DNA of 64,000 nt from NCBI RefSeq assembly GCF_001399755.1, contig NZ_LJCP01000011.1, positions 310,001 to 374,000 of the forward strand, read 5' to 3'. A model generated the notes under the pieces. The model was not told the DNA's origin and made no database searches. It worked only from the letters and a program-made list of their open reading frames with translations. Source of the stretch: Thiohalorhabdus denitrificans. Lineage in GTDB: Bacteria; Pseudomonadota; Gammaproteobacteria; Thiohalorhabdales; Thiohalorhabdaceae. Shown piece after piece: positions 1 to 64,000 of the stretch (within the stretch, counting starts at the first letter, position 1; the number at the start of each line of letters is the position of its first letter). The position numbers and the translations under genes are program-made.

Positions 1-188
1 TGGTAGCCCTCCTCGGCCACGGCCTTCAGCAGGGCGGAGGGATCCGCCGTTCCCGTCACCTCGGCCTTGCCCTCCTCGAGGGAGACCTCGGCGCGTTCCA
101 CGCCCTCCACCTCCTCCAGGGCCTCCTTCACGGCGTTGACGCAGTGGCCGCAGGTCATGCCCGTCACCTTCAGGGTGGTACCCGCCAT
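1..188 (-). CDS. copZ: Copper chaperone CopZ-like (HMA domain), 3' end cut by window edge
   Basis: Small cytoplasmic heavy-metal-associated domain protein that would carry Cu(I) to the ATPase encoded just upstream. The 62 visible residues begin MAGTTLKVTGMTCGHC and contain the metal-binding MTCGHC motif. CopZ proteins are usually 65-70 residues, so almost all of it is present and only the C-terminus is lost off the left edge. A first ATG at 194 lies almost on top of the AAGGAG ribosome site. The ATG at 188 has seven bases of spacing and is preferred. The gene follows copA with about 35 bp between them on the same strand, so they are probably co-transcribed. Confidence 0.88.
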   Translation of the reverse strand, partial: MAGTTLKVTGMTCGHCVNAVKEALEEVEGVERAEVSLEEGKAEVTGTADPSALLKAVAEEGY

Positions 189-223
189 TGTCATGCTCCT
201 TTGGTTCGTCTCATTGGTGGTAA

Positions 224-2740
<2,517 letters not shown>

Positions 2741-2808
2741 GCGTTTCCCTCCATGGGGAGCAAGCCGCCCATTGATTCAGCAGCGATTCGCAACGTGCCC
2801 ATTTAGAT

Positions 2809-2834
2809 GTCGCGACCTGGAGGTCGCTCCTACA
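2809..2834. repeat. REP-type palindromic element, copy 1
   Basis: A 26-bp imperfect palindrome in the cueR-copA intergenic space. Its reverse complement begins TGTAGGAGCGACC and is identical over all 26 bases to the copy at 17688-17713. It resembles the GTAGGAGCG-type REP sequences common between gammaproteobacterial genes. Confidence 0.8.
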
Positions 2835-2852
2835 GGACTCCGTTCCGGCTTT

Positions 2853-3275
2853 CTACTCATCATCCCGGTTCAGGGCCCCGAGGATGGGGCAGTCCGCCGT
2901 GGAACCGTGCCCGGGGCACTGCTCGAACAGCGCTTGCAGCCCGTCGCGCAGGTGCTCCAGATCGCGGATGCGGGCCTCGATGTCGGCGATCCGCTGGTCG
3001 GTGAGCGCCTTCACCTCGCCGGCATCCGCATGGGGGTTGTCGGACATGGCCAGCAGCTCCGCCACCTCGTCGAGGCTGAAGCCCAGCGCCTGCGCCCGCC
3101 GGATAAAGCGCAGCCGCTCCCGCGCATCCTCGCCATACAGGCGGTAGCCGGATCCGGACCGCCCACTCGGCGTCACCAGGCCCCGGCGCTCGTAGTAGCG
3201 AAGGGTTTCCGTGGCCAAGCCCAGCTCGCCCGCCAGCTGGCCGATGGTCATGGTGCTCAAGGGCCTGCCCTCCAT
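2853..3275 (-). CDS. cueR: MerR-family copper-responsive regulator CueR
   Basis: Cytoplasmic dimeric activator that senses Cu(I)/Ag(I) and untwists promoters with long spacers. The 140 residues start with a MerR winged helix (TIGQLAGELGLATETLRYYERRGLV), followed by the dimerisation helix. The C-terminal loop CPGHGSTADCPI matches the two-cysteine Cu(I) site of CueR (CPGDDSADCPI in E. coli) with one extra residue between the cysteines. A second in-frame Met at residue 9 (TMTIGQLA) is an equally plausible start. It lies directly upstream of copA, with a perfect palindrome in front of it that suggests autoregulation. Confidence 0.92.
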   Translation of the reverse strand: MEGRPLSTMTIGQLAGELGLATETLRYYERRGLVTPSGRSGSGYRLYGEDARERLRFIRRAQALGFSLDEVAELLAMSDNPHADAGEVKALTDQRIADIEARIRDLEHLRDGLQALFEQCPGHGSTADCPILGALNRDDE

Positions 3276-3282
3276 GTGCCGG

Positions 3283-3309
3283 ATTACACCTTACAACTAG
3301 TTGTAAGCT
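3283..3309 (-). promoter_or_regulatory. Predicted MerR-family operator/promoter of cueR
   Basis: A perfect 18-bp palindrome, CTTACAACT-AGTTGTAAG, lies at 3290-3307. On the minus strand it is followed at once by a good -10 hexamer, TGTAAT (3288-3283), so the dyad sits exactly in a 19-bp spacer as MerR-type promoters require. The hexamer in the -35 position (CTCAAG) is poor. Autoregulation by CueR and read-through into copA-copZ is inference. Confidence 0.65.
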
Positions 3310-3429
3310 TGAGACCCAGGGTGCGTCAAGGAGTTCCCGCCCGGATACCGGCCACGAGGAATGCTGTCGCTGGTGGGCTTCGGGGGCGAACGGCGGCTGT
3401 TACGCCTTTATGGCGGGAGCAGCTACACC

Positions 3430-4044
3430 CTAGGGGACCCTGCAAACGAGGCGCTTGACGATGTCCCGGAAAAGATCCGTCTCTTCTTCGACCATCAGGC
3501 CCGCCTCCCGTATGTTCCCCACCGTATCCCGGTTGATGTTGGGGCCGATGGTGTGCAGCACCAGGGGGTTCAGGCGGTCGAACAGGGGCCCCAGCAGGGG
3601 CCCGCCGGGGCGCACATGCTCGAGCAACAATACCCGGCCGCCCGGTCGGACCACCCGAGCCAACTCACACAGGCCGCGCACCGGGTTGGACACGGAGCAG
3701 AAGAGGAAGGTGGCTAGTACCTCATCAAAGGTATTGTCCGGAAATCCCAAATGCTCCACGTCCATGACGAGGCGCTGCACCGGGGAACGGACTGGTTTCC
3801 TGCGGGAGCGTTCCAGCATGCGCGAGCTGAGGTCCACCGCCGTAATCGTCAGACCGGACCCGTAGAGGGGCAGGTTCTTGCCCGTGCCCACCCCCGCTTC
3901 CAGCACCGCTGGGCCCTGCACCCGCGCCACCAGGTCCTGCCGCCAGGCCGCCATGGCCAGCACCTCCATGGGCCCTTCGAACCATTCATATACCGGGGCC
4001 AGCCGGTCATAGCGCCGGCGTACCGGGTCAAGGCGATTGCGCAT
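3430..4044 (-). CDS. Class I SAM-dependent methyltransferase, UbiE-like
   Basis: Soluble methyltransferase of 204 residues with a Rossmann fold. Motif I is VLEAGVGTGKNLPLY (around 47-61), an acidic residue follows in AVDLSS, and the post-I region MDVEHLGFPDNTFDEVLATF resembles UbiE and phospholipid N-methyltransferases. The substrate cannot be told from sequence. The start overlaps the end of the upstream membrane-protein gene by 17 bp, so the two are translationally coupled. It lies upstream of cueR-copA on the same strand, but nothing in the protein ties it to copper. Confidence 0.8.
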   Translation of the reverse strand: MRNRLDPVRRRYDRLAPVYEWFEGPMEVLAMAAWRQDLVARVQGPAVLEAGVGTGKNLPLYGSGLTITAVDLSSRMLERSRRKPVRSPVQRLVMDVEHLGFPDNTFDEVLATFLFCSVSNPVRGLCELARVVRPGGRVLLLEHVRPGGPLLGPLFDRLNPLVLHTIGPNINRDTVGNIREAGLMVEEETDLFRDIVKRLVCRVP

Positions 4045-4522
4045 GGGCCCGCTCCAGGATTCGCAAGTATCCCACCAGAACCGGCGGGATCAGCACCCAC
4101 TGCAGGAAAGGGGTGGCACCCACCTCCAGGCCGGGCAGAAGCGGCATGAGCTCCGTATAGGCCCAATTGCCGCGAACCTGCACATTCCAGATCTCGCTGA
4201 ACACGGTGTAGGCGGCACCCAGGAAAATGAACAGACCCGCGCCCACCAGGAACCGAAGCGGGGCCTCCGCCAGCCAACGTCGGCTCCCCAGAGCCAGGGC
4301 GGAGAGCTCGAAGGCGCCGAGCAGGATGAGCAGGTCCCCGAAGGTACAGTGCACCAAGGCGAAGAGGCTGTACCCCCAGGAGGCCTGATGCCAAACCGTG
4401 TACAGCGGGAACTGGGCCACCTCCCAGAGGAGCTCCAGGGGGAGACCCAGCCCCAGGAGCCGAGCCTCCGGGATCCGCGAGAGGGCCCGAAGACGCCCGG
4501 CAACCGGCACCTCCCCGCTCAT
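4028..4522 (-). CDS. Hypothetical multi-pass inner-membrane protein
   Basis: A 164-residue protein with about four hydrophobic segments (near 25-45, 52-75, 88-108 and 135-155). It includes LELLWEVAQFPLYT and IFLGAAYTVFSEIWNV. I do not assign a function. It overlaps the methyltransferase by 17 bp and follows the SHOCT gene after 27 bp, so the three small genes probably form one transcription unit. Conserved-looking Trp, Tyr and Glu residues near the membrane faces suggest a small integral enzyme or transporter rather than a simple anchor, but that is only a guess. Confidence 0.7.
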   Translation of the reverse strand: MSGEVPVAGRLRALSRIPEARLLGLGLPLELLWEVAQFPLYTVWHQASWGYSLFALVHCTFGDLLILLGAFELSALALGSRRWLAEAPLRFLVGAGLFIFLGAAYTVFSEIWNVQVRGNWAYTELMPLLPGLEVGATPFLQWVLIPPVLVGYLRILERAHAQSP

Positions 4523-4549
4523 GGGTGAATACGGCTCGGGACCGGCCGG

Positions 4550-4789
4550 TCAGGCATTCAGGTCCTCTTTCTTTTGCAGGTATTCCTCCCGGTCGATCTC
4601 ACCGCGGGCATACCGCTCCTCCAGAACCTCCAGGGCCCGGTGACTGCGCTCCTCATTCCGCGGCCGCCCGCCATTGGACACCGCCAGCCAGCGCACCAGG
4701 GCCGCAATGCCCAGGATCACCAGAATCCAGAACAGGATCATGAAGATCCCGCCAACCCCCCACATCCAGAAACCGTCGTGTCCATACAT
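4550..4789 (-). CDS. SHOCT-domain small membrane protein (copy 1)
   Basis: A 79-residue protein with one transmembrane helix (FMILFWILVILGIAALVRWL, about 16-35). A C-terminal SHOCT motif follows: LEERYARGEIDREEYLQKKEDL. The start at 4789 is set by AGGAAGG on the minus strand; an upstream in-frame Met at 4852 would add 21 Arg-rich residues and lacks such a site. SHOCT proteins are membrane-associated oligomerisation modules of unclear role. A paralogue lies in the plus-strand copper cluster at 11373, suggesting a link with copper stress. Confidence 0.85.
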   Translation of the reverse strand: MYGHDGFWMWGVGGIFMILFWILVILGIAALVRWLAVSNGGRPRNEERSHRALEVLEERYARGEIDREEYLQKKEDLNA

Positions 4790-4900
4790 AGCATTACCCT
4801 TCCTGGTCCTCCGGCAACCGGACCGGGGCCATCGGAATCGCCGCAATGCCAATAGCTCCTCCGGCCAGGCAGCCCCGGGAGCAATTCCACGGAGCCGGTA

Positions 4901-5824
4901 TCAGGCCATCTTTGCGCATTGGTCCGGATGCACAGCCTGGTCCTCACGGCCCCGCGACATCTCATAGGTGAGCCAGAATCCAGCGCCGAGGAGCAGGGCA
5001 CCGCCATAGATCATGTTCAGGGAGGGGGCCTCGCCGAAGATCAGGTAGCCCAGCAAGGCCGCCACCACGGGGGAGACGATGATGTCCACCAGCGAATAGG
5101 CATTGGCCCGGAGCCGCTTCAGCACGATGGAGATGCCGAAATAGGCAAAGCCGGTGGAGATGATTCCCAGGCAGGCCGCCCACAGCAGCACCGGCAGCTC
5201 CGCCCCGAGCGCGGGATACGGGACCATGGCCGTGGCGGCCCCGGAGCCGAAGAAGAACGGCGCGGGCAAGAGCAGCAGCGCCCCCACCAGCATGGACCAG
5301 GCGATGTCGTTGCCCGCCTCGGTTTTCCCCTCGTGGCGCATGTAGGTAACCATGGCCGCATAGACGGCGCCGTCGGCGAGCGCCACCAGGTTGCCCGCCA
5401 TGTTTCCGCCTTCCAGGGGCTTTGCCAGCACGATCCCCGCGATGGCCACGGCGAAGATCAGGAGGTAGCTCTTGCGCGCCTTCTCGCCGAGAAAAAGCGC
5501 CGAGAAGATGAAGGTGAAGAATGGCGCGACGCTCCAGAAGATCACCACGTTGGCGATAGGGGCCAGGGTCATGGCGAAGTTGAAGACACTGATCTGCAGG
5601 GCGATCAGGGCCCCGATAACCGCCGTATCCTTCAGGTTCCCCTTGGGAAAGCGCGGAGCCTGCCCGGTAGCCAGCGGCATGGCCGCCATGAGGAAGGCCG
5701 CGGCGAAGGCCAGCGCATAGAAGTTGAGCGTCTGGATGGGGATCCGCCCGTCAACGAGCTTCACGAAGACGCCGATGGTCGCCTCGGAGAACGTGATCAG
5801 CAGGAGCAGGAGAAGGGTTTTCAT
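4901..5824 (-). CDS. EamA/DMT-family exporter
   Basis: Inner-membrane transporter of the drug/metabolite superfamily: 307 residues, about ten helices, two EamA repeats (about 3-135 and 150-290). Typical DMT features include the N-terminal LLLITFSEATIGVFVKL helix and the ALLGYLIFGEAPSLNMIYGGALLLGAGF end. The start at 5824 gives a first helix directly after Met-Lys. Translation from 5938 would add 38 non-family residues. The substrate is unknown; members export amino acids, metabolites or drugs. It is divergent from the DsbA-like gene, with 128 bp between them. Confidence 0.85.
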   Translation of the reverse strand: MKTLLLLLLITFSEATIGVFVKLVDGRIPIQTLNFYALAFAAAFLMAAMPLATGQAPRFPKGNLKDTAVIGALIALQISVFNFAMTLAPIANVVIFWSVAPFFTFIFSALFLGEKARKSYLLIFAVAIAGIVLAKPLEGGNMAGNLVALADGAVYAAMVTYMRHEGKTEAGNDIAWSMLVGALLLLPAPFFFGSGAATAMVPYPALGAELPVLLWAACLGIISTGFAYFGISIVLKRLRANAYSLVDIIVSPVVAALLGYLIFGEAPSLNMIYGGALLLGAGFWLTYEMSRGREDQAVHPDQCAKMA

Positions 5825-5952
5825 GGTCGTCGCTTGCCCTTTGCCGTGCAGCGGCCGGTAGCGGGACCCAGGCAACCGCCGCTGGAAAAAAGCGTCCAAG
5901 GAAGCGCACGCTTTTCGGGTGACATGCGCGCATTCCACCCTGGAGCACCAGC

Positions 5953-6660
5953 ATGACCGAACAGATCGTCACCATCGAACACTTCAGCGATGTCCTGTGC
6001 ATCTGGGCCTACGGCGGGCAGGTGCGGCTGGACGAGCTACGGCGCCAGTTCCCCGAGGAGGTGGCCGTCACCTACCGCTTCATCCCCCTGTTCGGCGACA
6101 CCCGGCAACGGATCGGCGAAGGCTGGCGGGAGCGCGCCGGCTATGCCGGCTTCGGCGACCACATTCGGGAAGTGGCCGCGGGCTGGGACCACGTGGAGGT
6201 CCACCCCGGGGTCTGGCGGGAGGTGGCCCCCGCCTCCAGCGCCTCCCCGCACCTGTTCCTGAAGGCGGTCCAGCTGCTGGAGGAGCGCGGTGAACTGCCC
6301 GCGGGGCCGATGGACGAATTCCAGGGCCGCAGCTTGTTCGAGCAGACCGCCTGGGAGCTGCGGCGACGCTTCTTCGCGAAGGCGGAGGACATCGCCCAGC
6401 GGGAGGTGCAGGATGCCGTGGCCGAGACCTTGGGCCTGCCCGTGGAGCGCATCCGCGCCCTGAGCAACTGCGGAGACGCCCATGCCGCCCTGCATGCGGA
6501 CCTGGAGCTGCGGGACCGCTATCAGGTCCCCGGCAGTCCCACCTTCGTGCTGAACGGCGGCCGGCAGCGGCTGTTCGGCAATGTGGGCTACCGCATTCTG
6601 GAGGCCAACGTCCGGGAGCTGCTCCACAACCCCCAATCCGGTGAGGCAAGTTGGTGCTGA
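5953..6660 (+). CDS. DsbA-family thioredoxin-fold protein with a CxxA active site
   Basis: A 235-residue cytoplasmic protein of the DsbA/FrnE/2-hydroxychromene-2-carboxylate isomerase superfamily. The N-terminal strand ends in the active-site position HFSDVLCIWAY, where the usual CPWC is C-I-W-A, so only the first cysteine remains. The helical insertion (about 55-170) and the cis-Pro region VPGSPTFVLNGG are present. With one active-site thiol it may act on glutathione or coenzyme A adducts rather than as a dithiol oxidant. No signal peptide is seen. The function of this clade is not known to me. Confidence 0.8.
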   Translation: MTEQIVTIEHFSDVLCIWAYGGQVRLDELRRQFPEEVAVTYRFIPLFGDTRQRIGEGWRERAGYAGFGDHIREVAAGWDHVEVHPGVWREVAPASSASPHLFLKAVQLLEERGELPAGPMDEFQGRSLFEQTAWELRRRFFAKAEDIAQREVQDAVAETLGLPVERIRALSNCGDAHAALHADLELRDRYQVPGSPTFVLNGGRQRLFGNVGYRILEANVRELLHNPQSGEASWC

Positions 6661-6728
6661 ACGGCGGGGACTAAGGGGATCTTTCCAAGCCCCTCCAGAA
6701 CCCGTTGCATTGATTGAGGGAGGCCACC

Positions 6729-7955
6729 ATGGCGGACACCGGCTACCGCAAGGCCCTGGAGCTGCTTCAGGCCTGCACCTGTTCCTACGGCTTCCTGGCC
6801 AGTCCGGTGAAGCGGGCCAACTACCGGCGCGTCTGGGCGCGGGACGGGGTCATCCTGGGGCTCGCGGCCCTGATGAGCGGCGATGAGGACCTGGCCCACA
6901 CCTTCCGCCGGACCCTGGAGACCCTGGCCCGGTACCAGGGGCGCCACGGGGAGATCCCCAGCAATGTCGACCCGGAAGCGGACCGGACCAGCTACGGCGG
7001 CACCACCGGCCGGGTGGACGCCGACCTCTGGTTCGTCATCGGTTGCGGCCAGTACTGGCAGGCCACCGGCGACGAGGCCTTCCTGGAGGCGGTTTCCCCG
7101 ACCCTGGAGCGGGTCCAGTTCCTGCTCGGTGCCTGGGAATTCAACAACCGCGGGCTGCTCTACGTCCCGCTTACCGGGGACTGGGCGGACGAATACCTGC
7201 AAAACGGCTATGTGCTCTACGACCAGCTCCTCTACCTGCGGGCGCAGTGGGAACTGGCGCGGATTCACCGCGAGATGCACGGGTCCGCTGATCATCCTTT
7301 GGAGGAACGAATGGCCCGGCTCCGGCATTTCATCCGGGCCAATTACTGGTTCTTCGATGGAGAAACCGAGCCGCCGGCCGATGCCTATCACGAAATCCTC
7401 TGGGAGAAGGGCCGGGAGGCGGCTTGCTTTTGCCACGGCAGGCACTGGCTGCCCTTCTTCTCCCCCTCGGGATACGGCTACCGCTTCGATGCCTTCGCCA
7501 ACATCCTGGCCTCACTAACGGGCGTGGCCGATGACGCACAACGGGAAGCCGTGGACGACTATGTAAGCAACCTGCTCCCGGCGGACATGCCGCTGGTTCC
7601 CGCCTTCCACCCGGTGATCACCCCGCGCGACGAGGAGTGGGAAGACCTGCAGATGACCTTTTCCTACGCCTTCAAGAACCAGCCGTACGAGTACCAGAAC
7701 GGCGGGCTCTGGCCCATGCTGTCCGGTTTTTACGTAGCCGATCTGGCCCGGCGCGGCCGCTCTGAACAGGCCCAAAGGATCCTGGCCGCCATCGATCAGG
7801 CTAGTGCCCTGCCCATGGATGGGGAGCCCTGGTCCTTTCCCGAGTATGTGCACGGCCGGGAGCTGACCGCCGGCGGTAATCGTTTTCAGGGCTGGAGCGC
7901 GGCCGGGGCAGTCATCGCCCACCACGCCGTGGCGGGCCAGCCCGTTTTCCGGTAG
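6729..7955 (+). CDS. GH100/debranching-type (alpha/alpha)6-barrel glycosidase
   Basis: A 408-residue cytoplasmic protein related to neutral invertases (GH100) and the glycogen-debranching C-terminal domain. The N-terminal WARDGVILGLAAL and the central SYGGTTGRVDADLWFVIG carry the conserved acidic residues. LTGDWADEYLQNGYVLYDQLLY matches the helix lining the active site in GH100 enzymes. The start at 6729 has GGGAGG five to six bases upstream; a TTG at 6714 is less likely. It probably cleaves a sucrose- or glucan-like substrate, but specificity cannot be read from sequence. It stands alone between the DsbA-like gene and the copper cluster. Confidence 0.75.
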   Translation: MADTGYRKALELLQACTCSYGFLASPVKRANYRRVWARDGVILGLAALMSGDEDLAHTFRRTLETLARYQGRHGEIPSNVDPEADRTSYGGTTGRVDADLWFVIGCGQYWQATGDEAFLEAVSPTLERVQFLLGAWEFNNRGLLYVPLTGDWADEYLQNGYVLYDQLLYLRAQWELARIHREMHGSADHPLEERMARLRHFIRANYWFFDGETEPPADAYHEILWEKGREAACFCHGRHWLPFFSPSGYGYRFDAFANILASLTGVADDAQREAVDDYVSNLLPADMPLVPAFHPVITPRDEEWEDLQMTFSYAFKNQPYEYQNGGLWPMLSGFYVADLARRGRSEQAQRILAAIDQASALPMDGEPWSFPEYVHGRELTAGGNRFQGWSAAGAVIAHHAVAGQPVFR

Positions 7956-7976
7956 ACCAGCCCCGGTGAGGGAGCC

Positions 7977-8007
7977 TGGACACCCTGGCGGTCGCCATGG
8001 TTAGGAT
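7977..8007 (+). promoter_or_regulatory. Predicted MerR-type promoter of the plus-strand copper cluster
   Basis: A -35-like TGGACA (7977-7982) and a -10-like TAGGAT (8002-8007) are separated by exactly 19 bp. The spacer holds the dyad ACCCTGGCG-GT-CGCCATGGT (7982-8001), eight of nine positions paired. Overlong spacers with a centred dyad are the hallmark of promoters driven by MerR/CueR regulators, and the ACC...GGT ends resemble CueR sites. It lies 38 bp upstream of the first gene of the cluster. Confidence 0.6.
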
Positions 8008-8045
8008 GCAGGGAGCCCCTGGCGGACTTTTCAGGGGGAGTTCGC

Positions 8046-8453
8046 ATGGCTGGTTGGCGTCACCACCATCTGACTCGGCAGCTGATGACCCTCTGGGCCG
8101 TTTTCTGGATGGCCCTGGCGGCCCCGTGCGTCATTGCCGGCACCCCCGACCACCATCCCTGGGCCAATACCCAGCAAGAGAGCCCCTCCGGCCACCAGCA
8201 GGCCTCCGGACCTATTCCCCACGGGGAGCCCGACGCCCTCGTTTGTCTTCATGACTGCAACCAGGTGGCCATCAAGGGGAGCAGCGACCTGTTCTCCCCC
8301 GCCTCCCCAGAGGCGCTCTTTGCGGCTTGGCAGGCCCCGGCCGAGGTTTTCCAGACCGGATTTTCCGGCCAGCGCGCGAGACCGAGCCCGCACCGCAAAC
8401 CCGACCACCCCCGGCCAGCCACCTTCCTCCTTATCCGGTCCTTCCTGATTTAA
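8046..8453 (+). CDS. Small secreted His/Cys protein at head of copper cluster
   Basis: A 135-residue protein with a signal peptide or anchor (LMTLWAVFWMALAAPCVIAG, about 13-32). A His-containing mature part includes TPDHHPW, a CLHDC pair (about 67-71) and a basic tail. I recognise no family with certainty. Its place before the multicopper oxidase recalls CopL-type accessory proteins of Xanthomonas copper operons, but the sequence match is only in character. AGGGGGAG precedes the ATG. It is the first gene behind the MerR-type promoter and is separated from the oxidase by about 240 bp without another gene. Confidence 0.6.
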   Translation: MAGWRHHHLTRQLMTLWAVFWMALAAPCVIAGTPDHHPWANTQQESPSGHQQASGPIPHGEPDALVCLHDCNQVAIKGSSDLFSPASPEALFAAWQAPAEVFQTGFSGQRARPSPHRKPDHPRPATFLLIRSFLI

Positions 8454-8690
8454 CCCGCCCTTCGGGAAACCGGAAGCTACGGTTATCCGCTTTGGCCTTC
8501 CAGGGTTTCCCCCACTTCGGCCCTGACTGCTCCCCGCTTTATTGTGCTGCGGGTCTTTTAGCGACCGTACCCGCGCGGAGAAGAGCCTGCGGCGTCGGCA
8601 AGGCACCCGCGCAACGAAGCCGGGACTCCAGAGAAGAGCCTGTCGAAACCGACTTTTCCCCTCCTATCGGGCACTGCCAAGGAAATGAGC

Positions 8691-10490
8691 ATGGATGACA
8701 AGCGGAAACCCGCCCCCTTTACCCGGCGCCAGTTCCTGCGGAGCACGACGGCCGCGGGGCTGCTTGCGGGGGTTCAAGGATTGTTTCCGGCCTTTGCCTG
8801 GAACCAGACCGGCAATCCCGTGGCGCCGCGCCGGCGCGAAGGCAATACCGATATCGTCGACATCACCATCGAGCGCCAGCGGATGGAGCTCGCCGGCGGC
8901 GAGGCCCATCCCATCACCATCAACGGCAGCGTCCCCGGCCCCATCATCCGCCTGCAGGAGGGCCGCAACGCCGTGCTGCGGGTGCACAACCGGCTCGACG
9001 AGGACACCTCCATCCACTGGCACGGCATCCTGCTGCCCTTCGAGATGGACGGCGTGCCCGGGGTGTCCTTCCCCGGCATCCCGCCCGGGGAGACCTTCGA
9101 GGCCCGCTTTCCGGTGAAGCAGAGCGGCACCTACTGGTACCACAGCCACTCGGGCCTGCAGGAGCAGCTCGGCCAGTACGGGGCACTGGTCATCGACCCG
9201 GCCGAGGAGGATTCCGGCACGCCCGATTACGACCGCGAGTATTCGGTGGTGCTGTCGGACTGGACCTTCGAAGACCCCCACGACGTCTTCCGCAAGCTGA
9301 CCGTGGCGGAGGGCTACTACAACTACCACAAGCGCACGGTCTGGGACCTCTTCCAGGACGTGGAGCAGAAGGGCTGGCAGGAGACCTGGGCGGAGCGCAC
9401 CGCCTGGGGCGACATGCGCATGAGCTCGCGGGACATGCTCGATGTCACCGGGGCCGCCTACACCTACCTGATCAACGGCCTCGGCCCCGAGGCCAACTGG
9501 ACCGGCCAGTTCCGGCCCGGCGAGCGGGTCCGCCTGCGCTTCATCAACGCCTCCGCCATGACCTTCTTCGACATCCGCATCCCGGGGCTGAAGATGACCG
9601 TCATCGAGGCCGACGGCCAGCCGGTTGAGCCGGCGGCGGTGGACGAATTCCGCTTCGGCGTGGCCGAGACCTACGACGTCCTCGTCGAGCCCACGGAGGA
9701 CCGCGCCTACACCCTGGTGGCGGAGGCCATGGACCGCTCCGGCATGGGCCGGGCGACGCTTGCCCCGCGCGCCGGCATGGCGGCCGAGATACCCGAGCTG
9801 CGCCCCACCCCCGGCCGCGATCTGGAGGACATGGGCATGGGCCCCGGCATGATGGATATGGGCGGCGGCTCCGGCTCCATGGAAGGCGGTGACGGAGGCG
9901 ATATGGGCCACGGCGGCATGGGGGGTATGGGCGCCTCGGGCCCGCAGGACTGGGTGCTGAACGGGCGCAAGGTCATGCACGGCCCGGACAAGCACGGCGC
10001 CGGGGCCGCCATGGTGGCCATGAATCCGCAATACCGCCTGAGTGATCCCGGCGTGGGCCTGCAGGAGGTGGAGCACAAGGTGCTCACCTACGAGGACCTG
10101 AAGGCCCGGCGCCCCTACCCCGACCAACGCGAGCCGGAGCGGGAGATCGAGCTCCACCTCACCGGCAACATGGGCCGCTACATGTGGTCCTTCGACGGCG
10201 ACCAGTTCTCCGACGCCGACGGCCCCATCCGTTTCCACCACGGCGAGCGCCTGCGGCTGATCATGGTCAACGACACCATGATGGATCACCCCATCCACCT
10301 GCACGGCATGTGGATGCACCTGGAGAACCGCCACGGCGGGCTGATCCCGCGCAAGCACACCATCGTGGTGAAGCCCGGCGAGATGCTGTCGGCCCAGATC
10401 CATGCCGACGCGGCGGGCTACTGGTTCTTCCACTGCCACCTGCTCTACCACCTGCACGCCGGCATGGCCCGCGTAGTCCATGTCGCCTAA
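8691..10490 (+). CDS. pcoA: Periplasmic multicopper oxidase PcoA/CopA
   Basis: Copper-resistance multicopper oxidase exported by the Tat system (RRQFLRSTTAAGLLAG, about 13-28), oxidising periplasmic Cu(I). The 599-residue product has cupredoxin copper sites HWHG, HSH (YHSHSG), DHPIHLHGMWMH and HCHLLYHLHAGM. A Met-rich insert lies around 375-415 (MGMGPGMMDMGG followed by GDMGHGGMGGMG). The start at 8691 has AAGGA seven bases upstream; the ATG at 8685 is too close to it. It heads the oxidase/outer-membrane pair with pcoB 18 bp downstream. Confidence 0.96.
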   Translation: MDDKRKPAPFTRRQFLRSTTAAGLLAGVQGLFPAFAWNQTGNPVAPRRREGNTDIVDITIERQRMELAGGEAHPITINGSVPGPIIRLQEGRNAVLRVHNRLDEDTSIHWHGILLPFEMDGVPGVSFPGIPPGETFEARFPVKQSGTYWYHSHSGLQEQLGQYGALVIDPAEEDSGTPDYDREYSVVLSDWTFEDPHDVFRKLTVAEGYYNYHKRTVWDLFQDVEQKGWQETWAERTAWGDMRMSSRDMLDVTGAAYTYLINGLGPEANWTGQFRPGERVRLRFINASAMTFFDIRIPGLKMTVIEADGQPVEPAAVDEFRFGVAETYDVLVEPTEDRAYTLVAEAMDRSGMGRATLAPRAGMAAEIPELRPTPGRDLEDMGMGPGMMDMGGGSGSMEGGDGGDMGHGGMGGMGASGPQDWVLNGRKVMHGPDKHGAGAAMVAMNPQYRLSDPGVGLQEVEHKVLTYEDLKARRPYPDQREPEREIELHLTGNMGRYMWSFDGDQFSDADGPIRFHHGERLRLIMVNDTMMDHPIHLHGMWMHLENRHGGLIPRKHTIVVKPGEMLSAQIHADAAGYWFFHCHLLYHLHAGMARVVHVA

Positions 10491-10508
10491 CGGATCGGGG
10501 ATCCCATC

Positions 10509-11303
10509 ATGAGGAGCGACAATCGCATCACGCGCCTGGCCACCTGCCTTTCCCTGGCCGGGCTGCTGCTGGCCGGGCCGGCCGTCGCCCCGGCGGACGG
10601 CCAAGCCGAATACGCCAAGGAACGGGGCTGGGAGGCCCCAGTGGACGACCACGCCTGGACCGGCCGCCTGCTGTTCGACCGCCTGGAGTACGCGCGTGGC
10701 GAGGACGAGGACACCGTGAACTATGAGGCCACCGGCTGGTACGGCGGCGACTTCCACCGCGTCTGGCTCGAGGTGGAGGGCGAGAACGTGGTGGACCCCG
10801 CCGGCGAGGGCGGCCACCTGGAGCAGACGGATCTGCTCTACGGCCACCTGATCTCCCCCTTCTGGGACCTCCAGGTGGGCGGCAGTTACGAGCTTGAATA
10901 CGGCCCCGGACCCAACCGGGAGCGCTTCTCGGCGGTACTGGGCCTGCAGGGCCTGGCCCCGCAGTGGTTCGAAGTGGACACCAATCTGCGGGTCTCCGAG
11001 GACGGCGACGCCTCCGCCGACCTGGAGGTGGAATACGACCTGCTACTGTCCCAGCGCACCGTCCTGCAGCCCCGTTTGGAGACCGCCTACGCCTTCAGCG
11101 AGGTGGAAGAATTCGGCGTCGGCGAGGGGCTCACCAACGTGAAGCTGGGCCTGCGCCTGCGCTATGAGATCTTCCGGGAATTCGCCCCTTACATCGGCGT
11201 CTCCTGGAATCGTAAGTTGGGAGATACGGCGGATCTGGCGGAGGCGGAAGGCGGGGACGCCACCCGCTTTACCACCTTGGCCGGGGTTCGCGTGTGGTTC
11301 TGA
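10509..11303 (+). CDS. pcoB: Outer-membrane copper resistance protein PcoB/CopB
   Basis: A 264-residue outer-membrane barrel with a signal peptide (about 1-27, ...LLAGPAVAPADG) that works with PcoA in periplasmic copper handling. The mature protein shows family stretches such as DRLEYARGEDEDTVNYEATGWYGGDFHRVWLEVEGE, YGHLISPFWDLQVGG and FAPYIGVSWNRKLGDTA. It ends in the aromatic VRVWF typical of barrels inserted by the Bam machinery. The long Met-rich N-terminal repeats found in some CopB proteins are absent. It is adjacent to pcoA and almost certainly co-transcribed with it. Confidence 0.93.
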   Translation: MRSDNRITRLATCLSLAGLLLAGPAVAPADGQAEYAKERGWEAPVDDHAWTGRLLFDRLEYARGEDEDTVNYEATGWYGGDFHRVWLEVEGENVVDPAGEGGHLEQTDLLYGHLISPFWDLQVGGSYELEYGPGPNRERFSAVLGLQGLAPQWFEVDTNLRVSEDGDASADLEVEYDLLLSQRTVLQPRLETAYAFSEVEEFGVGEGLTNVKLGLRLRYEIFREFAPYIGVSWNRKLGDTADLAEAEGGDATRFTTLAGVRVWF

Positions 11304-11372
11304 AAGCGGGCCAACCAACCGGCCAACGCCGAGGAGGCCCTGGAAAGGCCTCCTCCCCAGGAGGAAGCAGGC

Positions 11373-11606
11373 ATGATGGGAATGGAAGGATTCGGGGCCG
11401 GCGGCCCCTTCATGCTGCTGGTCTGGATATTGCTGATCGTGGCGGTCATCTTCCTCGTTCGCGGGATGATGTCGGGCTACCCACAGGATAGGGCTGACAA
11501 CCGCTCCGGCCGTAACCGGGCGCGGGAGATCCTGGAAGAGCGCTACGCCAAGGGCGAAATCGATCAGGAGGAGTACCGGCGCAAGCGGGAGGACCTGGAG
11601 GAGTAA
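11373..11606 (+). CDS. SHOCT-domain small membrane protein (copy 2)
   Basis: A 77-residue protein with one transmembrane helix (PFMLLVWILLIVAVIFLV, about 12-29). The C-terminal SHOCT motif ILEERYAKGEIDQEEYRRKREDL is close to that of the protein encoded at 4550-4789. GGAGGAAG lies upstream of the ATG. Its position between pcoB and the copB ATPase, 70 and 42 bp from its neighbours, implies membership of the copper operon. Role unknown; a scaffold or chaperone for membrane pumps is possible. Confidence 0.87.
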   Translation: MMGMEGFGAGGPFMLLVWILLIVAVIFLVRGMMSGYPQDRADNRSGRNRAREILEERYAKGEIDQEEYRRKREDLEE

Positions 11607-11648
11607 TTTTCTCGCGGGGAACTTTTAACCGGCCAACCGGAGGGCCTC

Positions 11649-13736
<2,088 letters not shown>

Positions 13737-13890
13737 GCGGCTGGAGAACGGTAAACCCACGGCCGGAACGGAACCCCCACCTAAAAATTCTGGACCGCGG
13801 GCAACCGCCGCCTCCATGGTGGAAGGAAACGTTTCAACCTTCCTTCCCTACTCAGCCATCCAACCACCTGGAAACCATAGGAGCCCGACC

Positions 13891-14418
13891 ATGAACGCGA
13901 AACTAGGCAACGCCCTCACCGTGCTGGGCACCGCCGCCGCCCTGACCCTTTCCGGACCCGTCCTGGCCAACGAGCACGGCGGCCACGGCAAGATGGGCGG
14001 CGGTCATGGGATGATGATGGACGGTGGCGGCAAGGGCATGATGCCGGGCGACAAGATGATGAAGGTCATGCACGCCCTGGATCTCGACGAGGAACAGGTC
14101 CAGGAGATGACCGACATCCACAAGAAGCTCGCCGAGCATATGGCGGGCACCAAGGTGGAGATGCAGCAGCTGCGCTGGCAGATGGGCCAGGAGATGCGCA
14201 AGGACGAGCCCAGCCCCGAGGAGGTGGGCCGGATTCACGATCAGATCTCGGCGAAGAAGAAGTCCATGCTCCAGGAGAAGGTCCGCACCCGGAACGAGAT
14301 GATGGGCATCCTCTCCGAGGAGCAGCGCGAGAAGCTGAAGCAGATGAAGCAGCGCATGCACAAGAAGCACATGGGAGGCGGGGGCAAGCACGGCTCCAAG
14401 CATAAGGACAAGAACTAG
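13891..14418 (+). CDS. Periplasmic Met/His-rich Spy/CpxP-like protein
   Basis: A 175-residue exported protein with a signal peptide ending in VLANEH. A metal-binding-looking segment follows (GGHGKMGGGHGMMMDGGG, about 31-48). A helical region resembles Spy/CpxP/CnrX-type periplasmic chaperones and sensors, with regular helices such as LDEEQVQEMTDIHKKLAEHM and LSEEQREKLKQMKQRM. The tail is Lys/His-rich. AGGAG eight bases upstream sets the start at 13891. It closes the copper cluster 154 bp after copB. A role in copper buffering or envelope chaperoning is inferred from composition and position. Confidence 0.75.
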   Translation: MNAKLGNALTVLGTAAALTLSGPVLANEHGGHGKMGGGHGMMMDGGGKGMMPGDKMMKVMHALDLDEEQVQEMTDIHKKLAEHMAGTKVEMQQLRWQMGQEMRKDEPSPEEVGRIHDQISAKKKSMLQEKVRTRNEMMGILSEEQREKLKQMKQRMHKKHMGGGGKHGSKHKDKN

Positions 14419-14536
14419 CGGTCCCGCCTATCCCCTCCTGCGCCCTGGCATTTTCCCGGGGCGTTGCCGTCCTTGCTCCGCCGGTTAACTTGTCGCCTTC
14501 CTGCCACCGACCCCGCACCAGTTGGCCCCAACCGGA

Positions 14537-17500
14537 TCAGACCCGCTCTTCCCGGGATTGCCGACCCGCCGCCCCGAAGCGAAGGTACAGCGCCGGCAGC
14601 ACCACCATGTTAAGCACGGTGGAGGACAGCAGCCCGAACAGGATCACCATGGCCATGGGCGCCTGGATCTCGCTGCCGGGCTGGCCGGCGCTTAAGGCCA
14701 GAGGGAGCAGCCCCAGGCCGGCGGACAGGGCGGTCATCAGGATCGGCACCAGCCGCTCCAGGGTGGCGCGGCGCACCGCCTCCAGCGGGCCCTCGCCCTC
14801 CTGCCCGCGCAGGGTGTGGATGTGGCTCACCAGCATGACGCCGTTGCGCGTGGCGATGCCGAACAGGGCGATGAAGCCGATCAGGGTGGCCACCGAGATT
14901 ACCCCGCCGGCCGCGAACAGTCCCGCGATGCCGCCGATCAGGGCCAGCGGCAGGTTGACCATGACCAGCGCGGCGTCGCGCGCCGAGTCGAAGGCCACAT
15001 AGAGCAGCAGGAAGATTCCCGCCAGCACCACCGCCCCCATCCACAGCAGGGCACGGGTGGACTCCTGGGCCGCCTGGAACTGACCGCCGTACTCGATGCG
15101 GTAGCCGGGGGGCAGCTCCACTTGGGCTGCCACGGCATCCTGGGCCTCGCGCACCACGCCCACCAGATCGGATTCGGAGACATTGGCGATGACGATCATC
15201 TTGCGCGCCACGTCCTCCCGCAGGATGGAGTTCGGCCCGCGCGTCTCGCGGATGTCGGCGAGGGCGTGTAGGGGCACCTGGGTGCCGTCGGCGGTGGTGA
15301 TGGGCGCCTCGCCGATGGCGTCGCGGTCGCCCTTGGCGGACGGCGGCAGACGCACCACCAGGTCGAAGGCCTGCTGGCCTTGGAGCACCCGCGACACGGT
15401 GGTGCCGGTGAAGGCGGTGCGCACCGCCCGGCCCACCTCGCCCGTGGTCAGGCCGTGGCGGGCGATGGCGTCGCGGTCGTAGTCCACGGTGAGGAAGGGG
15501 ATCTGCGCGCGCGGCTGGCGCGCCAGGTCCACCACCCCTGGCACCCCTTCCATGACGCCCTGCACCTCCTTGGCCAGGTCCCGCAGCCGGTCCAGCTCGG
15601 GCCCGAACAGCTTCACGGCGATGTTGGCCCGGGTCCCGGAGAGCATGTGGTCGATGCGGTGGGACAGAGGCTGGCCGATGACCACGTTGGTCCCCGGCAC
15701 CGCCTTCAGCTCCTGGCGCAGGTCGGCCAGCAGATCCGCCTTGGGGCGGTCGCCCAGATCCAGGGAGACGTCGATCTCGCTGGCGTACACCGCTTGGGCG
15801 TGGGGGTCCAGCTCCGCCCGGCCTGTGCGCCGCGCGGTGGAGGTCACCTCCGGGTGCTCCAGGAGGATGGCCTCCACCATGCCGCCGAGCCGGTCCGATT
15901 CCTCCAGCGCGGTGCCCGGCCGGGTCACCACGCTGACGGTGAGCGAGCCCTCGTTGAACTCCGGCAGGAAGGACTGCCCGGCCCAGGTCAGGGCCGCCCC
16001 GGCCCCGGCGAGCACCAGCAGGGAAGCGGCGGTCAGCGCCCGCCAGCGATGCAGGGTGGCATCGAGGAGCGGGGCGAAGGCCCGCTTGGTGCGCTCCACC
16101 ATGCGCGGCTCCGAGCCGCGCTTCACGGTCCGGGAGAACGGCAGAGTGACGCTGGCCAGGGCGGGCGTCACGGTGATCGCCACCAGCAGGGATGCGGCCA
16201 GGGCCACGATGTAGGCGAAGCCCAGCGGCCCCATGAAGCGGCCCTCGATGCCGGGCAGGAAGAACAGCGGGGTGAACACCAGGATAATGATGAAGGTGGC
16301 GAAGACGATGGAGCCCTGGATCTCGCGCGTGGCGTCCCCCACCACCCGGATGGCGGGCCGGCGCTCGCCCTCCGGGCGGGCGGTGTTCTCCCGCTGGCGG
16401 CGGACGATGTTCTCCACCACGATGATGGCGTCGTCCACCACCGCGCCGATGGCGATGGCCAGGCCGCCCAGGGTCATGGTGTTGAGGGTGCCGCCCAGCC
16501 CGCGCAGGGCGAGCACCGCCGCCACCAGGGACAGCGGGATGGCCACCAGGCTCACCAGCCCGGCGCGCAGGCTGACCAGGAACAGCAGGACCACCGCCAC
16601 CACCAGGATGGCGCCGTCGCGCAGCGCCTCCAGCAGGTTGTCCACCGCGGTGTGGATGAAATCCGCCTGGCGGAACAGATCGGTCTTGAGGTTCACCCCT
16701 TCCGGCAGGTCGGTGCGCAGCGCCTCGATCTCCGCATCGAGTCGCTCGGTAAGGGCCAGGGTGTTCACCCCCGGCTGCTTCTGGACGCCCAGGACCACCG
16801 CCGGCTCGCCGTTGCGAGAGCCGGTGCCGCGTACCGGGGCAGCACCGACGGTCACCTCGGCCAGATCGCGGACCTTGATGGGGTGGCCGTCGCGGCTGGC
16901 CACCACCGTGTTGCCGATGTCGTCGGGGTCAGACACCCGGCCCAGGCCGTGGATCAGAAGCTCGCGACCGCTGTCCACGTAGAAGCCGGCGGAGACGTTG
17001 CGGTTGGTGTCGCCAACCGCCTCGACCACCCGGTTCAGGCCCACGCCGTGGGCGGCCAGCCGCTCGGGCTGCACCTGCACCTGGTACTGCTTGACGTCGC
17101 CACCGATGGGGATCACCTGGGCCACGCCCGGCACCGCCAGCAGACGCCGGCGCACCGTCCAGTCGGCGGCCGTGCGCAAGGCCATGGGGTCGGCCTCGCC
17201 GGTCACCGCCAGGAACATTACCTCGCCCATCACCGAGGTCACCGGCGCCAGGGTGGGCTGCCCTGCCCCCGGCGGCAATGCCTCGCGCACCCCCTGCAGC
17301 TTTTCGGACACCACTTGGCGCGCCCGGTAGATGTCCGTGCCCCACTCGAACTCCACGGTCACCACCGAGATCCCCACGCCGGTGGAGGAGCGGATGCGGC
17401 GCACCCCCGCCGAGCCGTTCAAGGCCGTCTCCACCGGATGGGTGACCAGGCGCTCCACCTCGCGGGGCGCCATGTCGTGGGCCTCGGTGACCACGGTAAC

Positions 17501-17638
17501 CCGGGGGGCGGTGAGCTCGGGGAAGACGTCCACGGGGCTGCGCATGGACTCGTAGACCCCCCACCCCATGAGCAGGGCGGCCCCCACCAGCACGAACAGC
17601 CGGAACTGCAGGGACCATTGGACGATTCGGCCAATCAT
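14537..17638 (-). CDS. Heavy-metal-efflux RND permease (CusA/CzcA family)
   Basis: Inner-membrane trimeric proton/metal antiporter of 1033 residues that would drive efflux across both membranes with the fusion protein and TolC-like channel encoded upstream. It has the RND layout of 12 helices and two large periplasmic loops. The proton-relay helix 4 reads AIAIGAVVDDAIIVVENIVRR. This differs from the DFG...DG motif of Zn/Co/Cd pumps and the MVDAAIVMIEN form of Cu/Ag pumps, and resembles the poorly characterised HME5-type group. The substrate is therefore open. It is the last gene of the minus-strand efflux locus, behind a REP pair. Confidence 0.9.
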   Translation of the reverse strand: MIGRIVQWSLQFRLFVLVGAALLMGWGVYESMRSPVDVFPELTAPRVTVVTEAHDMAPREVERLVTHPVETALNGSAGVRRIRSSTGVGISVVTVEFEWGTDIYRARQVVSEKLQGVREALPPGAGQPTLAPVTSVMGEVMFLAVTGEADPMALRTAADWTVRRRLLAVPGVAQVIPIGGDVKQYQVQVQPERLAAHGVGLNRVVEAVGDTNRNVSAGFYVDSGRELLIHGLGRVSDPDDIGNTVVASRDGHPIKVRDLAEVTVGAAPVRGTGSRNGEPAVVLGVQKQPGVNTLALTERLDAEIEALRTDLPEGVNLKTDLFRQADFIHTAVDNLLEALRDGAILVVAVVLLFLVSLRAGLVSLVAIPLSLVAAVLALRGLGGTLNTMTLGGLAIAIGAVVDDAIIVVENIVRRQRENTARPEGERRPAIRVVGDATREIQGSIVFATFIIILVFTPLFFLPGIEGRFMGPLGFAYIVALAASLLVAITVTPALASVTLPFSRTVKRGSEPRMVERTKRAFAPLLDATLHRWRALTAASLLVLAGAGAALTWAGQSFLPEFNEGSLTVSVVTRPGTALEESDRLGGMVEAILLEHPEVTSTARRTGRAELDPHAQAVYASEIDVSLDLGDRPKADLLADLRQELKAVPGTNVVIGQPLSHRIDHMLSGTRANIAVKLFGPELDRLRDLAKEVQGVMEGVPGVVDLARQPRAQIPFLTVDYDRDAIARHGLTTGEVGRAVRTAFTGTTVSRVLQGQQAFDLVVRLPPSAKGDRDAIGEAPITTADGTQVPLHALADIRETRGPNSILREDVARKMIVIANVSESDLVGVVREAQDAVAAQVELPPGYRIEYGGQFQAAQESTRALLWMGAVVLAGIFLLLYVAFDSARDAALVMVNLPLALIGGIAGLFAAGGVISVATLIGFIALFGIATRNGVMLVSHIHTLRGQEGEGPLEAVRRATLERLVPILMTALSAGLGLLPLALSAGQPGSEIQAPMAMVILFGLLSSTVLNMVVLPALYLRFGAAGRQSREERV

Positions 17639-17687
17639 GGCGATTCCTTAACGGGGATGCGGAAAGGTGCGGCGGGCGGCTTGCCGT

Positions 17688-17805
17688 TGTAGGAGCGACC
17701 TCCAGGTCGCGACCTTCCGAAGCGGGGCCGCCAGTCCTGGAAAACGCTCCCACGCAGCCAGGCTCATCGGCGAAACTGAGTCGCGGTCTGGAAACCGCTC
17801 CAACA
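17688..17805. repeat. REP pair in inverted orientation (copies 2 and 3)
   Basis: Two REP units face each other: 17688-17713 (TGTAGGAGCGACC..., identical to the reverse complement of copy 1) and 17780-17805 (GTCGCGGTCTGGAAACCGCT...). They are separated by 66 bp and resemble BIME-type doublets. They occupy the gap between the fusion protein and the RND permease genes, where they could form mRNA hairpins that uncouple expression of the pump subunits. Confidence 0.75.
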
Positions 17806-17842
17806 CCATGCCCACCAGGGTGGTCCTGGTGCGGGAAACGAC

Positions 17843-19450
17843 CTAGTGCGCATGCCCGTGGCCAGCGCCGGTATCGCCGGTTGCGGCCAATCGGACCAGG
17901 TAGCTGCCCTGGGTCACCACCCGCTCGCCGGGCGCCAAGCCGCTGGTTACCGCCACGTAATCCCCGTCCTGCATGCCCAGGGTCACCGGGCGGCGGGCGA
18001 AGGATTCGCCGCCGGCCTGGACGTAGACCACCGCCTCCCCGGCCTCCCGCTGCACCGCCGCCTTCGGTACGGCCAGGGCCTTGGTGGCCTCTCCGGTCCA
18101 GACCCGCACCGCGGCGCTGGTGCCGGCGCGCAGGTCGCCGGGGTTGGGTAGGGCGAAGGTGACGGGCACGGTGCGGGTGGCCGGATCCACCGTCTGGCCG
18201 GCGGAAAGCAGGCGGGCGCCGGCGGCGGTATCCACCTTGAGGGCCCGTGATTGCCCCGTGGGCGTGACCCAGGCCCCGGTGGGCTGGGGTAGCCGGCTCG
18301 CTTCCGCCTCCGGGACCCGGGCCACCAGCCACAACCGGCGGCGGTCCACCACCCGCATCAGGTCGTCCCCCTCCCGCACAGAGGTACCCGGCGTAGCGCG
18401 CAGCTCGGCGACCCGGCCCTCGGCCCCGGCGAGCACCGGCACCCCGGCAGGCCCGTCGCCCTCCCCCTTTTCCGGCTGGTAGGCGGCCAAGCGCTGGCGG
18501 GCCGCCTCCAGCCGGGCGCGGGCCACCCGAGCCCGGGAGCGGGCCTCGGCCACCCGGCGCTCGGACACGGCGTCTTTGGCCAGCAGTCCCTCCAGGCGCC
18601 GCCGTTCGCGGCGGGCCATGCGGAATTCGGACTCGGCTTCGGTCACCGCCAGGCGCAGGGTGGCCAGGTCCGTCCCGGTGCCCAGGCGCGGCACGATGCG
18701 GGCCAGCACCTCCCCGGCAGCCACCTGCTGCCCGGCCTCGGGGAAGCCCCCCTCCGGGGCCTCCAGCCGCCCAGGGACCGGGGCGGTAACCCTGCGGTCG
18801 CCGCTCGGGGCCGCCCGCAGGGTGCCGGTGGCCGGCACCGTGGCACGCAGGCGGCGCTTGGTGGCCACCGCCGTGCCGAAGGGCAGCCGCCACTGCTGCT
18901 CCTTGAGGAAGGTGATTTCCCCCTCTTCGCTCCCAGACTGGTCCTCGGGCACCTCGGCGCGGCTGGCATGGACCCGGACGCCCTCCAGCCGGTGCACGGT
19001 GCGCCGGTCGCCCTCCTCCCAGGTCAGGACCATGGTGAAGACCCCCGGCTCGCGGGGCTTGACCTCCGGGGTGTACAGGCCGTCCCGGGTGGGCCTCCCC
19101 ACCCGGAAGCCGGCAACCATCTTTCCGTCGCGGTTCAGGGTGACGGTGAGCCGGCCCGAATCCACCGGCTTGTAGCCGTCCAGCCAGGTGAGATGGGCGG
19201 CCAAGCGGGAGGTCTTGCCGGCCACCAGCACCGGATACTCCACGAACAGCTCGGTGGCGTCGTTGAATCGGGTCACCACCCGGCTGGGCCGTTCGGGGAC
19301 CGCCGCGCCTCCGTCCTCGGCGGCGTGGTCGTGACCGCCTTCCTCGCCGCCGTGGGAATGCCCCGAGTCGCCATCACAGGCGGCGAGGAGCACCGCCAGC
19401 AGCCCGGGGAGCAGGATCCCCAGGCGGCGGACGAACCGCTCAGTGGTCAT
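17843..19450 (-). CDS. RND periplasmic adaptor (membrane-fusion) lipoprotein
   Basis: A 535-residue adaptor linking the RND pump to the outer-membrane channel. The start at 19450 gives a short positive N-terminus, a hydrophobic helix and the lipobox LLAAC (Cys25), so it is a lipoprotein. A His-rich stretch follows (SGHSHGGEEGGHDH). An unusual beta domain around 60-160 precedes the barrel-sandwich, a coiled coil (about 265-330) and the beta-barrel. The C-terminus ends GHGHAH. The gene overlaps the upstream His-rich gene by 11 bp. His clusters at both ends suggest metal capture, as in CusB/CzcB relatives. An alternative start is two codons upstream at 19456. Confidence 0.87.
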   Translation of the reverse strand: MTTERFVRRLGILLPGLLAVLLAACDGDSGHSHGGEEGGHDHAAEDGGAAVPERPSRVVTRFNDATELFVEYPVLVAGKTSRLAAHLTWLDGYKPVDSGRLTVTLNRDGKMVAGFRVGRPTRDGLYTPEVKPREPGVFTMVLTWEEGDRRTVHRLEGVRVHASRAEVPEDQSGSEEGEITFLKEQQWRLPFGTAVATKRRLRATVPATGTLRAAPSGDRRVTAPVPGRLEAPEGGFPEAGQQVAAGEVLARIVPRLGTGTDLATLRLAVTEAESEFRMARRERRRLEGLLAKDAVSERRVAEARSRARVARARLEAARQRLAAYQPEKGEGDGPAGVPVLAGAEGRVAELRATPGTSVREGDDLMRVVDRRRLWLVARVPEAEASRLPQPTGAWVTPTGQSRALKVDTAAGARLLSAGQTVDPATRTVPVTFALPNPGDLRAGTSAAVRVWTGEATKALAVPKAAVQREAGEAVVYVQAGGESFARRPVTLGMQDGDYVAVTSGLAPGERVVTQGSYLVRLAATGDTGAGHGHAH

Positions 19451-19739
19451 GGCCATGCCCGTCGGCATCCCGATGCGCATGCTCGTCGTGGTCATCCCCG
19501 GACTCGCCCTGCTCGTGGCCGCTGTGGCCTTCTTCGTGCGCGTAGTCGCCGTGGGCCTCTCCGACCTCGCCCGGACCCTGGTCCTCCCCCGCGTAGAAGG
19601 CTTCCGTTTCGGGCGCATCGCTCGCCCCGGATTCATGGCCATGGGCGTGGCCGCCGGAATGGTCGTGGCCCTCCCCGGCGACGGCGGTACCGGTGCTCAG
19701 GGCGATGGCAAAGAGGCTAATCAAGAGGCTATGCTTCAT
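19440..19739 (-). CDS. Small periplasmic His/Asp-rich metal-binding protein
   Basis: A 99-residue protein with a signal peptide (MKHSLLISLFAIALSTGTAVAG). The mature part is extremely rich in His, Gly, Asp and Glu (GHDHSGGHAHGHESG near the start, DEHAHRDADGHGHDH at the end). No fold is evident. The composition fits a periplasmic buffer for Zn, Ni, Co or Cu. It overlaps the adaptor gene by 11 bp, so the two are translationally coupled, and it probably supplies the efflux pump. Confidence 0.8.
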   Translation of the reverse strand: MKHSLLISLFAIALSTGTAVAGEGHDHSGGHAHGHESGASDAPETEAFYAGEDQGPGEVGEAHGDYAHEEGHSGHEQGESGDDHDEHAHRDADGHGHDH

Positions 19740-19818
19740 GGGTTACTCCCGTTTCGGGTGAGATTGAAGAGGCCGCACGGCGGGCCGGTTGGCCCCACAG
19801 GATCTTCGGTATCGAGCA

Positions 19819-19844
19819 ATCGCCCGCTAAAGCGGGCTCCTACA
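19819..19844. repeat. REP-type palindromic element, copy 4
   Basis: A palindrome reading CGCCCGCTAAAGCGGGCTCC followed by TACA. It shares the GCTCCTACA end with the copies near 2809 and 17688 but has a different stem. It lies in the gap between the DUF3147 gene and the His-rich protein gene. Confidence 0.65.
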
Positions 19845-19910
19845 CCGGCCTTTTTTAAGGCTGGGGGCTTTCAAAACCTTTCTGGAGCAAAACACTCCTT
19901 GTCCCCCTGC

Positions 19911-20261
19911 TCAGAGCCGGATGCCGAAGCGGGCTAGCACCAGGACCATGCCCCCGTAGGCGAGGGCCGTCGCGGCGATGGCCATGACCAGGCCCAGGGG
20001 GAAAGGCACGCCCCGGTGAAGCAGCCACGGGAGAAGCACAAACAGCACCAGGGAGGGCAGCACCAGCCAGGCCACGCTGGTGGCAAGGGCGCTGACCTTG
20101 CCCACGTCCCCGGTATCCACATACAGCCAGACCATGGCCAGCACGGACGTAATGGGGACCGAGGCCAGGATGCCCCCGACCAGGGAGCTCCGCTTGGCCA
20201 CCTCGGAAATGGCGACCACCAGAATCGCGGTGATCACCGCCTTGATCAGGTAATAGCCCAC
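19911..20261 (-). CDS. DUF3147-family small membrane protein
   Basis: A 116-residue inner-membrane protein with four hydrophobic segments. The N-terminus YYLIKAVITAILVVAISEVAKRSSLVGGILASVPITSVLAMVWLYVDTGD is characteristic of DUF3147 proteins, whose role is unknown. It is 33 bp downstream of the TolC-like gene. Relatives are found beside metal-efflux genes, but whether this one takes part in efflux cannot be said. Confidence 0.82.
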   Translation of the reverse strand: MGYYLIKAVITAILVVAISEVAKRSSLVGGILASVPITSVLAMVWLYVDTGDVGKVSALATSVAWLVLPSLVLFVLLPWLLHRGVPFPLGLVMAIAATALAYGGMVLVLARFGIRL

Positions 20262-20294
20262 TGCCCCTTTCCCCGGATCTCGGCTGTACAGGAA

Positions 20295-21572
20295 CTACGG
20301 ACGGGAACCGGCGGTGCGCACCAGATCTATCCAGCTCGCCCGGGCGGCACGCGCCATCTCCAGGGCGCGCAAGCGGGCATCGAGCTGGCCGCGGTAGGCA
20401 TCCAGCAGCTCCAGGATGCCCAGCTCCCCGGCGCGGTAGGCAGTCTCCGCGATCTCCGTCACCTCCCGGGACTTGGCCAGGGCCTGCTGCCGGAACTCGG
20501 TGGTGGCCTCGTCCAGCTCCCGCGTCTGCCGCCACAGGCCGCCCACCCGGGCTCGGGCCTGCTCGAGCAGCCGCCGGTAGCGGGCCTCGGCCCGGGTCTG
20601 GCGGGCGCTGGCGGCAGCCGCCTGCGCCTGGCCCCGGTCGAAGACCGGCATGGGAAAGGCCAGCTCCAGTAGCGGCCCGCCCCCTTCCGCCCCGGGCTGG
20701 TCCACCGTGGTGTAGCCCAGGCCCACGGTGGGGTCGGGGATCCAGGCCCGATTCGCCGCCCGCCGGCTGAGCCCGGCGGCGCGCGCCTCGGCCTGGAGGC
20801 GCCGCAGGTCCGCCCGCCGGTTCAGCGCCTCCCGGTAGCGGGCCAGGGAGGCCACCTCCCCGGGACGCAGGGTTCCCGCCACCTTCTCCGGCAAGCTGGC
20901 GGATTCGGGCAGCAGGGCCCGCAGGGCGGACCAGGCGCGCGCCCGCTCGGCCCGGGCCTGACGTAATTGGGCGCGCAGCGCCGCCCCCTCGCGCTCCAGC
21001 CGGCGCTGGTCGTACCCGGAGGCGGCCCCGGCCCGGCGCCGCTCGGCGACGATGCCGGCCACCCGGTCGAGGCGCTCGAGGCTCTCCTGCAGGGCCGCCA
21101 CCCGCCGCCGCTGGGCCAGCACCACAAAAAAGCGCTCCCGGACCCGGGCCCGGTGCTCCAGGCGCGTCCAGGTGTTGCCCCGCCGCACGCCCTCGGCGCG
21201 GGCACGGGCCGCCCGGGTCCGCAGGCCGCGCTGGCCGGACAGGTCGAACTCCTGGGATAGGCTGTAGAAGCGTTGGGTGGTTTCGCTGCCGTCCGCCGAG
21301 AAGCGCTCCTGGGAAAGGTTCAAGCGCGGATTGGGCCACAGCGACGCCTCGAGGGCCCGGCTCTCCGCCAGCTCCACCTCCGCCTGGAGCTCCCGCTGCA
21401 GGGGGGCGTACTCCTCGGACAGACTAAGGGCCCGCTCGATAGTAAGCGCCGAGCCCGCCCCAACCGCTGCCGTGCTCGGACCCAGGCCAGCGAGCAGGAG
21501 AAGCCCCACGGCCGAAAACCGACCTATGATCGGTTTTTTGGTCGTGGCGAAAGAAATTCGGGGTCCGCCCAT
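20295..21572 (-). CDS. TolC/CusC-type outer-membrane efflux channel
   Basis: A 425-residue outer-membrane factor, the exit duct for the RND pump. It shows the OEP family pattern: LTIERALSLSEEYAPLQRE, long helices rich in Ala/Arg/Glu, WPNPRLNLSQERF, and a second repeat with IPDPTVGLGYTTVD and AYRAGELGILELLDAYR. The start at 21572 has AGAGGA six to seven bases upstream and yields an N-terminus MGGPRISFATTKKPIIGRF before the hydrophobic export signal. A GTG about 22 codons in is an alternative. The codons for KKPIIGRF overlap a BlaI-type operator. It starts 10 bp after the protease gene ends. Confidence 0.85.
   Translation of the reverse strand: MGGPRISFATTKKPIIGRFSAVGLLLLAGLGPSTAAVGAGSALTIERALSLSEEYAPLQRELQAEVELAESRALEASLWPNPRLNLSQERFSADGSETTQRFYSLSQEFDLSGQRGLRTRAARARAEGVRRGNTWTRLEHRARVRERFFVVLAQRRRVAALQESLERLDRVAGIVAERRRAGAASGYDQRRLEREGAALRAQLRQARAERARAWSALRALLPESASLPEKVAGTLRPGEVASLARYREALNRRADLRRLQAEARAAGLSRRAANRAWIPDPTVGLGYTTVDQPGAEGGGPLLELAFPMPVFDRGQAQAAAASARQTRAEARYRRLLEQARARVGGLWRQTRELDEATTEFRQQALAKSREVTEIAETAYRAGELGILELLDAYRGQLDARLRALEMARAARASWIDLVRTAGSRP
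21514..21538 (-). promoter_or_regulatory. Second BlaI-type operator, inside the 5' coding region of the channel gene
   Basis: Over 25 bp, 22 positions equal the operator in front of the repressor gene. It contains AAAACCGA and ATGATCGGTTTTT half-sites around the same centre. It begins 34 bases after the start codon of the TolC-like gene. Binding here could block elongation or a local promoter, or it could mark a downstream true start. Confidence 0.6.
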
Positions 21573-21582
21573 GTGGCTTCCT

Positions 21583-22548
21583 CTAGAGGTGGCCCAGGAG
21601 GGTTTCCAGGCCGTGGTGGAACTGCGGAGAAAAGGAGAGTGCCGCCAGGGCGAGCCCCACCAGGGCGGAGCCCGTTCCCCGCCAAGGTTGAAGGCCGGCG
21701 GGGACATCCTCCAGGAGCGCCTGTACCCGGGCCTCCAGGGGATCCCCCGTGAACCCCGGCCCCGGGGCGGGAACGGGGCGCATGCGGGCCACTGCCAGCA
21801 GCGCCTCGGCCACCGTGACCCGATCGCCCACGGTTCGAGCGGCCGCCTCGTCGGCGGCGCGCTCCACGGCCAGTCCGAGCTCCCGGTACAACGCCCGGCC
21901 GGTACCCGGGAGGTGCAGGACCGTGCCCAGCCGCGCCAAAACCAACCGCAGGGGGTCCCGGCGAAGCCGATGGGCGGCCTCGTGGGCCCGCACCGCTCGG
22001 TCCTGCTGGGGAGAAAGGAGGTCCAACAGCCCACGGGAGAACAGCACGTTGGGCCGCAGCAAGCCCACCGTGGCGGCTACGGGCTGGGCAGTTTCCAGGA
22101 TCCGGGTCGGCCCCTGGCGCTCCTCGCGGGCCACCCTCCGCAGCGTCCGCCACGGTCGATTGGCCCGCTCCAGCACTCGCACCTTGTACACCCCGCCCAA
22201 GGTCAGGCCCGCGGCCAACAGGCCCAGCAGGGCCCACGCCCCGGGGACCTCCGGCGTGGTGCCGGGGTGCAGCAGGCAGAGGTGGCTGTGGTGGGTACCG
22301 TGCAGCAGGCAGTGGTCGGCCGTCAGGCCCAGCGCGGCCGAGACAGAAGGAGCGACCACCACGGCCACCGCCATCAGCCCGGCCAGCAGGGGGAGGAGCG
22401 CCCAGACCAGCAACAGATTGGCCTGCTGCTCCACGGGCATTCGTTGCAGCAAGCCCAGGACCCTGGGCCGAACAAGCTGGCTGAGGGCCGCGGCCACTGC
22501 TCCAGCCACCAGCCCCACCGCCGCCAGGATCAGGATCAAGGAGGGCAT
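21583..22548 (-). CDS. BlaR1-like M56 membrane metalloprotease with a Cys/His-rich periplasmic loop
   Basis: A 321-residue integral membrane protease predicted to inactivate the BlaI-type repressor. The zinc-protease motif is HEAAH (189-193, in VRAHEAAHRL) with a third ligand near E229. There are four hydrophobic segments (about 1-22, 42-66, 103-120, 293-306), as in the membrane core of BlaR1. The C-terminal penicillin-binding sensor of BlaR1 is missing; only about 15 residues follow the last helix. Between helices 2 and 3, extracytoplasmic in BlaR1, lies DHCLLHGTHHSHLCLLHPG (78-96) with two Cys and six His, a plausible metal sensor. Its start is 2 bp after the repressor stop. Confidence 0.85.
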   Translation of the reverse strand: MPSLILILAAVGLVAGAVAAALSQLVRPRVLGLLQRMPVEQQANLLLVWALLPLLAGLMAVAVVVAPSVSAALGLTADHCLLHGTHHSHLCLLHPGTTPEVPGAWALLGLLAAGLTLGGVYKVRVLERANRPWRTLRRVAREERQGPTRILETAQPVAATVGLLRPNVLFSRGLLDLLSPQQDRAVRAHEAAHRLRRDPLRLVLARLGTVLHLPGTGRALYRELGLAVERAADEAAARTVGDRVTVAEALLAVARMRPVPAPGPGFTGDPLEARVQALLEDVPAGLQPWRGTGSALVGLALAALSFSPQFHHGLETLLGHL

Positions 22549-22550
22549 GG

Positions 22551-22949
22551 TCAGTCCGAGCCCTTGGCGCCCTGGGCCCGCTTCCAAGCGATCAGCGCCT
22601 CCAGGCGGTCGAGGGCCGCCTCATCCTGTTCGGCCGCAAAATCCACGAAGGCGGTGAGCAGGGTATCGGCCCCCTCCTCGCCGGCCACCGGCGCGGTGGC
22701 CCCCTCGATCAGGCGCGCCAGCAGTTCCTCGCGCTCCAGGGCGGGGCGGTAGGTGTAGGCGTGCCCTTCCTTGGTCCGATGCAGGAGCTCCTTGCGGTAC
22801 AGCCGCTCCAGGGTGGACTGGATGGTGTTCAGGGAGATGCCGCGGCGCGCCCCGAGGCGCCCGTGGACCGCCTTGGCGTGGTCCGCCCCGCGGGCCCACA
22901 GATCCTCCAGCACCGCCACCTCGAGCTCGCCCAACCGCAGGTTTGTCAT
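22551..22949 (-). CDS. BlaI/MecI/CopY-family transcriptional repressor
   Basis: A 132-residue dimeric winged-helix repressor. The N-terminus LRLGELEVAVLEDLWARG and the recognition region ISLNTIQSTLERLYRKELLHRTKEGHAYTYRP are typical of BlaI (compare the conserved TV..TL.RL..KG). The C-terminal half provides dimerisation and, in BlaI, the cleavage site. No CopY-type CxCxxxxCxC metal hook is present, so metal sensing must be by the partner protease. The start at 22949 has GGAAGGA upstream. The ATG at 22985 lies within the operator. It is coupled to the protease gene. Confidence 0.9.
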   Translation of the reverse strand: MTNLRLGELEVAVLEDLWARGADHAKAVHGRLGARRGISLNTIQSTLERLYRKELLHRTKEGHAYTYRPALEREELLARLIEGATAPVAGEEGADTLLTAFVDFAAEQDEAALDRLEALIAWKRAQGAKGSD

Positions 22950-22971
22950 ATGAGAATGTCCTTCCGCCCCA

Positions 22972-22996
22972 AAAAACCGATCCATGATCGGTTTTT
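22972..22996 (-). promoter_or_regulatory. BlaI-type operator upstream of the repressor gene
   Basis: Perfect 11-bp arms AAAAACCGATC and GATCGGTTTTT are separated by CAT. The palindrome is centred 35 bp before the repressor start codon, between it and the end of the CDF gene, where autorepression is expected. A weak -35 (TTGCGC) lies upstream on the minus strand. A near copy is present at 21514-21538. Confidence 0.8.
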
Positions 22997-23032
22997 ACCC
23001 TAACCCGCGCCGCGGGCGCAACTCCTCCGCGG

Positions 23033-23677
23033 TTACCCCGTGGCGCCTCCGCCGTCACCCGCGGGGACCATCCGCCATTGCCTCCAGGAATCAACCAGGA
23101 CCTCCCAGGCGGAATGCAGGAACACGGCGGCGATCACCAGGCCCATGGCCAAGTCCGGCCACGGTGTGGCGGTAATCGCCACCGCGCCGGCAGCCAGGAT
23201 CACCCCGGTATTGGCGATCAGGTCGTTGCGCGAGCACAGCCACACCGAGCGCATGTTGATGTCCTCGCCCCGGTGCCGCCACAGCAGGGCGAAGCACACT
23301 ACATTGGCGGCCAGGGCCACGGCAGCCACCGCCCCCATGGGCAGGGCGGCAGGCAGTTCCGGCAGGAAGGCCCGGTAGGCGGTCTGGCCCAGCACGAACA
23401 GGCCGAAGGCCAGCATGATCAGGCCCTTGAACAGGGCGGCCCCGGCCCGCTTGCGGACGCTGGCGCCCACTACCACCAGGCTCACCCCATAGGTGAGGGC
23501 GTCACCGAGCATGTCCAGGGAGTCCGCCAGCAGGGCCACCGAGCCGATCAGCAGCCCGGCGGTAAGCTCCACGCCGAACATGACCGTATTGATGCCCAGC
23601 ACCGCCTTCAGGGTGCGGGACTGGTGCTGGTTGGTAGCGGTCGGGGCGCAGGAATCGTCGCCGCAGCATCCGCTCAC
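23033..23677 (-). CDS. Short cation diffusion facilitator-like transporter
   Basis: A 214-residue inner-membrane protein with the six-helix CDF core but no C-terminal cytoplasmic domain. The N-terminus SGCCGDDSCAP carries three cysteines. Helix 2 reads ADSLDMLGDALTYG and helix 5 CSRNDLIANTGV, in which the usual His/Asp site is partly replaced by Cys/Asn. These changes suggest a softer or different metal, but no substrate can be assigned. It precedes the repressor gene by 83 bp on the same strand. It may be transcribed from its own promoter, since the BlaI-type operator lies between the two. Confidence 0.82.
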   Translation of the reverse strand: MSGCCGDDSCAPTATNQHQSRTLKAVLGINTVMFGVELTAGLLIGSVALLADSLDMLGDALTYGVSLVVVGASVRKRAGAALFKGLIMLAFGLFVLGQTAYRAFLPELPAALPMGAVAAVALAANVVCFALLWRHRGEDINMRSVWLCSRNDLIANTGVILAAGAVAITATPWPDLAMGLVIAAVFLHSAWEVLVDSWRQWRMVPAGDGGGATG

Positions 23678-23734
23678 GATTGCCTCCTAGGACTCAGGAT
23701 CTTCCGGGTTCTTGGGCGTGCCGCCGGCCCCATT

Positions 23735-24313
23735 TTACAGAGTCGCGGCCCGCCACAGGGCCCAGGCACCAAAGGCCAGGAACAGCGCCGCCGCCACCCG
23801 GTGCACCCAAACCGCCGGGACGCGGCGCAGCAGGGTGGCGCCGACGACCACTCCGAGCACGGACACCAGCCACAGGGCCAGGGTTCCGCCCAGGAAGACC
23901 GCCAGGGTGTCGCCGGTGCTCGCGGCCAGGGCCACCAGGGCGAGCTGGGTCTTGTCGCCGAGCTCGGCGACGAAGATCAGGGCGAAGCTACCGAGGGCCA
24001 CCCGCCAGCCGCCCCGGGCGGCCACGTCCTCCACCTCCTCGTCCTCCTCGCCCTCGCGCCAGATGCGGTAGCCAAAGGCCAGGAACAGCAGCCCCGCCGC
24101 CAGCAGGATCCAGCGCTCGGGCACCAGCTCGTAGAGGGCCGCGCCCACCGCCACCGCCAGCACATTCAGCACCAGGAAGGCGCCCAGGATGCCGGCCAGG
24201 ACCGGGGCGGCCCGGTGGCGGTGGGCCAGGCTCATGGCCACCAGCTGGGTCTTGTCGCCCAGCTCGGCGATGAACAGGACGGCGAAGGTGGAGGCGACGG
24301 TGGCCAGGCTCAT
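23735..24313 (-). CDS. GDT1/UPF0016-family cation transporter
   Basis: A 192-residue membrane protein with two homologous halves, each carrying the signature ELGDKTQ (FIAELGDKTQLVAM near 14-27 and FVAELGDKTQLALV near 112-125). Members of this family (MneA, yeast Gdt1, TMEM165) move Mn2+ or Ca2+, most often exporting Mn2+ in bacteria. The acidic linker EGEEDEEVEDV lies between the halves. It is the first gene of the minus-strand metal locus, 57 bp upstream of the CDF-like gene. Confidence 0.9.
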   Translation of the reverse strand: MSLATVASTFAVLFIAELGDKTQLVAMSLAHRHRAAPVLAGILGAFLVLNVLAVAVGAALYELVPERWILLAAGLLFLAFGYRIWREGEEDEEVEDVAARGGWRVALGSFALIFVAELGDKTQLALVALAASTGDTLAVFLGGTLALWLVSVLGVVVGATLLRRVPAVWVHRVAAALFLAFGAWALWRAATL

Positions 24314-24560
24314 GGGCGCTCCTCGGGCCGGGGAAGCGGTACAGGATACCGCCCCAGGCCCGCCGGCTCATCCCGTCACGGTCCCAGGCCTGCCCGCACG
24401 TTTGTTTGGCGGGCACCGCCCCTGCCCGAGTTAGCAGCGGCCCAGCGCACGAGGCCGAGGAGATCCCCCTTCCCGGCCCCGGGATCGGCCACAAGGCGGG
24501 TGAAGGTTCCTGCCTCTAGTTCCTGCGGTTAACGGGAAAGGCGGCCTTCCCCCGGAACCG

Positions 24561-24596
24561 TTGACAGGGTGAAGAACTGCGGATTAAAGAATTAAT
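24561..24596 (+). promoter_or_regulatory. Predicted promoter and ArsR-type operator
   Basis: A consensus -35 TTGACA (24561-24566) is followed after 18 bp by TAAAGA. An AT-rich dyad, ATTAA-AGAA-TTAAT (24583-24596), overlaps the -10 region about 30 bp before the arsR-family start. The dyad is a likely autoregulatory site; AT-rich dyads are typical of ArsR/SmtB regulators. Confidence 0.55.
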
Positions 24597-24625
24597 AGAA
24601 TTTGCAACTCCTGGACTACTGAACC

Positions 24626-24991
24626 ATGAGCCAGCAGCCCGCCCGTTTTGCCCTGTTCTCGGAGGTCTTCAAGGCCCTCGGCCACCCCAAGCGCCTGGAG
24701 ATCATCCACGCCCTACGCGCGGGGGAGCGCACGGCAACCCAGCTCGCCGAGGCCACCAACCTCTCCAAGACCGCGGTCAGCCAGCACCTCTCCGTGCTCA
24801 AGGCCCAGGCCCTGGTGCTGTGCGACAAGCGGGGCTCCTTCTGCTACTACCGGGTGGCCTCGTCGGCGGTGTTCTCCGTGTGCGAGGGGGTGCGCCAGCT
24901 GGTGCTGGAGCAGGTGGAGTCCTTCGAGGCGGTGCGGCCCTTCCTGGCCCCCCTGGACGGCGGCCGCACCGGGGAGGCCGGCGATGGCTGA
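24626..24991 (+). CDS. ArsR/SmtB-family transcriptional regulator
   Basis: A 121-residue winged-helix repressor. The DNA-binding region reads FKALGHPKRLEIIHALRAGERTATQLAEATNLSKTAVSQHLSVLKAQALV, followed by the wing CDKRGSFCYYRV. Cysteines occur in the wing (LCDKRGSFCYY) and helix 5 (FSVCEG), but there is no ELCVCDL metal motif. The effector may be a metal, a metalloid or reactive sulfur. Together with the downstream transporter and rhodanese, a sulfur-linked signal is reasonable but unproven. It overlaps the transporter gene by 8 bp. Confidence 0.88.
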   Translation: MSQQPARFALFSEVFKALGHPKRLEIIHALRAGERTATQLAEATNLSKTAVSQHLSVLKAQALVLCDKRGSFCYYRVASSAVFSVCEGVRQLVLEQVESFEAVRPFLAPLDGGRTGEAGDG

Positions 24992-26321
24992 CGTTCCGGA
25001 AGGGAAAGGACACGCCGCCTACACCCACGGCATCCGCCCCAATCTGGGCCAGTTCCTCTTCCAGATGCTGCAGGTCTTCTTCGTCGGCCTGACCATCGGC
25101 CTGCAGCGCAACGTGGTGCCCGCCCTGGCCGAGGAGGAGTTCGGCCTCGCGCCCGGCTCCTACCTCCTGTTCATGGCCTTCATCATCAGCTTCGGCTTCG
25201 TGAAGGGGGCGCTGAACTTCGTGGCCGGGCGGCTCTCGGAGCGGGTGGGCCGGCGCCGGGTACTGCTGTGGGGCTGGCTAGCGGCGCTGCCCATCCCCTT
25301 CCTGATCCTCTACGCGCCCTCCTGGGACTGGATCGTCGCCGCCAACGTCCTGTTGGGCGTGAACCAGGGCTTCGCCTGGTCCATGACCGTCACCTCCAAG
25401 GCGGACATCACCCGCGCCGAGCAGCGCGGCCTGGCCACCGGCTTCAACGAGTTCGCCGGCTACACCGGCGTGGCCATCGCCGGCGTCGTCACCGGCTACC
25501 TGGCGGCGGACATGGATCCGCGCTGGGCGCTGTTCCTGTTCGGCCTGACCGTGGCCCTGGTGGCCCTGGCCACCGCCTGGCTGTTCGCCGCCGAGACCCT
25601 GCACTGGGCGCGCGCCGAGGCCCACGCCCACGCCAGCGGCACACACAAGGGACCCCGCCCGCGCTTCCCCGAAAACGTCTCCGACCATCCGGGCACCCGG
25701 GAGATCTTCACCCTGGTCTCCTTCCGCCACCGCACCTTCGCCGCCCTGTCCCAGGCAGGCAGCGTGGAGAAGTTCGTGGACGCCCTGGTGTGGGCGTTCT
25801 TCCCCGCCTGGCTGCACGCCCAGGGGCTCACCGTGGTAGCCATCGGCTGGGTGGTGGGCGTGTTCGGCGTGGTGTGGGGCGCCAGCCAGCTGTGGACCGG
25901 CCCCCTCTCCGACCGGATCGGCCGCAAGGGCCCCATCGTGGCCGGCATGTGGATCTGCGGGGCCGGGGTGGCGGCCACCCTCCTGGTGGAGGGCTTCTGG
26001 CTGTGGTGCGCCACCGCCGCGGTGGCCGGGGTGGGCATGGCCCTGCTCTACCCCACCCTCATCGCCGCGGTGAGCGACATCTCCCACCCCAACTGGCGGA
26101 GCTCGTCGCTGGGCGTCTACCGCTTCTGGCGGGACACCGGCTACGGCCTCGGCGGCCTGGCCATCGGCCTCGCCGCCGACGCCACCGGCGCCCTAGAGAC
26201 CGGCTTCTGGCTCACCGCCATCGCCATGGGGCTGTCGGGCCTCTGGGTGCTGCTCGCCGCCGAGGAGACCCACCCGCGCCTCAACCCCGCTCCCCAACTC
26301 CGGCCCGCCGTGGAGGAATGA
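24984..26321 (+). CDS. Major facilitator superfamily transporter
   Basis: A 445-residue inner-membrane protein with 12 predicted helices and the MFS loop motifs GRLSERVGRRRVLL after helix 2 and GPLSDRIGRKGPI in the second half. A His-containing central loop (ARAEAHAHASGTHKG) separates the halves. The ATG at 24984 has GGGGAGG six bases upstream and overlaps the regulator gene, so expression is coupled. The substrate is unknown. Regulation by an ArsR protein and linkage to a rhodanese suggest export of a metal, metalloid or sulfur compound. Confidence 0.88.
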   Translation: MADVPEGKGHAAYTHGIRPNLGQFLFQMLQVFFVGLTIGLQRNVVPALAEEEFGLAPGSYLLFMAFIISFGFVKGALNFVAGRLSERVGRRRVLLWGWLAALPIPFLILYAPSWDWIVAANVLLGVNQGFAWSMTVTSKADITRAEQRGLATGFNEFAGYTGVAIAGVVTGYLAADMDPRWALFLFGLTVALVALATAWLFAAETLHWARAEAHAHASGTHKGPRPRFPENVSDHPGTREIFTLVSFRHRTFAALSQAGSVEKFVDALVWAFFPAWLHAQGLTVVAIGWVVGVFGVVWGASQLWTGPLSDRIGRKGPIVAGMWICGAGVAATLLVEGFWLWCATAAVAGVGMALLYPTLIAAVSDISHPNWRSSSLGVYRFWRDTGYGLGGLAIGLAADATGALETGFWLTAIAMGLSGLWVLLAAEETHPRLNPAPQLRPAVEE

Positions 26322-26323
26322 TC

Positions 26324-26671
26324 ATGGCCCGAAGCTACGAAGAGCTGCTGGAGGAGATCGAGGCCCGGGTCCCGCACCTGGAGCCCGGCGATCTTCCCGG
26401 CCTGGAGGCGGACGGGGCCTTGATCGTGGACGTTCGGCGGCCGGAGGAATACACCGAGGGCCACATCCTCGGGGCCGTCAACCTGCCCCGGGACAAGCTG
26501 GAGGCCCAGATCGAGGAGCATCTGGAGCGGCCCCACCAGCCGGTGGTGGTCTACTGCGGCGGCCGGGGCCGTTCCACCCTGGCGGGCTGGGCCCTGGAGG
26601 AGATGGGCGTGAACGTCCGGGTCCTGCACGGCGGGCTGGCGGCCTGGAAGGCCCTGCAGGAAAAGACGTAG
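26324..26671 (+). CDS. Single-domain rhodanese (sulfurtransferase)
   Basis: A 115-residue cytoplasmic rhodanese. It contains LIVDVRRPEEYTEGHILGAVNLPR and the active-site loop YCGGRGRST with the catalytic Cys. The ATG at 26324 lies seven bases after GGAGG, while the ATG at 26318 overlaps the transporter stop but is too close to that site. It transfers sulfane sulfur to thiol acceptors. It completes an arsR-transporter-rhodanese operon and may process a sulfur species moved by, or signalled to, its neighbours. Confidence 0.9.
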   Translation: MARSYEELLEEIEARVPHLEPGDLPGLEADGALIVDVRRPEEYTEGHILGAVNLPRDKLEAQIEEHLERPHQPVVVYCGGRGRSTLAGWALEEMGVNVRVLHGGLAAWKALQEKT

Positions 26672-26771
26672 CCCTGCCCGGCGTTTCTGATTTTCTGTTC
26701 GCATTCAGGTGCTTACGGCGCCTCTTAAAGGCTATCCGCGCATTTTTAACGCACCCGTGACCAGAGCCGGA

Positions 26772-27866
26772 CTAGCCCGGCCCTTCGGCGCCGAACCGGG
26801 TCATCTCCAGGAAACCCTCCCCCTGCCTGTCCCCCGAGACCTGCATGGCGCCCTCCCAGTAGGTGGGATTGAAGGGCCCCGTGCCGCGCATCTCCTGGTG
26901 GTCGAACAGGGGCTCCGCGCGCAGGGTGAGCTCGCCGGCCCGGATCTCCCAGGCCACGGGGTAGGTGTGGCCGGTCTCCGGCGAGGTCCACCGGCGCAGG
27001 GCCCGCCAGCGGACCTCCCGCGGGCCCAGATGCGTCACGGAGCGGTCGGGGTGAATGCGGGTGCCGGCGGCGTAGGCCGTGGCCCCCGCCGCGTCGCGGA
27101 AGCGGTAGGCCATGAGCCCGCCGCCGTCGTCCAGGCGCAGCCCCACCCAGTCCCAGCCCGCCGTGCCCTCCGGCAGGAAGGTGGAGGTCCACTCGTGGTC
27201 GAACCAGGCGGTACCCTCCACCGCCCGCGTCTCGCCGTCCACCGGCAGGGTGCCGCGCACCTGCATGGCCGGGTAGGTGTAGTAGTAGCTCGCCACCGAG
27301 CCGTCGGCGTTCTTGGCGCTCACGCCCTGGGGGCCCTGGCGGACCGCCTCCCCCGTGGGCGAGAGGCGCAGGTCCCAGGGGCCGGGCTCGCCGCCCATGC
27401 GCAGCCGCCAGAAGCCCTCGGGGTCGCTCTCCAGCAGCCAGTCGCGGATGCCCACCTCCAGGCGGCCCGTTCCCAGCCGCCCGCCGTCTGGACCCACCCG
27501 GGCCAGGCGGCGCCAGTGGCGGAAGTCCTCGGTGGCCGGGTCGGCCAGGGCGGCGTGGGCGCTGATCACCTGGCGCGGCGTGAAGGCGGAGGGGTTGTCC
27601 TCCCAGGGCCCCGGCTCGGGCCTGTTGCGGAAGAAGGTCACCTCGAAGGTGCGCCGGCCGCCACCGGACAGCTCCAGGAAGCCGGTGAAGTACCACCACT
27701 CGATGGCGAAATCCGGGTGGGCGGCGTGGTCGGCGGGCAGGCGCACGGGCCGTTTGCGGGTCACCTCGCCGTAGGGTGCCCACCCGGCAGCCCGCCCAAC
27801 GCCGGGCAGGAGGGCGGGGCCGGTCAGGGCCAACAGACGGAGGAAGGCACGGCGGGAGCAGGACAA
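26772..27866 (-). CDS. AttH/CrtC-type lipocalin-like secreted protein
   Basis: A 364-residue exported protein. It has an N-terminal twin-Arg-type signal (RRAFLRLLALTGPALLPGVGRA) and two lipocalin-like beta domains of the AttH/carotenoid 1,2-hydratase family. Key family stretches are DFAIEWWYFTGFLE, HAALADPA, YYYTYPAMQVRGTL, GTAWFDHEWTS and GWDWVGLRLDDG. AttH proteins are usually encoded with an ABC ATPase and an FtsX-type permease, which lie just upstream here, so it probably handles a lipid or hydrophobic ligand at the envelope. The exact reaction is unknown. Confidence 0.85.
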   Translation of the reverse strand: MSCSRRAFLRLLALTGPALLPGVGRAAGWAPYGEVTRKRPVRLPADHAAHPDFAIEWWYFTGFLELSGGGRRTFEVTFFRNRPEPGPWEDNPSAFTPRQVISAHAALADPATEDFRHWRRLARVGPDGGRLGTGRLEVGIRDWLLESDPEGFWRLRMGGEPGPWDLRLSPTGEAVRQGPQGVSAKNADGSVASYYYTYPAMQVRGTLPVDGETRAVEGTAWFDHEWTSTFLPEGTAGWDWVGLRLDDGGGLMAYRFRDAAGATAYAAGTRIHPDRSVTHLGPREVRWRALRRWTSPETGHTYPVAWEIRAGELTLRAEPLFDHQEMRGTGPFNPTYWEGAMQVSGDRQGEGFLEMTRFGAEGPG

Positions 27867-27868
27867 GG

Positions 27869-28324
27869 CTACTTCCCCTGGTCCGGAGGGGCCTGGAGCC
27901 AGAAGGTCACGGGGCCGTCGTTGGTGAGGCTTACCTCCATATCGGCCCCGAAGCGCCCCGCCGCCACCGGATCATGGGCCTCCCGCGCCCGCTCCAGGAG
28001 GTGACCGAACAGGCGCTCGCCCTCCTCCGGCGGGGCGGCGGTGCCGAAGCTGGGGCGGGTGCCCTTCTGGGTATCGGCGGCCAGGGTGAACTGCGGCACC
28101 AGCAGCAGGCCGCCGCCGGTGTCGCGCAGGGAACGGTTCATGCGGCCCTCCTCGTCGGGGAAGACCCGGTAGCCCAGCAGCCGCTCCAGGAGGCGCTCCA
28201 CCTGGGCCTCGCCGTCGCCCCGCTCCACGCCCACCAGAACCACCAGGCCGGGGCCGATGGCGCCTACGGCCTCGCCGGCCACCGTCACCCGGGCCTCGGT
28301 CACGCGCTGCAGCAGTCCGATCAT
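27869..28324 (-). CDS. dtd: D-aminoacyl-tRNA deacylase
   Basis: A 151-residue cytoplasmic enzyme that removes D-amino acids, and glycine, mischarged on tRNA. It has the family motifs VPQFTLAADTQKGTRPSF (active-site SQFTL equivalent, with Pro for Ser) and the C-terminal LTNDGPVTFWL (Gly-cisPro motif NXGPVT). The start at 28324 gives the canonical MIGLLQRVTEARV. It sits between the AttH gene (2 bp away) and the permease, in an operon of otherwise unrelated function. Confidence 0.93.
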   Translation of the reverse strand: MIGLLQRVTEARVTVAGEAVGAIGPGLVVLVGVERGDGEAQVERLLERLLGYRVFPDEEGRMNRSLRDTGGGLLLVPQFTLAADTQKGTRPSFGTAAPPEEGERLFGHLLERAREAHDPVAAGRFGADMEVSLTNDGPVTFWLQAPPDQGK

Positions 28325-28378
28325 GGGGGCGAACCTCTTTTCGGAAATTGGCCATCCGGTTGGTTCAGGATAGGCAAT

Positions 28379-28457
28379 TGTGGGAGCGGCCAGTGGCCGC
28401 GACGCCTGTGGAGGCCCAGAGGGGCTGGAGGGGTCACGGCTGATAGCCGCTCCCACA
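28379..28457. repeat. REP pair in inverted orientation (copies 5 and 6)
   Basis: Units at 28379-28403 (TGTGGGAGCGGCCAGTGGCC...) and 28433-28457 (GTCACGGCTGATAGCCGCTC...) face each other with 29 bp between them, in the gap between the permease and dtd genes. They share the GGGAGCG/CGCTCC ends with the other copies. Confidence 0.75.
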
Positions 28458-28483
28458 GGTACCCTACCCGGCGCCCTCTCTCC

Positions 28484-31024
28484 TCACTCCTCCCCCACCG
28501 CCCGCGTCGGGTCCCGGCGGCCCTGGGCGCGCCCCAGCAGCCAGCCGCCGGCGCCTGTCGCGGCCGTGAGGACCAGCCAGGCGCCGGCCAGCAGGCCGGC
28601 CGGGAAGTCCACGGGCAGGCTCCACAGGAAGGACTGGTCGTTGACCACCTTCACCAGGATCCAGGCCACGCCCGCGCCCACCGCCAGGCCCAGCACCCCG
28701 CCGAAGGCCCCGGTGAGGCCGGCCTCGTAGGCCTGGGAGCGGGCCACGTCCGCCACCCGGAAGCCCAGGAAGCGCAGCATGGCCAGCTCGCCGCGCCGCT
28801 CGATGGCCTGCACCGCCAGGGACTGCAGGGTGCCCACCAGGCCCACACCCACCGCCACCACCACCAGCACGTAGGTCACGGCGAAGCTGCGGTCGAAGAT
28901 CTCCAGGCTGGTGCTTCGGATCTCCCCGGCGTCGGCGATCTCCAGGCCCGGCGTATCGGCGAAGGTCCGCTCCAGGCGCTTGCGCAGCGCCCCCCGGTCG
29001 GTCCCGGGCTCCAGGTACAGGCCGATCTGGTCCACCTTACGGTCCCCGGCCAGCTCGGCGTAGGTGCGGCGGTCCATGAGCAGGTGGCCCCACTGGTAGG
29101 AGTAGTCCCGCCACACCCCGGCAACCGTAAGGCGCCGGGCCTCGCCGCCGAGGGGCACGCGCAGGGTGTCGCCCACCTGCGCGCCGTACAGTCGCGCGAA
29201 GACCTCGGAGACCAGCACCGCCCGGCTCTCCCCCGCCTCCGGCCATTCCCCGCGCATCACCTCGATGGCGCCCCGGGTCTCGGGCAGGTCCAGGCGCCGG
29301 GCGGTCACCTCCACCGGGGCCTCCGTGGCCTCCGATCCCCGCGGCGCCCAGTCCAGCTCGGCGCGGCGAAAGGGGTCCAGGCGGCGCACCTCTTGCCAGC
29401 CCTCGATCTCTCGCCAGGTCTCGGCGGGGATGTGGGTGGCCTGCCCGCCGGCGCCCGCACGCACGTAGAGGTCGGCGGCCAGGATCTGGTTGAGCCAGGC
29501 CTCCACGCTGCCGCGGAAGGAGTGGATCATGGTGGACATGGCCACCAGCAGGGCAAAGCTCACCAGGGCGGCGCTCACCGCCAGGGCGGCCCGACGCGGC
29601 GCGCCCAGGAGCTGGGAGCGGGCCACCAGCGCCGCCACGTGGCGCCGCCCCACCGGCAGGGCGCGGGCGAAGGCCCGCAGCGCCAGGGGAGCCAGCAGCA
29701 GGCCGGCGCCGAGCACCAGGAGAATGGCCCCGTAACCGGCCACCGGCAGCCCCTCCCAGGCCGGCAGGCGGGTCAGCACCCCCGCTGCCGCCAGGGCCAG
29801 CCCGGCCAGGGCCAGGCGCAGGCCCGCCCCCGCCCCGCGCCGCTCCTCGGCGCCGCCCCGGCGCATGGCGGCCTCGCCACCGCCGCGGACGTTGTCCAGT
29901 ACCGGGGCGAGGGTCCCCAGCACCGCGGCCAGGACCCCGAGGAGGCCGAAGGCGAGCATGTCCCACCACTCGGCGTGGAGCCGCGCCTGGAGATCGCGAA
30001 AGTAGCCGGCCCCCAGATCCCCGCCCAAAGCCTCCACCCCCGCCCAGGCCAGGGCCAGGCCCAGCAGCAGGCCCAGGACAGAGCCGACCACGCCGAGCAC
30101 CAGCCCCTCGCCCAGGAGCCATGCCGCCAGCCGGGCGCGCTCCATGCCCAGCACCCGCAGCACGGCGAACTGGGCGCGCCGGCGGCGCATGGACAGGGTG
30201 AGCAGGCTGTAGACCAGGAAGGCGGCGGTGAGCAGGCCCACCAGGGCCAGGACGTTGAGGTTGGTGCGGTAGGCCCGGGTCATGGCGTCCAGGCGCTGGG
30301 CCTCCAGCTCCGGTCGGGACAGGCGGGCGGCCTCGCCGGCCAGCTCCTCCAGGCGCTCGGCAAAGGCCGCCCGGCGGTCCGGGTCCTCCAGCACCACGTC
30401 GATGCGGTCCAGCTCCCCCACGCGGTCCAGGGTCCACTGCGCGGTGGCGATGTCCATCACCGCCCCGTCGGACCAGAAGGTCCCGGCGGGCAGAAGCCCC
30501 ACCACCCGCAGGGTCACCGGCTCCGCGCCCACCTGGGCGCGCAGGGTGTCACCGGGGTCCTTGCCCAGGCGCTCGGCGGCGTCGGGACCCAGCAGCACCG
30601 CCCCCCTGGCGAGCAGGTCCCGGAACGCCACCCCCTCCTCGCCCAGTTCGGGTAGGTAGTCGCCCCGCACCGCGGCGTCGCGCAGCAGGTCCACCCCCAG
30701 CACCGGCAGGTCGGCGCCATGGGCCACCGGCACCTCGGCGCGCAGGGCCGGGAAGGCCTCCGCCACCTCCGGCAGGGCGCGGATGCGGGGCAGGAGGTCC
30801 TCGTCCAGGGCCCCCTGCGCGGGCTGCACGGTGGTGCCCGAGCGGCCCGACAGGGCGGAGACGCCCTGCTCGAAGCTGTGCAGTGCGGAGGCGTTGACCC
30901 AGTGGATGGCCGCCACCATGGCCACGCCCAGGGCGATGGCCAGGGCCATGCCGGCGGCCTGCATGGGCCGCCCCGCCAACGGGGCCCAGACCAGGGCCCG
31001 GAAGAGCAGCCGGAGGGGTTTCAC
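28484..31024 (-). CDS. FtsX-type ABC transporter permease
   Basis: An 846-residue inner-membrane permease with two MacB/FtsX repeats. There is an N-terminal anchor helix (about 20-40), a large periplasmic domain, three helices near 250-370, a central pair near 430-480, then a second periplasmic domain and three final helices (about 700-830). This layout matches permeases paired with AttH and LolD-like ATPases, proposed to move lipids or lipoproteins to or from the outer membrane. The GTG start at 31024 overlaps the ATPase stop (GTGA), indicating translational coupling. Length agrees with the family (about 800-850). Confidence 0.87.
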   Translation of the reverse strand: MKPLRLLFRALVWAPLAGRPMQAAGMALAIALGVAMVAAIHWVNASALHSFEQGVSALSGRSGTTVQPAQGALDEDLLPRIRALPEVAEAFPALRAEVPVAHGADLPVLGVDLLRDAAVRGDYLPELGEEGVAFRDLLARGAVLLGPDAAERLGKDPGDTLRAQVGAEPVTLRVVGLLPAGTFWSDGAVMDIATAQWTLDRVGELDRIDVVLEDPDRRAAFAERLEELAGEAARLSRPELEAQRLDAMTRAYRTNLNVLALVGLLTAAFLVYSLLTLSMRRRRAQFAVLRVLGMERARLAAWLLGEGLVLGVVGSVLGLLLGLALAWAGVEALGGDLGAGYFRDLQARLHAEWWDMLAFGLLGVLAAVLGTLAPVLDNVRGGGEAAMRRGGAEERRGAGAGLRLALAGLALAAAGVLTRLPAWEGLPVAGYGAILLVLGAGLLLAPLALRAFARALPVGRRHVAALVARSQLLGAPRRAALAVSAALVSFALLVAMSTMIHSFRGSVEAWLNQILAADLYVRAGAGGQATHIPAETWREIEGWQEVRRLDPFRRAELDWAPRGSEATEAPVEVTARRLDLPETRGAIEVMRGEWPEAGESRAVLVSEVFARLYGAQVGDTLRVPLGGEARRLTVAGVWRDYSYQWGHLLMDRRTYAELAGDRKVDQIGLYLEPGTDRGALRKRLERTFADTPGLEIADAGEIRSTSLEIFDRSFAVTYVLVVVAVGVGLVGTLQSLAVQAIERRGELAMLRFLGFRVADVARSQAYEAGLTGAFGGVLGLAVGAGVAWILVKVVNDQSFLWSLPVDFPAGLLAGAWLVLTAATGAGGWLLGRAQGRRDPTRAVGEE

Positions 31025-31701
31025 GGTTCCCGGTGCAGCCGGTGGTGGGCCAGGCGGTAGCGGGTGTGGACGCGCGCGGCCACCTCGGGGGCGTGGGTCA
31101 CCACCAGGGTGGTGGTGCACAACTCCTCCACCGCCTCCACCAGCAGGTCCATCACCGCCACCGCCGTCTCTTCGTCCAGGTTGCCGGTGAGCTCGTCCGC
31201 CAGCAGCACCGGCGGGCGGTGGATCAGGGCCCGGGCGATGGCGGTGCGCTGGGCCTGGCCGCCGGAGAGGTGGCGGGGATAGGCGTCCGCCTGCTCCGCC
31301 AGGCCCAGGCGCCCCAGGAAGCTCCGGACCCCCTCGTCCTCCCAGCGCTCCCCCTGCAGGGCCAGCGGCAGGGCCACGTTCTCCGCCACCGTCAGGTAAG
31401 GCAGAAGATGGAACTGCTGGAAGACGAAGCCGAGGTGGGCGCGCCGCCAGCGGGCCGCCGCCGACTCGTCGAGGGCGGTCACCTCGGTGCCGAGCACCGT
31501 CACCCGGCCGACCTCCGGCACCGCCAGCCCCGCCACCAGGTTGAGCAGGGTGGACTTGCCCACCCCGCTGGGCCCCAGAACGGCGGCGAGCTCGCCCCGG
31601 GCCAGGGTCAGGTCCAGGTCCTCCAGCAGGGGGCGGTCGGCGCCGGGGTAGGCGAAGCGGATTCCCTCCAGCTGTACCGCATGGGATTCGGCTTGGGCCA
31701 A
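31021..31701 (-). CDS. ABC transporter ATPase (LolD/MacB-like)
   Basis: A 226-residue cytoplasmic ATPase for the adjacent FtsX permease. Walker A is GPSGVGKST, the Q loop FVFQQFHLLPYLTV, the signature LSGGQAQR, Walker B VLLADE, followed by TGNLDEET and the switch VVTHAPEVA. I choose the TTG at 31701 because GGAGG lies six bases upstream. An ATG at 31758 or a GTG at 31731 would add 10-19 residues that do not look like this family. Confidence 0.88.
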   Translation of the reverse strand: MAQAESHAVQLEGIRFAYPGADRPLLEDLDLTLARGELAAVLGPSGVGKSTLLNLVAGLAVPEVGRVTVLGTEVTALDESAAARWRRAHLGFVFQQFHLLPYLTVAENVALPLALQGERWEDEGVRSFLGRLGLAEQADAYPRHLSGGQAQRTAIARALIHRPPVLLADELTGNLDEETAVAVMDLLVEAVEELCTTTLVVTHAPEVAARVHTRYRLAHHRLHREP

Positions 31702-31827
31702 TGAAGCCTCCGGTGTGGCGGGAAAATTCACGCTACCGGCGCCCCGCCGGGGTTGCAAGGCCCGCGCTCCCGACCAAAGCTGGTCAAGGGGACCCGGTGG
31801 CGACTACCCCCGAGCAAGGAGACGGCC

Positions 31828-32142
31828 ATGAACGATCTTCCCCGCCACTACGAGCAACTCCGGGAGGAATTCCCCCGCTATCTGGAGGCACTCGAAGACC
31901 TGGGGCAGGCGGCGCGTGACGCCGGCCCCCTGGAGGAGCGCACCACCAACCTGGTGCAGCTGGCGGCCGCGGCCGCGCTGGGGTCCGAGGGCGCCGTCCA
32001 CAGCCACACCCGCCGCGCCCTGGAGGCCGGAGCGACCCCGCAGGAGATCCGACACACCCTGGTGGTCCTCACCAGCACCATAGGGTTCCCCGTTACCTCC
32101 GCGGCCCTGAGCTGGGTGGAGGACGTGATCGGCGCGGGCTGA
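31828..32142 (+). CDS. AhpD/carboxymuconolactone decarboxylase-like protein lacking catalytic cysteines
   Basis: A 104-residue all-helical protein of the CMD/AhpD family. LVQLAAAAALGSEGAVHSHTRRALEAGATPQEIRHTLVVLTSTIGFP follows the family pattern, but the redox CxxC is replaced by S-x-x-A (SEGAVHSH). It therefore cannot be an AhpD-type peroxidase reductase. AAGGAGA precedes the ATG. Its function is unknown. It may be a non-redox decarboxylase-like or binding protein. It stands alone, followed by a hairpin terminator. Confidence 0.8.
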   Translation: MNDLPRHYEQLREEFPRYLEALEDLGQAARDAGPLEERTTNLVQLAAAAALGSEGAVHSHTRRALEAGATPQEIRHTLVVLTSTIGFPVTSAALSWVEDVIGAG

Positions 32143-32525
32143 GCCCTGCGGCCGGGGCGCACAAAAAACGCCGGAGAGCGTATCCCCGGCGTGGTCCCCT
32201 TTTGCCGTCCGCAGGGCGGACAGCTCGGTCTTTTCCCGGCCCTTCCCCTGGTGCCGCCGGCATCCCCGTGGCGCGGTAACTCCCGGGCCTCCGCCCGGCA
32301 AAGCGGCCCGGAGGGAGTGCGCGGGCCGGGAACGCTCCCTCCACAGGGCCTGAACTACCTACCATTTGGTTTCGGCGTGGGCGTAAGTCTCCTGCAGCCG
32401 GGGATTTAAGTCAACCAACTGAAATTCTGGGGATTATTGAGCATACCTGCCCCCACCCTCCTGGATTGGCGCGGGATCGATCTCGCTGGCGTGACTCGGC
32501 GCCGCGATCCTGCCGGGCGGGGCAT
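32143..32525. other. Intergenic region with several GC-rich inverted repeats
   Basis: This convergent gap between the CMD-like and hypothetical genes has no convincing gene. It starts with a terminator-like hairpin (32168-32192). A second hairpin GTCCGC-AGG-GCGGAC (32207-32221) is followed by CTTTT. A long GC-rich self-complementary stretch (about 32280-32345) begins CTCCCGGGCCTCC. I could not match it to a known structured RNA. Confidence 0.5.
32168..32203 (+). terminator. Hairpin terminator after the CMD-like gene
   Basis: Stem ACGCCGG/CCGGCGT (32168-32174 and 32186-32192), with A's before it and TTTT shortly after, able to act in both directions between convergent genes. The T run is short and delayed. 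Confidence 0.55.
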
Positions 32526-33602
32526 TTAGCGGGAGGAATCGGATGGGCCCGCGGAATCCGGAGCACGCCCCCGGAAATCCTCCCGCTCCGGCTCGATCCC
32601 GTCGTGGCGGACCTCGAAGACGTCGCGATCCTTGCGGGAGTGGTGCTCGGCGTTGCCCTTGTGCGGCTCCGCCTCCGGGCCGGTTTCCTTCTCCGGGTGG
32701 ACCTCGAGCTGGATCCGGGTGCGGTGGCGCTTCAGGGGAATCACCACCCTTTCCTCGGTACCCGGTTGGGGGTTGAAGTAGCGCTTCAACCAACCCGGCT
32801 GGGCATGGAAGGATTTGGGGTCGATGCCCTCGCCGTAGCGTACCGTCATGGCGAAGGTCTTCTTGCCGTCCACGTGGAGGCGGTTCTTCAGGGGCCGGGT
32901 GTAGGAAAGCAGCCGGTTGGCGGCCTCGTCCTCGCGACCAGGCCGGTTGCCGAGGAAGACCTCCTCCTCCTCCAGCGGCGGAGTCACCCCGGGGCAGGCG
33001 GGGCCGGCGATCATCCCGGTGACCGTGAAGTCCTCGATCCAGGGGAGACGGGGGTCGTGCTCTCCGTAGGACGCGTAGTCCCATTCATCTGGGTTGTTAT
33101 CCATGGCCGGAGTCAATTGATATTGACGGAGGCCAGGCTTAGTAGGAGCTACGATAGTCAGGCCGTCCCTTTCCTGCCCGGGCTTTTGGTACAAGCCCCA
33201 TGACGCTTCCCTGGAAATACCGATTCCAAATACGGAAGCACTTCCCCATTCCGCATTTACCGCGGAAGGAACATACTCACCATCGGCGAATATCCCAATA
33301 TATCCCTCCTTTCCCTGGGGAATGGGAAGCTCTCCGGAATACTCGATGGTCTTGTAACAAGATATATCGAGATCCAGCCCTGAAATGATCCCTTTATTTT
33401 CCTCCGGGGCGGCAACGAAGTATTCATACTGGTAAAAGCCGTCCGCCCTCTTCCTGTAATCCACCTCAACCTCGGTCCTGGATATATCCTCGTCCCTATA
33501 CAAAGGGTCCTTAAGTTCTGACGCATAAATATGCGACCCAAAAACAAAATTATTTGTGAAAATGAGGCCCGCCCCGGCGAGCCTGACGCGTGATGCGGAC
33601 AT
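32526..33602 (-). CDS. Hypothetical secreted protein of mosaic composition
   Basis: A 358-residue protein I do not recognise. The N-terminus (RVRLAGAGLIFTNNFVFGSHIYAS) may be a signal peptide. The first half contains YRKRADGFYQYEYFVAAPEENKG, SCYKTIEYSGELPIP and PSAVNAEWGSASVFGIGISREASWGLYQ. The second half has charged, proline-rich segments and a basic, disordered-looking tail ending PDSAGPSDSSR. The DNA for the first ~150 residues is much richer in A+T than that for the rest and than the neighbouring genes, suggesting recent acquisition or a fusion of unequal parts. It is isolated between a terminator region and the persulfide dioxygenase gene. Confidence 0.6.
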   Translation of the reverse strand: MSASRVRLAGAGLIFTNNFVFGSHIYASELKDPLYRDEDISRTEVEVDYRKRADGFYQYEYFVAAPEENKGIISGLDLDISCYKTIEYSGELPIPQGKEGYIGIFADGEYVPSAVNAEWGSASVFGIGISREASWGLYQKPGQERDGLTIVAPTKPGLRQYQLTPAMDNNPDEWDYASYGEHDPRLPWIEDFTVTGMIAGPACPGVTPPLEEEEVFLGNRPGREDEAANRLLSYTRPLKNRLHVDGKKTFAMTVRYGEGIDPKSFHAQPGWLKRYFNPQPGTEERVVIPLKRHRTRIQLEVHPEKETGPEAEPHKGNAEHHSRKDRDVFEVRHDGIEPEREDFRGRAPDSAGPSDSSR

Positions 33603-33729
33603 TCCCTTCCCCCTTGTCCTGGTGCAGCTTCCTCAGGACACGCCCATAGCCCCTCCGGAGCGCAAATCCCGTAACTTTAATACGGCCTCCGCCCGTTTTC
33701 TATCAGACGGTTGAATAAGGAGCAAGGAC

Positions 33730-33758
33730 AAAAAAACGCCGGGGCAATCGCCCCGGCG
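33730..33758 (-). terminator. Strong intrinsic terminator of the persulfide dioxygenase-like gene
   Basis: Nine-pair stem CGCCGGGGC/GCCCCGGCG with a four-base loop (33737-33758). On the minus strand it is followed by a run of seven T's. Confidence 0.9.
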
Positions 33759-33791
33759 CCCGGCCGTGAGGGGAGAAACGGCCTTGCAGGG

Positions 33792-34487
33792 TCAGGCGGC
33801 GTGCTTGCGGCCGCACTGCTTGTTGGCGGGCACGGCCTCGTCGATCCGCTTGGGATAGGGGAGGTCGAGGTTGGCCATGATCGCCAGGAATTCGTCGTGG
33901 CTCTTGTCCATCCCCAGGCGCGGGTTGCGCTCCTTCTCCTGGCCGATGGTGGAGACATGGCGGTGGTTGTAGTCGTGGCCGGGATGGACCAGGGTCTGCT
34001 CCGGCAGCGCGAACAGCTTGTTGCGCACCGACTCGAACAGGGCCTCGGCGTCGCCGTTCTGGAAATCCGTGCGACCGCAGCCGTCGATCAGCAGCGTGTC
34101 GCCGGTCAAGACCATGTCCCCGACCACGTAGCTGTGGCTGTCGTCGGTGTGGCCCGGGGTGAAGAGGGGCTCGATGCGCACGCTGCCCACCTCGATGGGC
34201 TCGCCTTCGCGCACGCGGAAATCGGCGCAGTCCACCCCGCTTTGCTCCGGCAGGCCGACGCGGCAGCCGGTGCGCTCGCGCAGCTCGTTGTCGGCGGCCA
34301 CGTGGTCGGCGTGGACGTGGGTCTCCAGGACGTACTGCAAGGTCAGGCCGTGCTCCGCCAGGACCTCCAGGTCGCGGTCCACCATGGAGGCCACCGGGTC
34401 CACGAGGACGGCCTCGCGGGTCTCCTCGTCGCCCAGCAGGTAGGTGTAGGTGGAGGTCTCGGGCTCGAAAAGCTGACGGAAGATCAT
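33792..34487 (-). CDS. Metallo-beta-lactamase-fold persulfide dioxygenase (ETHE1-like)
   Basis: A 231-residue mononuclear-iron enzyme predicted to oxidise glutathione persulfide to sulfite. Motifs are THVHADH, FTPGHTDDSHSY, the ETHE1 signature GDTLLIDGCGRTDFQNGD and HPGHDYNHRHVSTI. Length and motif order fit the ETHE1/SDO clade rather than glyoxalase II. It fits the sulfur-oxidising gene content of the window (rhodanese, TsdA, DsrE-like). It is monocistronic, with a dyad about 50 bp upstream and a strong terminator behind it. Confidence 0.9.
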   Translation of the reverse strand: MIFRQLFEPETSTYTYLLGDEETREAVLVDPVASMVDRDLEVLAEHGLTLQYVLETHVHADHVAADNELRERTGCRVGLPEQSGVDCADFRVREGEPIEVGSVRIEPLFTPGHTDDSHSYVVGDMVLTGDTLLIDGCGRTDFQNGDAEALFESVRNKLFALPEQTLVHPGHDYNHRHVSTIGQEKERNPRLGMDKSHDEFLAIMANLDLPYPKRIDEAVPANKQCGRKHAA

Positions 34488-34536
34488 GGTGCTCCCTCCT
34501 TGGTCCGGACGGCGCGGACGACTGGAGTTTTAGAGT

Positions 34537-34552
34537 ATTAGCGCTTTCTAAT
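34537..34552 (-). promoter_or_regulatory. Dyad upstream of the persulfide dioxygenase-like gene
   Basis: Inverted repeat ATTAG-N6-CTAAT, centred about 58 bp before the start codon in an A+T-rich patch of a GC-rich region. It is a candidate operator, for example for a persulfide-sensing ArsR-type repressor. The regulator is not identified. Confidence 0.45.
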
Positions 34553-34647
34553 CTGCTTGGAAAGCAGCGGCCGGGCAGAGTTCCCGACCTTTTCCGTCGG
34601 CCTTTCGGATGGAGGTGGGGCGGGTCGGGACCCGTTTCAAGGCCCGG

Positions 34648-35196
34648 CTAGTGGAAGCGGTAGCCGATGCGGAACCGCAGGCCGGTGTAGTCCACGTCCC
34701 GCCCGTCCCAGACCCCGAGCCCCTCGGCGCGGGTGAGCATGCCCATGGTGTAGAGCTCGCCGGGGCCCTGGACCCCCAGGCTGAAGCCCCAGCCAAGGCC
34801 CATGCCGTCCCGGGTGTAGCGGTCGCCGTCCACCACCTGGCGGTGCAGGCCCAGGTGGGCGCCCACGAACATGGTCCGGTACCACGCCCGCCCCTCCAGG
34901 CCCAGGATGCTGTTGCGCACGGAGGGGTCCCCGGCCAGGTCGTCGCTGGTCTCCAGGGAAAGACTGAAGAAGGGGTTCCAGGAGAAGGCGCCGTTCACCG
35001 GCACCTGGTAGTCCAGCCCGAGATTGGCCCCGTGGCTGGAGTAGTCCCGGTCGGCGGGGGAGTCGCTGAAGCGGTTGTCGTGGAAGGCCAGGCCGCCGAA
35101 GAGGCTGGGGCCGGCCACCGGCCCCGCCTGGGCGGCGGATCCGACCAGCAGCAGGATGGGCAGGACGAAGCGGGACAGGGTCCGGGCAGGGCGCAT
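34648..35196 (-). CDS. Outer-membrane beta-barrel protein (YfaZ/OmpW-like)
   Basis: A 182-residue exported protein with a clear signal peptide (RTLSRFVLPILLLVGSAAQAG). Alternating amphipathic strands include GPSLFGGLAFHDNRFSD, GANLGLDYQVPV, SWNPFFSLSLETSDDL, MFVGAHLGLHRQVVDGDRYTRDGMGLGWGFSLG and a terminal strand LRFRIGYRFH. The pattern suits an eight-stranded barrel. Substrate or role is unknown. It diverges from the cobalamin riboswitch region, so it has its own promoter in 35197-35320. Confidence 0.75.
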   Translation of the reverse strand: MRPARTLSRFVLPILLLVGSAAQAGPVAGPSLFGGLAFHDNRFSDSPADRDYSSHGANLGLDYQVPVNGAFSWNPFFSLSLETSDDLAGDPSVRNSILGLEGRAWYRTMFVGAHLGLHRQVVDGDRYTRDGMGLGWGFSLGVQGPGELYTMGMLTRAEGLGVWDGRDVDYTGLRFRIGYRFH

Positions 35197-35320
35197 GATT
35201 CCTCCAGGGGCTGCGGTCTCGGGTACCGCGCAAACCTAGGGGATTTCCCCGATCCCTGCAATGCCCCTTGCCAGCGCCCCGCCCTTGCCCGTATCTTGGG
35301 CCTTATCTCCGGTTCACCCC

Positions 35321-35482
35321 CAAAATATTGGGTGTTGCAAGAGGGAACCCGGTGCGAATCCGGGACTGACGCGCAGCGGTGTTGGGGAACGAAAACCGCA
35401 CGAGGTCGCCGACCTCGGGCACTGCCCTTCGGGGTGGGAAGCCGCGGCCGTAGGCTGCCCCTGAGTCCGAAGACCTGCCGGA
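35321..35482 (+). promoter_or_regulatory. Cobalamin (B12) riboswitch
   Basis: The consensus blocks occur in order: GAGGGAACCCGGTGCGAATC at 35341, then CGGGACTGACGCGCAGCGGT (35361-35380), then CACTGCCCTTCGGGGTGGGA around 35420-35439, and finally GAGTCCGAAGACCTGCC (35463-35479). Binding of adenosyl- or methylcobalamin would fold it and reduce expression downstream. The hairpin CCCGTCC-CCT-GGACGGG just after it (35487-35503) may be part of the expression platform. The first gene downstream on this strand starts at 35644. Confidence 0.93.
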
Positions 35483-35643
35483 GAGCCCCGTCCCCTGGAC
35501 GGGACCCGCGAGCCTTCGCGTCGGCGTCCGGATTCCGGACCAGGGCTCCCGGGACCGGCGGGCCGCCGCGCCCCCGTGCTCCCGGCCCCGCCGCGTAGGC
35601 TCCAATCGACCGATAACGCGCTTTTGCGGCGATTGGAGACCCC

Positions 35644-36189
35644 ATGAGCAGCCGTTCCCCCCGTCCCGGCCCCTGCGTGGGCCCCGCCCTCCCGTCCTCC
35701 CTGGACTCCGCCTCCCCGCTTCAGTTGGCCGCCGACCACCTGCGCCGCGTCCTGCGCCTGCAGGAAGGGACCGGTCCGACCGCCGAGGAGCGGATCAACC
35801 ACCAGGTGCAGGACCTGCTGCAGCGGCTCCCGACCGATGCCCCGCCGGCTCCGGAGGACCTCGCCGACCAGCTGTGGGCCGCCCTGCTGGAGGCCGGCCG
35901 GCCCGCGGCGGCCCGCTTCTTCCGCCCCTACCGCGCGGGACGGGGCCCGGTCCTCTGGGTGCGGCGCGCCGACACGGGGGCGGACCCCCTGGCCCGCGAG
36001 CGCGTGGAGGCGGTGCTGGAGCGCCGTTGCCGGTCCCTGGAGGAGCCCCTCCTGGACGGTCCGCGCATCCACCGGCTCTGCCGAGCCCAGCTGCGCGACG
36101 GCATGCGCGAGGCGTCGCTGGTACGGGTGCTGGCGCTGACGAGCCCGGGGCAGGCCGCGGTGCTGGACCGCCTGTGCGGGGGCGCCTAG
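35644..36189 (+). CDS. Hypothetical protein downstream of the cobalamin riboswitch
   Basis: A 181-residue cytoplasmic protein without an assigned family. It is rich in Ala, Arg, Leu and Pro and predicted helical. The segment AEERINHQVQDLLQRL ... PEDLADQLWAALLEAGRPAAARFFRPYRAGR has the spacing and residues of the second half of an ATP-cone (helix pair ending VA..Y..YR..R). That would hint at a ribonucleotide reductase link, but the similarity is weak and by eye. It is the only gene the B12 riboswitch could control on this strand and converges with the hydrogenase operon, overlapping the protease gene by 4 bp at their 3' ends. Confidence 0.65.
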   Translation: MSSRSPRPGPCVGPALPSSLDSASPLQLAADHLRRVLRLQEGTGPTAEERINHQVQDLLQRLPTDAPPAPEDLADQLWAALLEAGRPAAARFFRPYRAGRGPVLWVRRADTGADPLARERVEAVLERRCRSLEEPLLDGPRIHRLCRAQLRDGMREASLVRVLALTSPGQAAVLDRLCGGA

Positions 36190-36626
36190 GGGCGACTCCG
36201 GGCGGCCACCTCCTCCCGCACGGCCGCGGCGGCCCGGGCCACCACCGCCTCCGGCGGTGGCTTCCGGACATCGGCCTCCACCCCGACCACCACCCACTCG
36301 GGCAGGACCCCCACCCGCTCGGCCAGGGCCAGGGCCTCCGCCAGCCCGAAGCCGTGGGAGGACAGAGGATCGGCGGCGGGGAGCCCATCCAGGCCGCGGA
36401 ACCGGTGCAGGGTCCCCGGCGGGGCCCCGCTGCGCACGGCGTCCACCAGCACGGCGTAGCCCACGCCCTCCAGGTGGGGGAGCAGCCCCGGGCCCGGGCG
36501 GTCCAGGGCCGTAAGCCGCACCGCCGGCCAGCGCGCCTCCGCCTCCGGACGCAGCGCCTCCACCACCGCCCACCCCACCCGGTCGCCGCCGAAGGGGGAG
36601 CCGATGCCGAGCACGGCGATGCTCAT
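36186..36626 (-). CDS. [NiFe] hydrogenase maturation protease (HyaD/HycI family)
   Basis: A 146-residue endopeptidase that trims the C-terminus of the hydrogenase large subunit after nickel insertion. It begins MSIAVLGIGSPFGGDRVGWAVVEAL, the family N-terminus with the Asp metal ligand. VLVDAVRSG (second acidic ligand) and PLSSHGFGLAEALALAE (His ligand) follow. The start overlaps the large-subunit stop (ATGA), so it is translationally coupled to its substrate. Confidence 0.93.
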   Translation of the reverse strand: MSIAVLGIGSPFGGDRVGWAVVEALRPEAEARWPAVRLTALDRPGPGLLPHLEGVGYAVLVDAVRSGAPPGTLHRFRGLDGLPAADPLSSHGFGLAEALALAERVGVLPEWVVVGVEADVRKPPPEAVVARAAAAVREEVAARSRP

Positions 36627-37924
36627 CGGCGGTGGACGGTGAGGTCGAGGAAGTGCGTGGCGCAGGAGATGCAGGGGTCGTAGTTCCGGATCACCCGCTC
36701 GCCGAGGAAGCGCAGCTCGTCGTCCGGGGCGTCGAGGCCGCGGGCCTCCAGGCTGAGGCGCAGATCCTCCTCCATGCGCGCCTGGTTCTGCGCCGTGGGC
36801 GGCACGATGCGGGCCGCGGTGACGCGCCCGGCGTCGTCGGTCTCGTAGCGGTGCCACAGGACCCCCCGCGGGGCCTCGGTGGCCCCGTACCCCGTGCCCG
36901 CCCGGGGCGCGACCTCGGCGTAGGGCCGCTCCGGGACCCGGTAGTCGCCCAGCAGGCGGACCGCCTCCACCAGGGCCGCGTGGATCTCCAGGGCTCGGGC
37001 AAGCAGGGAGTGGAAGGGGTTGGTGGAGGGCAGCGCCGGTCCCGTGTCCGCCAGCAGGGCCCGGGTCGCCGCGGGCAGCACGTCGGCGTTGATATTGAGC
37101 CGGGCGAGCGGACCCACCAGGTAGGGCTCGCCGTCCAGGCGGGCGTGGAAGGCCGTGGAGTGGGGCACCTGCTCCTCGGTGACGTGGTCGGCGAATTCGG
37201 CCACGGGCACATCGAGGCCGGTGGAAGCGGCAATCCGGCCCCGGTTCATGGGGTAGTCGGCGCCGTTGCGCAGGGCCAGGCAGGGGAATTCCTGGCCGTT
37301 GTCCGGCAGATCGAATCCCGCCGCCCAGCGCGCCAGGGCCTCCGCCTCCGGAATGGCGGCCTCCAGGCGGCCCCGCAGGTCGGCGACGTCTGCGGCCTTC
37401 GGCGCGTGGTGGAAACCGCCCACCCGGGCCCCCACGGGGTGCACCGCCCGCGCCCCGAACAGGGCCATGAGCTCGTTGCCCAGGGCCTGCAGGCGCATGC
37501 CGCGGCGTACCTCCCCCGGGTAGTCGGCGGCCATGGCCAGGGCGCTGTCGTAGCCGAAGAAGTCCGGCAGGGCCAGCAGGTGGATATGCAGGGCGTGGCT
37601 CTGGATCCATTCCCCGCAGTAGAAGACCCGGCGCATGGCGCGCACCCAGTCACCGGGCTCCACGCCGAAGATGGACTCCAGGGCCTGCACCGCACTCATC
37701 TGGTAGGCCACCGGGCAGATGCCGCAGATGCGCGCCACCGCATCCGCCACCTCGTGGTAGCCCCGCCCCTCCAGGAAGCGCTCGAACATGCGCGGCGGCT
37801 CGAAGATGCGGAGCTTGAGGTCCGTGATTCGGCCGCCCGCCGCGTGCACCTCCAGGGCGCCCTCCCCTTCCACCCGGGAGAGCACCGGCACGTCGATATC
37901 GATGCGGCGGGTCTGGTCGCTCAC
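36623..37924 (-). CDS. hydA: [NiFe] hydrogenase large (alpha) subunit, group 3b type
   Basis: A 433-residue catalytic subunit. The NiFe site cysteines are RICGICP (about 67-73) and the C-terminal DPCISCATH, with a nine-residue tail FLDLTVHRR for removal by the protease. The CISCATH form and short length match cytoplasmic group 3 (NADP-linked, sulfhydrogenase-type) enzymes. The GTG start at 37924 overlaps the small-subunit stop. The electron-transfer subunits expected for this group are not adjacent but lie at 49039-50968. Confidence 0.94.
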   Translation of the reverse strand: MSDQTRRIDIDVPVLSRVEGEGALEVHAAGGRITDLKLRIFEPPRMFERFLEGRGYHEVADAVARICGICPVAYQMSAVQALESIFGVEPGDWVRAMRRVFYCGEWIQSHALHIHLLALPDFFGYDSALAMAADYPGEVRRGMRLQALGNELMALFGARAVHPVGARVGGFHHAPKAADVADLRGRLEAAIPEAEALARWAAGFDLPDNGQEFPCLALRNGADYPMNRGRIAASTGLDVPVAEFADHVTEEQVPHSTAFHARLDGEPYLVGPLARLNINADVLPAATRALLADTGPALPSTNPFHSLLARALEIHAALVEAVRLLGDYRVPERPYAEVAPRAGTGYGATEAPRGVLWHRYETDDAGRVTAARIVPPTAQNQARMEEDLRLSLEARGLDAPDDELRFLGERVIRNYDPCISCATHFLDLTVHRR

Positions 37925-38727
37925 GGGCCTCTCCCGCCGCCACCGCCCCAGCGCAGGCCGGCGCCGTGCAGGGGCTCCCGGTGGCTGTGGATGAAATGGA
38001 AGCGCCGGGCCACGTCCTCGCGCATCAGCCCCAGGCCCTCGAAGCGCCGCCCGAGGGCATCGGGATTGGGGTTCTCCGCCGGCCCGTAGCAGCCGTAGCA
38101 GTCGCGGCCGAAGGCAGGGCACAGGGCGCCGCAGCCGGTGACGGTCACCGGCCCCAGGCAGGGCTGGCCCCGGCTCACCAGGACGCAGACATGCCCCGCC
38201 CGCTTGCACTCCATGCAAACCTTGTCCCGCTCCGGAACCGGATCCACCCCCCAGAGCAGGGCCCGTACCGCGGCGAGCACCTGGCGCCCGTTCACCGGGC
38301 AGCCCCACAGCTGGTAGTCCACCGTTACGTTGTCGGCGATGCCGGTGGAGGTGGCCAGGCTCTCCACGTACTCCGGGGAGGGGTAGACGTCCGCCAGCCA
38401 CTGCTTGCCGTCGTGGAGGTTGCGCAGGGCCTGGATGCCGCCGGAGGTGGCGCAGGCGCCGATGGGCACCAGGTAGCGGGTGTTGGCCCGGATCCTCTTG
38501 ATCCGCTCCGCCTCCCCGGGCGTGGAGATGCTGCCCTCCACGAAGGCGATGTCGGTCTCCGCCTCGGGGTCCACCGGTCCGGCCTCGGCGAAGTGGACGA
38601 AGTCCACCAGCTCGGCGAGTCGCACCAGATCCTCGCCGAGATCCAGGAAGGCCAGCTGGCAGCCGTCGCAGGAGCTGAACTTGTGCACGGCCACCCGGGG
38701 CTTGGCTTCATCACCCGCCTTTCCCAT
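37921..38727 (-). CDS. hydD: [NiFe] hydrogenase small (delta) subunit
   Basis: A 268-residue iron-sulfur subunit passing electrons from the NiFe site. The proximal cluster ligands are in KFSSCDGCQLAFLDLGED and VPIGACATSGGI. Further cysteines (KVCMECKRAGHVCVLV, QPCLGPVTVTGCGALCP, RDCYGCYGPAEN) bind additional 4Fe-4S clusters. No Tat signal is present, so the enzyme is cytoplasmic. The start at 38727 is eight bases from GGGAG. The ATG at 38733 is only two bases from it. It is the first gene of the hydD-hydA-protease operon and divergent from modE. Confidence 0.93.
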   Translation of the reverse strand: MGKAGDEAKPRVAVHKFSSCDGCQLAFLDLGEDLVRLAELVDFVHFAEAGPVDPEAETDIAFVEGSISTPGEAERIKRIRANTRYLVPIGACATSGGIQALRNLHDGKQWLADVYPSPEYVESLATSTGIADNVTVDYQLWGCPVNGRQVLAAVRALLWGVDPVPERDKVCMECKRAGHVCVLVSRGQPCLGPVTVTGCGALCPAFGRDCYGCYGPAENPNPDALGRRFEGLGLMREDVARRFHFIHSHREPLHGAGLRWGGGGGRGP

Positions 38728-38834
38728 TCCCATTTCTCCCAGGGTTTAGGGTGTAGGTTGGCGCTCCCTTCCAGCCACAGTACGGAACGCCGGCCTGCCA
38801 GGGAATCCCTGCGGCCCCGTGGCTTGCCGTCTAG

Positions 38835-38858
38835 CGTTATATCTGCTCGAATATAACG
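38835..38858. promoter_or_regulatory. ModE operator
   Basis: Perfect arms CGTTATAT and ATATAACG around an 8-bp centre, matching the E. coli ModE recognition pattern. It lies 27 bp before the modE start and about 108 bp before hydD, so molybdate-bound ModE should repress modEABC and might influence the divergent hydrogenase promoter. Confidence 0.88.
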
Positions 38859-38884
38859 AAAGCGCGTCCCCGGAGCAGCGCCCC

Positions 38885-39694
38885 GTGCCCCCATCGTTCC
38901 CCACCCATCCCGCCGGCCGTCTTTGGCTCGAGAAGGAGGATCAGGGCTTCCTCGGCCAGGGCCGCGCGGAGCTGCTGGAGCGCATCGACGAGCTGGGCTC
39001 CATGGCCAAGGCGGCGCGGGCCATGGGCATGGGCTACAAACGGGCCTGGGACATGGTGGAGGCCATGAACAACCTGGCCGATGCGCCCCTGGTGGAGCGC
39101 GTCACCGGGGGCCGGGGCGGCGGCGGAACCCGCCTGACCGAGCACGGGCGGCGGATGATCGAGGAGTTCCGGGCCGCTGAGGCCGCCTACACCCGGTTCC
39201 TGGAGATGCTGGCGGCCGAGTCCGGCGACCCGGAGCGGCTGCGGGCCCTGATGGGGAGGTTGGCCATGCGGACGAGCGCGCGGAACCAGTGGTGGGGCCG
39301 GATAACGGACATCCAGTCCGGCTCCGTGAATACGGAAGTGGTGCTGCGCCTGGGCGGCGGCGAGCCGCTGGTGGCGGTGATCACCAACCAAAGCGTCCGG
39401 GAGCTGGCCCTGGCCGAGGGTACCGAGGTGCTGGCCCTGGTGAAGGCCACCCACATCATCCTGACCGGAGAGGATGCGGGGCTGCGAACCAGCGCGCGCA
39501 ACCGGCTGTGCGGGACCGTGGAGCGGATCGATCAAGGCGAGGTGGAGGCCGGGATTACCCTCCGGCTGGGCGGCGGCAACACGGTTACCGGGGTGGTCAC
39601 CAACGAAAGCGTCGCCACCCTGGGCCTGGCCGAGGGTGGAGCGGCCTGCGCCCTGATCAAGGCCTCCCACGTGATCCTGGCGGTGAACGGCTGA
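38885..39694 (+). CDS. modE: Molybdate-responsive regulator ModE
   Basis: A 269-residue regulator. The winged-helix domain (GFLGQGRAELLERIDELGSMAKAARAMGMGYKRAWDMVEAMN) is followed by two TOBE/Mop domains. These begin RTSARNQWWGRITDIQ and RTSARNRLCGTVERIDQ, and each ends in a KATHIIL/KASHVIL strand for molybdate binding. I choose the GTG at 38885 because translation from further upstream would run through the operator; GGAG lies nine bases before it. It represses its own operon when molybdate is plentiful. Confidence 0.93.
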   Translation: MPPSFPTHPAGRLWLEKEDQGFLGQGRAELLERIDELGSMAKAARAMGMGYKRAWDMVEAMNNLADAPLVERVTGGRGGGGTRLTEHGRRMIEEFRAAEAAYTRFLEMLAAESGDPERLRALMGRLAMRTSARNQWWGRITDIQSGSVNTEVVLRLGGGEPLVAVITNQSVRELALAEGTEVLALVKATHIILTGEDAGLRTSARNRLCGTVERIDQGEVEAGITLRLGGGNTVTGVVTNESVATLGLAEGGAACALIKASHVILAVNG

Positions 39695-39704
39695 AAACCC
39701 GAAC

Positions 39705-39847
39705 CGCCAAGGACGCCATGACCGCCAAGAAAGGCAAGAATGAAAGGGCTGCGATGACCCAGCTTGCTCCCTTCCATAAGCCACCCTCTAGCAGGGCCCA
39801 ACCGCGGCGCAGGTCTCGCCTGGTCCGTTTTCTTGGCGTCCTTGGCG
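39705..39847. repeat. Inverted repeat (GCCAAGGACGCC type) spanning the modE-modA junction
   Basis: CGCCAAGGACGCCA (39705-39718) recurs inverted as TGGCGTCCTTGGCG (39834-39847). A related unit ACCGCCAAGAAAGGCAAG lies at 39721-39738. The right arm falls inside the coding sequence for the ModA signal peptide. It looks like a small repeat element inserted between modE and modA. Confidence 0.6.
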
Positions 39848-40572
39848 TTTCGATAGTCGGTGGTCTGCTCCCCGCCCACGCCGCCGAGGTGCGGGTGGCG
39901 GTGGCCTCCAACTTCACGGCGGCTATCAAGGCCCTGGAGCCCCGATTCGAGGAGGCCACCGGCCACGACCTGCGCATCAGCACGGGCTCCACCGGCAAGC
40001 TCTACGCCCAGATCCGCAACGGCGCCCCCTTCGACGCCTTCCTCGCCGCCGACGCCCGCCGCCCGCGCCTTCTGGAGGAGAAGGGCGCGGCGGTGACCGG
40101 CTCCCGCTTCACCTACGCGGTGGGCCGGCTGGTGCTGTGGAGCCCGGATCCGGACCGGGTCCGCGGCAAGACCACCCTGGCCGCGGGGGACTTCCGCCAC
40201 CTGGCCATGGCCAATCCCCGCACCGCCCCCTACGGCCTCGCCGCCCGGCAGGCCCTGCGGTCCCTGGACCTCTGGAAGGACCTGCGCCCGCGGGTGGTGC
40301 GTGGCGAGAACATCGCCCAGGCCCACCAGTACGCCGCCAGCGGGGCCGCGGAGCTGGGCCTCGTGGCGTTGGCGCAGGTCAGCGGGCCGGAGGCCCCGGG
40401 GGAAGGCTCCCGTTGGGTGGTCTCCGGCGATCTGCATGAGCCCATCCGTCAGCAGGCGGTGCTCTTGGAACAGGGCGCGCGGAACGCGGCGGCGCGGGCC
40501 TTCCTGGATTTCCTCCAGGGGCCCGAGGCCCGGGAGATCCTCGCCGACTTCGGCTACGACCCGGGGGCCTGA
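39754..40572 (+). CDS. modA: Periplasmic molybdate-binding protein ModA
   Basis: A 272-residue solute-binding protein for molybdate/tungstate. It has a long basic N-terminus and a signal peptide (RLVRFLGVLGVSIVGGLLPAHA, about 22-43). The mature domain starts AEVRVAVASNFTAAIKAL, followed by STGSTGKLYAQIRNGAPFDAFLAADARRP and VRGENIAQAHQYAASGAAELGLVAL, all typical of ModA. The N-terminal extension is about 20 residues longer than usual and is encoded partly by an inverted repeat. AAGGG precedes the ATG at 39754; an in-frame ATG at 39718 is possible. Confidence 0.92.
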   Translation: MTQLAPFHKPPSSRAQPRRRSRLVRFLGVLGVSIVGGLLPAHAAEVRVAVASNFTAAIKALEPRFEEATGHDLRISTGSTGKLYAQIRNGAPFDAFLAADARRPRLLEEKGAAVTGSRFTYAVGRLVLWSPDPDRVRGKTTLAAGDFRHLAMANPRTAPYGLAARQALRSLDLWKDLRPRVVRGENIAQAHQYAASGAAELGLVALAQVSGPEAPGEGSRWVVSGDLHEPIRQQAVLLEQGARNAAARAFLDFLQGPEAREILADFGYDPGA

Positions 40573-40578
40573 GCGGCC

Positions 40579-41259
40579 ATGCTGGAGTCCGCCGACCTGA
40601 CGGCGCTGGTCACCACCCTCAAGCTGGCCGGCATCACCACCGCCATCCTCCTGCTGATCGGCACGCCCCTGGCGTGGTGGCTAGGCCGCACCCGGGCCCG
40701 CCTCAAGCCCGCCATCGAGGCGGTGGTGGCCCTGCCTCTGGTGCTTCCGCCCACGGTGCTCGGCTTCTACTTCCTGGTCGCGCTGGGCCCGCAGGGCCTC
40801 ATCGGCGGCCCCCTGGAGGCCCTGGGGATCGGCGCCCTGGCCTTCACCTTCGAGGGGCTGGTGGTGGCCTCGCTGGTTTACAGCCTGCCCTTCGTGGTCC
40901 AGCCCCTGCAGGACGCCTTCGCGGGCCTCGACCGCCGAGTGCAGGAGGCGTCGGCCACCCTGGGCGCCGGGCCGCTGGACCGCTTCTTTACCGTCACCCT
41001 GCCCCTGGCCCGCCGGGGCTTCCTCACCGCCACCACCCTCGGCTTCGCCCACACCCTCGGGGAGTTCGGCGTGGTGCTCATGGTGGGCGGCAACATCCCC
41101 GGCGAAACGCGGGTGGCCTCCATCGCCATCTACGACCACGTGGAATCCCTGGCCTACGGGCAGGCCCACCTGCTGTCGGGGATCCTGCTGGTGTTCTCCT
41201 TCCTGCTGCTGCTGGCGGTCTACACCCTCAACCGCCGCTACCAGGTGGTGGGACTGTGA
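40579..41259 (+). CDS. modB: Molybdate ABC transporter permease ModB
   Basis: A 226-residue inner-membrane permease with five to six helices and the EAA loop EASATLGAGPLDRFFTVTLPLARRGFLTA, which docks onto the ATPase. FAHTLGEFGVVLMVGGNIPGETRVASIAIYDHVE is characteristic of ModB. It starts 6 bp after modA and 31 bp before modC, so all three are one operon under ModE. Confidence 0.95.
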   Translation: MLESADLTALVTTLKLAGITTAILLLIGTPLAWWLGRTRARLKPAIEAVVALPLVLPPTVLGFYFLVALGPQGLIGGPLEALGIGALAFTFEGLVVASLVYSLPFVVQPLQDAFAGLDRRVQEASATLGAGPLDRFFTVTLPLARRGFLTATTLGFAHTLGEFGVVLMVGGNIPGETRVASIAIYDHVESLAYGQAHLLSGILLVFSFLLLLAVYTLNRRYQVVGL

Positions 41260-41290
41260 GCCGGCCCGCGCGCCCGGGAAGGAGCGAACC

Positions 41291-42370
41291 ATGACCGAGG
41301 CCGCCCTGAAGGCCCGCTTTGCCCTGGACCGCCCCGACTTCCACCTGGAGGCGGCCTTCGAGGCCCCGCCCGGGGGGGTGACGGCGCTGTTCGGCCCGTC
41401 CGGATCGGGCAAGACCACGCTGCTGCGCTGCGTGGCCGGTCTGGAGCGGGCCCCGGAGGGCTACCTGGAGGTGGGCGGTACGGTGTGGCAGGACGAGGAC
41501 GCGGGCCTCTTCCGCCCGCCCCATCGCCGGGGGGTGGGTTACGTGTTCCAGGAGGCCGCCCTGCTCCCCCATCGCACGGTGACCGGCAACTTGGCCTACG
41601 GCTATCGGCGCGCCCGGGGCCCGCGCCGGCTCGCCTGGGGGGAGGTGATCGACCTGCTGGGCCTGGAGCCACTCCTGGAGCGGCGGCCCGCCGGGCTTTC
41701 GGGCGGCGAGCGCCAGCGGGTGGCCATCGGCCGCGCCCTGCTCGCCGGGCCCAACCTGCTCCTCCTTGACGAGCCCCTATCGGCCCTGGACCGGGCGGCC
41801 AAGGCGGAGATCCTGCCCTACCTGGAGCGGCTGCGGGACCGCCTGGCGCTGCCCGTGCTCCTGGTCAGCCACGCCGTGGACGAGGTGGCCCGCCTCGCCG
41901 ACCACCTGGTGCTCCTGGAAGCCGGGCACGTCCAGGGCACCGGTCCCCTGGCGGAGATGGCCACCCGGCTCGACCTGCCCCTGGCCCACGGCGAGCCCGC
42001 CGAGGCGGTGGTGGAGGCCCGGGTGGCCGGCCACGAGCCCGGGTATGGACTTACCAGCTTGAGCTTCCCCGGGGGCCGGCTGAGCGTCCCGGCCCTCGAC
42101 CGCCCGCCGGACGCCCCGGTGCGCGTGCGTATCCGCGCCCGGGACGTCAGCCTGACCCGCCAGCCGCCGCGGGAGACCTCCATCCTCAACGTGCTCACCG
42201 CCCGGGTGGCGGACATGCGGGAGGAGGGCGCCGAGGGGGTCATGGTCCGCCTGGAGGCCGGGGGCGCGCCCCTGCTGGCCCGGATCACCCGCAAGTCCCG
42301 GGACGCCCTAGGCCTGGAGCCGGGCATGGAGGTCTTCGCCCAGATCAAGGGGATCGCCCTGGCCGACTGA
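41291..42370 (+). CDS. modC: Molybdate ABC transporter ATPase ModC
   Basis: A 359-residue ATPase. Walker A is GPSGSGKTT, the Q loop YVFQEAALLPHRTV, the signature LSGGERQR, Walker B LLLLDEPLSALD, and the switch LLVSHAVDEVARLAD. The C-terminal TOBE/Mop domain (about 290-359, beginning SILNVLTARVADMRE and ending GMEVFAQIKGIALAD) can bind molybdate and feed back on transport. Length is normal. It converges with znuB, 10 bp away. Confidence 0.95.
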   Translation: MTEAALKARFALDRPDFHLEAAFEAPPGGVTALFGPSGSGKTTLLRCVAGLERAPEGYLEVGGTVWQDEDAGLFRPPHRRGVGYVFQEAALLPHRTVTGNLAYGYRRARGPRRLAWGEVIDLLGLEPLLERRPAGLSGGERQRVAIGRALLAGPNLLLLDEPLSALDRAAKAEILPYLERLRDRLALPVLLVSHAVDEVARLADHLVLLEAGHVQGTGPLAEMATRLDLPLAHGEPAEAVVEARVAGHEPGYGLTSLSFPGGRLSVPALDRPPDAPVRVRIRARDVSLTRQPPRETSILNVLTARVADMREEGAEGVMVRLEAGGAPLLARITRKSRDALGLEPGMEVFAQIKGIALAD

Positions 42371-42380
42371 GCTCGGCGGC

Positions 42381-43196
42381 CTACACCGCCCCCGCGGGCT
42401 CCCGCCGGACGCGTCCGTAGGCCCGGGCGGCCACGCTCAGGACCAGCAGGGCCGCCACCAGGACCGGGCCGAAGGGCTGGTCGAGCACAAGGGCGGCGAC
42501 AAAGGCGCCCAGGTAGGCGGCCAGCCCCAGGGACGCGCTTACCGCCAGCCCGGCCCGCCACCCCGGGGCCAGGCCGAAGGCCGCCCAGGCCGGCAGGAAG
42601 GCCAGGGCGAAGGCGCCCATGAGGCCCACGGTGGCCGTGCCCAGGGCCATGCCCGCCGCCACCAGCAGGTCGAAGGCCAGGTGCCAGCGCCAGGCGGGCA
42701 ACTGGTTGGCCCGCTCGTGCTCCGGGAAGAAGCGGGCGCGGAGCAGGCGCGGCATGAGCCAGGGCAGCGCCGCCAGGGTGAGCCCGGCGAACAGGGCCAG
42801 GCCCGCCAGCTCCGGCCAGCCGGCGAAGTAGAGCTGGCCGTCCACCATGGCGTGGGCCAGGGACTCGCCCAGGGCGGTGTTGGCGGCCAGCACCAGGGTA
42901 GCGCTCCAGCCCAGCAGGATCATGAGCGCGTAGGCGGTGTTGCCGTGGGCCCCGGCGAGGCCCTTGAACAGGGCCCCCACTCCGGCGGTCAGCGGCCCGC
43001 CGGCAATGGCCGGGATCCCCAGCCCCAGGCCGCCCAGGGCCCCGGCGGCGGACAGGTGCGCCAGGCCCAGGGCGGCCAGCCACTCCTCGCGCAGGCGCAG
43101 CAGGTTGCCCAGCAGGGGCAGGGTGAGGGCCGCTAGCAGGCCCGCAGCGAAGGGCAGCCGGAACAGCGGGTCGGTAAGCGCCTCCAGCGGGCTCAT
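42381..43196 (-). CDS. znuB: Zinc/manganese ABC transporter permease (ZnuB family)
   Basis: A 271-residue ABC-3 family permease with about eight helices. It starts MSPLEALTDPLFRLPFAAGLLAAL. It has the family-type GLAHLSAAGALGGLGLGIPA segment and the later ATVGLMGAFALAFLPAWAAFGLAPGWRAGLAVSA segment. The ATG overlaps the stop of the ATPase gene, so the pair is coupled. With the ATPase and binding protein it imports Zn(II), possibly Mn(II). The neighbouring porins with His-rich loops favour zinc. Confidence 0.88.
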   Translation of the reverse strand: MSPLEALTDPLFRLPFAAGLLAALTLPLLGNLLRLREEWLAALGLAHLSAAGALGGLGLGIPAIAGGPLTAGVGALFKGLAGAHGNTAYALMILLGWSATLVLAANTALGESLAHAMVDGQLYFAGWPELAGLALFAGLTLAALPWLMPRLLRARFFPEHERANQLPAWRWHLAFDLLVAAGMALGTATVGLMGAFALAFLPAWAAFGLAPGWRAGLAVSASLGLAAYLGAFVAALVLDQPFGPVLVAALLVLSVAARAYGRVRREPAGAV

Positions 43197-43822
43197 GCCC
43201 CCACCTCCAGGTGCCGGGTGGCGACCCGCTCCAGGAAGGGGGCCTCGTGGCTCACCACCAGCACCGCCTCCCCCGCCGCGCGGGCCCCCAGCAGCTCCAC
43301 CAGCAGGTCGATTCCCTCCGGGTCCAGGTTGTTGGAGGGCTCGTCCAACAGGACCAGGCGGGCCCCGCTCGCCAGGCAGGCCCAGATGGTAAGCAGCTGC
43401 AGCTGGCCGCCGGAGAGGCGGTCCAGACGCTGCTCCAGCCAGGGCCGCAGGCGCTCCGGGGGCCTGCGGTCGTCGGCCTGCATGACCGCCAATAGCTCCC
43501 GGCCCTTCACCGGCATCTCCGCCAGGCGGGCCGGGCGCTGGGCCTGGTAGGCCAGGCGCAGGTCCGGGGGCCGCTCCAGGCGACCGCGGTGCACCCGCGC
43601 CGCCCCGGCAATGGCCTTGAGCAGGGTGGACTTGCCGGCGCCGTTGGGGCCCCACACGCCCACCACGTCGCCGGGCCGCACCCGGAAGGACAGGGGGCCG
43701 AGCACGGGTCGCTCATAGCCCACCACCGCCTCCTCGGCGGTTACCAGCGGGGCGGTTCCGCGTTCCCCGGGAGCGGGACCATTCCCCGTCCCCTCCGGAT
43801 GTTGGACGGTCGCTCGGGCCAT
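43193..43822 (-). CDS. znuC: Zinc/manganese ABC transporter ATPase (ZnuC family)
   Basis: A 209-residue ATPase, shorter than most ZnuC proteins (about 250). Walker A GPNGAGKST, signature LSGGQLQL, Walker B LVLLDEPSNNLD and switch VVSHEAPFLERV are all present. The signature ends QLQL rather than QxQR, so the usual Arg is replaced, and there is no C-terminal extension. It is coupled to the permease gene and lies 7 bp after the binding protein gene. Confidence 0.88.
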   Translation of the reverse strand: MARATVQHPEGTGNGPAPGERGTAPLVTAEEAVVGYERPVLGPLSFRVRPGDVVGVWGPNGAGKSTLLKAIAGAARVHRGRLERPPDLRLAYQAQRPARLAEMPVKGRELLAVMQADDRRPPERLRPWLEQRLDRLSGGQLQLLTIWACLASGARLVLLDEPSNNLDPEGIDLLVELLGARAAGEAVLVVSHEAPFLERVATRHLEVGA

Positions 43823-43829
43823 GGCTCCC

Positions 43830-44732
43830 TCACTCCCCTTTCCGCCGCGGGGCGGCGACGGCTTCCACGTAGTCCTCGATGAGAGCGAAGTAGTCCTCGT
43901 CGGTGGCGCCCAGCGGGGGATCGAGCGGCAGGGCGGCCGTCGCCCAGCCCGTAGCGCCCGCCACCTTCTCCACCGGGCCGCTTGGGTGGAAGGGATGGCG
44001 GATAACCACCCCCGGCCCAGAGCCCTTCAGCGCGGCGATCAGCTCCCGCAGGTGGGAGCCCGAGGGCGGCACCCCGGGTTTGGACTCCAGGTACCCGCGG
44101 ATGGGCACCTCCAGCCGCTCCAGGAGGTAACGGATGTCCTTGTGGAAGCCCACCACGCCCGGACTGTCGGCCACCCGTTCCTCCCAAGCTGGAAGGCGCT
44201 GCTCCACCTCCTGCGCGAATGCGGCGGCCCGCTCCCCGAAGGCCGCCGCGTGGCCGGGCTCCAGCTCCGCCAGGCGGTCGGCCAGGGCCTCGGCCACCGC
44301 CGCCATGCGCACGGGATCCAGGTTCACGTGGGGGTCGCCGGCGGGGTGGACGTCGCCCCCAGAGCGGTCCGCCCGCCCCCCGGCATCCAGGAGCTCCACC
44401 TGCGCGGCGGCCTCGAAGTAGCCCGGACGGCCCGGCCGGATGGACGGGTTGGCGGCGTTGCGGATGGCGGCGGGCAGCCAGCCCACCTCCAGCTCGGCCC
44501 CCACCGCCACCACCAGGTCCGCGCTGCGCAGGTCCCGGATCATGGAGGGCTTGGCCTGCAGGTAGTGGGTGTCCCGGTCCGGGGGCGCCAGGGTGGTCAC
44601 GGAGACCGCATCGCCGCCCACCGTGCGGGCGAGCATGGCCATGGAGGTGGTGGTGGCGGCCACCCGTGTCTCCGCCATGACGGGCAAGGCGGCGGCCAGG
44701 GTCAAAATGATGGTCAGAAAAACGCGGATCAT
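43830..44732 (-). CDS. znuA: Zinc/manganese-binding periplasmic protein (ZnuA family)
   Basis: A 300-residue cluster 9 solute-binding protein with a signal peptide (MIRVFLTIILTLAAALPVMA). Family motifs are TTSMAMLARTVGGD, DRDTHYLQAKPSMIRDLRSADLVV and GDPHVNLDPVRMAAVAEAL, with likely metal His ligands in the first two conserved His regions and VVGFHKDIRYL. The charged His-rich loop of classic ZnuA is short here (GGDVHPAGDPH). It is the first of the znuABC genes and follows the porin gene by 13 bp. Confidence 0.88.
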   Translation of the reverse strand: MIRVFLTIILTLAAALPVMAETRVAATTTSMAMLARTVGGDAVSVTTLAPPDRDTHYLQAKPSMIRDLRSADLVVAVGAELEVGWLPAAIRNAANPSIRPGRPGYFEAAAQVELLDAGGRADRSGGDVHPAGDPHVNLDPVRMAAVAEALADRLAELEPGHAAAFGERAAAFAQEVEQRLPAWEERVADSPGVVGFHKDIRYLLERLEVPIRGYLESKPGVPPSGSHLRELIAALKGSGPGVVIRHPFHPSGPVEKVAGATGWATAALPLDPPLGATDEDYFALIEDYVEAVAAPRRKGE

Positions 44733-44745
44733 GGTCGCCTCCTTG

Positions 44746-46098
44746 CTAGAAGTCGTGGGCGCCGTGCTGGCCCAGGCTCAGGATGTAGCGCAGGAAGAAC
44801 TGATTGGCCGTCTCGGTGCCGTGGTCGGTGGCAATCTCCGGCCGGGACCACTGGGCCTGGAGCCGGGAGAAGTGGCTGGGGCTCCAGGTGACATTGGCCG
44901 AGATCCGCTCGGAGCGGTCCCAGTGGGTGGCGGTCCCCGGACCCTCCCGCTTGTTGGTCAGGCCCACCATGTCGTAGCGGGCGCCCGCCCGCCAGTTGGC
45001 GGCGAAGCCATAGCGGCCCTGAACGTAGAAGCCGTCCTCGGTGAATTCCCGCCGGTCGCCCTCCACGGACGGATCCTCCGCGTGGTAGGCCACCTCCAGG
45101 TCCTTCACGGCGTAGAGGTACTCGGCCTGGAGCTTGATGTCGCCCTTGCCGTACTGATCGGGCGCGTCGTAGGCGTAGACCCAGTCCGTGCCCACCACCC
45201 AGGACTGCCCGTTGGTGACGTGGACCGGGAGCGTCTCGCCGCCGTGGATCTCCTGATGGTCCGTGGCGTAAACGCCGAACAGCCCCGCCTGCAGCTCGTG
45301 GGAGTAGCCCAGGTCGGGCGCCACCTTGGCGAAGGCGGTGAACAGCCGCGGTCCCTCGTCGGGGTCCCGGTAGGGGTCCAGGGTGCCCCCGGTGACATGA
45401 CCTTCTTCCTCCAGGCCGTGGATGGCCTCCTCTCCGGCGAACCGGCCCACAACCTCCTGGTCGCCCTGCAGGGCCTCCACGCCGAAGTGGGTGTAGACCG
45501 GCGTGGCCGGGGTCCAGGTGAGCTGGACGCCGGAATCCATGAGGCCGTGGGGGCCGAGCAGGTGCTGGTAGGGCAGGTTCTGCTCGATAAACTCCCACTG
45601 GTGGCGGTGCTTCTCGTTGTGGTAGCCGATGCCGGAGAGGAACTGGCCGCCCTTCACCCGGAGCCCGGCGGGCAGCGCGGTTGTGGTGAAGTAGGCCTCC
45701 TCCAGGCCGACTTCTCCGCTGTCCTCGATCACCGCCTGCACGAAGGCGTCGAAATAGGGATCGACGCTGGCGGAGAACAGCAGCTCCGTGGGCTTGAGGT
45801 TGAAGCCCGGCTCGTCGCCGCCATGGGCGTGGCCGTGGTCGTGGCCCGCCCCGCCGTGGGCGGCGTTGATGCCCTCGGCTAGGCCGGGCAGACCGGCGCC
45901 CTCGCCGTCGGCGTCGTCCCAGTAGGCGTTGCCTTCGAGGATCACGGAGATATCGGGGTTGAAGCGGTTGCCGGAGGTGACCTCGGCGGAGCTGGAGCCG
46001 GCGGCTCCGGCCCCCGGGTACGGGGCGGTCTGCCCAAAGGCGGTCTCACCCGCGCCCACGACGAGGGCGATGCCCGCCAGCCAAGCGGTGCGTTGCAT
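44746..46098 (-). CDS. Putative zinc-uptake outer-membrane porin, His-rich loop
   Basis: A 450-residue exported barrel with a signal peptide ending ETAFGQ. Strands include NPDISVILEGNAYW and GFNLKPTELLFSASVDPYFDAFVQAVIED, with the typical terminal aromatic (GQHGAHDF). An early loop is metal-like: HGGAGHDHGHAHGGDE (about 80-95). It is directly upstream of znuA on the same strand. Porins of this type beside zinc importers probably let zinc into the periplasm without TonB. A paralogue is encoded at 46656-47885. Confidence 0.8.
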   Translation of the reverse strand: MQRTAWLAGIALVVGAGETAFGQTAPYPGAGAAGSSSAEVTSGNRFNPDISVILEGNAYWDDADGEGAGLPGLAEGINAAHGGAGHDHGHAHGGDEPGFNLKPTELLFSASVDPYFDAFVQAVIEDSGEVGLEEAYFTTTALPAGLRVKGGQFLSGIGYHNEKHRHQWEFIEQNLPYQHLLGPHGLMDSGVQLTWTPATPVYTHFGVEALQGDQEVVGRFAGEEAIHGLEEEGHVTGGTLDPYRDPDEGPRLFTAFAKVAPDLGYSHELQAGLFGVYATDHQEIHGGETLPVHVTNGQSWVVGTDWVYAYDAPDQYGKGDIKLQAEYLYAVKDLEVAYHAEDPSVEGDRREFTEDGFYVQGRYGFAANWRAGARYDMVGLTNKREGPGTATHWDRSERISANVTWSPSHFSRLQAQWSRPEIATDHGTETANQFFLRYILSLGQHGAHDF

Positions 46099-46220
46099 GG
46101 GAAAACCCTTTCCAAAGCGATGGCCGTCGCCGCGCGGTACCGGTCACGGGTCGCCGGCGGTGCCGGGTCCCCGGAGGATCCACGCGCGGTTTGCGCAAAC
46201 GGTGCTGTGAACGGAAAGGG

Positions 46221-46529
46221 TCAGGCGGGAGGGTCGCGGGCGGCCGCCGCCCGGAGGGCGGTCTCGGGCGGCACGGACTCCGGGCCGAGCACCGGCGTAA
46301 CCGCCACGGTATCCGGCAGGAAGGGAGCGCTGTGGGCGGACGCCGCCGCGCTCTCGGAGACCACGCACAGCTCGCACACCGGCTCGCCGTCGGCGAGGGC
46401 GTGCTCCACGGCATGGGACTGCAGCCCCACCTGGCCCAGGAACAGGGCCAGCAGCAGGGCCAGCAGGCGCCAGCGCCGTGCGGCGGCGTGGGCCAGATGC
46501 CGGTAGCTTGCAGGGGTGCGACGGGTCAT
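46221..46529 (-). CDS. Small secreted protein with a CxxC pair, zinc locus
   Basis: A 102-residue protein. A basic N-terminus and hydrophobic helix (RWRLLALLLALFLGQVGLQSHA, about 18-39) are followed by VEHALADGEPVCELCVVSES, a His plus CxxC arrangement that could bind Zn or Cu. An Ala/Pro-rich tail completes it. The ribosome site is weak; the start at 46529 gives the cleanest export signal, and an upstream ATG at 46637 would add 36 unlikely residues. I do not recognise a named family with certainty. It lies between the two porin genes on the same strand. Confidence 0.6.
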   Translation of the reverse strand: MTRRTPASYRHLAHAAARRWRLLALLLALFLGQVGLQSHAVEHALADGEPVCELCVVSESAAASAHSAPFLPDTVAVTPVLGPESVPPETALRAAAARDPPA

Positions 46530-46655
46530 GAAGCGCTCGGCCTTGCGGGGGGAGACGGCGCACCGGGGTCCGGAGGGTCTCCCTTCCAGGGACAACAGGT
46601 AAGCCATCAAGTTACGGCACTCGGGGACGTACCGCAAACCCGGCCAAGGGCCCGA

Positions 46656-47885
46656 CTAGAGGAAGTCGCCCCCGAAGTGGCCGAGGTCGAGGCTGTATCG
46701 GAGCATGAAGCGGCTCTCCGAGCTCCGGGGGCCGGGGCGCTCGCCGGCGTCCCGGGTCAGGCGGGCCCGTAGGGTGGAATGCTCCGTGGGGGACCAGGTG
46801 CTCTCCAGTGCCAGGTGGGTGGCCGTCTGGTCCCTGCCCTCCGTCCGCAGGCCGCTCACCAGCCCCACCAGGTCGAAGCGGACATCGGCGTTCACCTCGG
46901 GGCTGAATCCGTAACGCGCCTGCAGGGAATAGGCCTCCTCGGTGCGCCGCCGGTCCTCCCCCACGAGCCCCGGCTCGTCGGCGTGGTAGGCCACCTCGAG
47001 GTCCTTCTCCGCGTGGAGGTACTCGGCACTGAGCTTGAGGCGGCCGTCGCCGAAGGCGGTGGGGGTGTTCCGGCTATAGACCCAGCTGGTACCGGCCATC
47101 CAGTAGCTGCCCTGCTGCAGCTCCGGAGAGCCCGCGTACCGGAGCTCCTGTCGGTCGCTGTCCAGGATGCCGAAAACGCTGCCCTGGAGCCGGTGCGGGC
47201 CGCCCAGCGGGGGCGCCGCCTCCGCGAAGGCCGTATAGAGCCGAGGACCGTCCGAGGCCTCCCCGTAGCGGCCCACCGCCTGCCGACCCAGCCCCGCACC
47301 CGCCAAGACCTCCTTGCCGTCGAAACGGTTGAGCTGGCCGCTCTCGCCCTGGAAGGCCTCCACCCCCAGCCGGAGGTGGTAGCTGGCTTCCGCCTTCCAG
47401 GTGAGCTGCAGGCCGGTGTCCCTGAGATGGAAGGGCTTTTTCAGGAACCCGTAGGGCACGTGGCCCTGGGTGTATCCCCATTGGGCGGGGTGCTCGCGGT
47501 GGGGATAGCCGATGTCCGAGTAGAAGCGCCCCGCCTTCCACCGCACACCCGAGGGTCGCAGCGGGCGCTCCAGGAAGGCCTGCTCGAGACGCACCTCGCC
47601 GTCCGGCCCCATGGCGCCCTTGATCAGGGCCTTCAGGTCGGGGTCCGGGGAGGCGGAGAAGATCAGGTCCCGGGGCTGCAGGTTGAAGCCGGGATCGGCG
47701 ACGGCCTGGTAACCCGGTCCGCCCTCCGCGCCCCCGATGCCCTTCAGGGGCTGCGCCGGGCCCGGCTCCAGCGCGGGCGCGGCGTTCCCCACCTGGGCGG
47801 ACAGGAGGAGGCCGGCGAACAGGCCGGTAAGGCGCGTAAGCCGCTTGAGGCGGACGGATAGGGAGGACTGGAGGTAGGCTGCCAT
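46656..47885 (-). CDS. Outer-membrane porin, paralogue of the zinc porin
   Basis: A 409-residue exported barrel with a signal peptide (about 1-36, ending VGNAA). It aligns by eye with its neighbour across most of its length: GFNLQPRDLIFSASPDPDLKALIK versus GFNLKPTELLFSASVDPYFDAFVQ, and DLEVAYHADEPGLVGEDRR versus DLEVAYHAEDPSVEGDRRE. The His-rich insert is absent. The C-terminus is DLGHFGGDFL. The two genes are an old duplication with possibly different metals or expression. It is the first gene of the zinc locus. Confidence 0.78.
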   Translation of the reverse strand: MAAYLQSSLSVRLKRLTRLTGLFAGLLLSAQVGNAAPALEPGPAQPLKGIGGAEGGPGYQAVADPGFNLQPRDLIFSASPDPDLKALIKGAMGPDGEVRLEQAFLERPLRPSGVRWKAGRFYSDIGYPHREHPAQWGYTQGHVPYGFLKKPFHLRDTGLQLTWKAEASYHLRLGVEAFQGESGQLNRFDGKEVLAGAGLGRQAVGRYGEASDGPRLYTAFAEAAPPLGGPHRLQGSVFGILDSDRQELRYAGSPELQQGSYWMAGTSWVYSRNTPTAFGDGRLKLSAEYLHAEKDLEVAYHADEPGLVGEDRRRTEEAYSLQARYGFSPEVNADVRFDLVGLVSGLRTEGRDQTATHLALESTWSPTEHSTLRARLTRDAGERPGPRSSESRFMLRYSLDLGHFGGDFL

Positions 47886-48434
47886 CGGCTCCGGGGTAAA
47901 TCCCTAGATATATTCCCGCAAGATATTGGGGTATTCCCGTAGGGATCCGGATTATGGCACTCCAGGCAGTGTAGGGGAAGGCCCTACCATCCACCTATCC
48001 GAGAAAATAACTCCTTTTAAGCGGCAGTCGTGGGGTAGTGAGTGCAAACACCTGGGAAGCAAAGGGAAAACGCCCGAACGGGCGAGGAACATCCAGATTG
48101 ATTCCCATTAGGAATCACTCCAGGGGAGGAGCCAGGTCATTGGGAGGGAGTTCGAGGGGGGATGCCGTGGCGAGGCCGGACGGCTCCGGGACCAACGCTG
48201 TGTGGGTCACGGGGTGCTAGCAGGAGGGATGAAGGGGGAACGAGCCGTACGTCCGCGGGACCGTGGTTCGGCCGCGGCGCAGGCGGTCAGAATGCGGGCA
48301 CCAGGGAAGGCGAAGGGAGAAGAAGCGCGTGGGCGACCACGCCAGGGCGATGCCCATGGGGGAGCATGCCGCGGGGAGGGTTGGCAGAAAAAAGGAATGC
48401 CGGCGGGGGATCCCCGCCGGCACCCGCCGACGGC
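47886..48434. other. Intergenic region upstream of the porin gene
   Basis: No credible gene is seen. It holds an A+T-richer promoter patch at 47900-47946 with CGGGAATACCC on the minus strand, a small hairpin CGCCCGAACGGGCG (48071-48084), the dyad TGATTCC-CATTA-GGAATCA (48099-48117), a purine-rich stretch to about 48300, and the slyD terminator at the end. Confidence 0.5.
48388..48422 (-). terminator. Strong intrinsic terminator of slyD
   Basis: Eleven-pair stem TGCCGGCGGGG/CCCCGCCGGCA (48398-48422) with a three-base loop, followed on the minus strand by TTCC and six T's. Confidence 0.9.
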
Positions 48435-48917
48435 CTAGTGGTCGTGGCCGCCGGGGCCGTGCACGTGGCCGTGGTCGAGCTCCTCCTGGGAGGCGTCGCG
48501 CACGTCCACCACGTTCACGTCGAAGTTCAGGGTGACGCCCGCGAGGGGATGGTTCCCGTCCACGGTGACCTCCTGATCGCCGGCTTCCAGCACGGTGAGG
48601 ATCCGCACGCCCTCATCGGTCTCCGCCTGGAACTGCATGCCGGGCTCGATCTGCTCGGCCCCTTCGAACTGCTCGCGGGGGATCTGCATGACCATGGAGT
48701 CGTCCCGCTCGCCGTAGCCTTCCTCGGGGGTGATGGTGACCGAGACGTCCTCGCCGGGGCCCTTGCCCTCCAGGGCGGTCTCCAGGCCGGGGATGATCTG
48801 GCCGATACCGTGGATGTAGGCCAGCGGCTCGCGGCCCTCGGAGGTGTCGATTACCTGGTCGTCGGCGTCCTTCAGGGTGTAGTCGATGGAGACGACCCGG
48901 TTTTTGGCAGCCTGCAT
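48435..48917 (-). CDS. slyD: FKBP-type peptidyl-prolyl isomerase SlyD with His-rich tail
   Basis: A 160-residue cytoplasmic foldase and metallochaperone. It has the split FKBP domain with the inserted IF domain: VVSIDYTLKDADDQVIDTSEG, PLAYIHGIGQIIPGLETALEG, TPEEGYGERDD and HPLAGVTLNFDVNVVDVR. The C-terminus GHVHGPGGHDH binds nickel in relatives and helps deliver it to hydrogenase maturation. Its position beside hydrogenase subunit genes supports that role. AAGGAACC lies before the ATG. It is followed by a strong terminator. Confidence 0.93.
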   Translation of the reverse strand: MQAAKNRVVSIDYTLKDADDQVIDTSEGREPLAYIHGIGQIIPGLETALEGKGPGEDVSVTITPEEGYGERDDSMVMQIPREQFEGAEQIEPGMQFQAETDEGVRILTVLEAGDQEVTVDGNHPLAGVTLNFDVNVVDVRDASQEELDHGHVHGPGGHDH

Positions 48918-49038
48918 GATCGGTTCCTTCTGCTGAAAAATGATTCAGGCGGCGGCGTGAAAACGGACCGCTGCGCCTGAGAAAAGCACTTGACTCCCCA
49001 CGATAACTCACCCGGGGGCCCGGGACCAACCGCGGGGG

Positions 49039-49881
49039 CTATAACCCCGGGATGGCGAGGAGGGAACCCACCTGGCTGTAGGCAAACACCGGCCCGTCGT
49101 GGCAGACGAAATAGGGCCCGAGCTGGCAATGGCCGCAGCGCCCGTTGCCGCAGTGGTGGTTGCGCTCCAGGCTCAACCAGAGGTCGTCCGCGGGAAAGCC
49201 CCGCGCCACCAGCTCCCGCGCCCCCGCCCGCATCATGGGCTCGGGTCCGCACATCATGACCGCGGTCCGCCCCGGGCGCAGGCGCACCCGGTCGAAGAGC
49301 TCGGTGACCAGGCCCACGTGCCCGGGCCAGTTCTCCCCCGGCACGTCCGCCGCCAGGCCCACCTCCGTGTCGGGATCCCGGGCCCAGGCCTCGTAGCGGG
49401 GCCGCCAGATGAGGTCGGCGCCGTGCTTGACCCCCTGCAGGATGGTGAGGCGGCCGAAGCGGGACCGGCGGGCCATGATGTACTCGATCACCGACACCAC
49501 CGGGGCGCAGCCCAGGCCGCCGGTGACCACCAGCACGTCCCGGCCCTCCGAGCGGTCCAGGGGCCAGCCGCGGCCGAAGGGCCCGCGGAGCCCGAGGCGG
49601 TCGCCCTCGTCGAGGGCCACCAGGGGGTTGGTCACCCGCCCCACCCGCCGGATGGTGTGCCCGATCCGCTCCGGATCCCCGGGGTCGGAGCTTATGGAGA
49701 TGGCCACCTCCCCCACCCCGAAAACGCCAAGCATGTTGAACTGGCCCGGCTGGAAGCCGTATTGCCGCCGCGCCTCGGGGTCGGTGAGGCGCAGGCGAAG
49801 GGTGACAATGCCGGGGCTCTCCTCCACCCGCTCCGCCACCTCCGCCTCCCGGGGGAGCCACGCCCCGCCCCTACGCACCAC
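49039..49881 (-). CDS. hydG: Hydrogenase gamma subunit (FAD/NAD(P)-binding oxidoreductase)
   Basis: A 280-residue diaphorase subunit that exchanges electrons with NAD(P). The FAD-binding barrel includes [29 protein letters not shown]. The nucleotide domain has [21 protein letters not shown] and [12 protein letters not shown] 2Fe-2S site is [17 protein letters not shown] near the end. This is the pattern of HydG/AsrB-type subunits of group 3b hydrogenases and sulfite reductases. The GTG start overlaps the beta-subunit gene by 11 bp. The catalytic subunits lie about 10 kb away at 36623-38727. Confidence 0.88.
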
Positions 49882-50968
49882 CCGGCTCCTCGCCCAGCGC
49901 GGCCACTTCCTCGGTGAGGTCGATCCCGGTGGGGCACCAGGTGATGCAGCGGCCGCAGCCCACGCAGCCGCTGCGGCCGAACTGGTCGTGCCAGCCGCCC
50001 AGCTTGTGGGTGAGCCATTGTCGGTAGCGGTTGGCGGTGGTGGCCCGCACCACGATGCCGTGGATGTAGCTGTGGCCGCTGGTGAAGCAGGAGTCCCACT
50101 GGCGGACCTGGTCGCTTACCTCCCCCTCCAGGTCGGGAACCGTCTCCTGGCTGTGGCAGAAGCAGGTGGGGCAGACGTTGGTGCAGTTGCCGCAGGACAG
50201 GCAGCGCTCGGCCACCTCCTCCCAGCGCGGATGCTCCTGGCGCCCGAACAGGAAGTCCCGCAGGTTGCGGGACGGCAGGGACCGCTTCTGGGCCTGCGCG
50301 GCGGCCTCGATCTCGGCGTCGGCCCGCCGGTTCCGCTCCTCGCCCGCCTCCTCGGTGGGCAGGGCCGCCAGAATGTCCGCCCCGGCCGGGCCCCCGGCCG
50401 CCACCAGGAACCCTTCGTCCAGCTCCGAGAGCACCAGATCAAAGCTGTGCTCGGCCCGCGGGCCGTCGCCGGTGGAGGCGCAGAAGCAGGTGTCCGCGGG
50501 GTGGGTGCAGTTCACGGCCACCAGGAACAGGCGCTCGCGGCGCGCCTTATAGAAGGGATCCGGCTCGCCTTCCAGGAAGTGGCGGTCCTGAAGGGCCAGC
50601 CCCGCCAGGTCGCAGGCGCGCGCGCCGATCACCGCCAGGGGGCCCACCTCCGGCTCCGGGGCCTCGAAGCGCAGGCCCCCACCCTCCCGACGCGCCCGCC
50701 ACAGGGTCTCCCGGGGGACGAAGGTGAGCGGCTTGAGGGCGGTGGGGCCGTTGGCCCAGGCGAAATGGCGCCCCGTGCCCTCCTCCAGGCGGTAGGAGCC
50801 CGGAGCCTGGCGGTCGCGCAGGCCGAAGCAGAGGTCGGCGGCCCGTTCCACCTCCTCCATGACGATGGCCCCCTCCCGGACCCGCGGCCCCAGGCAGCGG
50901 TAGCCGGCGTCCCGCAGGGCTTCCACCAGGGCGGGAAAGCGGTCGCGGGGCAGAAAACGGTCGGCCAT
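49871..50968 (-). CDS. hydB: Hydrogenase beta subunit (dicluster 4Fe-4S, HydB/AsrA-like)
   Basis: A 365-residue iron-sulfur subunit linking the diaphorase to the hydrogenase core. The N-terminal domain includes [23 protein letters not shown] and [13 protein letters not shown]. Two ferredoxin clusters follow: [16 protein letters not shown] and [22 protein letters not shown] eight bases before the ATG at 50968 sets the start. With the gamma subunit it forms the electron-exchange half of a group 3b enzyme. An AsrAB role alone is unlikely because no AsrC is present and hydD-hydA are. Confidence 0.88.
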
Positions 50969-51028
50969 GGGGGCATCCTCCAGACGGTCCTCCACCCTTT
51001 GTAACCCGTCTCGTCGCCCACCTGCCAA

Positions 51029-51066
51029 CAACAAAGGGCCCGCCGCGAGCCGGCGGGCCCTTTGTT
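51029..51066 (-). terminator. Strong bidirectional hairpin terminator
   Basis: A 16-pair stem AACAAAGGGCCCGCCG/CGGCGGGCCCTTTGTT with a five-base loop, directly after the DsrE-like gene on the minus strand. Confidence 0.88.
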
Positions 51067-51084
51067 CTCCAGGATCCAGAGCGC

Positions 51085-51441
51085 CTAGAAGTCGATGTTC
51101 TTGTCGGCCGCCAGGGCGGCGCCCACGAAGTCGCCCATGCCCTGGTAGGAAGCGGTGGAAACCCAGTTGTCCTCGGTAACGCCCCGGGCGGCGCCGCAGG
51201 CCTTGCAGACCCAGAAGGGCACGCCCTTGTCCACCAGGGCCTCCACGGCGTCCTTCATGGCCGGCATGTTCACCCCCTGGACGTGGGGATAGACATGCTT
51301 GTTGGCGAGCACGGCCCCCTCGCCCTGCAGCCACAGGGTCACGTCGTGGCCCTGGTCCGCGGCGGCCTTGGCGGCCAGCACGCCGAGGGTGGCCTGGGTC
51401 GGGTCATCGGTGCCGTGGGTAACGGAAACGACCACTTTCAT
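51085..51441 (-). CDS. DsrE-family sulfur-relay-like protein
   Basis: A 118-residue cytoplasmic protein with the DsrE/F fold. It starts MKVVVSVTHGTDDPTQATLGVLAAKAAADQGHDVTLWLQGEG and carries the conserved loop PFWVCKACGAARGVTED, in which the first or second Cys could carry a persulfide. It probably moves sulfane sulfur between donors and acceptors in sulfur oxidation, as DsrE/TusD-like proteins do. It is monocistronic between two terminators, next to the thiosulfate dehydrogenase gene. Confidence 0.88.
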   Translation of the reverse strand: MKVVVSVTHGTDDPTQATLGVLAAKAAADQGHDVTLWLQGEGAVLANKHVYPHVQGVNMPAMKDAVEALVDKGVPFWVCKACGAARGVTEDNWVSTASYQGMGDFVGAALAADKNIDF

Positions 51442-51576
51442 GGTGAACAGACCTCGCTTTAGCTGGGGGAAATTGCAGGCTCAGGGAAGCTCCCCGCACG
51501 GCGGGGAAATCGAAATTCTAACGCAATTCGGGGGGAGAACGGGCCACCCCGCGCATTCAGGAGGTCCCCGAAGAAG

Positions 51577-51605
51577 AAAGGGCGCCCCCGGAGGGGCGCC
51601 CTTTT
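51577..51605 (-). terminator. Intrinsic terminator of the tsdA gene
   Basis: Stem GGGCGCCCC/GGGGCGCCC (51580-51588 and 51593-51601), extended by AAA/TTT, then CTTCTTC on the minus strand. Confidence 0.85.
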
Positions 51606-51632
51606 CCTGCTACGAAGGCTCGGACCGGGTCT

Positions 51633-52607
51633 TCAGGCGCCCTGGCCGAGCTCCGCGCCGTTCACCTCGTGGCCGTAGATGCACTCGTGCTGGTGCCAGG
51701 CCTCCTCGGTGTCGGTGATGGTGCCCTCGAAGCGGGGATCCTGCGGGCGCTCGTGGCTGTTGATGTAGGCGGCCACGTCCCAGGCTTCCTGGTCGCTCAG
51801 GGCGCCCTCCAGCTTGGACGGATCGGCCTTGCCCAGGGGCATGTTGTACTTGATGAACGCCGCGGCGGTGTTCACCCGGTGCATGCCGGCGCCCCAGTTG
51901 TAGGCCTTGGGGCCCCACAGGGCGGGGAATATCTGCTCACCGGACTCGGAGAACTCGCCCTGGCCGTCGGCGCCGTGGCAGATGGCGCACTGCGCGTCGT
52001 ACACCTGCTCGCCGCGCTCAACGCTGTAGCCGTCCTCGGGCATGGGCACGTCTTTGTAGCCCCGGCCCGGCAGGTTCTCGCCCACCGGGGCGCCCTGGGC
52101 CTGCCAGAACATGTAGGCCTGCATGTCCTTGAGGACCTGGCTATCCGGCTCGGGCGGCCCGCCGGCCTCGGAGTCCCCGGCGTTCATGGAGTAGGTGAAG
52201 CAGCCGCGGATGCGCTCATCCATGGTGTTCACATGGTCGTTCTTGCCCCGGTACTTGGGGTAGACGGGCCAGGCGCCCCACAGCGGCGCGGAGTTGGCCA
52301 CCGTGCCGTTGCCGACGTGGCAGTTGGAGCAGTTCTGGCCGTTGCCCACGTACTCGCCCGCGTATTCCAGGGTATTGTTGAAGGCCTTCATGCCGCGGCG
52401 CACCGCCTCGCCGAACTGGTCGTCGGGGATGTCGGCGATGGCGGGCGGCTGGTGGTACCCCTCCTCGCCGGCGGCGGGAGCTTGTTCCAGCTCCACCTGG
52501 GCGTCCAGGTTGTCCTCGGCCGCGGCCGGGCCGGTCATCAGGAACGCCGCCAGCAGGCCCGCGCCCACCAGACCGGACTGGTTCCGCACCTTTCGGGTCC
52601 TATCCAT
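51633..52607 (-). CDS. tsdA: Thiosulfate dehydrogenase TsdA-type diheme cytochrome c
   Basis: A 324-residue periplasmic diheme cytochrome that couples two thiosulfates to tetrathionate. A signal peptide ends PAAAED. Heme sites are CSNCH (93-97) and CAICH (207-211). The stretch APLWGAWPVYPKYRGKNDHVNTMDERIRGCFTYSMN matches TsdA, and C136 in RIRGC corresponds to the unusual Cys axial ligand of the active-site heme. It lies 28 bp downstream of the cytochrome c4 gene, its likely electron acceptor. Confidence 0.92.
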   Translation of the reverse strand: MDRTRKVRNQSGLVGAGLLAAFLMTGPAAAEDNLDAQVELEQAPAAGEEGYHQPPAIADIPDDQFGEAVRRGMKAFNNTLEYAGEYVGNGQNCSNCHVGNGTVANSAPLWGAWPVYPKYRGKNDHVNTMDERIRGCFTYSMNAGDSEAGGPPEPDSQVLKDMQAYMFWQAQGAPVGENLPGRGYKDVPMPEDGYSVERGEQVYDAQCAICHGADGQGEFSESGEQIFPALWGPKAYNWGAGMHRVNTAAAFIKYNMPLGKADPSKLEGALSDQEAWDVAAYINSHERPQDPRFEGTITDTEEAWHQHECIYGHEVNGAELGQGA

Positions 52608-52635
52608 TGCTGTTCTCTCCTTGCCTGGCTGCCGG

Positions 52636-53298
52636 TTATTCCTGGGAGCCCGGGGCGGGAAGGGAGGCGAAATACGCCGCCGCCGCCTCGGCTTCCTCGT
52701 CGGTCATGCGCTCCGCCACTTCGGCCATCAGCCGGTTGGGGTCGTTGGAGCGCTGGCCGGACTGCCAGGCCTCGATCTGGCTGGTGATGTAGCCGGCGTG
52801 CTGCCCGGCGATGGTGGGGAAGGCCTCGCCGACGCCGCGGCCGTCGGGGCCGTGGCAGCTGGTGCAGGCGGGCACGCCCTTGTCCCACATGCCCCGCTCG
52901 GCGATGGCCTCGCCCCGCGCTAGCACATCCTCGGAGGCGTCGGTGCCCTGCCCGGCGCTCTCGGGGGCCGGCATATCGCCGTAGTACCCGGCCACCGCCT
53001 CGATCTCCTCGGCGGACAGCCCCTGGGCGATGGGGTTCATGACCGGCTGGTTCCGGGCGTCGGACTGGAAGTCCTCCAGCTGCTTGGCGAGGTAGGCGGC
53101 GTCGAGGCCAGCCAGTCGGGGGAAGCCGGCGGCGGCGTTGCCGCTGCCGTCGGCGCCGTGGCAGGACACGCAGGCTTGGGCACCCTGGTCATTGCCCTGC
53201 TGGGCGAGGGTCTCGCCCAGGTCACTGGCCAGGACGCCCCACGGAAGGGTAAGCAGGCCCAGGCCCGTGAGGGCCTTGCCGGCGTAGGATTTGGCCAT
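52636..53298 (-). CDS. Diheme cytochrome c4
   Basis: A 220-residue periplasmic electron carrier with a signal peptide ending VLAS. Two similar domains carry CVSCH (43-47) and CTSCH (145-149), each followed by the c4 pattern PRLAGLDAAYLAKQLEDFQSDAR / PTIAGQHAGYITSQIEAWQSGQR and a distal Met region. AAGGAG nine bases before the ATG at 53298 sets the start. It is co-transcribed with tsdA and probably passes electrons to a terminal oxidase, as TsdB and c4 proteins do. Confidence 0.93.
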   Translation of the reverse strand: MAKSYAGKALTGLGLLTLPWGVLASDLGETLAQQGNDQGAQACVSCHGADGSGNAAAGFPRLAGLDAAYLAKQLEDFQSDARNQPVMNPIAQGLSAEEIEAVAGYYGDMPAPESAGQGTDASEDVLARGEAIAERGMWDKGVPACTSCHGPDGRGVGEAFPTIAGQHAGYITSQIEAWQSGQRSNDPNRLMAEVAERMTDEEAEAAAAYFASLPAPGSQE

Positions 53299-53436
53299 GG
53301 TTGAAACTCCTTCTGGTGGACCCCGAGAGCCCGTGGTTACGGGATCCTTGGGGAACGCTTTCGCGCCCGGCACGTCTGGAACCGGGCCAAAAGGCGCGAC
53401 ATTATATTTTTATTTAATAATATTTCCATACCCTAT

Positions 53437-56091
53437 CTAAGACTCGTTCAGCCGCCAGTCGTAGGGCAGATAGCGTAACCGGATGGAATCCGCCCGTTTT
53501 TCCAGCCACGCCCCCAGCTCGCGATCGAACAGGCGCCGGGCGATGTACCGGACCAGCTCCGGGTCCTCCGCGGGGAAGTCGTGCCGGTACCACCAGAAGA
53601 GGCGGGACACCCCCACCGTCTCCCGCCCCGGTTGTACCCGGGTGGTGGCGTTCAGGAAGATCTTGGCCGCCGTCTCCAGGTGCCCATCAAGGCCCTCGGC
53701 CTCGAACACCTCCACCGGCGGACACGACCGGCTGCCGCACACCAGGGCGAAATGGACGCGGAAATCGGGCTCCCACACGGCCAGCTCCCGGCGGGGATCG
53801 CGCGGTCCGAAGGACCGCCGCAGGCGCCAGGGGGCCCGGCGGTTGCCCCGCAGGATGCCGTGCTCGATCTCGTTGGGGGTGAAGGTGTGCCCGCCCACCT
53901 GGTAGCGCACCCCGCGGAAGAACCAGGGCACCTCGCGGATGGTGTCCCGGATCCCCAGCTCGATGACGCCGTGGATGACGATGGCGTTGTAGACGTTGAT
54001 CCAGAAGGCCATGCGCTCGGCGTCGGTGGCAAGGCTGCCTGGGTCATAGGCGGCCAGATCCGCGGCCACCTCGCGGAAACGGCGGTAGTAGCCGGACCCC
54101 CGGACCAGGTGGTAATCCACCCGCTGGCGGTGGCCGTCGTAGAAGTGGCCGCGCAGGGTGTTCACCGCCCGCTTCACCTCCTCCGCCGGATTCTCGCGCG
54201 GCGGTCCCACCGGGCTTTCCGGATTGAGCAGCCGCGGGCGGGCCAGGAGGGTTAGGCGCGCCGGCCAGCCCAGCCGATGAGGCCGTGGGCTCTGGGTGCG
54301 ACGGGCGTTCAGGTAGCGGATGGCTGTCACCGCGAAGCCGATGTGGGAGTAGGCCTGGGGGAGGTTGCCGGTGATCTCCTTGTACCGCGGATCGTACTGC
54401 TCGCCGAACAGCCCCAGGTGGTTGGAGAAGCGGTCGATGCGCCGCAGGTGTGCCCCCGCCTCGTTGAGCCGGCCCTGCAGGATCAGGCAGTCCACGTACC
54501 AGAACAGGCAGATCATGAAGCCGTGCTCCTGCCCCGGCAGGCCGTCGTCCATGCGGTAGCGCAGCATGGTGCCGTCCACCAGCAGCTCCTCCTCGATGCG
54601 GGCGATGGTGCCCGCCACCCGGGGATCGTCCGCCGGCAGGAAGCCCACGATGGGGATCATGAGCAGGGAGGCGTCCACGGCGTCGGTGTCGTAGTGCTGG
54701 GTGAAGCAGCCCAGGTCGTCCCGATAGCCGCGCTCGAGGATATCCGCGCGCACCGCGGCACGCTCCGCCCGCCAGCGTTCCAGGTCGCCGGGCAGGCCGT
54801 AGTGCTCGGCCACCTTGATGCCCCGGTCCAGGGCCACCCAGCACATGAGCTTGGAGTGAACGTAGTGGTGGGGCCCGGTGCGCATCTCCCAGATGCCCGA
54901 GTCCGCCTCGCGCCAGATCTCGCACACCGTGTCCACCATGGGGCGCAGGTACTCCCAGTGCTCCAGGTCGATCTTTCCCACGTAGCGGGACACGGCGAAG
55001 ATGGTCTCCAGCAGCTCGCCGTAGATGTCGTGCTGGTGCTGGCCCACGTTGTACTGGCCGATGTGGGCCGGATAGCTGCCCTTGTAGCCCTCCAGGTGCT
55101 CCAGCCGGGTCTCGCCGCCGGGCGGCTCGGCCACGGTGAGCTGGTAGATGATCTGCAGACGGCCCGGCGGCTCGTGGGCGCACAGCTCCTTCAGCCAGTC
55201 CAGGTAGCGGGTGACCTCCTCGGAGTGGCCCAGCTCGAACAGCGCCGCCAGGGTCATGGCGGTGTCCCGGATCCAGCTGAAGCGGTAGTCCCAGTTGCGC
55301 TCGCCGTAGAGGATGGTGGGCAGGGAGGTGGTGGCCCCGGCGGCGATGGCGCCGGTGTCCTCGTACTGCAGGAGCTTCAGCACCAGGGCGGCCCGGTCCA
55401 GGCTCTCGCGCCAGAAGCGCTCCGCCGGGTAGCGCGTCACCTCCTCCGTGTGCGACCAGTCCAGCCAGTACCGGTGGGTGGCCTCCAGAACCGCCTGCAG
55501 GTGCTCCGCACCCGATTGCGCCAGGCCTTCCCCGCCGCGGCTGAAGCACAGAAACACCCGCTCCCCGGCCCGCAGGCGGATCCGGGCGCGCTCCCCCTCC
55601 CAATCCAGGGGTGCGGTGGCGGAGAAGACGTGGAACGCTTCCCCGTCGGGGACCCGCCAGCGGCGTTCGTCCAGGTACTCCCGCTCCGGATGGGCGCGGG
55701 CGTAGTCGGGGCGCGGACTGCACTCCACCGCCAGGACCATCTCCCCGGCCAGCGCCGTAACCCGGCGGATCAGGTGGTCCCGCCCGCCGGCCAGCTCCCG
55801 GGCCCCCTCCCCCGCCGGCATGAAGTCCACCACCTCGGCCTCCCCCTCGGCGGTGCGGAACAGGGTCTGCAGGACGTTGGTCTCGCGGAAATAGTGCTGG
55901 GACGAATCCCAGGACGCCTCGGGGGTGACGGCGAAGCGCCCGCCCGCACGGTCATCGAGGATGGCGCCGAACACCGAGGGCGAATCCATGTTGGGGCTGC
56001 ACATCCAGTCCACGGCCCCGTCCAGCCCCACCAGGGCGATGGTGGCGCCGTTGCCAATGATTCCGTGGTCGCCGATCTTCTTATAGGGCAC
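53437..56091 (-). CDS. GH15-type glucoamylase/trehalase fused to a DUF547 domain
   Basis: An 884-residue, two-part protein. Residues 1-610 are a GH15 (alpha/alpha)6 glucoamylase-like enzyme: KKIGDHGIIGNGATIALVGLDGAVDWMC, GERNWDYRFSWIRDTAMTLAALFELGHSEE, DSGIWEMRTGPHHYVHSKLMCWVALDRG and GNLPQAYSHIGF. Residues about 650-884 are DUF547: RMAFWINVYNAIVIHGVIELGI, FTPNEIEHGILRGNRR and HFALVCGSRSCPPVEVF. The GTG at 56091 is chosen because AGGAG lies upstream and it yields the normal GH15 start. No signal peptide is seen. The glycosidase may act on trehalose or alpha-glucans. The fusion is unusual. Confidence 0.88.
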   Translation of the reverse strand: MPYKKIGDHGIIGNGATIALVGLDGAVDWMCSPNMDSPSVFGAILDDRAGGRFAVTPEASWDSSQHYFRETNVLQTLFRTAEGEAEVVDFMPAGEGARELAGGRDHLIRRVTALAGEMVLAVECSPRPDYARAHPEREYLDERRWRVPDGEAFHVFSATAPLDWEGERARIRLRAGERVFLCFSRGGEGLAQSGAEHLQAVLEATHRYWLDWSHTEEVTRYPAERFWRESLDRAALVLKLLQYEDTGAIAAGATTSLPTILYGERNWDYRFSWIRDTAMTLAALFELGHSEEVTRYLDWLKELCAHEPPGRLQIIYQLTVAEPPGGETRLEHLEGYKGSYPAHIGQYNVGQHQHDIYGELLETIFAVSRYVGKIDLEHWEYLRPMVDTVCEIWREADSGIWEMRTGPHHYVHSKLMCWVALDRGIKVAEHYGLPGDLERWRAERAAVRADILERGYRDDLGCFTQHYDTDAVDASLLMIPIVGFLPADDPRVAGTIARIEEELLVDGTMLRYRMDDGLPGQEHGFMICLFWYVDCLILQGRLNEAGAHLRRIDRFSNHLGLFGEQYDPRYKEITGNLPQAYSHIGFAVTAIRYLNARRTQSPRPHRLGWPARLTLLARPRLLNPESPVGPPRENPAEEVKRAVNTLRGHFYDGHRQRVDYHLVRGSGYYRRFREVAADLAAYDPGSLATDAERMAFWINVYNAIVIHGVIELGIRDTIREVPWFFRGVRYQVGGHTFTPNEIEHGILRGNRRAPWRLRRSFGPRDPRRELAVWEPDFRVHFALVCGSRSCPPVEVFEAEGLDGHLETAAKIFLNATTRVQPGRETVGVSRLFWWYRHDFPAEDPELVRYIARRLFDRELGAWLEKRADSIRLRYLPYDWRLNES

Positions 56092-56469
56092 GCACGTTCT
56101 CCTGCATCCGGTCCGCGGCAATGGGTGAACGACCGTCCGGGCCCGCCGGGCGTCCGGCCCGCGCCGGGACGGCTCCCCGGAGCCGGGATGGCTGCATGCA
56201 TGAAAGGGGAATGGACACTGTGACCGGGTTCGCGCCCATGGGCACGAGGGTGGTGGCATGCACCGGGGCTTACGCCCGCGGGGTCGAGGGCCCCCGGGCA
56301 GAAACCGGGGGGCACCGCCCTGATTCTAACCGGGGCGGGACCACCGCCCAAACTCCCCGGCGGGAAGCAGGTTCCGTCCGGGAAATGCCGGCTGGACCAA
56401 AAATGGCATCCCATTTACATTATTTGCTCAATCCCTAGTGGAACGCTCGGAAATTGCGTGGAGGGAGCC
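56092..56469. other. Intergenic region between divergent genes
   Basis: No gene is supported. Most of it is GC-rich without repeats I can define. An A+T-rich patch at 56403-56436 (CATTTACATTATTTGCTCAA) is the likely promoter area for the small gene at 56470. Confidence 0.45.
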
Positions 56470-56817
56470 ATGAGCGAACCGGTGCATCTGCGGGAAAGCC
56501 TGCGGGCGGCGGGAACGCCCGCCTTCGAGGAGACCCTGCGTGAGGAGCTCCTGCGCAACAACTGGGGGGTGCCGCTGGAGGACTTCTGCCCCCTGGAGGC
56601 CTGGCCCGGCTTCGACGTGGACCTGCGCCTCTCCGTCCACCAGCTGGAGGAGTCCGCCGACAATCTCCGGGTGAAGGCCTTCGTCTCCTTCACCGGCCGC
56701 GTCCCCTCCTACTGCGCCGACCAGGCCCACACGGTGCCCGCGGACGGTTTCCTCCGCATCACCATCGATCGGGCCACCGCCGAGGCGAGCTTCGAGACCG
56801 ACCCCCTTGGGGCCTGA
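56470..56817 (+). CDS. Hypothetical small cytoplasmic protein
   Basis: A 115-residue acidic protein without a recognised family. It shows regular secondary structure: helices in LRESLRAAGTPAFEETLREELLR and alternating strands in FDVDLRLSVHQLEESADNLRVKAFVSFTGRVPSYCADQ and FLRITIDRATAEASFET. A single Cys is in YCADQ. GGAGG lies five bases before the ATG at 56470. Coding potential is supported by strong third-position G+C. Function unknown. Confidence 0.65.
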   Translation: MSEPVHLRESLRAAGTPAFEETLREELLRNNWGVPLEDFCPLEAWPGFDVDLRLSVHQLEESADNLRVKAFVSFTGRVPSYCADQAHTVPADGFLRITIDRATAEASFETDPLGA

Positions 56818-56898
56818 TCCCCGCCGGAGCCCGGCCCCCTGACGGTGGGTGGCGCATTCCGTACAATGAATGCGGACTTTCCCACCACCGAGGATCCC

Positions 56899-57111
56899 AT
56901 GGGAAGCTGGGGATGCCCGCATGAATCCGAAGGCCGCTGCCGGCGCGTGGCGAACCGGGACTGCGATCCGGGCATGAAGGGCTGCGTCCTCCACGGCAAG
57001 GTAGCCTTCAGCAACCCCACCAAGAACTCCCCGCGTATCCGTTCCCGCCACGGGGTAAGAGAGGACCCGCCCACCGAGGCCCGGCGGGATGCGCGAGGGC
57101 GCCGGCGGTAA
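56899..57111 (+). CDS. Small Cys-rich protein, possibly metal-binding
   Basis: A 70-residue basic protein with four cysteines in the first 31 residues (WGCPHESEGRCRRVANRDCDPGMKGCVLHG), spaced C-x7-C-x7-C-x6-C with two His nearby. This suggests a zinc or iron-sulfur knuckle. The tail is Arg-rich and probably disordered. The ATG at 56899 has GAGGA five bases upstream; an in-frame ATG at 56866 would add 11 residues. I recall similar small conserved proteins but cannot name the family. It lies 81 bp after the previous small gene. Confidence 0.6.
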   Translation: MGSWGCPHESEGRCRRVANRDCDPGMKGCVLHGKVAFSNPTKNSPRIRSRHGVREDPPTEARRDARGRRR

Positions 57112-57268
57112 CGCCACCTGGGAAACGGGCGCACCCGGTCACACCCAGCGCCCCGCGCCATACCGCCGGCCTAAGGGCCTCCCCTAGAAAATTCCGGGAA
57201 TACCCTAGGAACCCCCGAAGCCCGATGGTAGTATGCGCTCACTTTTTACGCCAGGGTGCCCCGGAACC

Positions 57269-57802
57269 ATGACCCTTTCCCGTCTCGCCCCGATCGCCAT
57301 CGTCCTGCTGCTGGTCGCCCCTGCTGCCGGGGCCGCGGATGCCCGCATCCCCATGGAGGAAAAGGGCGCCGCCACCTTCTATGTTCCCGTAGAGCTGGGC
57401 GGCTCCCTGTCGGCGGACTTCCTGGTGGATACCGGCTCCAGCCACATGGCCATCCGCGAATCCACCCTGCGCGACCTCCAGGACCGTGGGCAGGCCACCT
57501 TCGTCAAAAACCTGGCCGGGCGCATGGCGGACGGCAGCCGCAAGGTGGTGCCCGTCTATCGGATCGACCGGGTGCGGATCGGCGAGGACTGCTTCCTGGA
57601 TGGCGTGGAGGCGGCCGTGTTCCCCGACAGCTCGCGCCCCATCCTCGGCCTGAGCGCGCTGCGCCGGGCCGGCTCCATCCGGATCTCCATGGATCCGCCC
57701 ACCCTGCAGCTCGGCCAGTGCGACCGCCGTACCGCCCGGGCACCCGGGAAGGGTGCGCTGGCCGCCGCCGACGCCGGTGAGGGGGGGCTTCCGCGCCCCT
57801 AG
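57269..57802 (+). CDS. Retropepsin-like periplasmic aspartic protease domain protein
   Basis: A 177-residue exported protein with a signal peptide (MTLSRLAPIAIVLLLVAPAAGAA). A single retropepsin-like domain carries the catalytic FLVDTGSSHMAI (Asp about 55) and the flap/hydrophobic segment PILGLSALRRAGSIRISMD. Such clan AA proteins act as dimers. The start at 57269 gives a clean signal peptide; an ATG at 57233 would add 12 residues. The target is unknown, and it may process envelope proteins or be a non-catalytic binding module. Confidence 0.78.
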   Translation: MTLSRLAPIAIVLLLVAPAAGAADARIPMEEKGAATFYVPVELGGSLSADFLVDTGSSHMAIRESTLRDLQDRGQATFVKNLAGRMADGSRKVVPVYRIDRVRIGEDCFLDGVEAAVFPDSSRPILGLSALRRAGSIRISMDPPTLQLGQCDRRTARAPGKGALAAADAGEGGLPRP

Positions 57803-57836
57803 AGCCCCCGGGCTTCCACACCGCGGGCTGGACATA

Positions 57837-57863
57837 AGAACGCCGGGAGCAAGGCCCCCGGCG
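57837..57863 (-). terminator. Hairpin terminator after the six-EF-hand gene
   Basis: Stem CGCCGGG/CCCGGCG (57841-57847 and 57857-57863), followed on the minus strand by the short T-rich TTCTTATG. Confidence 0.55.
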
Positions 57864-57896
57864 CTGCACCGCTCTTGGGCCGGCAACGGCCGGCCG

Positions 57897-58535
57897 CTAA
57901 TCCATGCCGTTGGTCTGGCGCTCCCGCTTGCGCTCCATGTCTCCACCGTGATCGGCCTCGAACCGGGCGAACTCGCCCTCGTCGAGGTTGCCGTCGCCGT
58001 CCACGTCGTACTCCTCGAAGCGCTCGGAGAGCAGGGCGGGGCCTTCCTGGGCCTCCTCCATGCTCACGACCCCATCGCCGTTGGTGTCGTAGCGCTCTAT
58101 CCTGTCGCCCTCCGCCACCTGCTCGGCGTAGTCGTCCCTGAACTGGGCGAACTCGTCCCGGTCGAGGGTCTGATTCTCGTCCAGGTCGTATTCCTCGAAG
58201 TTGCCGTATAGCTCCTCGGGCCCGTACTCCTCCGCCTCGGCGGCACTGATGTTGTCGTCGCCGTCGACGTCGTAATCGTCGAAGCCGAGCAGCCCGGTTT
58301 CCTCGAAGCGGGCGAACTCCCCGGGAGTAAGGGCGCCGTCGCCGTCCTCGTCGTAGGCCTCGAACCGTTCCGATAGAACCTCGTAATCCGCCGCCTTGGC
58401 CTCGTCCAGGCTGATCACCCCGTCACCGTCCCGATCGTAGCGCTCGAACTGGATATCCTGCCCTGCTGAAAGCGCCGTGCCGTAGGCGCCCACGAGAAGG
58501 GCCACCACCAGGGCGAGGCTCCGTTTCCGTTCCAT
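57897..58535 (-). CDS. Secreted EF-hand protein with six predicted calcium loops
   Basis: A 212-residue protein with a signal peptide (RKRSLALVVALLVGAYGTALSAG). Six EF-hand-like loops follow in a regular array: DRDGDGVISLDE, DEDGDGALTPGE, DVDGDDNISAAE, DLDENQTLDRDE, DTNGDGVVSMEE and DVDGDGNLDEGE. The helices between them repeat the pattern LSERFEAYD/FEEYD and GEFARFEE, showing internal duplication. It should bind Ca2+ in the periplasm or outside. Function beyond that is unknown. A two-hand paralogue lies upstream at 58611. Confidence 0.85.
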   Translation of the reverse strand: MERKRSLALVVALLVGAYGTALSAGQDIQFERYDRDGDGVISLDEAKAADYEVLSERFEAYDEDGDGALTPGEFARFEETGLLGFDDYDVDGDDNISAAEAEEYGPEELYGNFEEYDLDENQTLDRDEFAQFRDDYAEQVAEGDRIERYDTNGDGVVSMEEAQEGPALLSERFEEYDVDGDGNLDEGEFARFEADHGGDMERKRERQTNGMD

Positions 58536-58610
58536 AGCGAACACCTCTGCGGATGCGTGCAAACGGGCGGTGGGGCCCCGCGGCCCCACCGCAATGGCCG
58601 AGCGGGACGG

Positions 58611-58970
58611 TTACATGCCGCCGCCGTCCTGCTCCATGCCACCGCCTTCCTGGCGTTCCATGCCACCGCCTTCGTGGCCTTCCATGCCGCCCTCCTTCTC
58701 GCCGGTCTCTTCCGCTTCGAAGCGGGCGAACTCGCCCTGGTCCAGGGCGTTATCACCGTCCTGGTCGTAGGACTCGAAATTTTCGGACAACTTCTCGGTG
58801 CCGGCCTCCTTGGCCTCCTCCATGCTGATCTTGCCGTCTCCGTCCTTGTCGTATTTCTCGAACTTCTCGGTTCCGCCCGCATGGCCCTCTTCATGCATCT
58901 CGGCCTGGACGGCCCCGGCGGAGCCGATCAGCAAAGCGGCTACCAGGGCTAGGCTACGATTGGCTTGCAT
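58611..58970 (-). CDS. Secreted EF-hand protein with Met/Gly/Glu-rich tail
   Basis: A 119-residue protein with a signal peptide (MQANRSLALVAALLIGSAGAVQA). Two EF hands (DKDGDGKISMEE and DQDGDNALDQGE) have flanking sequences like those of the six-hand neighbour (LSENFESYD, GEFARFE). The tail repeats GGGME units (MEGHEGGGMERQEGGGMEQDGG), which could bind soft metals through Met. It was probably formed by the same duplication series as the neighbouring gene, 75 bp downstream. Confidence 0.82.
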   Translation of the reverse strand: MQANRSLALVAALLIGSAGAVQAEMHEEGHAGGTEKFEKYDKDGDGKISMEEAKEAGTEKLSENFESYDQDGDNALDQGEFARFEAEETGEKEGGMEGHEGGGMERQEGGGMEQDGGGM

Positions 58971-59405
58971 GACTGGAATTCCCCTTGGTCGTGGTTGCAA
59001 TGCCGTCGAGGGGCTGGATCGCCCCCCGTTACCCCTTCCCTGCCAAGGTCGTGCCAGGTGGCCCGTGCGCGGGGATTACAGCCGTCTCCGCCACCGGCGC
59101 GGCGGGACAGGGCGGGCCCGGGCCGGCCCGGGGTCAAATTTTTCGACACGAACGGTTCGTACCAGACCTCCGGAGGTTCCCTTAGGAAAAAGGGGCCGGA
59201 AGGGCTCGGATGCGGGATCCGGGAACGCGAACGGGGGAAAGGAGGCGGAAGGGAAAGTGGAATCGGCAGCGGCTTCAAGAACCCACGGAGCGTGGGCAAG
59301 GGAACGGCCCCCGAGGGCGCTCATGCGGGAAAACCCCGCCCTGTTCCCTGGAAGACAGGGCGGGGACCGTAAGATTTTTCGACATCCCGACGACCACCGG
59401 CTGGC
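58971..59405. other. Intergenic region, no gene seen
   Basis: Purine-rich, without a supported reading frame. ATTTTTCGACA occurs twice (about 59144 and 59374). The distal end holds the pepN terminator. Confidence 0.45.
59328..59365 (-). terminator. Intrinsic terminator of pepN
   Basis: Eleven-pair stem CCCCGCCCTGT/ACAGGGCGGGG (59334-59344 and 59355-59365) with a ten-base loop. On the minus strand it is followed by TTTCCC, a short T run. Confidence 0.75.
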
Positions 59406-62075
59406 TCAGCCGTTCTCCTCGGCGCCCAGGCTCTTGGTAACGATCTCGAAGGTATCCCGGGAGAGCTGCGGATCCTGGCGGATGCGCTCCAGCTGCTCGC
59501 GCATGAGCCGCTGCCGGGCCTCGTCGTAGCGCCGGAAGCGGCTGAAGGCCCGGGCCAAGGCGGCGGCCATCTGCGGGTTGATGCGGTCCAGGCGCAGCAC
59601 CTGATCGGCGAAGAAGGTATAGGCCTCACCGTCCGGGGCATGGAACCGGTAGGGATTGCCGCGGGCGAAGGCGCCCAGCACCGCCCGCACCTTGTTGGGG
59701 TTCTTGAAATTGAAGGCGGGGTGCTCCAGCAGGCGACGGATTCCCGCCAGGGTGCCGTAATGGGGGGAGGTGGCCTGGATGGCGAACCACTTGTCCATCA
59801 CCTCCGGCTCGTCCTTCCACTGGGTGTAGAAGGCCTCCAGGGACTCGGCAGTGCCGGGGACGTCCTCCGCCACCATGGGCCGCAGCGCGCCCAGACGGTC
59901 GGTCATGTTGGTGGCTGTGTGGACCTGCTCGCGAGCGGCCTCGATCCCCTCCCCGACGCCGCCCGCCACCAGGTAGGCCAGCGACAGGTTCTTGAGACGC
60001 CGGCGGGCGATGGCCCCCGGATCGGGGCGATACTCCCCCCCTTCCTGGTTGGCCTGGTAGCTGTAAAGAAAATCGTCACCCAGGGCCTGGGCCAGACGGG
60101 CGCGGGTGAAGCGACGGGCCTGGTGGATGGCCTCCGGATCCACCGGCCAGTCCATCAGGTCGGCCAGATAGCCCTCGTCGGGCTGGGTCAAAGCCTCTGC
60201 CACCAGGGCCTTGTCCCCGGCGTCCCCGCGTAGCAGCCCCCCGAAGGCCTCCACCAGGGTTTCGTCCAGGCGCATCTCATCCCCGGCCTGGTAGGCCGCC
60301 ACCCCGCGGAAGAGGCTACGGCAGGCCAGCTCCTGGCCCGCCTCCCAGCGGGTGAACAGATCCTCGTCATGGGCCAGCAGGAAGGCCAGATCCTGGTCCC
60401 GGTGGTCGTGCTCCAGGCGCACCGGGGCGGAAAAGCCCCGCAGCAGGGAGGGAACGGGGTCCTCCCCCACGCCTGTGAAGGTGAAGGACTGCTCCGCCTC
60501 CCGCAGCTCCAGCACCCGGGTCGTCCCACCCGGCTCCTCGCCCTCCATCCGGAGCGGCAGGGCGTTGCCCGCCCGGTCCAGCAAGCCCACCGCCACCGGG
60601 ATGTGCATGGGCTGCTTGTGGGCCTGCCCCGGGGTCTCGGGCACCTCCTGGCGGACGTGCAGGGTGTAGGTGGCCGCCCCCGGATCGTGCTCGGCGTCCA
60701 CGAACAGCCGCGGGGTGCCGGCCTGGGTGTACCACAGCCGGAACTGGCTCAGGTCCCGGTCGCTGGCCTCCTCCAAGGCGCGCACGAAGTCCTCGGTGGT
60801 CACCGCCCGGCCGTCGTGGCTTGCGAAGAACAGGTCGGTGCCACGCCGGAAGTCCTCCGGGCCGAGCAGGTGGTACATCATGCGGACCACCTCCGCGCCC
60901 TTCTCGTAGACGGTGGGGGTGTAGAAGTTGCTGATCTCGATGTAGGAGTCCGGCCGCACGGGGTGGGCGGTGGGCCCGTCGTCCTCGGGGAACTGGGCGG
61001 TGCGCAGCCGGCGCACGTCCTCGATGCGCTGCACCGGGGCCGAGTAGCGGTCCGCGGAGAAATGCTGCTCGCGGAAGACGGTGAAGCCTTCCTTGAGGGA
61101 TAGCTGGAACCAGTCGCGCAGGGTGACCCGGTTGCCCGACCAGTTGTGGAAGTACTCGTGGCCGATGATGGCCTCGATGCGCTGGAAGTCAGCGTCGGTG
61201 GCGGTCTCGGGCTTGGCCAGGATGGCGCTGGTGTTGAAGATGTTGAGGCCCTTGTTCTCCATGGCCCCCATGTTGAAGTCCTCCACCGCCACGATCTGGT
61301 AGACGTCCAGATCGCACTCCCGGCCATAGGTGGCCTCGTCCCAGGCCATGGCCTCCTTCAGGGAGCGCATGGCGTGGTCCACCTTGTCCTCGTTGCCATG
61401 CTCCACGTAGATGTGCAGGGCCACCTGCCGACCGCTCATGGTGGTGTAGCTGTCGGCCACGCGGGCCAGATCGCCGCCCACCAGGGCGAACAGGTAGGAG
61501 GGCTTGGGGAAGGGGTCCTCCCACTGCACCCAGTGCCGGCCGTCGGTGAGGGTGCCGGCGCCGATGCGGTTGCCGTTGGACAGCAGCACCGGGTAACGCT
61601 GCGCGTCGGCCACGATGGTGGTGGTGTAGCGGGCCATGACGTCGCTGCGGTCGGGGAAGTAGGTGATGCGGCGGAAGCCCTCCGGCTCGCACTGGGTGCA
61701 GAAGGTGCCGCTGGACTTGTAGAGGCCCTCCAGGGCGGTGTTCTCCTGCGGCCGGATGCGGGTGGTCACCTCCAGGGTGAACCGCTCCGGGACCTCCGGG
61801 ATGGTCAGGGACTCCGCGTCCAGCGCGTACTCCCCTTCGCCCAGGGGCCGGCCGTCCACGGCCACCTCCAGCAGCTCCAGCTCGCGGCCGTCCAGGACCA
61901 GAGGGCCGGCCTCGATCCGCTCGGGGTTGGCCCGCACGGTCAGGCGCGAGCTCACCGTGGTCCACTCCTCCCCCAGCTCGAAGCGCAGCTGCACGGTATC
62001 CACCAGGTGGGCGGGAGGGGTGTACTCCGCCAGCCGGACGGGCCGGGGAGACTGCTGCTGTCGGCTATCGGCCAT
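59406..62075 (-). CDS. pepN: Aminopeptidase N
   Basis: An 889-residue cytoplasmic M1 zinc aminopeptidase for the late steps of protein turnover. It has the substrate-anchoring VEDFNMGAMENKGLN, the zinc motif HEYFHNW with a downstream Glu in LSLKEGFTVFREQ, and the bacterial PepN-type C-terminal helical domain (FNFKNPNKVRAVLGAF, FFADQVLRLDRINPQMAAALARAFSRFRRYD). Length matches E. coli PepN (870). The start at 62075 has GGAAGGAA upstream. It is 20 bp downstream of the YjbQ-type gene. Confidence 0.97.
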   Translation of the reverse strand: MADSRQQQSPRPVRLAEYTPPAHLVDTVQLRFELGEEWTTVSSRLTVRANPERIEAGPLVLDGRELELLEVAVDGRPLGEGEYALDAESLTIPEVPERFTLEVTTRIRPQENTALEGLYKSSGTFCTQCEPEGFRRITYFPDRSDVMARYTTTIVADAQRYPVLLSNGNRIGAGTLTDGRHWVQWEDPFPKPSYLFALVGGDLARVADSYTTMSGRQVALHIYVEHGNEDKVDHAMRSLKEAMAWDEATYGRECDLDVYQIVAVEDFNMGAMENKGLNIFNTSAILAKPETATDADFQRIEAIIGHEYFHNWSGNRVTLRDWFQLSLKEGFTVFREQHFSADRYSAPVQRIEDVRRLRTAQFPEDDGPTAHPVRPDSYIEISNFYTPTVYEKGAEVVRMMYHLLGPEDFRRGTDLFFASHDGRAVTTEDFVRALEEASDRDLSQFRLWYTQAGTPRLFVDAEHDPGAATYTLHVRQEVPETPGQAHKQPMHIPVAVGLLDRAGNALPLRMEGEEPGGTTRVLELREAEQSFTFTGVGEDPVPSLLRGFSAPVRLEHDHRDQDLAFLLAHDEDLFTRWEAGQELACRSLFRGVAAYQAGDEMRLDETLVEAFGGLLRGDAGDKALVAEALTQPDEGYLADLMDWPVDPEAIHQARRFTRARLAQALGDDFLYSYQANQEGGEYRPDPGAIARRRLKNLSLAYLVAGGVGEGIEAAREQVHTATNMTDRLGALRPMVAEDVPGTAESLEAFYTQWKDEPEVMDKWFAIQATSPHYGTLAGIRRLLEHPAFNFKNPNKVRAVLGAFARGNPYRFHAPDGEAYTFFADQVLRLDRINPQMAAALARAFSRFRRYDEARQRLMREQLERIRQDPQLSRDTFEIVTKSLGAEENG

Positions 62076-62095
62076 GGGGGATTCCTTCCTGTTGC

Positions 62096-62512
62096 TTATT
62101 CGCCCTGCACCGTCACGGTCACCCGGCGCCGGAAACCGGCGTAGCGGTGCTCCCAGAGGTAGACCCCCTGCCAGGTGCCGAGCACGCAGCGGCCCTCGGA
62201 CACCGGCAGGGTGACCTCCGTGCTGGTGAGGACGCTGCGGATGTGGGCCGCCATGTCGTCGGGGCCCTCCAGGTCGTGGCGGTAGGCCGGGTCCCCGTCC
62301 GGCGCCAGTCGCTCGGCGATGGTTTCCAGGTCCCGGCGCACGGTGGGATCGGCGTTCTCCGTGACGATGAGGGAGGCGCTGGTGTGGTGCTGGAAGACGT
62401 GGCAGGTGCCCACCCGGCACCCGGCATTCCGCACCACCTCCTGGATGCGGTCGGTGATCTCGTAGGTACCCCGCCCTTCCGTGGCGACGGTAAGGAGCTC
62501 CTGGACCACCAT
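62096..62512 (-). CDS. YjbQ/UPF0047-family protein
   Basis: A 138-residue protein of the conserved YjbQ fold. It has CHVFQHHTSASLIVTENADPTVRRDLETIAERLAPDGDPAYRHDLEGPDDMAAHIRSVLTSTEVTLPVSEGRCVLGTWQGVYLWEHR, including the invariant His residues that bind a metal. Some members have weak thiamine-phosphate synthase activity, but the true role is unsettled. GGAGG eight to nine bases upstream selects 62512. An ATG at 62554 would add 14 residues. It is probably co-transcribed with pepN. Confidence 0.93.
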   Translation of the reverse strand: MVVQELLTVATEGRGTYEITDRIQEVVRNAGCRVGTCHVFQHHTSASLIVTENADPTVRRDLETIAERLAPDGDPAYRHDLEGPDDMAAHIRSVLTSTEVTLPVSEGRCVLGTWQGVYLWEHRYAGFRRRVTVTVQGE

Positions 62513-62612
62513 GCTGCCGTCCTCCCGTTTCCGGTTGCGTGGAAAGCGGGACAAGGTACCCCGAACGGATGGGAAACCAAAGGGGTGGGGCTAGCCGGAC
62601 GCGACCTTCAGA

Positions 62613-62745
62613 ACCATTGGATCACGCCCAGGCGGAAACCGAAATCGGGGGCACCGTCCGAGAGGCCGACGAAGGCCTAGCTGGTGAGCGTCCGGCTGGA
62701 AGAGAGTGGCCCGAAGCCCCAAGAACGTCTCCACCGACGCATCCC
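62613..62745 (-). pseudogene. Possible remnant of an outer-membrane barrel protein C-terminus
   Basis: On the minus strand, one frame ends AFVGLSDGAPDFGFRLGVIQWF and a stop, exactly like the last strand of an outer-membrane barrel, but an in-frame TAG stands directly before it. A second frame upstream reads ETFLGLRATLFQPDAHQ. Together they look like a frameshifted, decayed barrel gene. No start region or signal peptide is found. The rest of the 433-bp gap (62513-62945) shows nothing recognisable. Confidence 0.35.
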
Positions 62746-62945
62746 GGCCACGCCCAGAGCCACCTTTCGGGGCCAGGCCGGCCGCCGCCCTTTTCATTCC
62801 GGCCGCAATCGCCCCGCCACCCGGGGACACGGGCCGCACGGGCCGGAAACGGTAAGGCTCCTCTCCCGACCCATTACGCCGCCCACCGGGCGCGGTCAAC
62901 GGCGGGAGGAGGCTCGGCGGCTGGAACTTGAGGGAACGGGCGGGA

Positions 62946-63197
62946 TCAGGCGTCCGGGGCGGGCAGACCCCGCTTCTCCCGCTGTTTCTCCACCAGCATG
63001 AGCAGCGGCTTGAGGTTGATCTTCTCCTGGGCGGTCACCTGGGGGTCCTCGTAGATGGCGTGCCGCCCCAGACGTTCCACCTCCAGAAGCTCCTCGTCGC
63101 TGAGGGCGTCGAAGGAGAAGTCCCCGTTGCCGTCGGCGTACTTCTCCTCCAGCTGGTCGAAATAGTCGGCGAGGGCCGGGCGGTAATCGTCAGCCAT
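62946..63197 (-). CDS. Hypothetical small acidic protein
   Basis: An 83-residue, strongly acidic, helical protein (DYRPALADYFDQLEEKYADGNGDFSFDALSDEELLEVERLGRHAIYEDP near the start, INLKPLLMLVEKQREKRGL near the end). No family is recognised. It ends normally and is divergent from the hemerythrin-domain gene, with 123 bp between them. The ribosome site is weak (AGAGAG). Confidence 0.65.
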   Translation of the reverse strand: MADDYRPALADYFDQLEEKYADGNGDFSFDALSDEELLEVERLGRHAIYEDPQVTAQEKINLKPLLMLVEKQREKRGLPAPDA

Positions 63198-63320
63198 GGC
63201 TTTGCTCTCTGGATGGGTAGGGGTAGGCTGAACCGCACTTCCCGGGGAGGCCATCGGCCTCCGGAAAGACGGGATCCTGTTCACGGGAAGCAAGGGTAGA
63301 CCGAAACGGAGCGAGAGACC

Positions 63321-64000
63321 ATGACCGCAGCCGATCAGCCCCATACCCTGGACCTCCGCGACGAATCCCGGCCCCGCATGGCGGCCCTGGCTGGCGTCCA
63401 GCAGAGGGAGGAGGGCCAGACCCTGGAGCTCCTCTTCGCCGAGGAGCCCAGCCTGCTCATGCAGGCGGTGGCCCTCATGATGCGCAACCGCTTCCACTGG
63501 GAGGTCGCCGAGGCCGACCACGGCACCTGGCGGGTCCGGGTGGTGGACCGCGATGCGGTGGAGCCCGACTCCCTCACCGAACTGCTCTCCCGGGACCACG
63601 AGCGCCTCGACCGGCTGTTCGCCATTGCCCTCCAGCACGCCAACAAGGGCGAGGTGGACGCCGCCCTGCCGCTGGTGGAGTCCTGCTACCAGGGCCTGCG
63701 CCGCCACATCTACTGCGAGAACGACGTCCTCGCCCCCCACTTCGGCATCCCGGAGGAGAGCCCCCACGGCGACCCCACCAACACCATGCTCCACGAGCAC
63801 GACAACATCCTGCAGGAGCTGGCGGAGATCCGGGAGATGGCCAGCCTGGGCGAGGCGGCCGACGCCTCCATGATCGCGGCCCTCATGGGCATCCTCTCCG
63901 GGGGGCTGGCCAAGCACGAGGGGCGCGAGGAGCAGAACCTGTTCCCGCAATGGGACGCCGCCCTGCGCCGCGAGCCCGCCCCCGGGCTGCTGGAGCGCGC
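63321..64000 (+). CDS. DUF2249-like/hemerythrin HHE-domain protein, 3' end cut by window edge
   Basis: The open frame from the ATG at 63321 runs off the right edge (226 codons visible). Residues 1-80 look like a DUF2249/SirA-type domain: HTLDLRDESRPRMAALAGVQQREEGQTLELLF, then MMRNRFHWEV and GTWRVRVV. Residues from about 90 form a hemerythrin-like four-helix bundle with metal-ligand pattern DHERLDRLFAIA, YQGLRRHIYCENDVLAPHF, HEHDNILQELAEI and LAKHEGREEQNLFPQWD. It may bind a di-iron centre and sense or store O2 or NO. GCGAGAGACC precedes the ATG. Confidence 0.8.
   Translation, partial: MTAADQPHTLDLRDESRPRMAALAGVQQREEGQTLELLFAEEPSLLMQAVALMMRNRFHWEVAEADHGTWRVRVVDRDAVEPDSLTELLSRDHERLDRLFAIALQHANKGEVDAALPLVESCYQGLRRHIYCENDVLAPHFGIPEESPHGDPTNTMLHEHDNILQELAEIREMASLGEAADASMIAALMGILSGGLAKHEGREEQNLFPQWDAALRREPAPGLLER

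Follow-up and report, generated by a model that had tools for sequence, protein, structure and literature searches.

We describe a pair of coupled genes in Thiohalorhabdus denitrificans, encoding a BlaI-type repressor and a BlaR1-like membrane metalloprotease devoid of a penicillin-binding domain, which precedes a set of heavy-metal efflux genes and shares an operator with it. Of several possible explanations for this arrangement we favour, and consider fairly probable, a proteolytic relay that signals metal stress in the envelope across the membrane: metal would bind at a loop of the protease, so switching the protease on, and BlaI would be cut and the pump expressed. Across several phyla, bacteria seem to have exchanged the penicillin detector of BlaR1 for a short Cys/His-rich loop, a probable sensor of toxic metals on the outer side of the inner membrane. 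As the penicillin-binding domain is missing, we do not class the protease as BlaR1; the claim is that it would work in a BlaR1-like manner.

Organisation of the locus

The window, which is the whole stretch of DNA analysed (64,000 nucleotides), corresponds to positions 310,001–374,000 of NZ_LJCP01000011.1 (GCF_001399755.1), and the coordinates given for this genome are positions within it. On the minus strand the gene order is blaI, protease, TolC/CzcC-like channel, PRK09272-family protein, His-rich protein, CzcB-like adaptor and RND pump. The features are:

22973–22996, no strand assigned: operator 1, the palindrome AAAACCGATCCATGATCGGTTTTT, upstream of blaI
22551–22949, minus strand: BlaI-type repressor of 132 aa, with ATG at 22949 (PF03965, E 1.8e-18)
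22647–22652, minus strand: candidate cleavage site A100–F101 of the repressor, aligned with N101–F102 of BlaI (PMC9834060)
21583–22548, minus strand: BlaR1-type membrane metalloprotease of 321 aa, without penicillin-binding domain (HEAAH, four predicted helices, fold)
22267–22314, minus strand: Cys/His loop H79–H94, extracytoplasmic by prediction (Cys conservation; no Lys or Arg in the loop)
21970–21984, minus strand: HEAAH zinc-protease motif H189–H193, with E229 and D233 beyond it (conservation in relatives)
21604–21618, minus strand: C-terminal H311-x3-E315, candidate further ligands directly past the last membrane helix (conservation)
21515–21538, no strand assigned: operator 2, palindrome between the protease gene and tolC
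20295–21572, minus strand: TolC/CzcC-like outer-membrane channel (PF02321, E 3.9e-25), with alternative starts ATG 21572 and GTG 21509
19911–20261, minus strand: small membrane protein of the PRK09272 family (NCBIfam, 138 bits, above cut-off)
19440–19739, minus strand: His-rich exported protein of 99 aa (from its sequence; no Pfam or NCBIfam family above cut-off)
17843–19456, minus strand: CzcB-like adaptor lipoprotein with a His-rich N-terminus (RND_mfp, 134.6 bits)
14537–17638, minus strand: heavy-metal RND pump, helix-4 motif GGLAIAIGAVVDDAIIVVEN (best solved relatives ZneA, 472 bits, and CusA, 468 bits)

The gene calls, strand and coordinates of the original prediction were correct on re-check. 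It had also described the blaI and protease genes as coupled, and the blaI stop indeed shares TGACCATG with the protease start. The downstream genes that it named were confirmed, while the gene for the small membrane protein at 19911–20261 had been overlooked. According to family searches and comparison with solved structures, the set of TolC channel, adaptor and CusA/CzcA-type RND pump downstream of the protease is complete. The alternative starts of tolC bracket operator 2, which is thus inside the coding sequence if the ATG at 21572 is used; in relatives, this operator is intergenic. A search for RNA families gave no match within window positions 14000–25200.

The DNA adjoining the locus (23033–24991) encodes a CDF transporter, a GDT1-type exporter and a divergent ArsR regulator, and the order CDF–blaI–protease is also found in a sister genome (L010). 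A copper-resistance cluster lies beside the RND operon on the plus strand (8685–14418), with genes for a multicopper oxidase, an outer-membrane CopB-like protein, a P1B ATPase (CPH motif) and a CpxP-like protein rich in Met and His.

A BlaR1-type protease without the sensor domain

The protease, 321 residues in total, ends about 15 residues past its last predicted membrane helix, and neither Pfam nor an AlphaFold2 model revealed a penicillin-binding domain in it, so bearing out the earlier claim that this sensor domain is missing. Pfam reports M48 above its cut-off (30.0 vs 20.3 bits), and M56 (PF05569) is missed with a weak score of 12.8 bits against a cut-off of 31, so that the protein is placed with the BlaR1/M56 kind because of its fold match and its BlaI partner and not because of the Pfam score. 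The fold match was obtained with the AlphaFold2 model (mean pLDDT 79.4, pTM 0.79; one plasmid-derived row was left out of the input alignment), for which the first match in a structure search was BlaR1 from S. aureus (8exs_A; probability 1.00, TM-score 0.52 on the query) at a modest E of 0.011. With BlaR1 as the top solved fold, the predicted retention of its membrane core is moderately well supported. The loop region of the model has low confidence (mean pLDDT about 52–56). The HEAAH site, also anticipated, was located at H189–H193, and the catalytic residues H189, E190, H193, E229 and D233 are kept in 56–57 of 58 relatives. A BlaI-type repressor is encoded together with the protease, both in the window and in the relatives.

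Conservation of the Cys/His loop

As a Pfam M56 search of the T. denitrificans genome returned no match above threshold, the family was traced with the protein itself and with profiles, using whole-genome protein and profile searches, a plasmid search and a scan of 84,980 genomes. Alignment A1 proved too diverse for scanning a collection, and A3 took its place. The resulting set has 67 usable rows including the window, 58 of them at <90% identity, and covers Zeta-, Gamma- and Betaproteobacteria, Myxococcota, Desulfuromonadales, Acidobacteriota and Krumholzibacteriota.

The loop between helices 2 and 3 carries two Cys (C80, C91) and six His (H79, H83, H86, H87, H89, H94) at the position originally given, although its length is 16 residues and not 17 as had been stated. 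It is free of Lys and Arg, which fits an outside position under the positive-inside rule, and the equivalent loop of BlaR1 was shown by experiment to be extracytoplasmic (PMC3356374).

Despite an overall identity of only 20–35%, the loop residues are conserved: among the 58 non-redundant relatives, C80 is present in 54 and C91 in 55, H79, H87 and H94 in 51 each, and H89 in 50, while the C-terminal pair is retained in 54 (H311) and 52 (E315). One of the two peptide patterns used in the genome scan covered part of the loop, so that this subset is biased towards it; among rows found by whole-protein, profile or plasmid searches alone, both Cys are present in 21 of 24. The corresponding loop of other M56 proteins has 0–1 Cys and 0–2 His, with loop limits set by a simple hydropathy rule. 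Judged from these alignments, the conservation of the loop Cys and His exceeds chance. Conservation among orthologues had been named from the outset as a test of the proposed metal loop; this test was run and the idea survived it.

Some members have a different loop. In L090, L091 and L103, the three of those 24 rows that do not have the Cys, a HWHH cluster of His is present, and L173 has a long His array in place of the Cys pair; these loops are perhaps tuned to other metals. The loops of L145 and L170 have three Cys and at most one His, and are perhaps variants for another ligand.

The loop could alternatively be a redox sensor, in which a disulfide would link C80 to C91 and the protease would be switched by a change in the loop, brought about by oxidants or by thiol stress (metal-induced thiol stress included). 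No loop residue is better conserved than the two Cys, which are on the oxidising side of the membrane, as would suit such a switch. However, H79, H87, H89 and H94 are conserved nearly as well and a plain disulfide needs none of them, the three Cys-less members retain their His, L173 has gained a His array, and the linked genes are those of metal pumps. We therefore regard disulfide-based sensing as unlikely.

Genes linked to the repressor–protease pair

In 28 of the 36 members with at least 7 kb of downstream sequence, a heavy-metal RND pump is encoded on the same strand; a TonB receptor is found within 6.5 kb in seven, and neither in one. None of 23 other M56 loci, taken as controls, has an RND pump (Fisher p 5.5e-10, a value that overstates independence as the loci share descent). 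The co-occurrence of Cys/His-loop M56 proteins with metal efflux, put forward as a check together with the original prediction, is thus evident. Classified by the helix-4 motif of the pump, seven loci have the CzcA type (DFG..VDG) and 21 others, among them that of the window, a second class (AI or AV, G..VDD), four unclassified pumps being left out of these counts. That two pump classes occur speaks for a functional association maintained over time and against a single inherited block, and the same neighbourhood is repeated in several phyla.

The TonB-adjacent subset implies that an RND pump is not the sole output of the BlaI–protease family. A shortened loop (HC...C..H) occurs in L088, L092, L101 and L102 and a longer variant in L089, all of them beside TonB receptors, yet L134, L144 and L159 have the full loop and also a TonB receptor nearby. 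We considered whether the TonB-linked forms arose only once; the tree, which requires at least four changes, does not support this.

DUF6488 proteins are repeatedly encoded close to the module (L085, 17547–17888; L095, 1395–1817; L096, 8770–9117), accompanied in L085 by a HupE/UreJ-like transporter; at least two of these proteins are rich in His. A Peribacillus plasmid (L009, NZ_CP085715.1, 122432–123672) carries, adjoining an arsenic cluster, a BlaI gene paired with that of a short M56 protein whose loop region contains some Cys and His.

It could also be argued that the loop holds a structural zinc, while the true signal comes from elsewhere in the envelope: from protein misfolding, from altered lipids, or from a partner in the periplasm, for which the adaptor and the His-rich protein would be candidates. 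Cys2His2-like spacing is frequent in structural zinc sites, and a His-rich exported protein is encoded within the operon, but this protein may vary among relatives, and metal is the simplest signal where two classes of metal pump are controlled in several phyla. This makes a purely structural metal improbable in our view.

As to which metal is sensed under the proposed relay, none of the 28 classified pumps has the CusA (Cu/Ag) helix-4 motif. The window's pump, one of the 28, reads AIAIGAVVDDAIIVVEN, and the aligned Met residues of CusA are mostly replaced in it. CzcA-type pumps act on Zn, Cd and Co. Given the lack of CusA motifs and the seven CzcA-type pumps, a divalent metal (Zn, Cd, Co or Ni) appears a likelier signal than Cu or Ag, although a likely copper ATPase and a multicopper oxidase are encoded nearby on the opposite strand.

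The repressor and its predicted cleavage site

The repressor exceeds the cut-off of Penicillinase_R (PF03965; 67.4 vs 22.6 bits) and is the sole protein of this kind found in the genome. BlaR1 of S. aureus cleaves BlaI between N101 and F102, and self-cleavage of BlaR1 likewise puts a Phe into the S1' pocket (PMC9834060). At the aligned position a small residue followed by Phe is found in 50 of 53 family repressors; by alignment position this is A100–F101 in the window.

It is very improbable that the repressor itself senses metal as in CopY, with the protease merely removing it or serving elsewhere. Its best NCBIfam match is CopY_TcrY, far under the cut-off (40.9 of 122 bits), but the CopY-type CxC...CxC hook is present in none of the 58 family repressors, 33 of which are free of Cys. 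The window's repressor is among these 33, with no Cys in 132 residues, in line with the earlier statement that the BlaI partner has no metal hook of its own. Sensing by BlaI itself was rejected for the lack of a Cys hook.

A shared operator

Two near-identical palindromes occur in the window, one before blaI and the other between the protease gene and tolC. Their consensus is AACCGA-N7-TCGGTT, with 12 fixed bases. For operator 1, the expectation in shuffled sequence is 0. Throughout this genome the exact core occurs in operators 1 and 2 and nowhere else. With up to 2 mismatches allowed, 44 of the 58 loci have the operator upstream of blaI and 30 of 58 have it no more than 300 bases past the protease gene, mostly at 40–55 bases; elsewhere in these loci, in a total of 824 kb, it occurs 25 times. 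Exact copies are present upstream in 20 loci and downstream in 8, and are absent from the remaining 824 kb. Ten related genomes contain exact copies, 17 in all, and 13 of these are at a family locus. The operator is conserved across phyla, position included. BlaI, MecI and CopY have a different operator, TACA/TGTA (PMC7253601).

The upstream consensus AAAACCGATTGACRRTCGGTTTT contains TTGAC, similar to a sigma-70 -35 hexamer, so that the repressor may act by promoter occlusion; the window's own copy is without TTGAC. This shared operator is the strongest evidence that the repressor would control the pump operon as well as its own, and its presence at both promoters strongly supports the earlier claim that the pair controls the efflux locus.

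An ordinary switch for β-lactams or cell-wall stress, adjoining the pump by chance, would accord with the response of known BlaI/BlaR1 pairs to β-lactams, but is very unlikely given the missing sensor domain, the restriction of exact operators in the genome to this locus and the recurrence of the neighbourhood in several phyla. A β-lactamase regulon was rejected on operator specificity.

A model for the proposed relay

For the proposed relay we envisage that, at rest, the BlaI-type repressor occupies the two operators and represses its own operon as well as the efflux operon. Metal would then bind the extracytoplasmic Cys/His loop, possibly together with the C-terminal His-x3-Glu. In BlaR1, helix 3 directly follows the extracytoplasmic loop, and movement of this helix and of the protease domain has been linked to the loop being displaced from the sensor domain (PMC9834060). 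Since there is no sensor domain here, a loop that binds the ligand itself would be the most direct way to move helix 3 in the same manner. The metal-bound loop would shift helix 3, comparable to the displacement of the equivalent BlaR1 loop, and so release the cytoplasmic zinc protease, which would cleave BlaI ahead of the conserved Phe101, with pump expression to follow. The C-terminal His-x3-Glu, situated at the point where BlaR1 runs on into its sensor domain, may complete the metal site.

We infer metal as the ligand, activation of the protease, cleavage of the repressor and derepression, and as these are the biochemical steps, the original interpretation is only partly supported, although independent tests that it could have failed were passed. 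The original prediction had not included the operators, the C-terminal His-x3-Glu, the Phe at the BlaI cleavage site, the occurrence in several phyla or the TonB-adjacent members. We would give about an even chance to the more general notion that sensor-less BlaR1-type proteases form a widespread class of transmembrane metal sensors, which would detect metal by means of the loop and His-x3-Glu and cut a BlaI-type repressor, and so govern RND efflux in some hosts and TonB-receptor genes in others, with a single type of operator across phyla.

Comparison with known systems

The closest described systems are BlaR1/BlaI and MecR1/MecI of S. aureus and B. licheniformis, which also couple a BlaI-type repressor with a four-helix membrane zinc protease and regulate themselves via paired operators. 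HExxH and ExxxD, the fold found by structure search and the Phe at the repressor cleavage site are common to both. Unlike BlaR1 and MecR1, the present protease has no penicillin-binding sensor but a short Cys/His loop and a conserved C-terminal His-x3-Glu; the operator is AACCGA-N7-TCGGTT instead of TACA/TGTA, and the output appears to be metal efflux.

The CopY/CopR copper repressors belong to the same repressor superfamily and also control metal export. In CopY, metal is bound by CxC motifs of the repressor itself (PMC7253601). CopY has no partner protease. The repressors described here have no such hook and use another operator.

Known regulators of envelope metal efflux are two-component kinases, sigma/anti-sigma systems and cytoplasmic metal-binding repressors. 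In CzcRS, CusRS and CnrYXH an envelope metal signal turns on an RND metal pump, as proposed here, but through histidine kinases or an anti-sigma factor and not through cleavage of a BlaI-type repressor.

The same order, blaI–protease–tolC–adaptor–CusA/CzcA-family pump, is found on the P. aeruginosa plasmid p2017-45-85 (L008, CP109756.1, 400204–407362), where the M56 protease has the loop Cys, is about 29% identical to that of the window and is encoded with both operators and a CzcA-type pump. This locus is annotated gene by gene, with no system described. The plasmid is a 530-kb conjugative element of a clinical P. aeruginosa, in which an IS256-like element and a relaxase gene adjoin the module.

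No description of the blaI/protease pair or of the operon was found in openly licensed PubMed Central papers, and we regard the module as a variant of the BlaR1/BlaI kind so far without description in the open literature searched. If the relay is real, transmembrane proteolytic signalling would join the known mechanisms of envelope metal sensing, being present in several phyla and on a conjugative P. aeruginosa megaplasmid, and the BlaR1 core would be a general transmembrane transducer with a swappable input, for which the 321-residue protease offers a minimal model of how BlaR1 carries its signal through the membrane.
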